47,624 nt of DNA from a virus, in IMG/VR virus record IMGVR_UViG_3300018421_005425, positions 1 through 47,624 of that record, one strand, 5' to 3'. Position numbers and translations under genes: made by a program. Shown here in pieces: positions 1-47,624 of this stretch (position 1 is the first letter of the stretch; every line of letters starts with the position of its first letter). The notes under the pieces are model-generated. The model saw only the letters and a list, made by a program, of their open reading frames with translations. It was not told the DNA's origin and did not search any database.

Positions 1-1
1 A

Positions 2-1033
2 AGTGTTAGAGATAGTTTAGCAGCAAGTGGTGCTGATTTATCTGATAATGTTGGTACTGCAATGTTGGGCGCACTTGAACTAAATTTAAATGCTGTGGAA
101 AGTATGGTAAACCAACGTATTGATATACGTGGTGATCCATACTGGCTAGGAAGGCCCAAAGGAGTTAGTGTATCAAATACAAATCAAGCTAACTATAGCC
201 GAGGTGGGATTGGATACTTTTTACATGTTCGTTTCCCAACATATGAAGGTGAAGATGGGTTTATAGATCAAAGTTTTACAAACTTTACTATTACTGCCTT
301 GTTCCGTGTATTAACAGTAACATCAACATACAGCATGGGTGAATTTAAACAAACACTAACTAGCTTTAGAGATGTGTCAACTAATGTTCCTATGATGATA
401 GAACAATTACTAAGTGGTAAAATATCCAATCCTGGTAGAAGGAATTTACAACAACAATACACTGACAATGATGGTGATGGTATTGATGATACAACTGGTG
501 AAGAAATACCAGAAGATAACTCAACAGAAATTGATCCAAATGCAAGAGGCAATGATAGTGGATCAGTCAGTGGCGACATTAATGGTTTAAGACCTGAACT
601 TATGAATGCACTTGATCAAGCTGCAACAGAAACAGGAGTAACTGCAGTTGTGACCAGTGGGGTTAGAGGTGGCGGTAGCAACCCAAGTGGTAGACACAAT
701 GGCAGTGCAGCAGATGTTGCACTATATTCAGATGGTAGACTTCTAAGTGTGGAAAATCCAGCAGACCTTGCAATTATTCAGAACTATACACAAGCATATT
801 TAGATGCAACAAGAAGTGCAGGACTTACACCTAGTGTTGGTATTGCTAACCCTGCATATGGCAGCGGATCATCTTTATATATGAGCGGCACATCATTCCA
901 CTACGACATCGCAAGAACACCAGGGTATTCATCTGCAGCAACAAATCCAGCAGCTGGTCCTTATTGGGGAGGTTCACAAGAAACAGCACACCATTCACCG
1001 CCGTCTTGGCTAGTAGATATGTATAACAATTAA
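2..1033 (+). CDS. Baseplate hub-like protein with C-terminal M15-type peptidase (5' partial)
   Basis: The reading frame is open to the left edge, so the N-terminus lies outside the window; the first internal ATG is at 62. Residue numbers count from that ATG. Residues about 45-115 resemble the hub or tail domain of contractile tails, a beta-rich segment followed by a 'GEFKQTL..FRDV' pattern. An acidic DxDxDG linker (about 134-143) resembles a calcium-binding thrombospondin type-3 or dockerin loop. Residues about 170-310 look like a D-Ala-D-Ala carboxypeptidase/VanY-type M15 peptidase: the SGRHNGSAAD motif supplies H212 and D218, and FHYD supplies H280 and D282 as probable zinc ligands and active-site residues. 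The likely role is to cut peptidoglycan cross-links during DNA injection. It lies just before the gp5-type spike, which lacks the lysozyme domain of T4 gp5. The peptidase call is fairly secure; the hub assignment is inferred. Confidence 0.68.
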   Translation, partial: SVRDSLAASGADLSDNVGTAMLGALELNLNAVESMVNQRIDIRGDPYWLGRPKGVSVSNTNQANYSRGGIGYFLHVRFPTYEGEDGFIDQSFTNFTITALFRVLTVTSTYSMGEFKQTLTSFRDVSTNVPMMIEQLLSGKISNPGRRNLQQQYTDNDGDGIDDTTGEEIPEDNSTEIDPNARGNDSGSVSGDINGLRPELMNALDQAATETGVTAVVTSGVRGGGSNPSGRHNGSAADVALYSDGRLLSVENPADLAIIQNYTQAYLDATRSAGLTPSVGIANPAYGSGSSLYMSGTSFHYDIARTPGYSSAATNPAAGPYWGGSQETAHHSPPSWLVDMYNN

Positions 1034-1042
1034 GGAAACGAA

Positions 1043-2494
1043 ATGTCTAAAGAATCAAATAGATTTACAGGTATGAACCAAGGATCAACCGGTATACCAG
1101 CAATATACGCAAGTGGTAACCGTGCTGGATTCACTATGGCTAATGGTGTATTTTTGGCTAAAGTTGTTGATATTGCTGATCCTGACTTTGGCGGGGCTCT
1201 TTGGGTTGAGCTAATAGGACACCAGACTTTTGGTGAACGTGATACTAGAGAGCAAAGACACCAATTCCAAAAAGTAAGATCAGTTTCGCCATTTGGTGGC
1301 AGTATAAGCGGCAGAGATACCACAGTGTCATATGGTGCAAATTTCCCTCCGCCTGCGCCAGGAACTGAAGTATTAGTAGCATTTACTGGAGATGATAATG
1401 TTGGATATTTGCTAGGATCTTTACCTGCAACTGGAAGAAACGGTGCAGTACCAGGACTTCCAGCATCACAAATTGAAGGCGAAGACACTGTTGGATCAAG
1501 CGTTGATCCAGGTGCTTCACAAGATGGAAACGTGAGAAGACGACATCCAGTAGCAAACGCTATTGCAGAACAAGGTATCGGATTAGATCCAGTTCGTGGA
1601 TTAGGAAGTAGTGGAGCAAGGCGTGAATCACCATCTAACGTAGCAGGGTTTTTAACACCTGGCGGACACAGTATAGTAATGGATGATGGAACAGTAGCTT
1701 ATCAAGAAGGCGAAAACTATGTTCCTGACCAATCAAGAGAAGCTGGAAACAACAATTTATTAAGGTTACGTAGTGCTGGTGGCGCACAAATGCTATTCAA
1801 TGATACTGCTGGTATTGTTTATGTTATAAATCAAAATGGTAGTAGTTGGATACAACTAGATAGTTCAGGAAATATTGACATATATGCAGCAGGTAGTATA
1901 AGTTATCATGCAGAACAAGACTTTAACTTTTATGCTGGCGGAGATATTAATATGGATGCTGACACGTTTAATATTAAAGCACGTGGTGCAGCAGGTATAC
2001 AAGCAGAAACTGCAACTGGACCAATACAACTCAAAGCAAACAAAGATATAAGACTGACTACAGATTTAAATTTGCAACTAAAAGCCAGTGGCTATGGAAG
2101 AATTAGCACTGATGGCATATTAGACTTGAACGGCCCAACCGCACTAGGCGCAGTAGGTCCAACAAGTGGAAGTTTAGCAGCAAACAGAACAGTTAAAGAA
2201 AGTATTAATCCAAGAGTACCCGAACATGAACCTTGGGGTGGTCATCTATCACAAGGAAGTACATCTGTTGCAGCACAAGCACCTGCAAGCGGGCAAACTA
2301 CAGCTAAAGATTATGATGTTTCTCAGTTAGACAGTTCACTAAGTTCTGGTGTATCAGGAAGAACACTACCACAATTTGGAAAGGCTGGAAGAAGATCAAC
2401 AGGAGTAGCAGGCGTATCAGGCGTATCAGGCGTATCAGGTGTTGCATCAGGAGTAGCAGGCGTATCAGGAGTAGCAGGAGTAGCAGGTGAATGA
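1043..2494 (+). CDS. gp5-like baseplate central spike protein (OB fold plus beta-helix, no lysozyme domain)
   Basis: Residues about 33-130 match the OB-fold N-terminal domain of the T4 gp5/VgrG/gpV family, with an N-terminal 'NGVFLAKVVDI.DPDFGG' stretch and the typical 'PPAPGTEVLVAF..GD' segment. Residues about 230-380 are short alternating repeats rich in D, N, G, I and A (for example INMDADTFNIKA), as in the triple-stranded beta-helix needle of gp5/VgrG trimers. The last 35 residues are Gly-Val-Ser/Ala repeats. T4 gp5 carries a lysozyme domain between the OB fold and the helix; none is visible here, and a peptidase domain sits in the preceding gene instead. A GGAAACG Shine-Dalgarno-like sequence precedes the ATG, and the stop overlaps the next start (ATGA). 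The protein would be the membrane-puncturing spike at the centre of the baseplate. Confidence 0.85.
   Translation: MSKESNRFTGMNQGSTGIPAIYASGNRAGFTMANGVFLAKVVDIADPDFGGALWVELIGHQTFGERDTREQRHQFQKVRSVSPFGGSISGRDTTVSYGANFPPPAPGTEVLVAFTGDDNVGYLLGSLPATGRNGAVPGLPASQIEGEDTVGSSVDPGASQDGNVRRRHPVANAIAEQGIGLDPVRGLGSSGARRESPSNVAGFLTPGGHSIVMDDGTVAYQEGENYVPDQSREAGNNNLLRLRSAGGAQMLFNDTAGIVYVINQNGSSWIQLDSSGNIDIYAAGSISYHAEQDFNFYAGGDINMDADTFNIKARGAAGIQAETATGPIQLKANKDIRLTTDLNLQLKASGYGRISTDGILDLNGPTALGAVGPTSGSLAANRTVKESINPRVPEHEPWGGHLSQGSTSVAAQAPASGQTTAKDYDVSQLDSSLSSGVSGRTLPQFGKAGRRSTGVAGVSGVSGVSGVASGVAGVSGVAGVAGE
2400..2488 (+). repeat. Tandem 9-bp-type repeats encoding a Gly-Val-Ser/Ala tail
   Basis: Units such as GGCGTATCA and GGAGTAGCA repeat in frame at the 3' end of the spike gene and encode (G-V-S/A)n. 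Several consecutive units are identical, so copy number probably changes by slippage or recombination. The resulting tail resembles a short collagen-like or glycine-rich linker. Confidence 0.85.
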
Positions 2495-3390
2495 TATTAA
2501 CGAATATTAGATCTCGACTTAACACTGATTGGACTGACTTTGTAGTTAAAGACCAAAACAGTGTTGACACAGAAATAAATCTCCAAGATATGAGTGCTAC
2601 TGATACAATTAAATTGGTAACACTTAATATGTCACAATATAACGGGTACGATGGGTTTGGTTACGGTGTTGGTGTTGCTAATCGTGGTATTACAGAACAA
2701 GAAGCATATGATATTTGGATTGAAGATTTTCAAACCAATCAGAGAACCTTTATAAAGCAGTTACAAACACTGGGTATCAAATCTTTATCGCAATGTGTTT
2801 TTGATGGCCTGCTACTCTACTTTATTATTAATGGTAATATATTAACAGTAACAGCACCAGAGGGCACATATGAATTAAGAAATTATGTGGTAGAAAAAGA
2901 TTGGAGCACAGTTGCTAGTATGATTAAACGTAGTAATTTTAATCCAGCCTTTTGTATAAGAGCAGCTAGTATTATTAAACTTGCTGATTATGGAAAAACA
3001 AAAGACCGTACTTGGATGCGTCAAACAGGCATATTTGAAATGCGTGATAAAAATGAACTAAATTCATTAAGTATAGAACAACTAGCTCGTACTAGATTCG
3101 CATACTATGCTGAAACATTAAAGTTTTTACCAAAAACTCCTGAAGGAATCAAACGTGGCATTGCCAAGGAGTATGAAAAAACACTTATTGTAGAAAACTA
3201 TACATTTGATTTGACATCAGTGTTTACACTTTCACAAACTCCTAGCATGGAACCAGTGGAAAAGTTAAAAGTAGAGATTAATGGAACACAGATCCAACAC
3301 TATTTTGATTTTACAGTTGTTAATAATGTAGTTACCATAACAAAATCACTGTCACAGGGCGACATTATACGTTTTACCATTAAAATTTAA
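2491..3390 (+). CDS. Putative baseplate protein with degenerate lysozyme-like domain
   Basis: The start overlaps the spike stop (ATGA). Residues about 52-168 follow the layout of a GH24/T4-lysozyme-type domain: a glycine-rich 'GFGYGVGV' loop, 'GITEQEAYDIW', 'SLSQCVFDGLLLYFIING', an acidic 'EKDWSTVASMI' helix and a final 'RAASIIKLADYG' helix. The catalytic Glu-Asp-Thr positions of T4 lysozyme are not evident; the loop that normally reads TxGxGH lacks both the Thr and the His. A structural role is therefore more likely than muramidase activity. Residues about 230-299 form a beta-rich C-terminus ('VEINGTQ..DFTV..GDIIRFTI'), a pattern common in phage fibre and baseplate proteins. Its position between the gp5-type spike and gp25 supports a baseplate role. 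It might instead be a gp53-position wedge protein, though no clear gp53 similarity is visible. Confidence 0.5.
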   Translation: MILTNIRSRLNTDWTDFVVKDQNSVDTEINLQDMSATDTIKLVTLNMSQYNGYDGFGYGVGVANRGITEQEAYDIWIEDFQTNQRTFIKQLQTLGIKSLSQCVFDGLLLYFIINGNILTVTAPEGTYELRNYVVEKDWSTVASMIKRSNFNPAFCIRAASIIKLADYGKTKDRTWMRQTGIFEMRDKNELNSLSIEQLARTRFAYYAETLKFLPKTPEGIKRGIAKEYEKTLIVENYTFDLTSVFTLSQTPSMEPVEKLKVEINGTQIQHYFDFTVVNNVVTITKSLSQGDIIRFTIKI

Positions 3391-3410
3391 AAAGTAGCAG
3401 TTAATTATGC

Positions 3411-3418
3411 GATAAATA
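3411..3418 (+). promoter_or_regulatory. Possible T4-type late promoter element (GATAAATA)
   Basis: The octamer differs from the T4 late consensus TATAAATA at the first base. It lies in the 33-bp gap before gp25, one of the few real gaps in the structural block. Only five bases separate it from the gp25 ATG, so transcription from it would start at or near that ATG. The position fits, but a single octamer is weak evidence. Confidence 0.4.
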
Positions 3419-3423
3419 TTATT

Positions 3424-3789
3424 ATGGTAACATATGTTGGATATAGCACAATTGACAGAAATACAATCAATGCAGTACTCACTGACAAGGATTTAGCCTT
3501 GCGTGATCTGTTAAATCACTTTTACACACGACGAGGTGAAAGAGTGATGAACCCAAACTTTGGATCAATACTTCATGAATTGGTTTTTGACCCACTTGAT
3601 GCAAGAACAGAAATCCTTGCAAAAGATGATGTTGAACGTATTATTGATAGCGATCCAAGATGGAGATTTGTAAGTCTTAAATTAACAAAGCCAGTTGAGC
3701 ATCAACTTGATATACGAGTACGTGTGATTTACGATGATACTGGAACAGCAGAAGAACTGTATCTAACCTATACAAGTGAGGCAGAATAA
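3424..3789 (+). CDS. 25: gp25-like baseplate wedge protein
   Basis: This 121-aa protein has the family's usual length and its signature RRGERVMNPNFGS at residues 36-48, followed by 'DPLDARTE' and a C-terminal beta segment (LDIRVRVIYD) typical of the GPW/gp25 superfamily. gp25 joins the inner baseplate wedge next to gp6 and gp53 and is conserved across contractile injection systems. No good Shine-Dalgarno sequence lies before the ATG, but no later Met precedes the family core, so this start is kept. The stop overlaps the gp6 start (TAATG). Confidence 0.92.
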   Translation: MVTYVGYSTIDRNTINAVLTDKDLALRDLLNHFYTRRGERVMNPNFGSILHELVFDPLDARTEILAKDDVERIIDSDPRWRFVSLKLTKPVEHQLDIRVRVIYDDTGTAEELYLTYTSEAE

Positions 3790-6700
3790 TGGCACAGGGC
3801 GCAAGACAAAGTAGCTTATTTGCAGCGGAAGATTTTAGTGTGGTATATGAAAGTTTTGCACAAGCAAACTTTAAAGCATATGACTTTGACACTATCAAAA
3901 ATGCAATGGTTGAGTATATTGATACCAACTATCCAGAAAACTTTAATGACTGGATTAGCTCAAGCGAGTTTACAAGTTTATTAGAACTTATGGCATTCCT
4001 AGGACATAACCTAGCGTTCCGTAATGACCTTAACTCACGTGAAAATTATTTAAGTACAGCAGAACGTAGAGACAGTGCTCTCCGTATTGCAGAATTCTTA
4101 GGATATACGCCAACACGTAACGTAGTTGGCAATGGCTATTTAAAAATAGATAGCATTAAAACAAGTGAAACAATTTACGATGTTGATGGAAACAGTTTGT
4201 CAAATGTAGATTTACAATTTGAAGATGTAACTGACCCAACAGCATATCAAAACTTCCTTACAGTTATGAATTCAATATTCATGGCTAGTAACCAATTTGG
4301 TGCTCCTCATTCTAGATTTACCCGTAATAGTGTTACCAATGAAGTTTATAGAACAAAAAGTACAAATGCACCAGTAAATTACGAATTTAATGGTACTATT
4401 AGTGGTGCTAGAGCTACATTTGGTATTCACAGTGTTTATCATAATGAAAAATTGAATCGTTTGCAGGAAAAAACTCCTGATCCGTATGGTGCACTTGACA
4501 TTTTATATCGTAACGATAATGGTGGTTTTAGTAGTCCTAATACAGGATTCTTTTTAGGCTTTAAACAAGGGTCGCTTTCATTCAAAGATTTTGATATTAC
4601 TGAAGGATTACCAAATCTTGTAATTGATATTAATGACAACAACATTGCTAATGGTAATGTTTGGGTGCAAACAATTGATGAAGTAGGCAGTGTTATTACT
4701 AACTGGGCACAAGTTGACAGAATATTCGGCTTGAACTCAATTTATAATAACGTATCAAACAATTTTAGAAACATCTATACTGTTAGCAGTAGAGAAAATG
4801 ACCAAGTTAGTATTGTATTTGGCGATGGAAACTTTGGTAATATTCCACGTGGAATTATACGAGTTTGGTATCGTACAGGATTAAATTTAAGTTATGTAAT
4901 CAATCCTGAAAGTTTTGGAAGAGTAACATATTCTTTTAGTTATTTGGGATTAGATGGAAACACATACAATGCTAGCTTTACAGCAAGTTTAAAAACCTCA
5001 GTAAGCAATGCTAGTGAACGTGAGAGTTTACAAAGTATTAAAGATAACGCAGGACGTTTCTTTAGTACGCAAGATAGATTAGTAACAGCAGAAGACTACA
5101 GTATTTTCCCACTAACAGTAAGTGAAAATATTCGTAAAATTAAAAGTATAAACCGTGTACACAGCGGGCATAGCCGCTTTAGAGATTTTAATGATCCAAC
5201 TGGAAGTTATAGCGATGCTATAAACTTTATTGATGATGGATATCTTTATAGAGAAGATATTGCAGCACGTAATATTATTAGTTTGCCAACAACATTAAAC
5301 AGTGAACAAAAATTTAGTAGATATATTAAGCCGCTATTAGACAACCCTGAAGTTAAAAACTTCTACTATGATAGACAGTTTTATGGACCAACTGGCAGTG
5401 CCAATCTAACCACACAGTATTCAGACACAACAAGTAATATTGTATATTATAATACGGATGGATCAGCACTTAATACTTTCCGCTGGAACCAAGTAACAAA
5501 AGGATCAAACACTAGTACTGGATACATTACTGACGATACTGCTATTGTTCAACGTGTTGGAACTAGTGGTGTTAGTCCAATGGACAAGATTAAAGTAAAC
5601 TCAATAATTGAGTTTATTACTCCTAACTACAAAATTGGTTATATAAAGTCAATACAAATTTTAAATGGCGGAAGTGGATATGCCACTGCGCCAACAGTAA
5701 CTATCGCAGGATCTGGAACAGGTGCCACTGGTATTGCAAATATTGACGGATCTGGAACAGTTATTAGTATTACTATTAGTGATAGTGGCGTTAACTATGA
5801 TAGCAATACTAGCATTACGTTTAGTGGTGGCGGCGGAAGCGGTGCAGCCGCATCTCCAGTAATTGGCAATGCAGATACTCAATGGGTAAGAGTAACTGGA
5901 ATTTATAATGATGGTTTAGGAATTGACGACAGTATTGGAGTACCAACAGGTGTTGACTTACTTAATCGTGGTAGCATCAGTTTAAATGGAATTATTCCAA
6001 GTGGTGCTCGTATCAAAAGAATTATACCAAGCTGGAGCAGTGATTTAACAAGCGCAGTAAAAAATGATATGTTCAATCGTCTGGCAAATAACAACAGTTT
6101 CGGTCTTCGTTATGATGCAAGCAGTCAGCAATGGATTATTGTTGATGGCAGCAACCTTGTTACTAGCTCATTAACAAACAATAATCCATCAAGTTGGAGC
6201 CGTCAATATGAAGGCGACACAACCGGAACAGGTTTGGACAACAGTTGGATTATACGAGTAAACTACACATCAACTGCTTGGGAAATTATTACCCGCAAAA
6301 CTCGTTATATATTCGGTAGTGATGAACAAGTTAAGTTTAGTAACCTAAACTTCCAAGAAACGTTTAGCAGTGAAACACTAAAGCCAAGCATGGATAATAT
6401 TGAAATACTAAGCATTAATACCAAATCAGCAACTAATAATATTGCACTTGGTAATAATTATAAAATGAATGCCTTTGGATACTTTACATATCCAGACGGG
6501 TATACTGATCCATATAAGATTAGACTTACATTGGCATCACCTGATAATAATGGATATCCAACGACACCAAGTGCGTTTCATGATATTGTTGGCAGCGATA
6601 CAATTAATCTTGGAACCAAAACTGTTGATGGTTTTACATACACTGTTAGAGATAGCGGTGGATCACAAACTGTTACAGGTCGAAGCAGTCTAAAATCAAA

Positions 6701-7328
6701 GTATACAAGAATTGCAGATGCAAATCAAGTCATTGATCCTGCAACAACAAATATTATTGACACATACGTACTATTAACATCATATGAAAATAACTTTAGA
6801 ACATGGGCACAGTATGATGGAAGAAGTTTTACAAGACCAGCATCACCTACAATATCAGAACTAAATGATTTGTTCAAGAGTTTAGAGACGAAAAAATCAA
6901 TAAGTGACCAAATCATTTATAGACCAGTAAAATATAAAATACTATTTGGTAATTTGGCAAATAGTGAATTACAAGCAAGGTTTACAGTAACAAAAACTAC
7001 TAACAGTTCATTTAGTGACACTGAAATAAAACAAGAAGTTATTCGACTAATTGAACAATATTTTAGTATTGATAACTGGGACTTTGGTGAAACATTTTAC
7101 TTTACTGAATTAGCAGCTTACATACACAACAACATGGTTGGGCAAGTGGCGCAAATAACTATTGCGCCAGTAGACACCCAAGCAAGTACTGATGCGCTTT
7201 TTGAAATTATAAGTGACAGTGATGAATTGTTTTTACCAGTACTTTCAACAAATGATATTACAGTTAATAAAAGCGTAGCATATAATCCAACAACAATTGC
7301 AGCCAATACCGGAGTTAATATTAGATGA
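3789..7328 (+). CDS. 6: gp6-like baseplate wedge protein, enlarged
   Basis: The N-terminal ~150 residues match gp6/gpJ-like wedge proteins ('YDFDTIKNAMVEYI', 'LLELMAFLGHNLAFRNDLNS.E.YL.TA..R.SALRIAEFLGY'). The last ~120 residues carry the gp6-type C-terminal segment with 'DTEIKQEVIRLIEQYF' and 'YFTELAAYI'. At 1179 aa it is far longer than T4 gp6 (about 660 aa). The extra length is an internal expansion, including a Gly-rich GGSGYATAPTVTI-type repeat at residues about 624-690 that recurs in the giant protein downstream. gp6 dimers form the ring that holds the baseplate wedges together. The start follows gp25 with a 1-base overlap and the end overlaps the giant gene (ATGA). Confidence 0.88.
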   Translation: MAQGARQSSLFAAEDFSVVYESFAQANFKAYDFDTIKNAMVEYIDTNYPENFNDWISSSEFTSLLELMAFLGHNLAFRNDLNSRENYLSTAERRDSALRIAEFLGYTPTRNVVGNGYLKIDSIKTSETIYDVDGNSLSNVDLQFEDVTDPTAYQNFLTVMNSIFMASNQFGAPHSRFTRNSVTNEVYRTKSTNAPVNYEFNGTISGARATFGIHSVYHNEKLNRLQEKTPDPYGALDILYRNDNGGFSSPNTGFFLGFKQGSLSFKDFDITEGLPNLVIDINDNNIANGNVWVQTIDEVGSVITNWAQVDRIFGLNSIYNNVSNNFRNIYTVSSRENDQVSIVFGDGNFGNIPRGIIRVWYRTGLNLSYVINPESFGRVTYSFSYLGLDGNTYNASFTASLKTSVSNASERESLQSIKDNAGRFFSTQDRLVTAEDYSIFPLTVSENIRKIKSINRVHSGHSRFRDFNDPTGSYSDAINFIDDGYLYREDIAARNIISLPTTLNSEQKFSRYIKPLLDNPEVKNFYYDRQFYGPTGSANLTTQYSDTTSNIVYYNTDGSALNTFRWNQVTKGSNTSTGYITDDTAIVQRVGTSGVSPMDKIKVNSIIEFITPNYKIGYIKSIQILNGGSGYATAPTVTIAGSGTGATGIANIDGSGTVISITISDSGVNYDSNTSITFSGGGGSGAAASPVIGNADTQWVRVTGIYNDGLGIDDSIGVPTGVDLLNRGSISLNGIIPSGARIKRIIPSWSSDLTSAVKNDMFNRLANNNSFGLRYDASSQQWIIVDGSNLVTSSLTNNNPSSWSRQYEGDTTGTGLDNSWIIRVNYTSTAWEIITRKTRYIFGSDEQVKFSNLNFQETFSSETLKPSMDNIEILSINTKSATNNIALGNNYKMNAFGYFTYPDGYTDPYKIRLTLASPDNNGYPTTPSAFHDIVGSDTINLGTKTVDGFTYTVRDSGGSQTVTGRSSLKSKYTRIADANQVIDPATTNIIDTYVLLTSYENNFRTWAQYDGRSFTRPASPTISELNDLFKSLETKKSISDQIIYRPVKYKILFGNLANSELQARFTVTKTTNSSFSDTEIKQEVIRLIEQYFSIDNWDFGETFYFTELAAYIHNNMVGQVAQITIAPVDTQASTDALFEIISDSDELFLPVLSTNDITVNKSVAYNPTTIAANTGVNIR

Positions 7329-10300
7329 GCACACAATATCATGCAAAGCCAGTACTAGCAAAAAAATCAGTTAGACCAGGTGAAAGTTCAGAGCATGTGG
7401 GTATTAGAAACACCACTGAGTTGCTTCCTGCAATCTTTCAAACTAGTATTAACAAAAGGTTTTTAAACAGTACACTAGAACAATTATTGTCTTCTGGTAG
7501 TATGGAGGCTGTAAATTATTTTGCAGGCAATACGCAAAATAGAACAGTTAATGAAACATTTTTACACGATCAAAGATCAAGTGATAATTATCAATTTGTT
7601 CCAGGAAGTGTTGTTCGTAATAAAGATAACGACATCACACAAGCAATGTCATACGATGATTTTTTAGATATTCTAAAATTTAATGAAGTTGATGTCAAAA
7701 ACACAAACCGTATTTTTAATGAGCCTGGATATACACTTGATTTGCCAATTAATTATGATATGTTTATTAACTATCATCATTATTTTTGGCTAGTAGACTA
7801 TCTACCAGTTTGTGATATTAACGCAACAGTGTCAGATCCCATTAACATTAGTGATATTGTAGGTGCAGTATATTATACTACTCCTATTTTGTCAAATGGT
7901 AAAGCACTATCATTGCAAGACGGAATGCGTATTAGATTTACTGGATCAAACTTCACTGGTTCAGCTGGCTATTCAGTTAATGATATTTTCATTGTTGATG
8001 GCGTGGGCACTAGTATTGCTCTTACAAAACAATTTGAAGATGCTGGAAATGGAAATTATGGCAAACGAGTGTGGTTCAATGATACGATATATGGCACACA
8101 AGAGCCTAGCCAATGGAATGGTTCAGAAGTAGATTTTATATATCCTGAATATGATTTAACTGATTATCAAGCATACAGTCGTGAATATACTGTAGAGCAA
8201 AGACATACAGTTGACCAAAGTTCATGGAGCAGACGCAATTTATGGATACATGAAGAAGCAGTACTCACAATTGCAGATTTTGTCGACGTTGACGCACATG
8301 ATTTCTTACTTGAAAGATTCCGTGGAATACGTCCTATTATTGAATTTCGTGCAAATATTGAAAAATATAATTTTGCTACACAAAGTTTAGGAAGTGTAAC
8401 ACACATTTATGACAATGTAGATGATCCAGCCACTGAAATTATTGGTACTGCATTTGATCTTGCAAGCTATGTGGTAACAGAAACTTGGACAAATACTGGA
8501 TATGAGTATGGAGACCATGTTAAACTAGATTCTAATGGTGTTATATCATATTGGAACTGTATCAAAACTCACACCGAAGCACGTAACCCAAGCCATTCGG
8601 AAAATAACATTTACTGGAAATCAATTCAATCACGTGATTTAATAAGTGGTGATAGAATACTATTCTTAAACTCTACAAACGCAACATACAACAACAAAAT
8701 TTTTGATGTTACTGTGAGTGGTGGTGTTGTTACAACACTGACTGAAGTTTACGGGGCATCGTCAACTGCATTAAATGTTGGCGACGGTGTTAATGTACGT
8801 ATTGGTTATAACAATGTTTTTGGTGAAAGTTATCCAAACGACATTTATAGTGGCAGTGAATGGCACTGGGATGGTAGTAAATGGGTATACAGCCAGCAAA
8901 AAGATTCACGAAATGATAGTATACTATTTCAACTGTACGACACTAGTAGTATTAAGTTAGACAACCAAACGTTATACCCTAACAGCAACTTTGCTGGAGA
9001 CTTTATTTTTAAATACGGAACTTCGAACAGCACAGAAATTGATTCAGCTCTTGGTATTCAACCACGTTATGTTGATTACGGAAATGAACCAGGTTTGAGC
9101 TTTGATATTGGTCTAGGTAGTGTACGTTATACATTTAATGACAGAAACACTACAGATGATCCTGAAAATACTAATGCAAGTGTACTAAGTGAAGTACTAG
9201 GATATTACTATTACAAAAAACTAGACAACAATCAATATTATAATGGATGGGTTGAAATCAGAGGCGGGCAACCAGTTAAAAAACATGCACAGAAAGTTGT
9301 GGTTGATGCAAATCAGCCAATTGTAGTTAACTTGGGTACCAGTAATATTAATTCAGATAATATACTAAAGTTTACTAAAAGAAATGGTAAGCTAGAAGTT
9401 TACCAAGGCGGAAATTTACACAACACTCGTATAAATGGATTAAATCCATCGTTGTTTGTTGAAAAAAACAAAACGTATACAATTACGACATATTTTGATA
9501 GCACTGATATCGAATTCGTAGACACGGATGGATCAGCATTAAGCAATATTACTATTGGTACTGCAACAAACAATACATTTACCTTACAAGTTGATAGTGC
9601 ATTTGATAAAAAAGTATTTAGATACCGTTTGGTTAGCGATAACACTGTTACTGGTTTAATTTATGACAATACTGAAACTAGTTCAAACTTAAAAGTAACA
9701 AAAAATGGATCGGATTTTACTACTTACTCAGTAGCAAATCAAAAATTAACTATTTCCAGCAGCTATGCAAAAGATGATGTATTTGATGTGACTTGGATTA
9801 GTGATGACAATATCACTGACAGTGATGGTGTTGACTTGCCAGCAGATACGCATATATTAAATCCACAAAACGAGTTTTTAACACAAGTAAGTTTTGGTGA
9901 TATTTTATCACACATGAAAGACCAGATTGTCAATATACCAGGTCTTACTGGAAACTTTTTTGGTGTTAACAACTATAGAAACTTACCAAGAGTACATGAA
10001 TTTGGCGGAACAATTAGACAACAGCCGTATAGCACTGAGCTATTGTCTCAATTAGTTATGCATAATGACACGAACATTTTTAGTAGTTTAAAACATGCGT
10101 CAAACAGTTATGCAAGTTTTAAAAAGCAGTTTTTACAAAAGTGTATTCAGTTGCACAACACAATGGATAGCTCAAAAGCAGTTTACGAGATTGTTGATGA
10201 AGCATTAAAAAATATCACTATTGGTAAAAATAAAAATGATGTTTTTGCTAATAGTAACATGCTCAAGTTTAATGATTATGAAGAAACAACTGGTTACTGG

Positions 10301-13300
10301 ACAGCCACTATCTCACCAGTGTTTGACTTGCCACAAACAGTAAACACATATAACGATACAAAAAACCATGTACAGGTATTTGTTAGAGATGATGATGGGG
10401 CAGGCAATGTTCGCTGGAGAAGTTTAGTTAAAGATGTTGATTACACACTTAGTGAAACACAAGTTACAATAACAAGTAGTGTTACATTTGACAGTGACGG
10501 CCAAGCGTTAATAAAAATTCGTTGGTACCCACTTACAAGTAAGAGTTTTGTTCCACCAAGTGCAGTTAAACTTGGTCTAGTTAACGATTTTACACCAGTA
10601 ACAGATGCAACAAACATTTACGGACATGATGGTAGTATTGTTAAACGTAAAGGTACAGAACTATATAATAGAAACCAAGCAGGCTTTAATATTGAAGACG
10701 CTGTGTTATGGGACTTTGAGTCACGCATTTATAACAACCTAATTTCTACAAATGTAGTTGATTATAAACACATTATGCCAAATGCAAATCGTGTCACAGT
10801 TTATAACTGGAGCGACTTGACAAATGCATTACGTTCAGATTTCAACAAATGGAAAGTTAGAAACAACGTTTCTGCAATTCATGATGCCAGTGCATACAGT
10901 GCTGGAGATCCGTTTACTTGGAATTACAGTAGTGTAGGTCCTGGAATTGGCGGATGGAGAGGATTGTATACTTACTACTTTAATACGGATCGTCCGCATA
11001 CTCATCCGTGGGAGATGTTTGGGTATAATGAAAAACCAAGTTGGTGGGACGCTAACTATAGCTGGACTGATCCAGGAAAACGTACTGCACTTATTACAGC
11101 CCTAAAAGCTGGTCATTATAACGATCCTGCAAATACAGCAAAATACAGTTTAACATATGCATACACTGCATATGATTGGGATACTGATACTCTAGTAACA
11201 AGTGGCGGTGTTTTAAATAATCCAATTGACGCAAACTTAGTAGCGTCTCCAGCAGATCCAGCAATTGCATTTGTTTTTGGTGATTGGGGAGATATTGAAA
11301 ACACATGGAGATCAAGTTCAGAATACAAAATATCATTGTTTACTGCATTAACTAAACTAAGACCGTTACGAGTAGTTAACGACTATTTTAGAAGTAACAA
11401 CAGAACAGAGTTTAACTTTAATACTGTTCAAGTAGCGTTTAGTGACACCAAACAACTAGGCAATAACAAAGATATTACCCTAACTAACGAAAACTTTGAA
11501 GATAACATTATTGAGTACGTTTCAGTTAGAACCGGTGGAAGTGGATATACAAGTTCTCCAGAATTGTCTGTATACAGTAACTTTGGTACTGGCGCTGAAC
11601 TATTGGCAAAAATAAGCGGTGGAAAGGTTGTTGCAGTGTCAGTAACCAATCCAGGCAAAGGATATCAAACAAAACCAAGTATTATTGCAGCGACAGGTTC
11701 AGCAACATTTGATGTAGTATTATTAAGTGGTGCACAAAAGTATGTTGATGGCTTGAGTAATGCTGTTGTTAACTATGCACATAGAAGTGGCACAGATGTA
11801 AGTGTTATAGTTGAGCGTTTAGAAAATTACAGCAACAACCCGATTATTAAAACTGGTGGATTTGTCAATAACAATCAAAGTTTAATTTTAGAAAGTAGTC
11901 AAGACAAAGGGCGTGTTGTAATTCCAGAAGAAAACATTAACACCATAGTTTATACAAGTCAACCCAAAGAAGAACTTTTCTTTGGCGCAGTAAAAGTAAC
12001 AAAAACTGCTACTGGTTATAAAGTGAATGGTTATGACAATACATTACAATACTTTACATATTATAAACCAAATGAAACTGCAGGCAAGATAATTGTTAAT
12101 ATCGGCAACAAGCGAGTATACAAATATAAACAAAACCAGCTTTCTACATCTACCCTAGACTATAATACAACGTTAGCTGGCGACCAAGAGCTATATGAAT
12201 TCTTAATTGGTTATGGTGAATACTTAAACTCAGTGGGCTGGACTGCAACCTGGAGTTCAACAGCAGGAAATACTATCTTGTGGACAGAAACTGCGAGCAA
12301 TGATGATGTATACTATGCAATTCCAAGTACTGAAAAGATAGAAATACGTGAAACAAAGCCTGGATATTTCAGCAATATTGCTAACAAGTTTGATGGCGAA
12401 TTTAACGTTATCAATCAAAATGGATATCAAATATTAAACAATAAATTGCTGATAACTCGCAACGTAATTAATGACATAGACGGTGTTACAACTGTTGAGT
12501 CAAGAGACGGGGCAAGCATTTATGGATTAAGACTTTATAGAGTTGAAGTAGAACACGCATTTATTGTTGATAATACAACAAATTTTGATGATTTAATTTA
12601 TGATCCAGTATTGGGCACAAAACATAATCGTATTATTTGGAGAGGTAACAGAACAAAAGATTGGAATGGTAAGTTCTACGCACCAGGATTTATTATTAAT
12701 GGAGAAACGCTACTTCCAAACTTTGACACGGTTGCAAGTGAAATAAGCAAGTACTACGGACCAGGAAATACATTAAGTAATCAACAACAAGTAGACACTG
12801 CACGTTTTAATATTGGTTATAACAAACCAAGTTGGAACGAAGTTATTGGCTTAGACGATGACACACTGTTTAACTTCATTAAAGGTACTCGTAAATATAA
12901 AGGCACACGCCATGCTTTAAACGCATTTATGAGAAATACAGCATTGTTTGGAACCCTTGCAACTGCTAAGGTACATGAAGAATGGGCAATACGCACAGCA
13001 GACTATGGTGACACTCGTAGTAGAGATACACTTGAATTTGCAATCAATAAAGAACTACTAAAGACAAATCCACAGCCTGTACGATTTAGTGCAGATGAGC
13101 TAAATGATGTTCTAAGTGATATTGTTATCGATGTTGACTTTAATAGTGATTTGCTAGTTACAGGTTCTCCTGGAAACAACTTTACAACTAGATGGCCTAA
13201 AACATTTAATTATACTACAATATCACAAGAATCATTATATGCTAATGATTTAATAACAGCAGGACTTCCGCTGTTGACAGAAGCTGACTATCGTGTTTTA

Positions 13301-16300
13301 AATAGAGATGATTTTGAATTATTCCCACAAGAAGTCAAAACTGAGTATAGTTTTGATGGAGAGTGGAGAAATATTCAACACTGGGATAACAAGACAGCAT
13401 ACAAGTACAAGGATCGTGTGATTTACAAAGGGCGTGTTTGGGAAATGCTTGACCCAGACGGAACAAGTGGATTGACTAGACCAAATGATCCTGTTACTAC
13501 TACAGGAACTGTTACGCTTCCAGTTATTCCAAGTTCTAGTACTGGTGAAACTTTAGTTATTGACGGAAATACAATTACACTACAACGTACAACTACAACT
13601 AGTACATATGGATCTATTGTAGTTGAAGGAACAAACGACATTCTTTCAAGTAATGTAGTATTAGACGGAACTACTATTGTGCTTGGAACAACCTCAAATA
13701 ATGCAAGAACAATTACATTTGACACAACAACATCAACAATAGTTTACAATAATGCACAAATTGTTGGAAGTGTAATCAGTCCACAAATTCTAGGCAGTGC
13801 CACAAAAGAATTAATTATTGAAAACACAAGTGTTTTGTTTGATGAAACAGAAACATTGTCACAAAACATTACTGCACAAACAGCATTTGAACAGATGTTC
13901 TTTGATGCATTTGAGTCAGGAGTAAACACGTCTGTTATACGCTCAAGTGTTGCAACACAAAGAATTCAAAGACTAGAAGCGTTTAGAACAGCATACAGTG
14001 CTGCAACAAGTAACGCATCATACTCTAGTTTCTTAACTCAATACTTTGCTAATAGTCCAGTTGGATTAGAGATTAGTTTACTACTTTCTCTTAATGCAGG
14101 ATCTCCATCATATCAGACTGAGTTAGAAAACTTGATTTCTAATGATATTGACTTAATTAACAATTCATTAGGAACAACATATGATGCTCCAAGTGTTATT
14201 GCTGGCACGGAAACTGTTACACCTGCAAATATTGCAAGTGCACAAGCAGATCTAGATGATAGCAGTTTCCCAACTGACATCAAGAACTATTTAATTGCAA
14301 ACCCAACAACGCCGTTTACTACAACTACAGTAGTATCCACAACAACAGGAACAGTATTTAAAACATACAACCTGACAGAAATTATTGATAAAATTAATGG
14401 CACTGGTATTGCTAATGTGACAGCAAGCAACAGCAATAATCGTCTGCTAATTACAAAAACAACTAATACTCCAAGTATTGAATTTACATTAACAGTAAGT
14501 GTCGCAAGTGCAAACACTGAAGTTGGTATTGCTTCAAGTGGTCCTACAATTGTAACAAGTACTGGTAGTGTTGTAACTACAAGTCCAAATCTTACATTAC
14601 AGCAAGTAATTGATCAAATTAATGCAGCTAGTATTACTGGAATTGTAGCTGGAACTGGCGGAACAAACAGTAACTTGTTAAAAATTACCAGCACAAACCA
14701 AACACTATATATTGGCAATGGTACTGCTAATTCAACAATTGGGTTATCAGTAGGCGCAACATCAGCACCAACGACTATCACAAACATTAATACAAATGTA
14801 GACTTGGCTTCTATGATTGACATTATCAATAGTGCTGCAATTGCTGGTGTTTCAGCAAGTAACAGTAACAACCGCTTAAGATTGACAAGTACAAATGCTA
14901 CACTTGTAATTGGTGCTGGTACAGCTAACACCACAGTTGGATTAACTGCACAAACATTAAGTGCTACACAAAACGTGATATCAAATATGTTTAACGCATT
15001 TGTTGGTAGCGATGGAAATCAAGTATTCCAAGAGATGGAACACGACCCTAATATTTTCAGCATTTGGGTTGCAGACAACAAAGATGCAGAAGTTAGCACA
15101 TCAAGTGGATATAGTGTTTACCAGACTATGGATTTTGGTATGTATATTACTAGAGCATGTGCTGGTGTTAATGATGCAGATGATGCACAAATTACTATAG
15201 CAGTAGCAGACAGTAATACACAAGCACACAATTTAGTTAAGGGCGATTATGTATTCATTTCAGGTAGTAATACCGTCCCTAGTATTGACGGAATACACAA
15301 AGTTACTGAGGTAGACTCAAACAAAGTAACCTTCTACATTGACGAATACATTGATGAAGAAGGAAATGTTGGTAATGTTTATCCAATGCGTAATGTTAGA
15401 TTCCCTAGTTTTGCATCTCTAAACAACAGTTATAATTCACAAGTGAATGGAATGTTTGTTTATAATTTCTCAGGACTTAGACAAAACAATCAACAAACTC
15501 CTAAATTTGCATTTGTTGATGACGACGGTACTGGTTCACCAGCAGTTTACAAGTTCTTGGGTTCTTATACAAACAATACAGGACACACTGGCGATGGTTG
15601 GTTTAAAGTTCGCACAAGTGCAAGTCAAGCAAGAAATGACTTGATGGAAAGTGTAAAAATTTATGACGCTACAACTAGAAGTCTAATTACGCAGTTGGAA
15701 GTATTTGATCCAGCTAAAGGAATTATTCCTGGATTTATTGATGAAGAGATTGATTTTATACTTACATCTGATCTAGCCAGTTATAATTACAACACACTTG
15801 ATGGCTTTACAGAAAATACAAAGGCATGGACTAGCGACATGGTTGGATTACGCTGGTGGGATATCAATAATGCAATCTATGTTGACTATGAACAAGACAG
15901 TATTGATTATAAACAAGCGTATTGGGGAAGATTGTTTGACGGTGCCACTATTGACATATATGAATGGACTCGCAGTAGCGTATTGCCAGAGGAGTGGGAA
16001 AACCTAGTAGCTCGTAATGGATATGTTGATGGTAGACAAGCAACTGGTGAACCACTGAGTGTAATAGTTGACGGTGAAACAGTTTATCAATGGGTTGAAG
16101 AAAACTATTATAATCCAAGAAACAAACGCACAGAAACAAGTTATTACTTCTGGGTTAAAAATAAATTAAGTAGTGTTGGTAAAAGAAATTACAACACTTA
16201 TCAACTAGCTAGAATATTGAAAAACCCAACAGCATTTGATGTTTCTTGGTTTGCTGCGGCTGGAAACCAAGAACTTATTCTTGCTAATATTGAACAATAT

Positions 16301-18277
16301 GTTACTGCAAACAGTGTTGTACAAATAAATCAAAAGTACGACAGTAATGCACTTCCAATGAGCGAATGGACACTACTTGCTGAAAACGATCCAGTAAGTG
16401 TAATTCCAGAGCAACTGCATATTAAAATGCGTGATAGCCTAGTGGGTTACAATAGAAATACAGATGTATACTCTTATAGCACTTGGTCAAATAGCACAGT
16501 GTATCAGGCAAATCAAGTTGTAGAAGTTAGTGGTAATTTTTACATAAGTAGAAATGAAAATACCAATGTCAATCCAACAACAGACACACAAATGGCTAAG
16601 TGGGAAAGAATCTATGACTATACATTACCAGACGGAACACCAGAAAGTGACATTTCAGTAGATCGTCCACATGCATTGCCAGATTTAGATTTGCACCCAT
16701 ACAATCGTTACGGACACTTAATTAGACCAAGACAAAGTTTAGTAAGAGAAATTCCAATTGCAAGACACAATTTTGTAGAAACAGCAAACAAATTACTTGC
16801 TGAAATGAACTTAATAGAAGAAGTCAGTAACTGGGATCGTGTGTTATCTTCGACATTTGTTGAAGGAACAGTTACATACAATATGAAAAATTATTGGAAC
16901 TATGTTGATTACGTGAGAAATTCATATGACATAAGTATACCTACAAAGTATAGAGTCAAAACAAAAGAGCAAATTAGTGGTCAACTTGGACTTCCATTCC
17001 CATATGTAAACGGCGACACTGTGCTAGTTACAGATGTTATGCATAACGATGGTATAAACAGACCAGAAATTTACACTAGAATTAACGATGAATGGATATT
17101 AGAGTATAAAGAAAAATCTACTATAGAGATTAGTGAAGAAATTTGGAACAATGAAAAATTTGGTCTAGGTTTTGATTTATCTGGCTTTGATACTGACGGA
17201 TTTGATAATAGTGTTGATGGTATTTTGACTAGAATAATTGACGAGTTGCGTTACACAATCTTTATTGGATCACACCAAGTAAAATATAACCAGCTTTGGT
17301 TTAAACTATTGTATCAGGCAGTTGCAGACAATGCAGTTGATGATTTTGCATTTAAAACAACATTTGTTAAGCTAAATGTAGAACACCCACTGCAAACTGC
17401 TAGAGAAAAGTATATGGGATACAACATTGATGTTGTTACAGAATTCTTTAATAGTATTAAGCCATTCCATACAAAATTACATAGCATTGTAGACAGTAAT
17501 ACACATACTGATTCTGTAAGTACAAATATAACTGAACAAAATCGTCAAACGTTTATTACAATGCGCTACAATGATCACAGTGAGCGTGAATGGGAAGGTG
17601 ATACAATACTAACAGGTGGCACATTTACAACCGAACCAGATAACACAGATACAATCACATTTACTACAGTGGATGGAGACATTGAATTTGTGTATAATGG
17701 CAATGTTTTCCAACAAGCGCCAACTGAAGGTTGGGGTACTGAGCTTGTTCCAATGGATGTGTTAGAAAACATTCGTATTCGTGTACAAACCAACACAAGT
17801 GGAAGTACAGTTGATCCTACTAATACTCGCACATTCCAGATGAATATATTTGAACCATATAACATTGAGGAAAATATTGTGATAGCACAAGCAAACGTTG
17901 CGGTGGTTCAAACAACTGTTACTGCTGATGCAACAACAATACCACTAGTTGATGCTAGTATGATGACTGTTCCAACTGATGGCATATTGGGTGTAGCTTG
18001 GATTGGAACAGAGCGTGTAACATATGGTGCTGTTGATGGAAACAACTTAGTATATGTAACCAGAGGCACATACGCTACAACAGCACAAGAACACGTAGGT
18101 GGAACAATAGTTAATGACGGAAGCAAGCAATTAAGAATTCTTCCAGCATTGGCTAATTTTGGACACTACGGTGATAATTTGAGACTTGCATACAATGATA
18201 ACGGTGTAAGTCTAGCGACAAGCGGTACTACTCCTGAACATGAGTTCATAAGAAATGCCGGTTTTGGAACGTTATAA
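7325..18277 (+). CDS. Giant (3650 aa) virion/baseplate protein in the gp7 position
   Basis: This protein of roughly 400 kDa follows gp6, where T4 has wedge gene 7. Its N-terminus ('ELLPAIFQTSINKRFLNSTLEQLL', then 'YDMFINYHHYFWLVDYLP') is of a type I associate with large structural proteins of marine T4-like phages; this is recalled, not searched. Visible modules: three WxxxxxYxxxxxV-type segments resembling CBM5/12 carbohydrate-binding modules (about 387-433, 2020-2055 and 3050-3098); a GSGYTSSPEL-type repeat (about 1401-1455) like that in gp6; a Ser/Thr-rich stretch (about 2050-2200); three hook-IN-like repeats (about 2345-2541); and a C-terminal 'ERVTYGAVDGN...VTRGT' motif (about 3560-3590) common in phage fibres. 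It probably works as an extended baseplate or fibre component that may touch host glycans. gp7 homology is inferred from position. Translation is coupled to gp6 by ATGA, with a GGAG at 7311-7314. Confidence 0.72.
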   Translation: MSTQYHAKPVLAKKSVRPGESSEHVGIRNTTELLPAIFQTSINKRFLNSTLEQLLSSGSMEAVNYFAGNTQNRTVNETFLHDQRSSDNYQFVPGSVVRNKDNDITQAMSYDDFLDILKFNEVDVKNTNRIFNEPGYTLDLPINYDMFINYHHYFWLVDYLPVCDINATVSDPINISDIVGAVYYTTPILSNGKALSLQDGMRIRFTGSNFTGSAGYSVNDIFIVDGVGTSIALTKQFEDAGNGNYGKRVWFNDTIYGTQEPSQWNGSEVDFIYPEYDLTDYQAYSREYTVEQRHTVDQSSWSRRNLWIHEEAVLTIADFVDVDAHDFLLERFRGIRPIIEFRANIEKYNFATQSLGSVTHIYDNVDDPATEIIGTAFDLASYVVTETWTNTGYEYGDHVKLDSNGVISYWNCIKTHTEARNPSHSENNIYWKSIQSRDLISGDRILFLNSTNATYNNKIFDVTVSGGVVTTLTEVYGASSTALNVGDGVNVRIGYNNVFGESYPNDIYSGSEWHWDGSKWVYSQQKDSRNDSILFQLYDTSSIKLDNQTLYPNSNFAGDFIFKYGTSNSTEIDSALGIQPRYVDYGNEPGLSFDIGLGSVRYTFNDRNTTDDPENTNASVLSEVLGYYYYKKLDNNQYYNGWVEIRGGQPVKKHAQKVVVDANQPIVVNLGTSNINSDNILKFTKRNGKLEVYQGGNLHNTRINGLNPSLFVEKNKTYTITTYFDSTDIEFVDTDGSALSNITIGTATNNTFTLQVDSAFDKKVFRYRLVSDNTVTGLIYDNTETSSNLKVTKNGSDFTTYSVANQKLTISSSYAKDDVFDVTWISDDNITDSDGVDLPADTHILNPQNEFLTQVSFGDILSHMKDQIVNIPGLTGNFFGVNNYRNLPRVHEFGGTIRQQPYSTELLSQLVMHNDTNIFSSLKHASNSYASFKKQFLQKCIQLHNTMDSSKAVYEIVDEALKNITIGKNKNDVFANSNMLKFNDYEETTGYWTATISPVFDLPQTVNTYNDTKNHVQVFVRDDDGAGNVRWRSLVKDVDYTLSETQVTITSSVTFDSDGQALIKIRWYPLTSKSFVPPSAVKLGLVNDFTPVTDATNIYGHDGSIVKRKGTELYNRNQAGFNIEDAVLWDFESRIYNNLISTNVVDYKHIMPNANRVTVYNWSDLTNALRSDFNKWKVRNNVSAIHDASAYSAGDPFTWNYSSVGPGIGGWRGLYTYYFNTDRPHTHPWEMFGYNEKPSWWDANYSWTDPGKRTALITALKAGHYNDPANTAKYSLTYAYTAYDWDTDTLVTSGGVLNNPIDANLVASPADPAIAFVFGDWGDIENTWRSSSEYKISLFTALTKLRPLRVVNDYFRSNNRTEFNFNTVQVAFSDTKQLGNNKDITLTNENFEDNIIEYVSVRTGGSGYTSSPELSVYSNFGTGAELLAKISGGKVVAVSVTNPGKGYQTKPSIIAATGSATFDVVLLSGAQKYVDGLSNAVVNYAHRSGTDVSVIVERLENYSNNPIIKTGGFVNNNQSLILESSQDKGRVVIPEENINTIVYTSQPKEELFFGAVKVTKTATGYKVNGYDNTLQYFTYYKPNETAGKIIVNIGNKRVYKYKQNQLSTSTLDYNTTLAGDQELYEFLIGYGEYLNSVGWTATWSSTAGNTILWTETASNDDVYYAIPSTEKIEIRETKPGYFSNIANKFDGEFNVINQNGYQILNNKLLITRNVINDIDGVTTVESRDGASIYGLRLYRVEVEHAFIVDNTTNFDDLIYDPVLGTKHNRIIWRGNRTKDWNGKFYAPGFIINGETLLPNFDTVASEISKYYGPGNTLSNQQQVDTARFNIGYNKPSWNEVIGLDDDTLFNFIKGTRKYKGTRHALNAFMRNTALFGTLATAKVHEEWAIRTADYGDTRSRDTLEFAINKELLKTNPQPVRFSADELNDVLSDIVIDVDFNSDLLVTGSPGNNFTTRWPKTFNYTTISQESLYANDLITAGLPLLTEADYRVLNRDDFELFPQEVKTEYSFDGEWRNIQHWDNKTAYKYKDRVIYKGRVWEMLDPDGTSGLTRPNDPVTTTGTVTLPVIPSSSTGETLVIDGNTITLQRTTTTSTYGSIVVEGTNDILSSNVVLDGTTIVLGTTSNNARTITFDTTTSTIVYNNAQIVGSVISPQILGSATKELIIENTSVLFDETETLSQNITAQTAFEQMFFDAFESGVNTSVIRSSVATQRIQRLEAFRTAYSAATSNASYSSFLTQYFANSPVGLEISLLLSLNAGSPSYQTELENLISNDIDLINNSLGTTYDAPSVIAGTETVTPANIASAQADLDDSSFPTDIKNYLIANPTTPFTTTTVVSTTTGTVFKTYNLTEIIDKINGTGIANVTASNSNNRLLITKTTNTPSIEFTLTVSVASANTEVGIASSGPTIVTSTGSVVTTSPNLTLQQVIDQINAASITGIVAGTGGTNSNLLKITSTNQTLYIGNGTANSTIGLSVGATSAPTTITNINTNVDLASMIDIINSAAIAGVSASNSNNRLRLTSTNATLVIGAGTANTTVGLTAQTLSATQNVISNMFNAFVGSDGNQVFQEMEHDPNIFSIWVADNKDAEVSTSSGYSVYQTMDFGMYITRACAGVNDADDAQITIAVADSNTQAHNLVKGDYVFISGSNTVPSIDGIHKVTEVDSNKVTFYIDEYIDEEGNVGNVYPMRNVRFPSFASLNNSYNSQVNGMFVYNFSGLRQNNQQTPKFAFVDDDGTGSPAVYKFLGSYTNNTGHTGDGWFKVRTSASQARNDLMESVKIYDATTRSLITQLEVFDPAKGIIPGFIDEEIDFILTSDLASYNYNTLDGFTENTKAWTSDMVGLRWWDINNAIYVDYEQDSIDYKQAYWGRLFDGATIDIYEWTRSSVLPEEWENLVARNGYVDGRQATGEPLSVIVDGETVYQWVEENYYNPRNKRTETSYYFWVKNKLSSVGKRNYNTYQLARILKNPTAFDVSWFAAAGNQELILANIEQYVTANSVVQINQKYDSNALPMSEWTLLAENDPVSVIPEQLHIKMRDSLVGYNRNTDVYSYSTWSNSTVYQANQVVEVSGNFYISRNENTNVNPTTDTQMAKWERIYDYTLPDGTPESDISVDRPHALPDLDLHPYNRYGHLIRPRQSLVREIPIARHNFVETANKLLAEMNLIEEVSNWDRVLSSTFVEGTVTYNMKNYWNYVDYVRNSYDISIPTKYRVKTKEQISGQLGLPFPYVNGDTVLVTDVMHNDGINRPEIYTRINDEWILEYKEKSTIEISEEIWNNEKFGLGFDLSGFDTDGFDNSVDGILTRIIDELRYTIFIGSHQVKYNQLWFKLLYQAVADNAVDDFAFKTTFVKLNVEHPLQTAREKYMGYNIDVVTEFFNSIKPFHTKLHSIVDSNTHTDSVSTNITEQNRQTFITMRYNDHSEREWEGDTILTGGTFTTEPDNTDTITFTTVDGDIEFVYNGNVFQQAPTEGWGTELVPMDVLENIRIRVQTNTSGSTVDPTNTRTFQMNIFEPYNIEENIVIAQANVAVVQTTVTADATTIPLVDASMMTVPTDGILGVAWIGTERVTYGAVDGNNLVYVTRGTYATTAQEHVGGTIVNDGSKQLRILPALANFGHYGDNLRLAYNDNGVSLATSGTTPEHEFIRNAGFGTL
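14350..14955 (+). repeat. Three tandem hook-IN-like protein repeats inside the giant gene
   Basis: Three successive segments share the pattern 'hydrophobic-x-x-(V/I)IDxIN...I.GV.A..SNNRL.(I/L)T.T...(L/I)xIGxGTANxTxGL'. The second and third are closest to each other. The pattern resembles repeats in flagellar hook-associated proteins and some phage fibres. At DNA level they have diverged, so they are old duplications rather than recent slippage. Confidence 0.7.
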
Positions 18278-18280
18278 ATA
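18273..18280 (+). promoter_or_regulatory. T4-type late promoter (TATAAATA)
   Basis: A perfect TATAAATA overlaps the stop codon of the giant gene and lies 20 bases before the ATG at 18300. This leaves room for a short leader containing GGAATAAG as a Shine-Dalgarno sequence. It matches the T4 late consensus recognised by gp55-type sigma with the sliding clamp. It would start a transcript for the three tail genes at 18300-20972. Confidence 0.65.
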
Positions 18281-18299
18281 TTATAAATGGAATAAGAAA

Positions 18300-18899
18300 A
18301 TGAGTGTATCTAAAATTGAAAAATCATTGATAGGAGTAGAAGGTCACATTACAATATGGGATCCTGAAAGCGGTGAAGTATTGGTTCGTCGCCGAAATGC
18401 TATCAACTTTGAAAACATGAGTATTGCATTAGCAAAATTACTAGCAAACGAAACTGGAGCAGTAGGATCATATCACATTGGAACAATGAGATTTGGTAAT
18501 TCTGGAACTACTATTGATGCAATTGGTGCAGTAACATACAAAGCGCCAAATACAACATTAACAAGTGGTTCACTTTACAACGAAACATTTAGTAAAGTAG
18601 TTGATGAGGCTGTGTCTGGAAGTGCTGACAACAGTGTTGAAGTTTCGCACACCACTACATTACTCTACAGTGATGTTATCACTACCTGCACACTTGATTA
18701 TGGTGAACCAGTTGGGCAAGACACATTAGACACTGCTACTACTATGGATGGAGATTATGTTTTTGACGAGCTAGCGTTATATACTGCAAATAATGATTTG
18801 TTAACACATGTTATTTTCCATCCAGTACAAAAAAGTGCAAACAGAAAAATTCAAGTGATTTATACAATTAGATTGCGTACATCATATAGTGACGTTTAA
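18300..18899 (+). CDS. Predicted tail/virion protein, unknown
   Basis: The frame opens at 18255, but that ATG lies inside the giant gene. The ATG at 18300 follows the late promoter and a GGAATAAG Shine-Dalgarno sequence, so it is chosen; the product is about 199 aa. The sequence has an N-terminal 'HITIWDPESGEVLVRRRNAINFENMS' type segment, a 'GTMRFGNSGT' motif, a Ser/Thr-rich middle and a beta-rich C-terminus ('IQVIYTIRL'). Such proteins occur among tail genes of other phages, but no specific function can be assigned. Its place between the giant baseplate protein and the fibre proteins, behind a late promoter, supports a virion component. Confidence 0.6.
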   Translation: MSVSKIEKSLIGVEGHITIWDPESGEVLVRRRNAINFENMSIALAKLLANETGAVGSYHIGTMRFGNSGTTIDAIGAVTYKAPNTTLTSGSLYNETFSKVVDEAVSGSADNSVEVSHTTTLLYSDVITTCTLDYGEPVGQDTLDTATTMDGDYVFDELALYTANNDLLTHVIFHPVQKSANRKIQVIYTIRLRTSYSDV

Positions 18900-18910
18900 T
18901 AGGAAAAAAG

Positions 18911-19828
18911 ATGCCATATACAGTAGATTATTCAGAAAGCGGAAAAACGCCAATAGTTGTAAACGACGGTACAGTAAACACTAGTACCAGTTTAAAACTT
19001 ATCGGCAAAAATTATAACAGATTTGGCGAATATTTTAATGAAAATATGTTGCACTTGTTAGAAAATTTTGCAGCAACTACGGCGCCTGACAATCCTTCAG
19101 AGGGGCAGCTTTGGTACGATACAAGTGAAAGTCAACTTTATTTGTACGATAATGGAAAATGGTACCCAATTGGGTTTCCAGCTGGAAATACAAGAATTGA
19201 AGCTAGAAGAAGACTTGACACAAATGGTGTAACACACTATACTTTGGAAAGTATTGTAGATGGTAATATTATTACCATCACAGTTGATGACACTGTAGCA
19301 TGGACACCAGCAGCAAGTGAATTCTTGGAAGATGGCGTTACTGTACTAACAACACAATTTCCAGTTATACAGTCTGGCATCAACATGAACACTACTGTAA
19401 ATTATAAATTTAGAGGTACAGCTACTAGTGCTGAATATGCTGACCTTGCAGAACGTTATGCAGCAGACAAAGAATATGAGCCAGGTACATTAGTGAAAAT
19501 AGGCGGATCACACGAAATTACACAAACTTTACAAGTAGCTGACGACGAAGTTTTTGGCGTGATATCAACAGCGCCAGGATTTGAAATGAATAGTGCAGCA
19601 GGAACAGACGTCACACACCCTTATGTAGCATTAGCTGGGCGTGTTCCGTGCAAAGTTGTAGGAAAAATTAGAAAAGGTCAACGTTTGATATCAAGTAATA
19701 CCCCAGGCCATGCACAAGTAGACACTGGTGCAGGTGTGCTGGACTATAGATTAGTTGTTGGTAGAGCTCTTGCAGACAAAATGGACAACGGTATAGGTGT
19801 TGTTGAAATAATTGTAGGAGCAAAGTAA
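18911..19828 (+). CDS. Tail fibre-like protein with peptidase-G2/chaperone-like C-terminal domain
   Basis: The N-terminal part (about 1-95) has a pattern I associate with marine myovirus fibre proteins: 'NTSTSLKLIGKNYNRFGEYFNENMLHLLENF', then 'PSEGQLWYD' and 'LYLYDNGKWYPIG'. The C-terminal part (about 170-305) contains 'ATSAEYADLAERYAADKEYEPGTLV.IGG' and 'GVISTAPGFEMN', which resembles peptidase-G2 or intramolecular-chaperone-type fibre ends; some members of that group self-cleave, but cleavage cannot be shown here. AGGAAAAAAG precedes the ATG. It is followed after one base by the next structural gene. A virion fibre or fibre-tip role is likely. Confidence 0.65.
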   Translation: MPYTVDYSESGKTPIVVNDGTVNTSTSLKLIGKNYNRFGEYFNENMLHLLENFAATTAPDNPSEGQLWYDTSESQLYLYDNGKWYPIGFPAGNTRIEARRRLDTNGVTHYTLESIVDGNIITITVDDTVAWTPAASEFLEDGVTVLTTQFPVIQSGINMNTTVNYKFRGTATSAEYADLAERYAADKEYEPGTLVKIGGSHEITQTLQVADDEVFGVISTAPGFEMNSAAGTDVTHPYVALAGRVPCKVVGKIRKGQRLISSNTPGHAQVDTGAGVLDYRLVVGRALADKMDNGIGVVEIIVGAK

Positions 19829-19829
19829 T

Positions 19830-20972
19830 ATGCCGGTATCAGCAGGTACATTAGTACTAGCCTCAGAATACAACACAGTAGCTGAACTAGTCAACAAAAT
19901 TTTTGGTGACAAGTATAGTACTGTTCTGGTGACAGATGCTGATAGATCTAATCATAAATTTGGATGGGGTGCAGTACATGTTGATGATGCCCTTGTTGAA
20001 GGAACATTAATTACTGCAGAAAGGTTACAAGGTTTAGTTGACCGTACAAACATTATGGTTGACCATGTCAATATTAATGATACAATATTGGTGTTTAACG
20101 TTCCTGCTAACCGTACTGATATACTTATAAGAACACCCATTCGTGCTGAAGATTTAAATGTAGTTGAATCAAAAGTTAACACTAGCATTTTAACAAACAA
20201 CACACATTTAACTATTGACCCAACAAATGCTAGTTCTTATATCGTAACGCCATCAAGTCCATATCAACGCAGTATTCCATGGATGGACCAATTGATAGGT
20301 GAACATAGATGGACGTTCAATGACTATAATCATGCTCGTTATTTTTTCAATAGTGGCGGACAACTTCGCCTAAACATGGAAATGTCTGGTGGTTCAACTG
20401 CTGGATATAACAACTGGGCGGACATTATTAATGAAATTGGTGTCTTAAGTTTAACATGGAACAACGTTATACAAAGTAGTAGTAGAACACTTGGTACTAG
20501 CGAAGGTAAAGGGTTTTATGACTTAACTGATCAATATCAGCTGTTGTTTACTAGTAGTGGCGTTACAATACCTGAAGACTGGGATTCAGCATATGGATAC
20601 GGATATGGATACGGATATACAGGATCATATGTGTATGGAGACCCACTTTCATTTTGGGACAGCCCGCAGCCATCAGGATACGGATACGGTTATGGTTACG
20701 GCTATGGCTATGGGTATAGTGGTTATAGTAGTTACGCAAACCGCTATATGAAACTTTATGGAAAATGGGCAAATAATGGACGTGATGTAGATCTAAAAAT
20801 AACACTTGATGATACAGCATATAATCAAGTGTCCGACGGTACTTTTGAAGTAACACCTAGCTATCTTATGCCTGATGTTATTGAAAGAGGTCTTGAGCCT
20901 GCTAGATTTGACGTGAGTCCAGATCCTATTTTTTCTATCATTAATGATTTTATGACCGGCGATGATGGCTAA
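19830..20972 (+). CDS. Virion structural/fibre protein with Tyr-Gly repeats
   Basis: The 380-aa product begins 'MPVSAGTLVLASEYNTVA' and contains a central 'HARYFFNSGGQLRLNMEMSGG' segment. I recognise this pattern from virion proteins of marine T4-like phages. Residues about 255-263 and 283-296 are alternating Tyr-Gly repeats flanking a short aromatic linker, inserted in an otherwise ordinary beta-rich protein. The final ~80 residues (from 'NRYMKLYGKW') resume the ordered domain. An AGGAGC sequence lies in the upstream gene and the gap is one base. The repeat region probably forms a surface loop or linker. A role as a fibre or tail component is inferred from context. Confidence 0.6.
   Translation: MPVSAGTLVLASEYNTVAELVNKIFGDKYSTVLVTDADRSNHKFGWGAVHVDDALVEGTLITAERLQGLVDRTNIMVDHVNINDTILVFNVPANRTDILIRTPIRAEDLNVVESKVNTSILTNNTHLTIDPTNASSYIVTPSSPYQRSIPWMDQLIGEHRWTFNDYNHARYFFNSGGQLRLNMEMSGGSTAGYNNWADIINEIGVLSLTWNNVIQSSSRTLGTSEGKGFYDLTDQYQLLFTSSGVTIPEDWDSAYGYGYGYGYTGSYVYGDPLSFWDSPQPSGYGYGYGYGYGYGYSGYSSYANRYMKLYGKWANNGRDVDLKITLDDTAYNQVSDGTFEVTPSYLMPDVIERGLEPARFDVSPDPIFSIINDFMTGDDG
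20592..20717 (+). repeat. Tyr-Gly dipeptide repeat tracts
   Basis: Two tracts (20592-20618 and 20676-20717) encode alternating Tyr and Gly. The first repeats TATGGATACGGA nearly exactly, as expected of recent slippage. The second uses all four Gly codons and both Tyr codons while keeping the (GY)n protein pattern, which points to selection on the peptide. Confidence 0.85.
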
Positions 20973-20980
20973 AAAATAGC

Positions 20981-21010
20981 TTGACAAATCTCATATAAAT
21001 AAGTTATATT
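20981..21010 (+). promoter_or_regulatory. Overlapping sigma70-type and T4-late promoters
   Basis: A perfect -35 box TTGACA (20981-20986) is followed 17 or 18 bases later by a -10 box TTATAT or TATATT (21004-21010). A perfect T4 late element TATAAATA occupies 20994-21001, between the two boxes. AAGGAGA (21024-21030) then gives a strong Shine-Dalgarno sequence 8 bases before the ATG at 21039. The pair lies in the largest true gap of the plus-strand block, at the border between virion genes and the accessory array. It probably drives that array both early (host RNA polymerase) and late (phage sigma). This is based on consensus matches only. Confidence 0.75.
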
Positions 21011-21038
21011 AGTAGTTAATTATAAGGAGAAACTCACC

Positions 21039-21386
21039 ATGGATGAGAGACTCGGGAAAGCCCTAGAATTTGGCAACTATCGAACTACATTAGCAAACCA
21101 AAAACGCAACGTTATTTCTAGAATGCAAAATCTTCAGAAGGTGCATTATAACGGTGGGTCTTTTAATGCTAGTCCACAAACAATTGCATTTGTGCAAGCA
21201 CTTATTTCAGTTAAAAAGAAATCAAGTGTAATACTTGACGTTAAAGAAAATCCAATTGAAATTGAAGACTTACAAGATTTTTTAGATACACTTATTAGTG
21301 CTTACACTGAAGGTGTGAATGAATATAAAGTTCAAATGGATAAACTTAAAAAAGCAAGAAATATTAAAAAAATTATGGACTGGTAA
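21039..21386 (+). CDS. Conserved small phage protein of unknown function
   Basis: This 115-aa, mostly helical, lysine-rich protein begins 'MDERLGKALEFGNYRTTLANQKRN' and ends in a helix with 'KKARNIKKIMDW'. I recognise the pattern as a small protein found in other marine T4-like phages but cannot assign a function. It is the first gene after the dual promoter, with an AAGGAGA Shine-Dalgarno sequence. Its stop overlaps the following glycosyltransferase start (TAATG). It could be a DNA- or protein-binding accessory factor; there is no motif evidence. Confidence 0.55.
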   Translation: MDERLGKALEFGNYRTTLANQKRNVISRMQNLQKVHYNGGSFNASPQTIAFVQALISVKKKSSVILDVKENPIEIEDLQDFLDTLISAYTEGVNEYKVQMDKLKKARNIKKIMDW

Positions 21387-22294
21387 TGAGCGAAGAAGAG
21401 CGTGGCGTATGCATGTTTGCATACAACAATGATAAAATGGACTATATTCAATTTGCCCATTTAGCGGCGGCATATGTTAAAAGAAATATGCCAAATTTGA
21501 ACACATGTCTTATTACTGATAATGGTACATACTCGTATCTTAAAGACAGTATACCTGATAAACTACATAACAAAGTCTTTGATACTGTAGTCATACAGGA
21601 TGTAACACATCCTAGTAATCCACGTAGACACTATGACAGTCCGTGGACTGAATTCAGTGCGCAATTTAGTAATAGTAACAAGCATGAAATTTTTGAACTT
21701 ACTCCTTTTGAAAGAACTATGTTAATTGATACTGACTACTTTATTATGAACAATGACTACGCATATGTGTTTGATAGTGATATTCCTATTGCAATGCACA
21801 AATATGCTAGATATTTAGAACACCAACCCCCGTACATGAATGAACAACAACTAAGTGATGCTGGCATTCACCATTGGTGGAGTACAGTTGTTTACTTTGA
21901 TCAAAGTGAAGAAAGTCGTGTGTTTTTTGATACATGGGCTCATGTAAAAGACAACTGGGACTATTATCATTTATTATATCAGTTTCCGCCTGGACTATTT
22001 CGTACTGACTTTTGTGTTAGTATTGCAGCACATATTCTAAATGGGTTTAATGAAAACACTTTTGTACATACCTTTGACGGAATGAAAATGGTTAATATGG
22101 ACCAAAAAGATGATATTGTTGAAATTAAAAGCGCAAATGATATTATTTTGTTAAGTCATAACCGTCAAGAACAATGGAAAAATATATTAACTCGTTACGA
22201 AAATACTAATATGCATCTTATGAACAAACTTGCTATTTCTAGAAATGCACAAAGTATGTTAGAAAAAGTCACTGAAGGATGGGATGTATTATGA
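21386..22294 (+). CDS. Glycosyltransferase-like protein (GT-A, GT8-type)
   Basis: The 302-aa product has the order expected of a GT-A nucleotide-sugar transferase: an N-terminal Rossmann-like segment with 'NLNTCLITDNGTYSYL', an acidic DTD metal-binding motif at D115-D117 in 'RTMLIDTDYFI', and a 'HHWWSTVVYFDQSEES' segment that fits the acceptor region. Family members transfer a sugar from a nucleotide donor with a divalent metal. The donor and acceptor are unknown. It has no signal peptide or membrane segment, so it acts in the host cytoplasm. It is coupled by TAATG to the gene before and by ATGA to a related transferase after. Confidence 0.68.
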   Translation: MSEEERGVCMFAYNNDKMDYIQFAHLAAAYVKRNMPNLNTCLITDNGTYSYLKDSIPDKLHNKVFDTVVIQDVTHPSNPRRHYDSPWTEFSAQFSNSNKHEIFELTPFERTMLIDTDYFIMNNDYAYVFDSDIPIAMHKYARYLEHQPPYMNEQQLSDAGIHHWWSTVVYFDQSEESRVFFDTWAHVKDNWDYYHLLYQFPPGLFRTDFCVSIAAHILNGFNENTFVHTFDGMKMVNMDQKDDIVEIKSANDIILLSHNRQEQWKNILTRYENTNMHLMNKLAISRNAQSMLEKVTEGWDVL

Positions 22295-23169
22295 GCAAAA
22301 AAGGATTTGTGATATTAGCAATTAATACTGAGCAAAGTATGTTGAACTATGCCTATGCTACGGCTGCAAGTATTAAGTTATCAGATCCAGAATCTAGTAT
22401 ATGTATTGTACTTGATAAAGGGGCTGAACTACCAAAAATTTATGCTAATGTGTTTGATTATGTGACTGAATTGCCCTTTGGTAACAGTGCATACAAAGAT
22501 GGTTTTCATGGCATGAACGTTTGGCAAATGATACATGCTACTCCATATGATGAAACTATATATGTAGACTTTGATACAATATTTCTCAACGTTGATGTTG
22601 AGTTGTTATGGGAAACAATGTCCAAAAATGACATTTCTATTCCTTCGGCTGCCAGAACGTATAGAAACCAACCTTTAAGGTTGGGTAGTAGTCTTTTTGA
22701 ATATGAATCACATTATGAACTTCCCAAGTTATACAATAGTATGATATATTTTAAACGAGATAGCCAGTCTGCAATTGAATGGTTTAAAATGGCTGATGCA
22801 GTGTTGCAAAACTGGAGAGAAATTTATAGTAGTTTAATGCCAGATAAAAAGCCTCCACGTTTTAGTAAAAATATTTTGTGTAATATTGTAACACATTTGT
22901 TAGATGTCGAATCAAACTTGAAAGTTGTTAATAACGACTTTTATGATTTGCATACTACAAGCCAATGGCTATGGAATAATGATGTTCCAGATGAATGGAC
23001 TGAAGTGTTAAACTATTGGTTTCCAGAAAACAAAAAACTCATCATTGAAAACAGTATAATTTCATCAGGAATTGTGCACTATCGAGATTTAAATTTTATA
23101 ACAGAAGAAATATTGAATGAATACCGAACCCAGATTGATATCAGTAGTAGGAGAAAAGCCGCTTCCTAA
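22291..23169 (+). CDS. Glycosyltransferase-like protein (GT-A, GT8-type), paralogue-like
   Basis: The start at 22291 (ATGA overlap with the upstream stop) is preferred over an in-frame ATG 12 bases earlier. The sequence begins 'KKGFVILAINTEQSMLNYAYATAASIKLSDPES', typical of the GT8-type donor-binding region. It has a DFD motif at D93-D95 ('IYVDFDTIFLN') for metal binding, followed by 'YNSMIYFKRDSQSAIEWF', matching the order of the previous gene's 'STVVYFDQSEESRVFF'. The two genes look like a diverged tandem pair. No membrane segment is seen. The 3' end overlaps the next frame by 53 bases. The sugar and acceptor are unknown. Confidence 0.65.
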   Translation: MSKKGFVILAINTEQSMLNYAYATAASIKLSDPESSICIVLDKGAELPKIYANVFDYVTELPFGNSAYKDGFHGMNVWQMIHATPYDETIYVDFDTIFLNVDVELLWETMSKNDISIPSAARTYRNQPLRLGSSLFEYESHYELPKLYNSMIYFKRDSQSAIEWFKMADAVLQNWREIYSSLMPDKKPPRFSKNILCNIVTHLLDVESNLKVVNNDFYDLHTTSQWLWNNDVPDEWTEVLNYWFPENKKLIIENSIISSGIVHYRDLNFITEEILNEYRTQIDISSRRKAAS

Positions 23170-24121
23170 GTACTATGTTTATTATGATGAATGGACTGGT
23201 GAAATCATCAATATAACAAACAAGTACAAAGCGTCTAAGAATCCACATCTGGTAACAGAAGACAACACTGCAGCAGAACTTATTTTGGGACACCTAAATC
23301 CCAAAAAATTTATTGTGATGGAAACACCAGATGGGATTTTCTTAATGCCTAAACAGCATCAATTGCGACTTAAAGAAGAAGAAAATCATCTTAGTAAAGT
23401 TGCTGAAATTCCGTTGACCACTGACAGAGAAATTAACATTATCAAATACACTAATAGTTGGATGTTGGAAGTTAATATCAGTACTGATGCTGTGTATAAG
23501 ATGACTGGTAGACGCAACAACAAAAAGTTTTCTAAAAAAGAGAATGTAAACAACAGTACTATATACTTTTACATTATTGAAAAAAATAATCCACTGAATC
23601 TAATCAAAACTATCAAGATTGATCCTATTGATTTGATTAACAAAGGATTTGAACTCTTTAACTTGGAGGATCTACAGAACGTTATCGGACTCAATAATAT
23701 TGATATCCTAACTCGTAGAATTTTTAAAAGTTATGGCTTGAAATCTAAAGAAAACTATGTTAGTGTAGAGTATCTCAAAAGGAAAAACTCTAGGCGTAAT
23801 CATTATAATATTACGGATGTAAATAAAGAAGCAGCATTTTATATTAGTAAAAGTACAGAAGGTTGGATTTTTAGAAGCAATTTTAATAGTCCTGATGAAT
23901 TTAAAATCTTTAGCAATCTAAAAATTTACATCACTGGAGATACTCCATTTGACCTTAAAGATACAATAGTGTTGCCATTAACAGAACTAGGCAACCATGG
24001 AGAGTTATATGTTAAAACTGACGCCGATCTTTTAACATCTAAGTTATTAATCGGTGAAGAAGGCAAGCATTTGTCATTTAATTATGAGGAACTAGAATAT
24101 GTCAAACCTGGTAAGTATTAA
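23117..24121 (+). CDS. Unknown protein in the glycosyltransferase cluster
   Basis: The 334-aa product begins 'MNTEPRLISVVGEKPLPKYYVYYDEWTGEIINIT' and is lysine- and asparagine-rich with mixed alpha and beta character. No catalytic motif, membrane segment or repeat is recognisable. The ATG at 23117 gives an unusually long 53-base overlap with the gene before, but no later in-frame start keeps the 'YYVYYDEWTGEI' segment, so it is retained. The end overlaps the next glycosyltransferase by 23 bases. It could be a structural protein or a partner of the transferases; neither is supported beyond context. Confidence 0.5.
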   Translation: MNTEPRLISVVGEKPLPKYYVYYDEWTGEIINITNKYKASKNPHLVTEDNTAAELILGHLNPKKFIVMETPDGIFLMPKQHQLRLKEEENHLSKVAEIPLTTDREINIIKYTNSWMLEVNISTDAVYKMTGRRNNKKFSKKENVNNSTIYFYIIEKNNPLNLIKTIKIDPIDLINKGFELFNLEDLQNVIGLNNIDILTRRIFKSYGLKSKENYVSVEYLKRKNSRRNHYNITDVNKEAAFYISKSTEGWIFRSNFNSPDEFKIFSNLKIYITGDTPFDLKDTIVLPLTELGNHGELYVKTDADLLTSKLLIGEEGKHLSFNYEELEYVKPGKY

Positions 24122-25082
24122 TGAATTTGACATAGTTTATATCAGCTACGACGAACCCAATGCTGATGAAAACTATGCAGACTTATTAGATAAATGTCCA
24201 TGGGCCAAGAGGAGCCATGGAGTATGGGGAAGTGATGCTGCACACAAGGCCGCCGCAGCACTAAGTGAAACTGAACGTTTTATTACAATTGATGCTGATA
24301 ACATCGTTAATGAAGATTTTTTTAATGTTGAATTAGACATGGATAGAATTGGAGATAACCATGTTATTAGTTTTGCAGCAAAAAACAAAATTAATGGTTT
24401 AGTGTATGGCAATGGCGGCATTAAAATGTGGCCGGTTGATGTTGTAAACCGTATGCGTACACACGAAGCTGCACCAGTAACTGATAAACGTGCACAGGTT
24501 GATTTTTGTTGGAATATCCACTATGTGCAAATGAACAATTGGTATTCATGGGTACACAACAACGGAAGTCCATTACAAGCATGGCGTGCTGGTTTCCGTG
24601 AAGGTGTTAAAATGGGCTTAGAAAATGGTGATGTGGTTGCGCCAGATAAACTAAAGCGTATCCACAGAGAAAACTATCGTAGACTCTTAGTTTGGATGAC
24701 AATTGGCGAAGATGCAACCAATGGGCTGTGGGCAATGTATGGTGCAAGATTAGGTGCATATATGACCAATGTCAAGCGGCATGATTGGGATTGGAGAAAT
24801 GTGCGAGATTTTGACTGGCTAACCAAGTTTTTTAATGAAGAACTTGCGCCACAATTTGCTGATGGAACAGAGTTGTGTCCAAGAACTGGATACAGTTGGG
24901 ATCCAACAAAACTAAAAGCAGAAACTGTGAGATTGGGAACTGAACTACGTAGCGAACTAGATTTAGAAATCGCAGATATTGGTCTTGAGGGTTCACGTTT
25001 TTGGAAAACTGTATATCGCAATCCAAGTAGACTTGGTCCACAAGTACGTGAAGACCAAGTAGACAATAACATAGAGGATTAA
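24099..25082 (+). CDS. Glycosyltransferase-like protein (GT-A fold, DAD motif)
   Basis: The 327-aa product contains 'FDIVYISYDEPNADENYADLL' near the N-terminus and a metal-binding DAD at D65-D67 in 'FITIDADNIV'. These are followed by 'GLVYGNGGIKMWPVDVV' and a conserved-looking aromatic region ('DFCWNIHYVQMNNWYS'). I recognise this pattern from glycosyltransferase-like proteins of marine phages. It is not closely similar to the two transferases upstream, so it probably uses a different donor or acceptor. GAGGA lies just before the next gene, which starts one base after this stop. Confidence 0.65.
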   Translation: MSNLVSINEFDIVYISYDEPNADENYADLLDKCPWAKRSHGVWGSDAAHKAAAALSETERFITIDADNIVNEDFFNVELDMDRIGDNHVISFAAKNKINGLVYGNGGIKMWPVDVVNRMRTHEAAPVTDKRAQVDFCWNIHYVQMNNWYSWVHNNGSPLQAWRAGFREGVKMGLENGDVVAPDKLKRIHRENYRRLLVWMTIGEDATNGLWAMYGARLGAYMTNVKRHDWDWRNVRDFDWLTKFFNEELAPQFADGTELCPRTGYSWDPTKLKAETVRLGTELRSELDLEIADIGLEGSRFWKTVYRNPSRLGPQVREDQVDNNIED

Positions 25083-25083
25083 T

Positions 25084-26556
25084 ATGTCTAACGAAGAAAA
25101 ACCAAAGTTTCCAGATGATTTGTCTATCGATCCGCAAGAAGCCGCTGAACAAATACGTCCAGTTTTAGACAAAATCAGTCCTAGTATGTGTATGGCTAAG
25201 TGGCTTTGGTCAAGTATTCATTTGACAAATGGGTTGACTAACAGTTGTTTTCTTCCTCCTGTGCATAAGATTGAAGCAGGTGCTGTTAAAGAAAATCCAA
25301 AAGCACTTCACAATACTCCAGAGAAAAAAGAACAACGTGCTATGATGCTCAAAGGCGAACAACCTGATGGATGTAGCTACTGTTGGAATATTGAAAACAT
25401 GGATAGGTCTTTTCTTAGTGATAGACATTATCGTAGTAGCGAACCATGGGCAGCCGCAGGTTGGGAAGATGTACTAGAAGCTGGTGCTGATGGTGATGTT
25501 GAACCACGTTACTTGGAAATTAATTTTAACCATGCTTGTAATTTAGCATGTAGTTATTGTAGTCCACATTTGAGTTCAAAGTGGGCAGAAGATATTGAAC
25601 AAGATGGTCCTTATAATACTATTGTTCCTCATAATAGTATTGACTATTTTAAGCAAATCGGACACTATCCTATTCCAAATAGACAAGTAAATCCGTATGT
25701 AGACGCATTTTGGGAATGGTGGCCAGAGCTATATCCAAAACTCAAGAGCTTTAGAATGACAGGCGGTGAGCCGCTAATGGACAAAAACACATTTCGTGTA
25801 TTAGACCATATTGTTGACAATCCAAGAGAGGATTTGGAAGTTGCTGTGACTACAAATGCAAGTGTTCCAGAAAAACTTTGGAACAACTTTGTTGATAAGG
25901 TTAGTTTTATTAGCGAATACAAAAAAGTCAAACGCTTTAGAATGTTTGTAAGTGTGGATGGCTGGGGAGAACAAGCAGAGTACATGCGTGATGGATTAGA
26001 CTTTGATCGTATGTGGAACAATGTTCATAACTACTTAACTCGTGTCGATGAAGGTTTAGTTACATTTATTGTTACGTTTAATATGTTAAGTTTGCCAAGT
26101 ATTAAACAGTTATTGGAAGGCATCCATGAACTTCAAAAAGTGCACAATGTATCTAAGACTCGACGAGAAGAGAATGGTGTGTTAAAAGTATATGGACACC
26201 ATAAAGTGTTTATTGATACTCCAATGTTGCGCTATCCACATTGGCAAAGTTTGCAGTTGGTGCCCGAAGAGTTTTGGCATTATGGTGATGAAGCACTTGA
26301 GTATATGAAAGCACACACAGACAAAGGTCGTGATTCACGATGGACTGGGTTTAAGCCCCATCAAATTGAACGATTTGATCGTAGTTTGGAATTTATGAAA
26401 GCAGGTTTTGATAATGACGAGCAATTACATGAAGCACAAGAAAATTGTGTAAGATTTTTTGATGATTATGATAGACGGCGTGGAAGAGATTTCCAAAAAT
26501 CATTTCCTGAATTCGGGCCACTAATTAATAAATGGAGAGTAGACCACAATGTATAG
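25084..26556 (+). CDS. Radical SAM protein 1, N-terminal Twitch-like module
   Basis: The 490-aa protein carries the radical SAM CxxxCxxC signature at C152, C156 and C159 ('ACNLACSYC'), which would hold the [4Fe-4S] cluster that cleaves S-adenosylmethionine, and the GGEP motif at 227-230. An N-terminal cysteine module (C36, C55, C97, C100) probably holds a second cluster, as in Twitch-type proteins. It has a single Cys (SC) where most neighbours have CC. Its core closely resembles the next gene ('NPYVDAFWEWWPELYPKLKS' against 'NPYVEAFWKWWPDLRKSLKV'), so the two are tandem paralogues. The substrate is unknown; related enzymes act on peptides, proteins or small molecules. It is first in an array of eight radical SAM genes. 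Confidence 0.82.
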   Translation: MSNEEKPKFPDDLSIDPQEAAEQIRPVLDKISPSMCMAKWLWSSIHLTNGLTNSCFLPPVHKIEAGAVKENPKALHNTPEKKEQRAMMLKGEQPDGCSYCWNIENMDRSFLSDRHYRSSEPWAAAGWEDVLEAGADGDVEPRYLEINFNHACNLACSYCSPHLSSKWAEDIEQDGPYNTIVPHNSIDYFKQIGHYPIPNRQVNPYVDAFWEWWPELYPKLKSFRMTGGEPLMDKNTFRVLDHIVDNPREDLEVAVTTNASVPEKLWNNFVDKVSFISEYKKVKRFRMFVSVDGWGEQAEYMRDGLDFDRMWNNVHNYLTRVDEGLVTFIVTFNMLSLPSIKQLLEGIHELQKVHNVSKTRREENGVLKVYGHHKVFIDTPMLRYPHWQSLQLVPEEFWHYGDEALEYMKAHTDKGRDSRWTGFKPHQIERFDRSLEFMKAGFDNDEQLHEAQENCVRFFDDYDRRRGRDFQKSFPEFGPLINKWRVDHNV

Positions 26557-28222
26557 AGATGTAGACTACCAAGCAGAACGTGAATATATGAAAGAAGTAT
26601 ATGGTAATGATACAATGTGCACTGCTAAGTTTTTTACTAGTACATTGTATCTGCAAAGTGGGCAAACACATAGTTGCTATCATCCATTACCCCACCAGGT
26701 TGGATTAGATGAAATTGTGGATAATCCTAGTGCAATTCATAACAGTGCACATAAGAAAAAACAACGCAAGAAGATGCTCTGTGGTGAACGTCCTGGCGAA
26801 TGTAATTACTGTTGGCGAGTTGAAGACATTGGTGAAGATGTTTTAAGTGATAGAATTATCAAAAGTAAAAATGAACGACTGTTAACACCAGATGCACATG
26901 ATATTATTTTAGACAAAGGCGAAGACTATAACTATGATCCAACATACTTGGAAATTAGTTTTGGCAACGAGTGCAACATGAAATGTGCATACTGTCATCC
27001 CAAAGCAAGTAGTGCTTGGATGAAGGAAATGGAGTTACATGGACAATTTGAAAGTGCGCCGCATTTACAAATTCTTGAAGAAAAGATTTATCCAGAAGAA
27101 GAAAACCCATATGTTGAAGCATTTTGGAAATGGTGGCCAGATTTACGCAAGAGCTTAAAAGTGTTGCGCTTAACTGGTGGCGAGCCGTTACTTCAGCAAA
27201 ACACTTGGAAGTTTTTGGATATGTTGGAAAAGACTGACGACTGTTCAGACATGATCTTTCAACTTAACACTAACTTGAATATTAAAAACGTTCTTGTTAA
27301 AAGGTTAGTTAAAAAAATAGATGCACTAATCAAAAATAAAAAGATTAAAAAGTTTGCATTGTTTACAAGTGTTGAAAGTTGGGGAGAACGTGCACAATAT
27401 GCACGTAGTGGCCTTGACTGTGATTTATTTGAGAAAAACATAGAAACAATTATGACAGGATTAAATCATTTTGAAAGTGATGAGTTTTCTGGCATACAAA
27501 TTATGAACACATTTAACATTATGTGTGTTACTAGCTATATTGCATTCCTTAAAAAGATGCTTGAATGGAGACAAAAGTTTACACTTGGAAAAGGCAAACC
27601 TCACTTGTCATTTGATATTCCACATTGTACAGAGCCTAATCACTGGACGTTAGTGGGACTTCCTGATGAATATGGTGTATACTTTGAAGAAACTAAAACA
27701 TTTATGTATCAGAACAGTTGGAGAAATAACTGGAACAAGTACCCTAATGATACCCATCCTTTCTATTATGGTAAATACTTTTCGGATGAAGAACGTGCTG
27801 CGTGGGATCGTGTAATTAAAGTTTGGGAAAACATTGTTGAAGGTCGTGCAAAAATTGACTGTGAAGAATATCTAAAACCTAGAAATGTAGACGATGCTCG
27901 ACGAAATTGGTTTTTGTTTATCAATGAAACTGATAAAAGACGTGGCACTAACTTTTTAGACATTTTTCCAGAAATGGAATCATATTATACAATTTGTAAA
28001 GGACTAGAAGATATTGAAAACATGGCATACAACCAGTCATGTAAAGATGAAATGTTGAACTTAAAACAGCCTATACAGATTCACTGGGACGATGATTTTG
28101 TTCGAGATTATCCAGCTCTTGCTAATACAATAGTTGAATATAGAAAACAAAAGAAAGCGCCTACAGAGCTTTACTATGAGGATAAGCTAACAGACAGATT
28201 TGGATTTAAGAAGAAAAAATAA
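26549..28222 (+). CDS. Radical SAM protein 2, N-terminal Twitch-like module
   Basis: The 557-aa protein is the longest Twitch-type member of the array. The radical SAM cysteines are C142, C146 and C149 ('ECNMKCAYC'), and GGEP follows at about 210-213. The N-terminal module uses C24, C43, C85 and C88 and, as in the preceding paralogue, lacks the CC pair. A C-terminal extension of about 100 residues, rich in charged and aromatic residues, is not present in the paralogue and may bind a partner or substrate. The start overlaps the previous stop by 8 bases and the end overlaps the next start (TAATG). The reaction is unknown. Confidence 0.8.
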   Translation: MYRDVDYQAEREYMKEVYGNDTMCTAKFFTSTLYLQSGQTHSCYHPLPHQVGLDEIVDNPSAIHNSAHKKKQRKKMLCGERPGECNYCWRVEDIGEDVLSDRIIKSKNERLLTPDAHDIILDKGEDYNYDPTYLEISFGNECNMKCAYCHPKASSAWMKEMELHGQFESAPHLQILEEKIYPEEENPYVEAFWKWWPDLRKSLKVLRLTGGEPLLQQNTWKFLDMLEKTDDCSDMIFQLNTNLNIKNVLVKRLVKKIDALIKNKKIKKFALFTSVESWGERAQYARSGLDCDLFEKNIETIMTGLNHFESDEFSGIQIMNTFNIMCVTSYIAFLKKMLEWRQKFTLGKGKPHLSFDIPHCTEPNHWTLVGLPDEYGVYFEETKTFMYQNSWRNNWNKYPNDTHPFYYGKYFSDEERAAWDRVIKVWENIVEGRAKIDCEEYLKPRNVDDARRNWFLFINETDKRRGTNFLDIFPEMESYYTICKGLEDIENMAYNQSCKDEMLNLKQPIQIHWDDDFVRDYPALANTIVEYRKQKKAPTELYYEDKLTDRFGFKKKK

Positions 28223-29526
28223 TGAGTAAAAGCCTTTGTATATACCCATTTGTAAATTTGAATAGTAATACAGAAGGAAGCATCAAACTTTGTTGTGCAA
28301 TTCCTGAAAACATTCATATTACAAAAAATGGAAAAGAAATAAATTTTGAGAATACTTCAATTGCAGACATCTGGTACAGTGAATATATGACTGACATTAG
28401 GAAAAAAATGCTTGCTGGGGAAAGACCAGAAGCATGTAATACATGTTGGAAATTGGAAGATATGGGTATACACAGTAGTAGACAAAGTGGTTGGGATGAG
28501 TTTAAAATTATCGATGACGAGTTTGTCAAAAATATAGATTTTAGTGAAAATCCAGAATTGCCAGCAAGTTTAGAATTGCGTTTGGGTAATTTTTGTAACT
28601 TGAGATGTAATAGCTGTTGGGCATTAAGTAGTGACCGGATTGCTGACGAGCGTGAGCGCATGATTAAAAACGACCCAGACATACCAGAATGGCTGGTAGA
28701 TAGTTGGAGATATGAACTTGACATGTCTAAAGAAAGCAATTGGCTTTGGTGGGAAAGTGAAGAATTTGAGCGCACTATTGAAGAGCTTGCTCCTAAACTA
28801 AAGCGTTTGTATTTGACTGGAGGCGAGCCAACACTCATACAAAAGAATATTGAAATTATGCAGAAGATTTTAGACAGTGGTAATGACAGGTGTTACATTG
28901 CACTTACTACTAACTTGACTAAATTCAACGAAGTATTTTACAATACAATGTCAAGATTTATCCATGGTGAAGTTCAGATAAGTATTGATGATATACGAGA
29001 TAGAAATCATTATATTAGATACCCAACACAGTGGGATCACATTGAGGAAAATCTTCCCAAGCTATACTATACATTGCCAACTAATTGGAAGATCAAGCAC
29101 TATACTGTTTATCAAACTTTTAATTATGATACCATTCCTGAGTTGATTGATTGGATTGATTTACATAGATCTTATCATGAGAAGGAAAAATATCGTCACT
29201 ATATTTGGAGCCCAATCTTGTTAGACAATACTTCATATTTGGATGCCCGTATTATACAAAAACCATATCGTGAAGAAGCATTAGTTAAACTTAGAGAAAA
29301 GTTATATAATGGTGTTGAAACACACGGCACATGGTGGAAGCACGGTGTTGCACAAGTAATCAAGTTTTTAGAAAACGATCATTACACTGAAGAAGAATGT
29401 GTTAAGTTACGGAAAAAGTTTAGGGAATTTTGTGATACTATGGATCGTAATCGAAAAAGTTCTTGTTGGTATGAAACATTTAATGAGCAGCTGGCACAAA
29501 AGGTGTTTTCAGAAAGTAATCCATGA
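28222..29526 (+). CDS. Radical SAM protein 3, N-terminal Twitch-like module
   Basis: The 434-aa protein has a complete N-terminal Twitch-like pattern: C6, the C24-C25 pair and C72-x2-C75 in 'GERPEACNTCWKLED'. The radical SAM triplet is C125, C129 and C132 ('FCNLRCNSC'), and 'YLTGGEPTLI' supplies the GGE motif. It differs clearly from the neighbouring pairs and is closest in style to radical SAM protein 8 at 35171. A predicted cytoplasmic enzyme with two Fe-S clusters, it would need an electron donor, presumably a host flavodoxin or ferredoxin. TAATG and ATGA junctions tie it to the genes before and after. Confidence 0.8.
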   Translation: MSKSLCIYPFVNLNSNTEGSIKLCCAIPENIHITKNGKEINFENTSIADIWYSEYMTDIRKKMLAGERPEACNTCWKLEDMGIHSSRQSGWDEFKIIDDEFVKNIDFSENPELPASLELRLGNFCNLRCNSCWALSSDRIADERERMIKNDPDIPEWLVDSWRYELDMSKESNWLWWESEEFERTIEELAPKLKRLYLTGGEPTLIQKNIEIMQKILDSGNDRCYIALTTNLTKFNEVFYNTMSRFIHGEVQISIDDIRDRNHYIRYPTQWDHIEENLPKLYYTLPTNWKIKHYTVYQTFNYDTIPELIDWIDLHRSYHEKEKYRHYIWSPILLDNTSYLDARIIQKPYREEALVKLREKLYNGVETHGTWWKHGVAQVIKFLENDHYTEEECVKLRKKFREFCDTMDRNRKSSCWYETFNEQLAQKVFSESNP

Positions 29527-30800
29527 AAATAGATTTAGAAAAAAGTAAAGCCAGTAAACATTTTTGCATGGCGCCTTGGGTAACATTACATGCATGGCCT
29601 AGTGGAGACACTTGGCCATGTTGTGTTATTATTCCTGAAGGAAAGTTTAAGTCTGGAAAAGGTATGACTAACCTGAATGATAGTGGAATCGAAGATGCTT
29701 GGAACTCTCCATTAATGAAAGAGTTACGCTGCAATATGATTGCAGACAAACCAAGCAAGGCATGTAGTAGATGTATTGATGAAGAAAAAGCTGGAAACCC
29801 TTGGACACTACGCAAACACCTAAACAATCAGTTTTTCGATCTGCATTTTGACAAAGTGCATGAAACAAACGAAGACGGTTCACACGACAATCCAGAAATA
29901 TTGTATTGGGATATTAGATTTAATAACCTTTGTAATATGAAATGTCGTACATGTAGTGTAGAGTTTAGCAGCCAATGGTATGAAGACAGTGTTAGTTCAT
30001 TTGGTTATGAAGGTCCAGCATACAAAGGATTACCAAAAGACTTTTGGGACAAATCTTTGAAATATTTAGATAAAGTTGAATATGCTTACTTTGCAGGAGG
30101 TGAGCCACTCATTACTGAAGAACATTACAAGATGTTGGATCATTGGCTAAGTGTTGGCAACACTAAAATAAAAATTGACTATACAACAAATTTTAGTAAA
30201 ATGAACTTACGTAACAAGCACGTGTTTGATTACTGGAATAAGTTTGAGAATGTCAATGTTGGTGCTAGTTTAGATGATAATTGGGAACGTGCTGAATATC
30301 TACGCAAAGGTACCAAATGGATTGATATTGTTAATAATAGAAAACAGATGATTAAAGAGTGTCCTGATACTAGATTTTTCTTGTCTAGTACTGTAAGCAT
30401 TTATAATGCACTACACTTTCCAGATTTCCATAAAGAATGGTTAGAAGAAGGGTTAGTTGACCCACACAACATCAACATTAATTTTTTAACAGAGCCAAAT
30501 TGGCTTAGTACACAAAATATGCCAAAAGCATATAAAGAAAAAGTTGAGAGACGTTGGCGTGATCATATTGATTACTTAAACAAAAATTATTATACTGATC
30601 GTGACATATCTATATATGAAGATCCAGAAGTACTTAACATCTGGGAAAGTGTTCTTAATTACATGAACGGTTACGACCAGCCAGATGAAGAAATGATAAC
30701 TACATTTGTACATAACACACAATGGCTAGATCGATTTCGAGAAGAGTATTGGCTTGATGCCTTTCCAGAGTTAGAAATATTGAAAAAATATGAGTATTGA
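29523..30800 (+). CDS. Radical SAM protein 4, N-terminal Twitch-like module
   Basis: The 425-aa protein shows the clearest Twitch-type N-terminus in the array: 'CMAPWVTLHAWPSGDTWPCC' (C15, C33, C34), then 'DAWNSPLMKELR' and C81-x2-C84. The radical SAM triplet is C137, C141 and C144 ('LCNMKCRTC') and 'YFAGGEPLIT' follows. It shares the 'FDKVHETN.DGSHD' linker and the 'NLCNMKCRTCS' core with the next gene, so the two are recent tandem duplicates. The substrate is unknown. Confidence 0.82.
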   Translation: MKIDLEKSKASKHFCMAPWVTLHAWPSGDTWPCCVIIPEGKFKSGKGMTNLNDSGIEDAWNSPLMKELRCNMIADKPSKACSRCIDEEKAGNPWTLRKHLNNQFFDLHFDKVHETNEDGSHDNPEILYWDIRFNNLCNMKCRTCSVEFSSQWYEDSVSSFGYEGPAYKGLPKDFWDKSLKYLDKVEYAYFAGGEPLITEEHYKMLDHWLSVGNTKIKIDYTTNFSKMNLRNKHVFDYWNKFENVNVGASLDDNWERAEYLRKGTKWIDIVNNRKQMIKECPDTRFFLSSTVSIYNALHFPDFHKEWLEEGLVDPHNININFLTEPNWLSTQNMPKAYKEKVERRWRDHIDYLNKNYYTDRDISIYEDPEVLNIWESVLNYMNGYDQPDEEMITTFVHNTQWLDRFREEYWLDAFPELEILKKYEY

Positions 30801-32058
30801 TAAAAAATATATGCTCGACGAGAGCAAAAACTTCTGTATGGCTCCGTGGATACATATGCACGTTTGGCCAAATGGAAGAACGTTTCCGTGTTGTTTAAGC
30901 GATCCGTCACTAGACCACTATGGCAATACAAACAAAAATACCATACATGAATTATGGAATAGTGATCTTGCATGTACACTAAGAAAAAACATGTTAGATG
31001 ATAAGCCAACAGAAACTTGTAAACGGTGTTATGAACTTGAAGCAGATGCTGATGCATATACATTACGTCGAAATTTAAACTCAAAGTTTAAACATCATTT
31101 TGACAAAGTGCACGAAACAAATCCTGATGGATCACATGATACTCCAAACCTTGCATACATGGATTTTCGATTTAGCAATTTATGTAACATGAAATGTCGT
31201 ACCTGTAGTCCTACTTTTAGTACAATGTGGTATGATGATTACATAAAGAAATTTGGTGAAGTGCATGAAGATATTGCTCCAAAAAAGTTTTTGCAACTCA
31301 AAGAAAAGCCTGGCTTCCTAGAAGAACTTTGGCCGTTATTGGACACAGTTGAGGAAGTATATTGGGCTGGCGGCGAACCATTAATTACTGATGTGCACTG
31401 GGACATTATGAACCACTGGGTTGAAACTGGACAAAGTGAAAACATTACAATTAACTATACTACTAATTTTAGTCAACTGATTTATAAGCGTCAAAATGTT
31501 ATTGACTTATGGAAAAAGTTTAAAAATGTAAATGTAGCAGCTAGTTTGGATGCTATGGGAGATCGTGCAGAATTTATTCGTGATGGCACAGTGTGGAACG
31601 ACATTGTTAATAACAGAAAGCAACTATTAGAACAAGCACCAGAAGTTGAGTTTACAATTACTCCCACACTTAGTTTGATGAACATTTGGCATATGCCAGA
31701 TTTTCATCTAGAATGGATGAGATTAGGATATGTTAAGCCTAATGGATTTAGACTAAACAACTTACTTGATCCCAAGTATTTCTGTATGCAAGTTCTTCCA
31801 AGCAGCTACAAAGAAGAAATAACGTACAAGTGGGAAAATTATATTGATCTGGTTACCAACCATCAAGATTTTGCTGCCTGCAGCGACCAATATTGGGAAA
31901 CAAGTGCACGTGGAACAATTGAATTTTTGAACAAACAAGACTTATCTTATTTGATTCCAGAAACTATTAAAGAATGGGAAACCTGGGACGAAGTTAGAAA
32001 TCAAAAATGGCACGAAGCATTACCTGAGCTAAAATTTTTAGAAACATTTAAGGAATAG
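30790..32058 (+). CDS. Radical SAM protein 5, N-terminal Twitch-like module, duplicate of protein 4
   Basis: The 422-aa protein has C16, C34, C35, C77 and C80 in the N-terminal module and the radical SAM triplet C132, C136 and C139. 'YWAGGEPLIT' and 'NYTTNFSQL' match the same positions in the upstream paralogue, and the similarity extends over the full length, including the C-terminal 'MPDFHLEWM...GLNN'-like stretch. Retention of both copies with all cysteines intact suggests two distinct substrates or a heterodimer. The start overlaps the previous stop by 11 bases. An AAGGA near the 3' end serves the next gene. Confidence 0.82.
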   Translation: MSIDKKYMLDESKNFCMAPWIHMHVWPNGRTFPCCLSDPSLDHYGNTNKNTIHELWNSDLACTLRKNMLDDKPTETCKRCYELEADADAYTLRRNLNSKFKHHFDKVHETNPDGSHDTPNLAYMDFRFSNLCNMKCRTCSPTFSTMWYDDYIKKFGEVHEDIAPKKFLQLKEKPGFLEELWPLLDTVEEVYWAGGEPLITDVHWDIMNHWVETGQSENITINYTTNFSQLIYKRQNVIDLWKKFKNVNVAASLDAMGDRAEFIRDGTVWNDIVNNRKQLLEQAPEVEFTITPTLSLMNIWHMPDFHLEWMRLGYVKPNGFRLNNLLDPKYFCMQVLPSSYKEEITYKWENYIDLVTNHQDFAACSDQYWETSARGTIEFLNKQDLSYLIPETIKEWETWDEVRNQKWHEALPELKFLETFKE

Positions 32059-32059
32059 T

Positions 32060-34189
32060 ATGTCAGACAATGGTACATATTTAGAAGACCGCAGTACACT
32101 TACACTACGAGCTATTGAAAAGTTTGCAGGAAAACCACAGCGTGGTTTAGATCAACTAGACATTTCGTATGACGTTAATCGTCAAACTCGCATGTGTATG
32201 GTTATGTGTCCAGAATGGGATCCAAGTTTCCCTCCGTATAACATTGCACGACTTGCTGGTGTTGTTAAAAGTGCAGGATATGCGTGTAAAAGTTTTGATT
32301 TAAATATTGAATCTTATCTTGCATACAAAAACGAAGAATGGCCATTGTGGTTTAATCCATGGTCAGGTCCATATGACTGGAAATGGATCGGAGAACAATA
32401 TTGGGATGAATTACACCAGTACGTTCAACCAGTTCTGGATCGTTGCATTGATAATATTATTGAATTCCAACCTAACGTAGTTGGATTTACACTTTACTAC
32501 TGTAATATTGAACCAGTACATTACATGATCGATCAAATCAAAAAACGTAACAGTGATATTAAGATATTGATCGGAGGCCCTAACACACACTACAGTTATT
32601 TTGAGGCAGAATCGTCTTATGATTATGTTATTAATGGCGAGGGTGAAAAGCCATTACTACAACTATTGGAAAGTTTAGAAAATCAGCAAGAAGTAGAGTA
32701 TACTGAAAAGAGAGAAAATACACTAATTGTTAGACAACCAGAAGAAAGTAGGTTAGATTTAAGCAATCTTCCATTTCCTGACTATACAGACTTTCCAATG
32801 AGTGAATACCGCTTTGCTAATGGCGCACTTTGTGCTATTAGCCGTGGATGCACTGCAAAGTGTACGTTTTGTGAAGAAACTCACTACTACAAGTATAGAC
32901 AACGTACAGCCGTCAGTACATTAGAAGAAGTTAAGTTTATGTATGACAATTATGGAACACGTGTGTTCCAGTTTACTGATAGTCTAGTAAATGGCAATTT
33001 ACGTGAATTACGTGCGTTTGCTGAGGGTGTAAAAGCAGCAGGACTTGATATTAAATGGACAGGGTATGCACGATGTGACGGACGTATGGATTTAGAATAT
33101 TACCAAGCACTTGCTGATAGTGGCTGCTATGCACTTAATTATGGAATTGAGAGCGGCAGTCAAAGCGTACTAGATGCAATGGATAAACGGGTTACTATTA
33201 AAGAAATGGAAGACAATTTCCGTGATGGTGCAGCAACTGGCGTTATGGCACACACTAACTGGATTACTGCGTTTCCAAATGAACGCCCAGTTGACTTTGA
33301 GGATAGCTTGACTTTTCTTTGGAGACAGCGTGACAAAGGATTATTGTCAATTGGACAGGGTCCTGGATTTGGTGTTGGAGTAGACGGAATTGTTGGACAA
33401 AACCTACAGCGTTTTGGGTTGTCTCAATATTACTATTACGACCACTGGATCAGAGAAGATTTTGGATTGAGTATCGTACACAAAATGGTAAAGCAAAAAA
33501 TGTTTAGTATTTTTACAGATTTGCTAGTCACAGATGACAATTGCGCAAAGCCAACCAGACACAATTTAGCAGAGCGTCACTATACTATTGAATTTAATGA
33601 TCCTGATCGTCTTAATCATATTGAATATGACTATCATGATTTTGATTACAATATTATTAAAACTGATAAAGGAAACTTTGTCAATACACTTGTTAATGAA
33701 GTTTGGCCGTTCCTCAGAGTTATATGGAGAGCTCGTGGAGGATATCGTATAAAACTGTTGTTTGTTCCGGAATGGGAATATGCTGAATGGGGAGAGCGAG
33801 CAGCCGCTCCGTTGGATGCAGAATACATTTTTGAAATCGACGATGAAGGAAATTGGACGGCGGACTTTAAATGGAAGTACCAACAAGGGCATTTAGATTA
33901 TGAATGGAATGATCATAAGTGGACTGATCACAATGGTGTTGAACACGTATCTCCTGACACTTGGGGACCTACATGGGGGTTAGTTAACTTTTATAGTAAC
34001 AACAGTAACAGTGCAGTAAGAGCCCGCAAACTTGCTTGGAAGGGAGATGAAAGATTTAAAGGTCGTGATCCCTGGGACGCATTTAGTGTTGAAGATTTTG
34101 ACCAGCAAAAACATGACTTTATAAAAATAAGAAATACTGATCTAAGTTTTGAACATGCATGGCAAGGAAGTGGAAAATGGGATGTCTGA
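32060..34189 (+). CDS. B12-binding-domain radical SAM protein (BchE/class-B-like)
   Basis: The 709-aa protein has a cobalamin-binding-like Rossmann domain at about 45-205 ('PPYNIARLAGVVKSAGY', 'NVVGFTLYYCNIEP', 'ILIGGPNTHYS', 'VINGEGEKPLLQLL'). A radical SAM core follows with C264, C268 and C271 ('GCTAKCTFC'), 'VFQFTDSLVNGN', 'ARCDGRMD' and 'LNYGIESGSQSVLDAMDKR'. About 200 further residues, rich in W, D and E, have no recognisable domain. The classical DxHxxG B12 motif is absent, as in many enzymes that bind cobalamin base-off, His-off. Such enzymes typically methylate unreactive carbons or phosphorus, or rearrange rings. The host would have to supply cobalamin. AAGGA precedes the start. Confidence 0.82.
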   Translation: MSDNGTYLEDRSTLTLRAIEKFAGKPQRGLDQLDISYDVNRQTRMCMVMCPEWDPSFPPYNIARLAGVVKSAGYACKSFDLNIESYLAYKNEEWPLWFNPWSGPYDWKWIGEQYWDELHQYVQPVLDRCIDNIIEFQPNVVGFTLYYCNIEPVHYMIDQIKKRNSDIKILIGGPNTHYSYFEAESSYDYVINGEGEKPLLQLLESLENQQEVEYTEKRENTLIVRQPEESRLDLSNLPFPDYTDFPMSEYRFANGALCAISRGCTAKCTFCEETHYYKYRQRTAVSTLEEVKFMYDNYGTRVFQFTDSLVNGNLRELRAFAEGVKAAGLDIKWTGYARCDGRMDLEYYQALADSGCYALNYGIESGSQSVLDAMDKRVTIKEMEDNFRDGAATGVMAHTNWITAFPNERPVDFEDSLTFLWRQRDKGLLSIGQGPGFGVGVDGIVGQNLQRFGLSQYYYYDHWIREDFGLSIVHKMVKQKMFSIFTDLLVTDDNCAKPTRHNLAERHYTIEFNDPDRLNHIEYDYHDFDYNIIKTDKGNFVNTLVNEVWPFLRVIWRARGGYRIKLLFVPEWEYAEWGERAAAPLDAEYIFEIDDEGNWTADFKWKYQQGHLDYEWNDHKWTDHNGVEHVSPDTWGPTWGLVNFYSNNSNSAVRARKLAWKGDERFKGRDPWDAFSVEDFDQQKHDFIKIRNTDLSFEHAWQGSGKWDV

Positions 34190-35171
34190 ATTAGTAAAAA
34201 TTGTACAAGGCGGTGATCCATTTGTAAACATTACTTGGCAAGTAAGTAATCTATGCAATTTTCGTTGTAGTTATTGCAATGAATGGAATTGGAATGGTAG
34301 TAACAAAAATTTAGATGTAGGCAAAGTCAAAGCTGGGCTAGATAAAATTATTGAGTATGAACTTGAGCGTGGTTATACAAGGCTCAAAGTATTCTTTAGT
34401 GGCGGCGAACCTGGTTATTGGAAGCCACTAATACCTATTATTGAACACATTAACAAATCTGGTATGAGTGAAGTCAAGTTTGCAGTTAACACTAACTTGA
34501 GTAATAAACTCAGCTGGTGGGAAGAACATGTAGAATTGTTTGATGACGTTGTTGCAAGTTATCATCCAGAATATGTAGATACAGATCATTATTTAAAAAT
34601 TTATAAGTTTTTAAGTGAAAAAGTGAACTATCTGTGTGGTCGAATGATGATGCACGAGCCATGTTGGGACGAAGTTATTGACTTTAGTAAACGTTTAAAA
34701 AGTGAATGTGATGCTGAAGATTTAAACTGGCGTATTGAATATGTTCCTATATTTGAAGAGCTAAGTCATACTACTCGACCATATGAATATAAAAATCCAC
34801 TACACAAAAAGTTTTTGGAAGAAACAAATTTAGAAGAAAATATCAAACGTTATATACCAGCCAAAGCAAACGGCATGGGTAGTTTAGAAGTATACAAAGA
34901 TGGTAGTCAAACACCTATTAATTGTAATAGAATAGTAGCAGAAGGTAAAAACTTTTTTAAAGGATGGAAATGTATGATTCCAATGGAAAGTATCTTTATT
35001 AACTGCGAAGGACATATTGATATGGGAAGTTGTGGCGTAATGCCACGTGTTGGAAACTTGTACGATCCTGAGTTGACATTGAACTTACCAGACAGTATAA
35101 TATGTCCGAAGAGTCATTGTCACTGTGGTACTGATATCTATATAACAAAGTTTAAAAAAGGCTATGAATAA
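34182..35171 (+). CDS. Radical SAM protein with C-terminal SPASM-like cysteine cluster
   Basis: The frame opens at 34149, but the ATG at 34182 gives an 8-base overlap like its neighbours and is preferred (329 aa). The radical SAM triplet is C25, C29 and C32 ('NLCNFRCSYC') at the very N-terminus, and 'VFFSGGEPGYW' supplies GGE. The C-terminal third is cysteine-rich ('INCNR', 'GWKCMIP', 'IFINCEGH', 'GSCG', 'ICPKSHCHCG'), matching a SPASM or half-SPASM auxiliary cluster. It is thus built in the opposite order to the Twitch-type members. Such proteins often modify peptides or proteins. The stop overlaps the next start (TAATG). Confidence 0.8.
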   Translation: MSELVKIVQGGDPFVNITWQVSNLCNFRCSYCNEWNWNGSNKNLDVGKVKAGLDKIIEYELERGYTRLKVFFSGGEPGYWKPLIPIIEHINKSGMSEVKFAVNTNLSNKLSWWEEHVELFDDVVASYHPEYVDTDHYLKIYKFLSEKVNYLCGRMMMHEPCWDEVIDFSKRLKSECDAEDLNWRIEYVPIFEELSHTTRPYEYKNPLHKKFLEETNLEENIKRYIPAKANGMGSLEVYKDGSQTPINCNRIVAEGKNFFKGWKCMIPMESIFINCEGHIDMGSCGVMPRVGNLYDPELTLNLPDSIICPKSHCHCGTDIYITKFKKGYE

Positions 35172-36400
35172 TGCATAAAGACACATATTGTGTACTACCG
35201 TACAATCACCTAAGTATTGACCCAAGTGGAAAAGTGCGACCATGTTGCAACTATAACTTTCATCACAAAGAATATCCAAAAGATCAATGGGGCGACTTTT
35301 TAAATGTACAAGACGGGTATACCATTGAAGAATTAGTGAATAGCAAAGCACATGTTGAATTAAGAAAAGACATTAGTGAAAACAAAAAGCATTCGTTTTG
35401 TGATAGATGTTGGGTAGTTGAAAACGGCGGTGGACACAGTTATAGACAAGATTGGAATAACACCTTTATAGAACAGCAAAATAGAAGCTTTCTAGATCGT
35501 ATTAATATTGAATATCTAGAAATGACGCTGGGTAATAAATGTAATATTCAGTGCCGTATGTGTAATCCCTGGAGCAGTAGTATGTGGCTGGAGGATATTA
35601 AAAAGAACCCAGAGCTTGATTATTGGAATACATTTGTAGAGTCAGTTAATTTTGAATGGTACGATACTCCTGAGTTTGATAAATTATTGGAACAAGTAAT
35701 CCCAACTGTAAAGCACATCAATATGTTGGGTGGCGAACCACTGTTTAATCAAAAATATTATGACATTTTACAACGCATTGTCGATAGTGGTCGAGCACAT
35801 GAAGTAAGTTTACAGTTTAATACCAACCTACTAGCACTACAAGACAAAAACTTAGATTTGTGGAAGCATTTTAAATGGTTAAACGCAAACATAAGTTGTG
35901 ACGGCGTAGAAGCAGTTAATGAGTATGTTAGATATCCAGGAAAATGGAGCAAGTTTGTTCGTAATCTAGACAAAATTATTGAATGGCAAAAAGAAATTGG
36001 TGGCGATGAAAAGATGATATTACAAATTCACAGCACCATGAGCAGTTTAACATGGCTTGATTTTGGAAACCTATTAGAATGGTGCAAGGGATTGCCGTTA
36101 AAACACAAACTCCCATTTGTTATTCAAGTAACACAGCCACCATATATGAATGCTGTTCATATGCCAGAAAAAATTAAACAACTTGGATATGAGAGAATCA
36201 AAGCAGCTATTCATAATATAGATGATTGGCAAGTTACTAATATTAATAGTTTGGTTGATCATGTTATGAACACACCTGCTGATCCAGAAATGTGGAAAAC
36301 AATGATTCGTGAAACAAACAAGTTGGATCGTATTCGTAATGACAGTATATTAAAGTATATACCAGAATACCAGGAGTACTGGAATGACAGTACTCGATAA
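35171..36400 (+). CDS. Radical SAM protein 8, N-terminal Twitch-like module
   Basis: The 409-aa protein begins 'CVLPYNHLSIDPSGKVRPCC' (C7, C25, C26), then C77-x2-C80, giving a complete Twitch-type module. The radical SAM triplet is C124, C128 and C131 ('KCNIQCRMC') and 'NMLGGEPLFN' follows. 'YLEMTLGNKCNIQC' resembles radical SAM protein 3. It ends the array and overlaps the next gene by 17 bases. The reaction is unknown. Confidence 0.8.
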   Translation: MHKDTYCVLPYNHLSIDPSGKVRPCCNYNFHHKEYPKDQWGDFLNVQDGYTIEELVNSKAHVELRKDISENKKHSFCDRCWVVENGGGHSYRQDWNNTFIEQQNRSFLDRINIEYLEMTLGNKCNIQCRMCNPWSSSMWLEDIKKNPELDYWNTFVESVNFEWYDTPEFDKLLEQVIPTVKHINMLGGEPLFNQKYYDILQRIVDSGRAHEVSLQFNTNLLALQDKNLDLWKHFKWLNANISCDGVEAVNEYVRYPGKWSKFVRNLDKIIEWQKEIGGDEKMILQIHSTMSSLTWLDFGNLLEWCKGLPLKHKLPFVIQVTQPPYMNAVHMPEKIKQLGYERIKAAIHNIDDWQVTNINSLVDHVMNTPADPEMWKTMIRETNKLDRIRNDSILKYIPEYQEYWNDSTR

Positions 36401-37588
36401 CAAAGTACATCCTGCATCACATCCTGATTTTGAAAAATTTGATGAAAACTATCATAGCTTGGGATTCTTGGAAGTTTCCCAAAAATCTAACTATGAAAAC
36501 TACCTAATCATCAATACTCCTTTTCACTTGCCTAATAATATAAATGATGTGTTTAGTCAAATTGCGTATTTTAAAAACGGTGACTATCTGAAAAATATCA
36601 ATCCCTACTTTGATGATATTAGAAATGGACGCACCAAACTTGTATTCTTTTTTGTTGATTGGTGGGGTTTCTGCAATAATAACGAAATTAGTGGAAAAAT
36701 CAACGGTAATTTAATATCATATGACATATACAACTGGACTTATGCCCATATGAAGAAGTTTGGTTTAATTGAACACAGTTGCTTTTCTAGTCCAGTTAGT
36801 ATAGCAAACACTACACAGCATCCAGATTGGCCTATAATTAACTATAACGAAGCATTTAATCGTTATTTAGACCACGGTGAATTATTAGACAATTTTCAAT
36901 CATCTGGTTTTGACAGTTTTATGTTTTATCTCAATAGACGCCCACGATCTCATCGACTCTACACACTACACCAAATATATGAAACTGGCTTACTCAACAA
37001 CGCACAGTATACATTCCATTTCTTTGATGAGGGTGTTCAATCAAACTTGTATACTCGAGAAGATTATGTGAAGAATTTTTTAACTGGTTGGATAGAACCA
37101 GAAAATATTAATTATGGAATACTTTCAGCAGTTAGAGAAAACTTTCCAAACGATGATTTATATGATGCAACCGTTGATGTGCAAACACTGGGAGAGTTAG
37201 AACGACTTCACCAAGTTAGTAATAGTTGTTTTCTTGAATTGATTATTGAATACAACTGTAGCGACACAAAGTATTTTTAACTGAAAAGATTGCTAGAAGT
37301 ATCGTACTTAAAAAGCCATTTATTGTTGTGGGAGACCGTGGTACTCTAGAAGAAATAAAAAGCTATGGGTTTAAAACTTTTGACAGTATTTGGGATGAAA
37401 GTTATGACCAGCTACCAACAGCAAAAGAGCGAATAAATGCAGTTGTTGAATTACTTACACAACTACAAAATGATCCTTGGCATGAGTATAGTCAAAAACT
37501 TCAAGAAATAATTGATTACAACGCTCAGTGGTACTATACTGGATATTGTAAACAACAGCAAGTATTATTTGAGAGGATTTTTAATTGA
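36384..37588 (+). pseudogene. Glycosyltransferase-like gene split by a frameshift in a T5 run
   Basis: Two frames cover this gene. The first (36384-37280) ends at a TAA just after TTTTT at 37274-37278. The second continues one frame back as 'FLTEKIARSIVLKKPFIVVG', then 'LKSYGFKTF'-like and 'DESYD' segments, to the stop at 37586-37588. Adding one T to the run restores a single protein of 401 aa with the junction KYF-LTEK. The full sequence resembles a family with 'LNRRPRSHRL' in the middle and an 'LTEK..R.I..KKPFIVVG' C-terminus, reminiscent of the donor-binding half of GT-B or fucosyltransferase-like enzymes; its function is unproven. The fault may be a real mutation, a homopolymer assembly error or, less likely, programmed -1 slippage. 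GGAG precedes the ATG. Confidence 0.72.
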
Positions 37589-38622
37589 CACGTATTGGCA
37601 TATATGGACTTGGTAATATTGGCAGTGCCCTATACAGTTTACTTGATGAGCATGATGATATAGAAGTACGTGGATATGATCCCAAAGTTGAATCATCAGA
37701 TACTATAGCAGAAGTAAATGACAGTGATGTAATATGGATATGTGTTGATACACCAACAAAATCATGGGGAGATAAAATAGATGATCAGCCTTGTGATTAT
37801 GATTACACAAATTTAAAAACTGTACTTGAAAATATTGACACTGGTGTTCCAGTTATTGTGGGATGTACTGTTAGTCCAGGCACTTGTAGACAATTGGAAT
37901 ATAGTGGCGATTTATTTTATATGCCGTTTTTAATAAGTCAAGGTGACATTTTAGATGGATTAATTAATCCTGATTGTTGGTTTATTGGTGTTCCTGATAA
38001 TACTAGTTCAAGGGTTCCGGAAGAAACAGTGTGGAAAATTAGTAAAAGCAAAGCAAATGTTGGAACCTATGAAGAAGCAGAACTTGCAAAAGTATTATAT
38101 AACAGTTGGATTATACAGAAAATAAACTTTGCGAATTGGGCTGGTGAACTAGCCCATCGTTTAGAACATGCTAATAGTCAAACAGTTATGTCGTGGCTTA
38201 AGTCAAGTGACAAACTAATTACTAGTAGCAGCTATATGACACCTGGTTGGGGAGACGGTGGACCGTGTCATCCACGTGACAATTTAATGATGAGTTGGCT
38301 TGGACAAAAGTTAGGTATGACATATGATCCTGCTGGAAACAATCACCAACAGCGAATAGAGCAAGCAAAAGCTGTCGCAGAGCGTGCTGTTAATACTGGC
38401 TTGCCAATAATCATATTGGGAAAAAGTTATAAAGCTGGTGTTGACAGTGAAATTGGCAGCTACTCTTTGGTTGTTGCTGAATTTATAGAAAAACTAGGCG
38501 GTACTGTTTATTTTGAAGACTATACTAAACCAGGAAACTATTGTTACATACTTGCACATAATAACTGGTATGGTCACACACCAAGTACTACAAGTACAAT
38601 TATAAACCTTTGGAAAGAATAA
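37585..38622 (+). CDS. UDP-sugar/GDP-mannose 6-dehydrogenase family protein
   Basis: The 345-aa protein has an N-terminal NAD-binding GLGNIG at 8-13, a middle 'EEAELAKVLYNSWIIQKINFANWAGEL' helix typical of the family, and the catalytic cysteine C228 in GGPCHPRD. The C-terminal 'ILGKSYKAGVDSEIGSYS' segment matches the third domain. Members oxidise a nucleotide-sugar C6 hydroxyl to the uronic acid in two NAD-dependent steps. The protein is somewhat short compared with the usual 390-450 aa. The TTG start at 37585 is supported by GAGAGGA at 37571-37577 and by a TTGA overlap with the preceding frame. Expected product: a sugar acid donor for the glycosyltransferases in this block. The exact substrate is unknown. 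Confidence 0.8.
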   Translation: MTRIGIYGLGNIGSALYSLLDEHDDIEVRGYDPKVESSDTIAEVNDSDVIWICVDTPTKSWGDKIDDQPCDYDYTNLKTVLENIDTGVPVIVGCTVSPGTCRQLEYSGDLFYMPFLISQGDILDGLINPDCWFIGVPDNTSSRVPEETVWKISKSKANVGTYEEAELAKVLYNSWIIQKINFANWAGELAHRLEHANSQTVMSWLKSSDKLITSSSYMTPGWGDGGPCHPRDNLMMSWLGQKLGMTYDPAGNNHQQRIEQAKAVAERAVNTGLPIIILGKSYKAGVDSEIGSYSLVVAEFIEKLGGTVYFEDYTKPGNYCYILAHNNWYGHTPSTTSTIINLWKE

Positions 38623-39785
38623 TGATTACAAACATTGCATATAACTGTCGTATTTGCGGCGAGAATATTTCCCTAGTAGCGGATCTAGGAGAAATACACA
38701 TTAATGATTTCCCAAAAAAACCACAACACAGTCCTGGCAAGGCACCGCTAGTATTGGATCAGTGTCAAAGCTGTACACTGGTACAACTTAGACATACTGT
38801 TGATCCCGAAATACTTTATGGTGAACATTATTGGTACCAAAGCGGACTTAACCCCAAACTAAAACAAAACCTACTAGACATAGCAGATATAGCAAACAGA
38901 CACTCAGAACCTGGAGACTTGATACTAGATATAGGTGCTAATGACGGAACCTTACTCAGTGGTGTTGACAACAGTAGATATCGTATTGGGTGTGAGCCTG
39001 CTCCTAACTTGCTAGACAAGTTACTGCATCACTGTGATTTAGCAATACCTTCAATGTGGCACCATGATCATATGAATGGTAAAAAGGCTAAAGTAATTAC
39101 TGCTATTGGTATGTTTTATGATATGGACAATCCCAATGAGTTTATTGACAGTGTAAAACATTCGCTGCATACTGATGGTATATTCATTGCACAGTTAATG
39201 ACACTTTCACCTATGTTACGTATGTGTGACTTGGGAAATGTGTGTCATGAACATTTAGAATATTACACATACAAAAGTCTAGTAGAACTTTATGAACGTA
39301 ATGGTTTAGAAATATACCATATTGAGCAAAATGATATACAGGGCGGCAGTTATCAGTTATGGGCTAGACATTTGGATAAAGGTAGTATATACTACCATGA
39401 GGATACTAGCGAATTGAATGAATTCTTTTCTACAGTTAAAACAAATGGTAGACTATTAAAAGCACTGTTACTTGATTTTAAACAGCAAGGCAAAAGCTGT
39501 TATGTTTATGGCGCAAGTACTAAAGGAAATACAATGTTGCAAATATGGGACTTATATGATATCTTTGACGGCGCCGCAGAAATACACAGCGACAAGTTTG
39601 GGCGTTATACAGTTGGAACAGGTATTCCAATTATTCCAGAAGATCAAGCCAGAGAAAAAGCAGATGTTTTCTTTGTACCTAATTTTGGATTTAGAGACTT
39701 GTTTATTGAAAAAGAAAAAGATTGGCTAGCGCAGGGAGGACGTATGGTATTTGCAATGCCTGAAGTAGAGGTAGTTGATGGATAA
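38622..39785 (+). CDS. SAM-dependent sugar C-methyltransferase (NovU/TylCIII-like)
   Basis: The start at 38622 (TAATG overlap) is chosen over an in-frame ATG 12 bases upstream. The layout matches nucleotide-sugar C-methyltransferases: an N-terminal zinc-binding domain with C9-x2-C12 and C48-x2-C51, a SAM-binding LDIGANDGT at 102-110, the family CHEH motif at 208-211, and a C-terminal Rossmann-like domain ('CYVYGASTKGNTMLQIW'). These enzymes add a methyl group to C3 or C5 of dTDP- or UDP-keto-sugars in branched deoxysugar pathways. The 388-aa length fits the family. It implies that a keto-sugar nucleotide is available, although no obvious dTDP-sugar dehydratase is seen in this window. Confidence 0.8.
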   Translation: MITNIAYNCRICGENISLVADLGEIHINDFPKKPQHSPGKAPLVLDQCQSCTLVQLRHTVDPEILYGEHYWYQSGLNPKLKQNLLDIADIANRHSEPGDLILDIGANDGTLLSGVDNSRYRIGCEPAPNLLDKLLHHCDLAIPSMWHHDHMNGKKAKVITAIGMFYDMDNPNEFIDSVKHSLHTDGIFIAQLMTLSPMLRMCDLGNVCHEHLEYYTYKSLVELYERNGLEIYHIEQNDIQGGSYQLWARHLDKGSIYYHEDTSELNEFFSTVKTNGRLLKALLLDFKQQGKSCYVYGASTKGNTMLQIWDLYDIFDGAAEIHSDKFGRYTVGTGIPIIPEDQAREKADVFFVPNFGFRDLFIEKEKDWLAQGGRMVFAMPEVEVVDG

Positions 39786-40527
39786 AATACTTGTTGCTGC
39801 AACACCACGTAGTGGAAGTCATGCGTTTTGTAGTAAACTTGAAGTAGATAACAATCTATACGAATGTATGAATATAGAAGACATGTTACTACCAAGACTA
39901 TATGAGAATGAGCAAATAGATTTTGATATATGTAGTCCAGGGTTTTTACTAGCACTGGACCAACAGTCATGGATAACAGCATGGAATCAAAAGCCTAGAC
40001 TTACTGACCATCATTTTGTATTGCGATTTGACGACAATATGAAAAAATATTTTAGCAATACACAGCCCACTCTTGAAGAATTTACATCTGAGCACCAACG
40101 CCGTTGGCAATGTATTCAACAACTTGATGACTGGGCAGTAAAAGTAATTATGTATCAAGGCATTCCTGATACCATACTGGCAGAAATGGTATCAGAAGCA
40201 GATCGTATTATTGTATTACAACGCAAAGACAGTGTTGAGCAAGCAATTAGTTTAACTAAGAGTACTATGCTACAATTATGGCATAACAAACCTGGCGAAG
40301 TTGTACACGCCAATGCTGGAGAAATTGATTACGGTGTTTTTACTGATAGTTTAAAAGACATATTAGTAAACAACAAGTGGGTTAGCGACCATTTTGATAC
40401 TGAAAAGACTGAGTACCACTATTATGAAGATGTTGACTTTACTGGAAGTATCTATAATAAAAATCAAATCGAAGTTCAATTTGATAGAACACGATGTGAG
40501 GAAATACTTTATGAAATACAACAATAG
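39778..40527 (+). CDS. Sulfotransferase family protein
   Basis: The ATG at 39778 is preferred over a TTG three bases earlier, giving 249 aa and an 8-base overlap with the gene before. The PAPS 5'-phosphosulfate loop is visible as 'AATPRSGSHAFCSKL' (PRSGSH at 10-15). A 3'-phosphate-binding segment is suggested by 'IIVLQRKDSVEQAIS' near residue 145, with the Arg and Ser in the usual relation. Such enzymes move sulfate from PAPS to a sugar, protein or small-molecule hydroxyl. It has no membrane segment. It is followed by a second, different sulfotransferase-like gene. Confidence 0.68.
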   Translation: MDKILVAATPRSGSHAFCSKLEVDNNLYECMNIEDMLLPRLYENEQIDFDICSPGFLLALDQQSWITAWNQKPRLTDHHFVLRFDDNMKKYFSNTQPTLEEFTSEHQRRWQCIQQLDDWAVKVIMYQGIPDTILAEMVSEADRIIVLQRKDSVEQAISLTKSTMLQLWHNKPGEVVHANAGEIDYGVFTDSLKDILVNNKWVSDHFDTEKTEYHYYEDVDFTGSIYNKNQIEVQFDRTRCEEILYEIQQ

Positions 40528-41125
40528 TCTTGATCCACAGACTGTAATTAAGCATGTAGTAGACATGGCAATGTGGGAAGATCGCATATGGGTTAATCAT
40601 GTGCAGCGATTGTTTTTTATTCCGATCTGGAGGAATGCAAACACACAGTTTATGCATGTTGCAGATCAATATGAGTTTACACTTGATTTAAATCCAGATG
40701 TTTCTGAATATACTGGATTTGTATTTGTAAGACATCCGTATAACAGAATAGCTGGGCAATACTGGCGTGCTATGGAAAATCAAGGCTGGACGCTGGAATC
40801 AATTACAGAAAAAATGATCAATGGACAAGTTGAAGATCCACATTTTAATACACAATGTAGTTTCATAACACCCTGGCCTGATCCCAAATATTATATAAAT
40901 TTAGATAATATACAACACTGTGGGCATCCCACAATCGACAGTATCGTTGACACAATAATATCCCAAAAGACTAAAAAAATAAGTGCTCTTAAAAATAATA
41001 GCATAGATGATTACATCATAAGTAGTATTGAGATACAACAACTAATTCAAAATTATTTTTCAGATGATTTTAAAATGTTTCTCAAACACTTCCCAGACGA
41101 ACATAAACTAATGGACAAAATATGA
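40511..41125 (+). CDS. Sulfotransferase-2-like protein
   Basis: The frame opens at 40394, but those 39 codons lie inside the previous gene. The ATG at 40511 has TGAGGAAA just upstream and begins a 204-aa protein. 'FFIPIWRNANTQFMHV' (about 35-50) fits the 5'-phosphosulfate loop of carbohydrate sulfotransferases, with Arg where Lys is usual. 'GFVFVRHPYNRIAGQYWR' (about 69-86) fits the 3'-phosphate-binding segment. It is shorter than most family members. It is diverged from the preceding sulfotransferase rather than a simple duplicate. Expected role: adding sulfate to a glycan. If the K-to-R change disables it, it could be non-catalytic. Confidence 0.62.
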   Translation: MKYNNSLDPQTVIKHVVDMAMWEDRIWVNHVQRLFFIPIWRNANTQFMHVADQYEFTLDLNPDVSEYTGFVFVRHPYNRIAGQYWRAMENQGWTLESITEKMINGQVEDPHFNTQCSFITPWPDPKYYINLDNIQHCGHPTIDSIVDTIISQKTKKISALKNNSIDDYIISSIEIQQLIQNYFSDDFKMFLKHFPDEHKLMDKI

Positions 41126-41835
41126 CATTTAGAAAATGGTTTAACAATTTTATTATAGAGCATGACTTTTCAGAATTATATTCAGTAGAAAAAAGTGATT
41201 ATTTTCGTGGTATTACACAAGATGTTGACTACTGGAAAATACATCTTGACATGCTTGATGCATACGGCATTGACCAAGCTGATCCAGATATTAGTATCTG
41301 TGATATTGGTGTATGGTTTGGTATTTGGCCCTATGCATTAAAGGAGTATGGGTTTACTAATGTACATACTACGGAGTGTGAACAACACAGCATAAGCAAG
41401 CAAGATAGTTTTGCAGTACTACATCCAAAATTTAATATTACGCCACAAGAGCTACACATAAAACCTAGAGAGACATTTAAACTTCCAGGCGGAAAACATG
41501 ACTTGATTACAATTATGAAAAGTAACGTGTTCTGGAAAACAAATGAAGTAATCCATTATAATGGTGTTGATGTGGACACTAGCTGGCAGGTTACTGGTAA
41601 AGATGATGCAGTACATACATTTTTTACACTGTACGATGTTGCAGACTGGGAATTTTTTATCAAGAACATTCGTGAATGCTTAAAACCTGGCGGTAAGGCT
41701 TTAATAAATCCTGAGCCTTGGTGTTACGATAGAATTGAAGCACTAGAAGAAACAAAAATGTTTTTAGAACAATATAAACAAAAAACAGTTGATTACGGAG
41801 ATCAACTAAGCAACTTTTTAGTAATTGAATCATGA
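41122..41835 (+). CDS. Class I SAM-dependent methyltransferase
   Basis: The 237-aa protein has motif I as 'ICDIGVWFGIWP' (about 59-70) and an acidic residue ending the second strand ('VHTTECEQH'). A later 'IRECLKPGGKALINPEP' segment is typical of the class I methyltransferase fold. The glycine-rich loop departs from the usual GxGxG (G-V-W-F-G), as in some sugar and small-molecule methyltransferases. ATGA overlaps join it to both neighbours. A sugar O-methyl or sugar-acid modification would fit the context; the substrate is unknown. Confidence 0.68.
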   Translation: MTFRKWFNNFIIEHDFSELYSVEKSDYFRGITQDVDYWKIHLDMLDAYGIDQADPDISICDIGVWFGIWPYALKEYGFTNVHTTECEQHSISKQDSFAVLHPKFNITPQELHIKPRETFKLPGGKHDLITIMKSNVFWKTNEVIHYNGVDVDTSWQVTGKDDAVHTFFTLYDVADWEFFIKNIRECLKPGGKALINPEPWCYDRIEALEETKMFLEQYKQKTVDYGDQLSNFLVIES

Positions 41836-42725
41836 CATATTATATTGCAGGAAATCGTGGGTTAGTCGGTAAGCACTACATGGAGTTACACCCAGATGCA
41901 CGTGGTGGTAATACTAGTATTACAGATTATTCGCATTATTTGAGTACATGGACACACATGGTAAGCGATACAAAACCAACCCATGTTGTTATTAATGCTG
42001 CAACAGTCGGCGGTCTACAAGAAGATTTGGATCGCAGTTTTGAACTACTAATGCGTAACTTAGACATACAAAATAATTTGTTTAAAGCCTGTGCAGAAAT
42101 GGGAGTACAGCGAGTATTGTTACAAGGCAGTACATGCAGTTATCCTGAACATGGCCCACAACCGTTTATGGAACAACAACTAATGGATGGAAAGCCATTT
42201 GACGGTTATATGACAACTGCATTGCCTAAACTGGTAGGCATGTATCAGTGTCGTGCTAGTAACGACAAACGTGGCACTAAATGGCGCACAGCTATTTGTA
42301 CTAACATGTTTGGTCCTGGAGATAGAACTGGAGAACACGCTCATGTGATTGGCGCACTAATGCAAAAGTTTGTTGACGCTGTTAAAAACGATCATACTGA
42401 AATAGAAATATGGGGCAGTGGAAATCAAAGTAGAGACATACTTTATATCAAAGATGCAGTACGTGCTATGGACTTAACATTAAACAACGATATGTTTGAC
42501 ACAGTTAACATTGCTAGTGGAGTTGAAATTACAATACGTGAACTTGCTGAAACGCTTGCTAGTATAAGTGGTTTTACTGGACGTCTTTGGTATAATACTG
42601 ACAGGCCCGAGGGTATCAAAAACCGTTCTATTAGTAATAGTAGATTACAACAGCTAGGCTGGCAACCAGAATACACTGTACAAGAAGCCCTAGCAGAAAC
42701 ATATGAATGGTATTATAACTTATGA
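41832..42725 (+). CDS. GDP-L-fucose synthase-like SDR epimerase/reductase with altered YxxxK motif
   Basis: The 297-aa protein has an N-terminal NAD(P)-binding GNRGLVG (7-13), 'NAATVGG' and 'LLQGSTCSYP', which match GDP-fucose synthases (Fcl/WcaG). It also has a family-like C-terminal 'RDILYIKDAVRAM' and 'LGWQPEYTVQEAL'. The segment that normally reads YxxxK reads T129-A-L-P-K133 instead, with a Tyr three residues earlier at 126. Either the active-site loop is rearranged or the enzyme has lost normal catalysis. The usual role is conversion of GDP-4-keto-6-deoxymannose to GDP-L-fucose. No GDP-mannose dehydratase is in this window; the host or another phage region might supply it. Confidence 0.75.
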   Translation: MTYYIAGNRGLVGKHYMELHPDARGGNTSITDYSHYLSTWTHMVSDTKPTHVVINAATVGGLQEDLDRSFELLMRNLDIQNNLFKACAEMGVQRVLLQGSTCSYPEHGPQPFMEQQLMDGKPFDGYMTTALPKLVGMYQCRASNDKRGTKWRTAICTNMFGPGDRTGEHAHVIGALMQKFVDAVKNDHTEIEIWGSGNQSRDILYIKDAVRAMDLTLNNDMFDTVNIASGVEITIRELAETLASISGFTGRLWYNTDRPEGIKNRSISNSRLQQLGWQPEYTVQEALAETYEWYYNL

Positions 42726-43678
42726 AAATACTGGTAATTGGATGTAGTTATAGTGCTGGAATAGAAGAAACATGGGAACCTGAAATACCGTGTCACTGGA
42801 AAAATACTTGGTCATATTTGTTACAACAAAAACTTGATTGTGAGATTATTAATCTTGCACTTAGCGGTAGTGACATATATGTATCCAATATGTTATTACG
42901 TGAGGGTGTGGAAAGATATAATCCTGATTTAGTTTTGTTTCAAATTACCACAGGCGGAAGGCATAGTTTAACTTCTTTTACATATGGAGACTTGACTCAT
43001 TATTGGCCCATTAAACAAGTTGCAGAAAATTACCATATTATTGATCGCCGTCGAGAAGATCTGATCTTCAATGAAGAATATATATACAGTATAGGTGTTG
43101 GTAGTTATATAGAGCCAGTCACTTTTGGAATTAATACTGATTGGCATAGAAAAGCAGTTCAAGGGAAACGAGTTATTACATCAGATGACGGATGCGACGA
43201 ATGGTGGCCTAATGGCTATTATGACAAGCGAATGTTATCAGAGTTGGTGTCAGCATTAATGCCTGATGGAAAAAATGAATTAGAATTCTATGAATCAGTA
43301 CCAGAATATGCTCGGGATATTTTTCAATCAATAGGTTCGTATAAAGGCAAAGTGGCTGAATTGCAAACTATATGTAACAGAAAAACCTATGCTAGTGTTA
43401 TTGAATCTGCAAAATATTATTGCGAAAGGCGAAAGATACCCAGCATGTTTTTTGATTGGTTACCAACTTACAAAAGCATCAAGACTGATGCAGTATTAAC
43501 AAATGACTTTATTTTGCATATAGATCCTGGTATAGTTGAATTTAATGTTTATTCTTCAATACCACAGGCAGAACTGTATGCCTTGGATCCTTCATTGCAT
43601 TATGACAAACAAGGAAATCAATTAGTAGCAGATTTGGTATATAATAAACTTCAGGAGAAAAACTATGTTAACGCCTAA
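42722..43678 (+). CDS. SGNH/GDSL-type hydrolase
   Basis: The 318-aa protein starts 'MKILVIGCSYSAG', where S9 fits the nucleophile of SGNH block I. 'NLALSGSDI' (about 44-52) fits block II. The C-terminal D289-x3-H293 in 'LDPSLHYDKQGNQLVADL' fits the block V catalytic Asp-His pair. SGNH enzymes remove or move acyl groups, often acetyl groups on polysaccharides. No signal peptide is visible, so it acts in the cytoplasm or in the virion. It is coupled by ATGA to the SDR gene before and overlaps the aminotransferase gene by 14 bases, which favours a role in glycan acylation or deacylation. Confidence 0.72.
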   Translation: MKILVIGCSYSAGIEETWEPEIPCHWKNTWSYLLQQKLDCEIINLALSGSDIYVSNMLLREGVERYNPDLVLFQITTGGRHSLTSFTYGDLTHYWPIKQVAENYHIIDRRREDLIFNEEYIYSIGVGSYIEPVTFGINTDWHRKAVQGKRVITSDDGCDEWWPNGYYDKRMLSELVSALMPDGKNELEFYESVPEYARDIFQSIGSYKGKVAELQTICNRKTYASVIESAKYYCERRKIPSMFFDWLPTYKSIKTDAVLTNDFILHIDPGIVEFNVYSSIPQAELYALDPSLHYDKQGNQLVADLVYNKLQEKNYVNA

Positions 43679-44732
43679 CAGTCATATGAATCCAGTGTAT
43701 GAACTAGAAGAACGCAACAGTGTTAAAGAATATATTGACAGCGGCGGCTGGATTATGGAACATACAAAAACCAGAGAAATGGAGAAAATGATTTGTGACT
43801 ATACAGGTGCACAACATGCTCACATGGTACCCAGTGCTACTATGGGCCTATTGCTTTGTAGTATGCTAAGTGATATAAAACCAGGCGAACAGTTTGATTG
43901 TCCAGCATACACTCAGGCAGCAACCGCAAATGGTGCTATACTTATGGGAGGTGTACCAAATTTTATTGACGTTGACCCTGTGAGTTATACATTAAACTTT
44001 CAACAGGTAAAAAACCGAGTTGTATATGTTAGTAGTATTAATGGAAGAACACCAAAAAATTATCAGCATGAAATTACCAAGCTAAGGGAACGTGGACATT
44101 TTGTTATTGAAGATGCAGCACAAGCACTAGGTAGCTGGCACAGAGACAAACACATAGGCACAATGGGAGATGTAGGAGTGTTTAGTTTTGGTGCTCCTAA
44201 AATTATTACAACAGGCCAAGGCGGTTGTATTATTACTAATAGCGATGAACTAAGCAAACGTATACATGCCATCAAAAATTTTGGACGCACTGTGGGGGTG
44301 GGAGAAGTTTACAACATAATGGGCATGAACTTTAAGTTTACAGACCTCCAAGCCAGTTTTGGTATTGAGCAAATGCGTAAATTACCTCAAGTAGTTGAAC
44401 GCAAAAAAGAAATATACACAGCATACAGAAGACTGTTGTCAGATGTTGGTGAATTTGTAGATACAGACATTGAACAAGCAACACCTACATATCCTGAAAT
44501 ACTTATAGATCGCAGAGATGAACTAGCTGAACATTTACGTAATATGCATATTGGATGCAGGGCAGTGTATTATAGTTTATGCAGTCAACCATTTCATAAA
44601 CAATGGGCCACTTCAACTCCAGTAACTGATTATATTGGTGCTAGAGGATTGCAATTGCCAGCACAAGCAGATTTGCTAGACTACAATATAATAGAGATTT
44701 GTAGGGTTATCAAGGATTTTTTAAATGGGTGA
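43665..44732 (+). CDS. DegT/DnrJ/EryC1-type PLP-dependent sugar aminotransferase
   Basis: The 355-aa protein shows the family order: a PLP-phosphate region ('SATMGLLLC'), 'DCPAYTQAATANGAILMGG', the cofactor-stacking D150 in 'VIEDAAQALGSW', and the Schiff-base lysine K179 in 'SFGAPKIITTGQGG'. 'MNFKFTDLQASFGIEQM' is also typical. Members transfer an amino group from Glu or Gln to a keto-sugar nucleotide, giving aminodeoxysugars such as perosamine. AGGAG lies about 9 bases before the ATG. With the dehydrogenase and C-methyltransferase it points to a modified amino sugar. Confidence 0.85.
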   Translation: MLTPNSHMNPVYELEERNSVKEYIDSGGWIMEHTKTREMEKMICDYTGAQHAHMVPSATMGLLLCSMLSDIKPGEQFDCPAYTQAATANGAILMGGVPNFIDVDPVSYTLNFQQVKNRVVYVSSINGRTPKNYQHEITKLRERGHFVIEDAAQALGSWHRDKHIGTMGDVGVFSFGAPKIITTGQGGCIITNSDELSKRIHAIKNFGRTVGVGEVYNIMGMNFKFTDLQASFGIEQMRKLPQVVERKKEIYTAYRRLLSDVGEFVDTDIEQATPTYPEILIDRRDELAEHLRNMHIGCRAVYYSLCSQPFHKQWATSTPVTDYIGARGLQLPAQADLLDYNIIEICRVIKDFLNG

Positions 44733-45990
44733 AATAGAACAGTTATTAACAGAACAAACTGAGATCTATGTTAAAAATAATATTGATAGATTTACTATAA
44801 TAATTACTGGACAACCAAGATTTGTAGGAAACAGAAATTGGGTTGATAATGCGGTTGGTTTTTATCGTGACACCAAAGAGCAATATCCTGATATTCCCAT
44901 GGACATATTCTTTGTTGCTTGGAGTTATGATGTTGTTAATACCAATTGGGTTGATCCAAATGAATATAACATACGGCAAACTGGCTTTGCTACTAAAGAA
45001 TATCGACTTAAAACTTTTGATCCAAACAGGGCTGAAAATGTTTTTGGTAAGATAGTTGAATTACGAGATGACGAAAGACGATCTTATGGTAAAATTGGTG
45101 CCAAGATTGGCGAATTTGAAAATTATATGAGAAAAGCGTTTCATTTTGCAGACTCGTTAGTCTTTTGTTGGTATGACCCGTATATTGAATATATGCTTCT
45201 TGACAATGCATTTAGTGAAAAAATCGGCGAAGATGTCTGGGCACCATACGGATATACTTGGCAAATGCAGAATTTTATAATGAAACGAGTATACGAAGGC
45301 AGTAGAGAATATTTTGACAAAACTGTAACTGATAACACGTTAATTTACAAAACAAGATATGACGTAGGCTATCCAAATTATAAATGGAATCGTGAACATA
45401 ATGAAAATTTAGGTAATGTTGCTACAATTTTACATCAATTTCAATATGACCACCAGGTAAGACCAGAGCGTCCTGAATTTTGGAAGCGTACTTCTCATTA
45501 TCGTGGTGTTAGTTTAAGTCCAATGGTAATAATACAACAATATCCAGTTCAAATTATTCGTGGATCAATAGTATCAAGTGACTATACATATGCATTAGAT
45601 AAGCAAGGGTTTATAGATTATGCAACAAAATACTGGGACTGGGCATTTGAAAAATACAATAGAATAAATGTAACACAAGCACTTTTTAAAGACCGAGCTG
45701 AAATATGGGGCTCCCCTGAAGTACACAATTTTAAAACTAAGCCCGAAGCAGCAACTAATGCGTTTTTTGTTGACAGTAATTTTACTATCTCATCGTTACA
45801 CCAACCGTATTTGTGGACAAATAACTTTAACGATTATGCTCGTCCTGTTGTAGATTTGTATAGATACATGTACCAAGATGATTGGGATTTGCACAGATTT
45901 AGATTTTATCATTATCCCAAGGACATTATTGACGAACTTTTTATCATTGATAATGACGTTGTTGAGCTAAGTTATTATATACCTGAATAA
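44725..45990 (+). CDS. Glycosyltransferase-like protein (GQPR/WavE-like)
   Basis: The 421-aa protein begins with 'RFTIIITGQPRFVGNRNW' and 'MDIFFVAWSYD'. These resemble the donor-side start of WavE-like and related surface-polysaccharide transferases ('xxGQPR' followed by a DxFFxxW strand). A mid-protein 'LIYKTRYDVGYP' segment resembles the 'KxRxD' metal-site strand of that group. It is the last plus-strand gene. The start overlaps the aminotransferase by 8 bases. The 3' end overlaps the converging minus-strand gene by 47 bases. Assignment is by pattern only and could be wrong. Confidence 0.5.
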   Translation: MGEIEQLLTEQTEIYVKNNIDRFTIIITGQPRFVGNRNWVDNAVGFYRDTKEQYPDIPMDIFFVAWSYDVVNTNWVDPNEYNIRQTGFATKEYRLKTFDPNRAENVFGKIVELRDDERRSYGKIGAKIGEFENYMRKAFHFADSLVFCWYDPYIEYMLLDNAFSEKIGEDVWAPYGYTWQMQNFIMKRVYEGSREYFDKTVTDNTLIYKTRYDVGYPNYKWNREHNENLGNVATILHQFQYDHQVRPERPEFWKRTSHYRGVSLSPMVIIQQYPVQIIRGSIVSSDYTYALDKQGFIDYATKYWDWAFEKYNRINVTQALFKDRAEIWGSPEVHNFKTKPEAATNAFFVDSNFTISSLHQPYLWTNNFNDYARPVVDLYRYMYQDDWDLHRFRFYHYPKDIIDELFIIDNDVVELSYYIPE

Positions 45991-46855
45991 GTCTACGTAT
46001 TCCTGAATCAACTGTTTCTTCAGCATAAAACCCAATATTTTCTATCTTGCTATAATCAACAAAATAATTTCTTGCATCTTGGTCGTGTTTAATGTCATCG
46101 TTAACAATAAGTTCATAATCTATATATTCCTTGATAACATTTGCAATATCAAGTTTAGTTAAATTAAGACTGCGATCTCCAACATTCCATACTTCACCAC
46201 CCATAGTATCATGATAAGTGACTCCCCATTCAAATGCACGAACTAAATCATTAACACTTAAAAATGTTCGTTTAAAATGTCCTTCAAACAATTCTAATTT
46301 TCGTTCAAAAATTGCACGTCGAGTAAAGTCATTAATTAACAAGTCTGTTCTCAATCTATTACTAATACCAAATGCAGTTGCGGGTCTTAAAATAACAGCA
46401 TTGGTGCCACGCAAGTATTCTTCACCACGAAGTTTATATTCTGCATATGTACTAAGTGGATTAGTATCAACATTTTCAGTACAGACACTATTAAGATCTC
46501 CATATACACTGCCAGTGCTTGCATATACAAACAATCCAGTACTTGCATCAATTACTCGTTTGGTACCTTCAACATTGATGTGATATGCTAAATCTGGTTC
46601 AGCATTACATGCTGGAAACCCAATAATACCTGCCAAATGTATAACTGCATCAGCATCACGAACCAATGGCTCGACTGCTGGTGTTCTGATATCTACACAA
46701 TGTAGATGGAAGCGTGGATGATCAACTATGTGTAGTACAGGTTCTATACCCCATTTAAGCCAATCAATACACACAACATTATATCCCATGTCTAATAGCC
46801 TAGAACACAATCTACTTCCGATGTATCCTGCACCGCCTGTAACTGCTATTTTCAT
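45944..46855 (-). CDS. NAD-dependent nucleotide-sugar epimerase/dehydratase (GalE-like SDR)
   Basis: The 303-aa protein has GGAGYIG (7-13) for NAD binding, 'DADAVIHLAGIIG', 'FVYASTGSVYG' with S113-T114 and the intact catalytic pair Y137-x3-K141, so it should be active. The extended-SDR layout fits UDP-glucose 4-epimerase-like or sugar-dehydratase-like enzymes acting on nucleotide sugars. The substrate is not determined. AGGAAAA lies before the ATG. It runs against the plus-strand array and overlaps its last gene tail to tail by 47 bases; no clear terminator hairpin is seen there. Confidence 0.82.
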   Translation of the reverse strand: MKIAVTGGAGYIGSRLCSRLLDMGYNVVCIDWLKWGIEPVLHIVDHPRFHLHCVDIRTPAVEPLVRDADAVIHLAGIIGFPACNAEPDLAYHINVEGTKRVIDASTGLFVYASTGSVYGDLNSVCTENVDTNPLSTYAEYKLRGEEYLRGTNAVILRPATAFGISNRLRTDLLINDFTRRAIFERKLELFEGHFKRTFLSVNDLVRAFEWGVTYHDTMGGEVWNVGDRSLNLTKLDIANVIKEYIDYELIVNDDIKHDQDARNYFVDYSKIENIGFYAEETVDSGIRRLIQVYNNLAQQRHYQ

Positions 46856-46864
46856 ATTATTTTC

Positions 46865-47467
46865 CTATCTGTATAAACTTTCAACCAATTTTCCAATAAC
46901 TTCTCTATTGAATTGGTTACTAAACGCAATATCAACATTGTTTTCATTAGCCCATTTGACAGCAGCCCATACACTATCGTATACTGTTCCTATTGGAGTA
47001 TATGAAAAACTATTTGCTCTTAACACACAGTCTACAATGATACTTTTATTGAATCCTTCTAGATTTTCTAATCCAACACCACGGCCTAACACACATCCAG
47101 GCAAACTTTTTCCAGCATAGAATACGTTATCAACATTCCACCTTTTTAGATGAGCTCGTATTTGTTCAATATGTGTTTCATTAGTGTCACGACAATTACT
47201 AACAAAAACCCTAGGATCATCACTTTCCATCTTCCCCCAACGCCAATAGGGAAGTGCGTCTAATAAATTTTTATGGGTATGTCCTTCATGACTGGCAACA
47301 ACTATTACAAAGTCTGTAGGTAATTGGTGTATTAAGTTTCTTAATCTCTGAATCATTTCTTCGTATAAATCAACTATTATTTTGTTATCAATAGTGCCAC
47401 TTGGCCATGCGTCTATTATTAATAGTGCGTTGACACCAGGTTTATTAAATTTTGCTAGTTGTACCAT
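46865..47467 (-). CDS. Isochorismatase-fold (cysteine hydrolase) family protein
   Basis: The frame extends to 47506, but the ATG at 47467 has GAGGTG just upstream and starts one base after the previous stop, giving 200 aa. 'ALLIIDAWP' (D19) and 'VDNVFYAGKSLPGCVLGRG' (C125), followed by 'KSIIVDCVLRA', match the Asp and Cys positions of the isochorismatase-like hydrolase fold. Members hydrolyse amides or vinyl ethers, for example nicotinamide or isochorismate. The third catalytic residue (Lys) is not clearly identified. In this context a role in sugar or cofactor chemistry is possible but unproven. Confidence 0.55.
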   Translation of the reverse strand: MVQLAKFNKPGVNALLIIDAWPSGTIDNKIIVDLYEEMIQRLRNLIHQLPTDFVIVVASHEGHTHKNLLDALPYWRWGKMESDDPRVFVSNCRDTNETHIEQIRAHLKRWNVDNVFYAGKSLPGCVLGRGVGLENLEGFNKSIIVDCVLRANSFSYTPIGTVYDSVWAAVKWANENNVDIAFSNQFNREVIGKLVESLYR

Positions 47468-47468
47468 C

Positions 47469-47624
47469 TTACACCTCACATTTAGTAATTGGTTCTTCAC
47501 AATCATTCCAACGTTTGGTAATCATTGCTATCATCTTACAGTCAGCAGTTGGATAAAATGTATGAGGTACGCCCAATGGCAAATATACACAGTCTCCAGC
47601 ACTCACTGGAGTTACTAGTTCAAC
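47469..47624 (-). CDS. Cupin-like protein, C-terminal fragment (5' end outside the window)
   Basis: The frame is open to the right edge; 51 codons and the stop are inside. It reads 'SAGDCVYLPLGVPHTFYPTA', the 'GDxxxxPxGxxH' pattern of a cupin second motif, then 'CKMIAMITKRWNDCEEPI'. A small cupin next to sugar genes is often a sugar isomerase, an epimerase-like enzyme or a binding protein, but too little is visible to choose. One base separates it from the next minus-strand start, so the two are co-transcribed. Confidence 0.6.
   Translation of the reverse strand, partial: VELVTPVSAGDCVYLPLGVPHTFYPTADCKMIAMITKRWNDCEEPITKCEV

Follow-up and report, generated by a model that had tools for sequence, protein, structure and literature searches.

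The analysed window is a 47.6-kb linear virus fragment, comprising all 47,624 nt of record IMGVR_UViG_3300018421_005425. Eight radical SAM (rSAM) genes, R1 to R8, follow one another on the plus strand between positions 25,084 and 36,400. Bit scores for R1 to R5 and R8 are from an NCBIfam profile search with NF033640 (twitch domain-containing radical SAM protein, N_Twi_rSAM), which has a curated cut-off of 170 bits.

25084..26556, plus strand: R1, N-terminal-twitch radical SAM protein, 490 aa (338 bits; own ortholog clade; dN 0.08-0.17, dS >1)
26549..28222, plus strand: R2, N-terminal-twitch radical SAM protein, 557 aa (256 bits; ortholog clade)
28222..29526, plus strand: R3, N-terminal-twitch radical SAM protein, 434 aa (282 bits; PF13186 at residues 6-76; ortholog clade)
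29523..30800, plus strand: R4, N-terminal-twitch radical SAM protein, 425 aa, paralog of R5 (353 bits; orthologs in contigs L015, L017, L018, L021, L022 and L096)
30790..32058, plus strand: R5, N-terminal-twitch radical SAM protein, 422 aa (370 bits; AlphaFold2 model)
32060..34189, plus strand: R6, B12-binding radical SAM protein, 709 aa (PF02310 and PF04055)
34182..35171, plus strand: R7, radical SAM protein with a Cys-rich C terminus, 329 aa from the ATG at 34182 (PF04055, 36 bits)
35171..36400, plus strand: R8, N-terminal-twitch radical SAM protein, 409 aa (316 bits; ortholog clade)

The initial annotation of this DNA had reported eight such genes, and all are present as overlapping or abutting reading frames that lack internal stops. 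The successive junctions measure -8, -1, -4, -11, +1, -8 and -1 nt, that is, overlaps of 1-11 nt or a 1-nt gap. This geometry fits the translational coupling proposed earlier and is the basis on which that proposal stands. Promoter and terminator scans gave no clear difference from shuffled sequences.

The radical SAM and twitch modules

Each protein contains one CxxxCxxC motif, and the core is retained in all eight, as had been claimed. GGEP is found in R1 to R5, R7 and R8, and R6 has a B12-type core without GGE. The family matches lie far beyond chance (E 1e-76 to 1e-110). The count of six N-terminal Twitch-like modules was exact: R1 to R5 and R8 all exceed the NF033640 cut-off and align over nearly the full model length. 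The general model PF04055 scores R1, R3, R6, R7 and R8 above its cut-off and R2 slightly under it; it misses R4 and R5, both of which are matched at the N terminus by PF13186.

In R1 to R5 and R8, four N-terminal Cys precede the CxxxCxxC core, as seen from Cys positions and an alignment with BtrN, and this pattern is kept in 218 of 248 related rSAM proteins. SPASM and twitch auxiliary domains are described as C-terminal extensions of the core (PMC9012708). In contrast to these canonical enzymes, PF13186 falls at residues 6-84 of R3, R4, R5 and R8, at the N terminus. The R5 twitch aligns with that of BtrN (PDB 4m7t, a twitch dehydrogenase of 2-deoxy-scyllo-inosamine) with the four Cys in register (E 4.5e-8). 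Since the BtrN twitch is C-terminal, the domain order of the N_Twi proteins is reversed. The catalytic cores of the two are only distantly alike.

The AlphaFold2 model of R5 has a pLDDT of 93.4 and a pTM of 0.89. Matches to solved structures are confined to its core (CteB, SkfB, viperin, SuiB, BlsE and anSME; TM 0.32-0.38 by query length), and a structure search with the model found no solved structure covering the whole protein. Viral predicted structures, including Q6WHP4 of phage KVP40, match over most of its length. The fold is about as close to the peptide-modifying CteB, SkfB, SuiB and anSME as to BlsE or viperin. The modelled core is radical-SAM-like, which answers the concern, raised with the first description, that the cores might lack a SAM-binding structure.

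R6 scores above the cut-offs of both PF02310 (45.7 bits) and PF04055 (48.3 bits), which identifies it as a cobalamin-dependent radical SAM protein and bears out the B12-binding domain first noted. Its profile matches the Cbl-rSAM enzyme CysS. The best NCBIfam model is that of the RiPP enzyme ApyD, and scores fall under the curated cut-offs for ApyD (125 against 750 bits), PhpK (102 against 600) and rSAM_ocin (106 against 282). R7 more plausibly starts at the ATG at 34182 than at the TTG at 34149, and it is 90% identical in contigs L009 and L010. Its C terminus had been called SPASM-like; a Cys cluster is indeed present (seven Cys after residue 240), but the PF13186/SPASM model gives no match.

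A phage locus with a conserved transferase-like core

The genes upstream of the array are named here by gene families (f) clustered over 40 loci.

1043..20972, plus strand: baseplate/tail module (gp5-like hub, gp25, gp6-like wedge, a 3650-aa protein, f14, f18, f5; phrog_13211, PF04965, phrog_10646)
18255..18899, plus strand: f14, structural-module protein (phrog_11259; 60 phage records, mostly RaK2-type jumbo phages)
19830..20972, plus strand: f5, tail-associated protein (GYGYGY runs in this clade only)
21039..21386, plus strand: f6, small conserved protein before the glycosyltransferase genes (gene-family clustering)
21386..22294, plus strand: f3 copy a, glycosyltransferase-like, DTD motif (weak glycogenin (GT8) profile matches, E ~0.1; conserved position)
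22279..23169, plus strand: f3 copy b, glycosyltransferase-like, DFD motif (weak glycogenin profile matches, as copy a; conserved position)
23117..24121, plus strand: f9, conserved cassette protein (gene-family clustering; no Pfam family)
24099..25082, plus strand: f2, predicted GT-A-fold glycosyltransferase directly before R1 (structure model)

The baseplate wedge and structural proteins are homologous to those of RaK2/Atu_ph07-type jumbo phages and stand in the same order. The wedge and f14 have their nearest counterparts in phages such as Atu_ph07, SCTP-2, Phosso and Munch, and in Atu_ph07 the wedge and a giant structural protein are followed, some kb downstream, by one radical SAM gene. Judging by the structural genes of this 47.6-kb fragment, the source is probably a jumbo phage. 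A pelagimyophage origin, an idea suggested by papers, was rejected on account of the same wedge affinity. A mis-assembled bacterial contig, which would have undone the first description, was also rejected: independent contigs share the same phage-to-array junction, and GC is ~0.32-0.42 across the genes examined.

The cassette order before the array, f14-f18-f5-f6-f3-f3-(f9)-f2, recurs in an independent search with f2. Among the best 80 of at least 597 loci in that search, f3 lies just upstream of f2 in 70 of 74. A twitch rSAM gene lies within 3.5 kb downstream in 39 of the 68 of these best loci with enough downstream sequence, and it is the very next gene in 29. Loci of the same set that have no twitch rSAM nearby retain f3 and f2, often with additional f2 copies. 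These counts suggest a fixed transferase-like core with interchangeable rSAM genes, an arrangement that suits tailoring enzymes. The f2 model (pLDDT 77) has only glycosyltransferases as its top Foldseek matches (TarP, TarS, SunS, RmlT and BcsA; probability up to 0.99, TM ~0.3). No f2 match was found in 50,697 isolated phage records. Neither f1, the family that follows R8, nor f2 produced a useful result in profile searches of the PDB, and no Pfam family covers f1 or f3.

Downstream of the array lie f1 and a set of sugar-modifying genes:

36384..37588, plus strand: f1, GT-B-like family gene (named from sequence alone), frameshift-split in this contig (intact homologs ~400 aa)
37585..38622, plus strand: nucleotide-sugar dehydrogenase (PF00984/PF03721)
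38610..39785, plus strand: sugar C-methyltransferase (PF08421/PF13489/PF08484)
39775..40527, plus strand: Stf0-type sulfotransferase (PF09037)
41832..42725, plus strand: GDP-fucose-synthase-like epimerase (PF01370; NF047922 206 bits, under cut-off)
43665..44732, plus strand: DegT/StrS-type sugar aminotransferase (PF01041)
45944..46855, minus strand: NAD-dependent sugar epimerase/dehydratase (PF01370)

In related loci there are also genes for carbamoyltransferase, cytidylyltransferase/cupin, SIS and pentose-phosphate epimerase proteins. In one contig (L028), an f1-family protein and a twitch rSAM are fused into a single protein of 792 aa. MTAN is the type of enzyme expected to clear 5'-deoxyadenosine. 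A PF01048 nucleosidase matching MTAN-type models, under their cut-offs, occurs in only 2 of 50 records, which are the two richest in twitch rSAM matches (18 and 19); the window has none. The chance of exactly this pair would be 1 in 1225 if contigs were equal, in a comparison chosen post hoc among contigs that differ in length and completeness. The tie between an MTAN-like gene and rSAM-rich contigs, seen in two contigs, is a lead only.

Distribution and evolution of the arrays

The first reading stated that single rSAM genes occur in phages and that a dense set of eight is exceptional, which is wrong within this phage group: rSAM arrays are common in aquatic phages. Whole-record counts of NF033640 matches, taken at E<=0.001 and so including R7-type matches under the family cut-off, reach 19 in G022 (156 kb), 18 in G009 (58 kb), 17 in G014 (37 kb), 16 in G008 and 11 in G003, a near relative of the window. 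A second rSAM cluster in G009 and G003 starts ~17-23 kb after the first. Since the window ends 11 kb past R8, further rSAM genes may lie beyond its end. The number of viral loci found differed by query, with 69 for R5, 54 for R1 and 3-4 for the B12-rSAM.

Among isolated phages, matches are found in 40 Vibrio records. The isolated Vibrio phages K566 and K567 have five to six NF033640-match places each, and phages of the KVP40 group have about three matches each. In these isolates, including KVP40 (Schizotequatrovirus), several N_Twi-like genes lie near GT8 or other glycosyltransferase genes: the twitch rSAMs of K566 are placed among two GT8 genes (PF01501 above cut-off), and one of KVP40 is near a gene annotated as PF00534. 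In contrast to the window, these phages have fewer such genes, their proteins are ~21-28% identical to those of the window, and tblastn gave no B12-rSAM match in them.

The 183-kb T4-like marine phage TARA_ERS488813_N000010, reported in 2017, resembles the window in having many radical SAM genes, 12 in all; the accessible portion of that paper discusses Fe-S metabolism and contains no array order, glycosyltransferase link or family assignment (PMC5332604). rSAM enrichment was found in Tasman Sea viromes (PMC7150976). The host-recognition cluster of pelagimyophages, a hypervariable tail-fibre region, contains glycosyltransferases, a UDP-glucose dehydrogenase and radical SAM cassettes, and the accessible portion of the report proposes no function for the radical SAM genes (PMC7029224); the window, in contrast, has a RaK2/Atu_ph07-like baseplate.

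In a tree of 151 rows, R1, R2, R3, R4, R5 and R8 each form a separate supported clade with the genes at the same position in up to eight other contigs. R3 and R8 group, in addition, with their equivalents in a more remote set. The clades of R4 and R5 are sisters. A recent R4/R5 duplication in the window was rejected because R4 has its own ortholog clade; L009 and L010, which have no R4 ortholog, have therefore lost it secondarily. Pairs 55-91% identical have dN of 0.06-0.39, with dS >1 or saturated and no stops. All eight genes are under purifying selection, which is strong in the six twitch lines. The separate clades and low dN indicate that the window holds old, distinct enzyme lines and no fresh amplification. 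Distinct conserved lines in turn imply several different reactions, in keeping with the multi-step pathway first suggested.

Among bacteria, members are found in Bdellovibrionota, Bacteroidota, Elusimicrobia and other groups. A first profile search of genome contigs confirmed no relatives, and a broader alignment gave 78 bacterial loci. Five nominally bacterial loci (L164, L169, L176, L183 and L207) were set aside as phage-like. In a Bacteriovoracaceae contig (L188/L227), eight twitch rSAM genes are clustered, and no glycosyltransferase can be recognised next to them. These eight interleave with phage lines in the tree, so exchange of these genes between bacteria and phages is likely. Bacterial neighbour genes are mixed (GDSL 5/117, GT2 3/117, carbamoyltransferase 2/117).

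A putative glycan-tailoring module

NF033640 has no reaction assigned in the NCBIfam library. Here six distinct ortholog lines of the family are kept in one operon-like array. We propose, at a probability of about one half, that R1 to R8 form a phage-encoded glycan-tailoring module. It would edit a glycan that the phage itself makes and that is probably attached to virion proteins. Encoded directly behind the tail genes, the soluble glycosyltransferase-like proteins f3, f3 and f2 would build a short glycan, most likely on a tail or whisker protein, and the variable stretch downstream of f2 would diversify it. Each of the six N-terminal-twitch enzymes may catalyse a single radical reaction on sugar residues, such as a dehydrogenation, an epimerisation or a dehydration. 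The CxxxCxxC [4Fe-4S] cluster would reductively cleave SAM, leading to abstraction of H from a sugar residue, and the four-Cys N-terminal auxiliary cluster could act as an electron relay like that of BtrN, for which a role as electron acceptor has been proposed (PMC9012708). R6 would methylate an unactivated carbon. The nucleotide-sugar dehydrogenase, C-methyltransferase, aminotransferase, epimerases and sulfotransferase would supply or finish the sugars. We infer glycosyltransferase activity for f1, f2 and f3, and likewise the glycan substrate, the virion target, the reaction of each enzyme and late expression, which is suggested by the position after the tail module on the same strand.

Modification of glycans or fibres had first been suggested from the neighbouring sugar genes. 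That suggestion, still conditional, is strengthened by the GT-A model of f2, the weak glycogenin match of f3, the f1-rSAM fusion, the conserved synteny from f3 and f2 to the rSAM genes and the GT8 neighbours in K566. The twitch alignment with BtrN, an aminocyclitol dehydrogenase, the sugar-modifying genes after R8 and in related loci, the purifying selection on all eight genes, the six resolved ortholog lines and the MTAN-like gene in the two richest contigs also favour it. Against it count the lack of a known substrate for any N_Twi protein, the comparable nearness of the R5 fold to peptide enzymes, the L188/L227 cluster without a glycosyltransferase, the mixed bacterial neighbours, the low TM of f2, the lack of Pfam families for f1 and f3 and the restriction of the MTAN link to two contigs. 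Glycosyltransferases are, moreover, frequent in the equivalent region of pelagimyophages anyway (PMC7029224).

The same enzymes could instead alter the lipopolysaccharide or capsule of the infected host, perhaps so that competing phages are kept out, a reading published for the pelagimyophage glycosyltransferases (PMC7029224). The O-antigen-type nucleotide-sugar genes of the window would suit this purpose. However, no membrane protein is predicted between 21 and 47.5 kb, where no protein has a hydrophobic segment over threshold, and the membrane-bound initiating transferase, flippase and polymerase of a Wzx/Wzy-type O-antigen or capsule locus are missing from the window; a larger genome may encode them elsewhere. 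The absence of membrane proteins and the position behind the tail genes, on the same strand, favour a soluble virion protein as acceptor over O-antigen assembly, and we consider host remodelling unlikely.

Somewhat less likely again is modification of a protein or peptide backbone in RiPP fashion (cross-links, epimers or C-methylation), for example of a tail protein, with the sugar genes as unrelated neighbours. The peptide-enzyme matches of the R5 core and the nearness of R6 to ApyD agree with it, but R1 to R8 reach no RiPP-specific rSAM cut-off in NCBIfam, and the fusion with f1 and the GT8 neighbours point to sugars. The GYGYGY repeats of f5 were considered as the rSAM substrate and rejected: they occur only in close relatives of the window and are missing from f5 of other array-bearing contigs, L096, L036 and L114 among them.

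Other phage rSAM proteins, such as QueE, act in small-molecule or nucleotide pathways. A role in such metabolism (cofactor, tRNA or DNA hypermodification), with the location reflecting cassette accumulation only, would fit the hypervariable cassette island described for related marine phages (PMC7029224), but it is improbable, given the strongly conserved rSAM position directly downstream of f2 and the failure of R1 to R8 to reach any QueE, MoaA or NrdG cut-off in NCBIfam.

New here are the assignment to NF033640, the reversal of twitch and core, the pairing of a constant transferase-like core with rSAM genes that can be exchanged, the fusion of f1 with an rSAM, the counts of up to 19 and the culturable relatives. 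In extension of the glycan-tailoring proposal, and more tentatively, aquatic jumbo phages may combine a fixed glycosyltransferase core with N-terminal-twitch rSAM enzymes that can be swapped, each having a glycan substrate of its own and generating a radical directly on assembled or protein-bound sugars. If true, viruses would have a class of glycan-modifying enzymes that is not known from them, and N_Twi_rSAM would gain its first function. Sets of 6-19 N_Twi_rSAM genes are maintained in aquatic phages beside glycosyltransferase-like genes. Relatives of these genes are present in isolated Vibrio phages, one of which (QD01) was grown on Vibrio natriegens Vmax, which makes the proposal testable in culture. 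If these enzymes edit glycans, phages would possess a large, unexploited repertoire of radical sugar chemistry, and in the ocean the resulting decoration could control how phage and host recognise each other or provide shielding.

Arrays filed under bacterial genomes

A bacterial genome bin assigned to Bacteriovoracaceae UBA6144 (L188 / L227) contains a cluster of eight radical SAM genes of the N-terminal-twitch type, adjoining a gene that is Obg-like. Their proteins interleave with phage lines in the tree, and no recognisable glycosyltransferase gene adjoins the eight. Array contigs of phage-like character also occur in genome_contigs (L164, L169, L176, L183 and L207), in bins labelled Pelagibacter, Verrucomicrobia, Betaproteobacteria, Rhodobacteraceae and Rickettsiales. 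These contigs are probably mis-binned phage DNA.

The f1 gene and fused twitch proteins

Downstream of the array, at 36384-37588 of the window, a frameshift near 37266 divides the GT-B-like f1 gene into two ORFs; f1 homologs are unbroken, with one ORF each (for example, L009:14294-15508). The frameshift reflects either a sequencing error or a broken gene. Fused and extended twitch radical SAM proteins are encoded at related loci:

L028:7624-10002, a single 792-aa ORF in which an f1 family protein is fused with a twitch radical SAM protein
L036:14586-17042 (818 aa) and L031:9977-12475 (832 aa), each apparently a head-to-tail fusion of two N-terminal-twitch radical SAM units
L113:9431-11368, a twitch radical SAM protein of the type of R1 in the window, with a 200-aa N-terminal extension

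Judged by eye, the sequence of this extension resembles a P-loop sulfotransferase; a Pfam search of the extension returned no match.

Related cassettes, Atu_ph07 and nucleosidase genes

Most of the contigs L246-L265 keep a cassette of families f14-f5-f6-f3 (f14 and f5 structural or tail, f3 glycosyltransferase-like) but have three consecutive genes of glycosyltransferase-like family f2, and twitch radical SAM genes are absent nearby. The isolated jumbo phage Atu_ph07 carries, by annotation, a lone radical SAM gene, gp171 (L229:41855-42913), about 5 kb downstream of a giant structural gene; the twitch profile did not match gp171. MTAN-like nucleosidase genes (PF01048) lie close to radical SAM clusters at L219:6381-6929 and L225:8072-8614, on the two contigs richest in twitch radical SAM matches. 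A possible role of these nucleosidases is the removal of 5'-deoxyadenosine.
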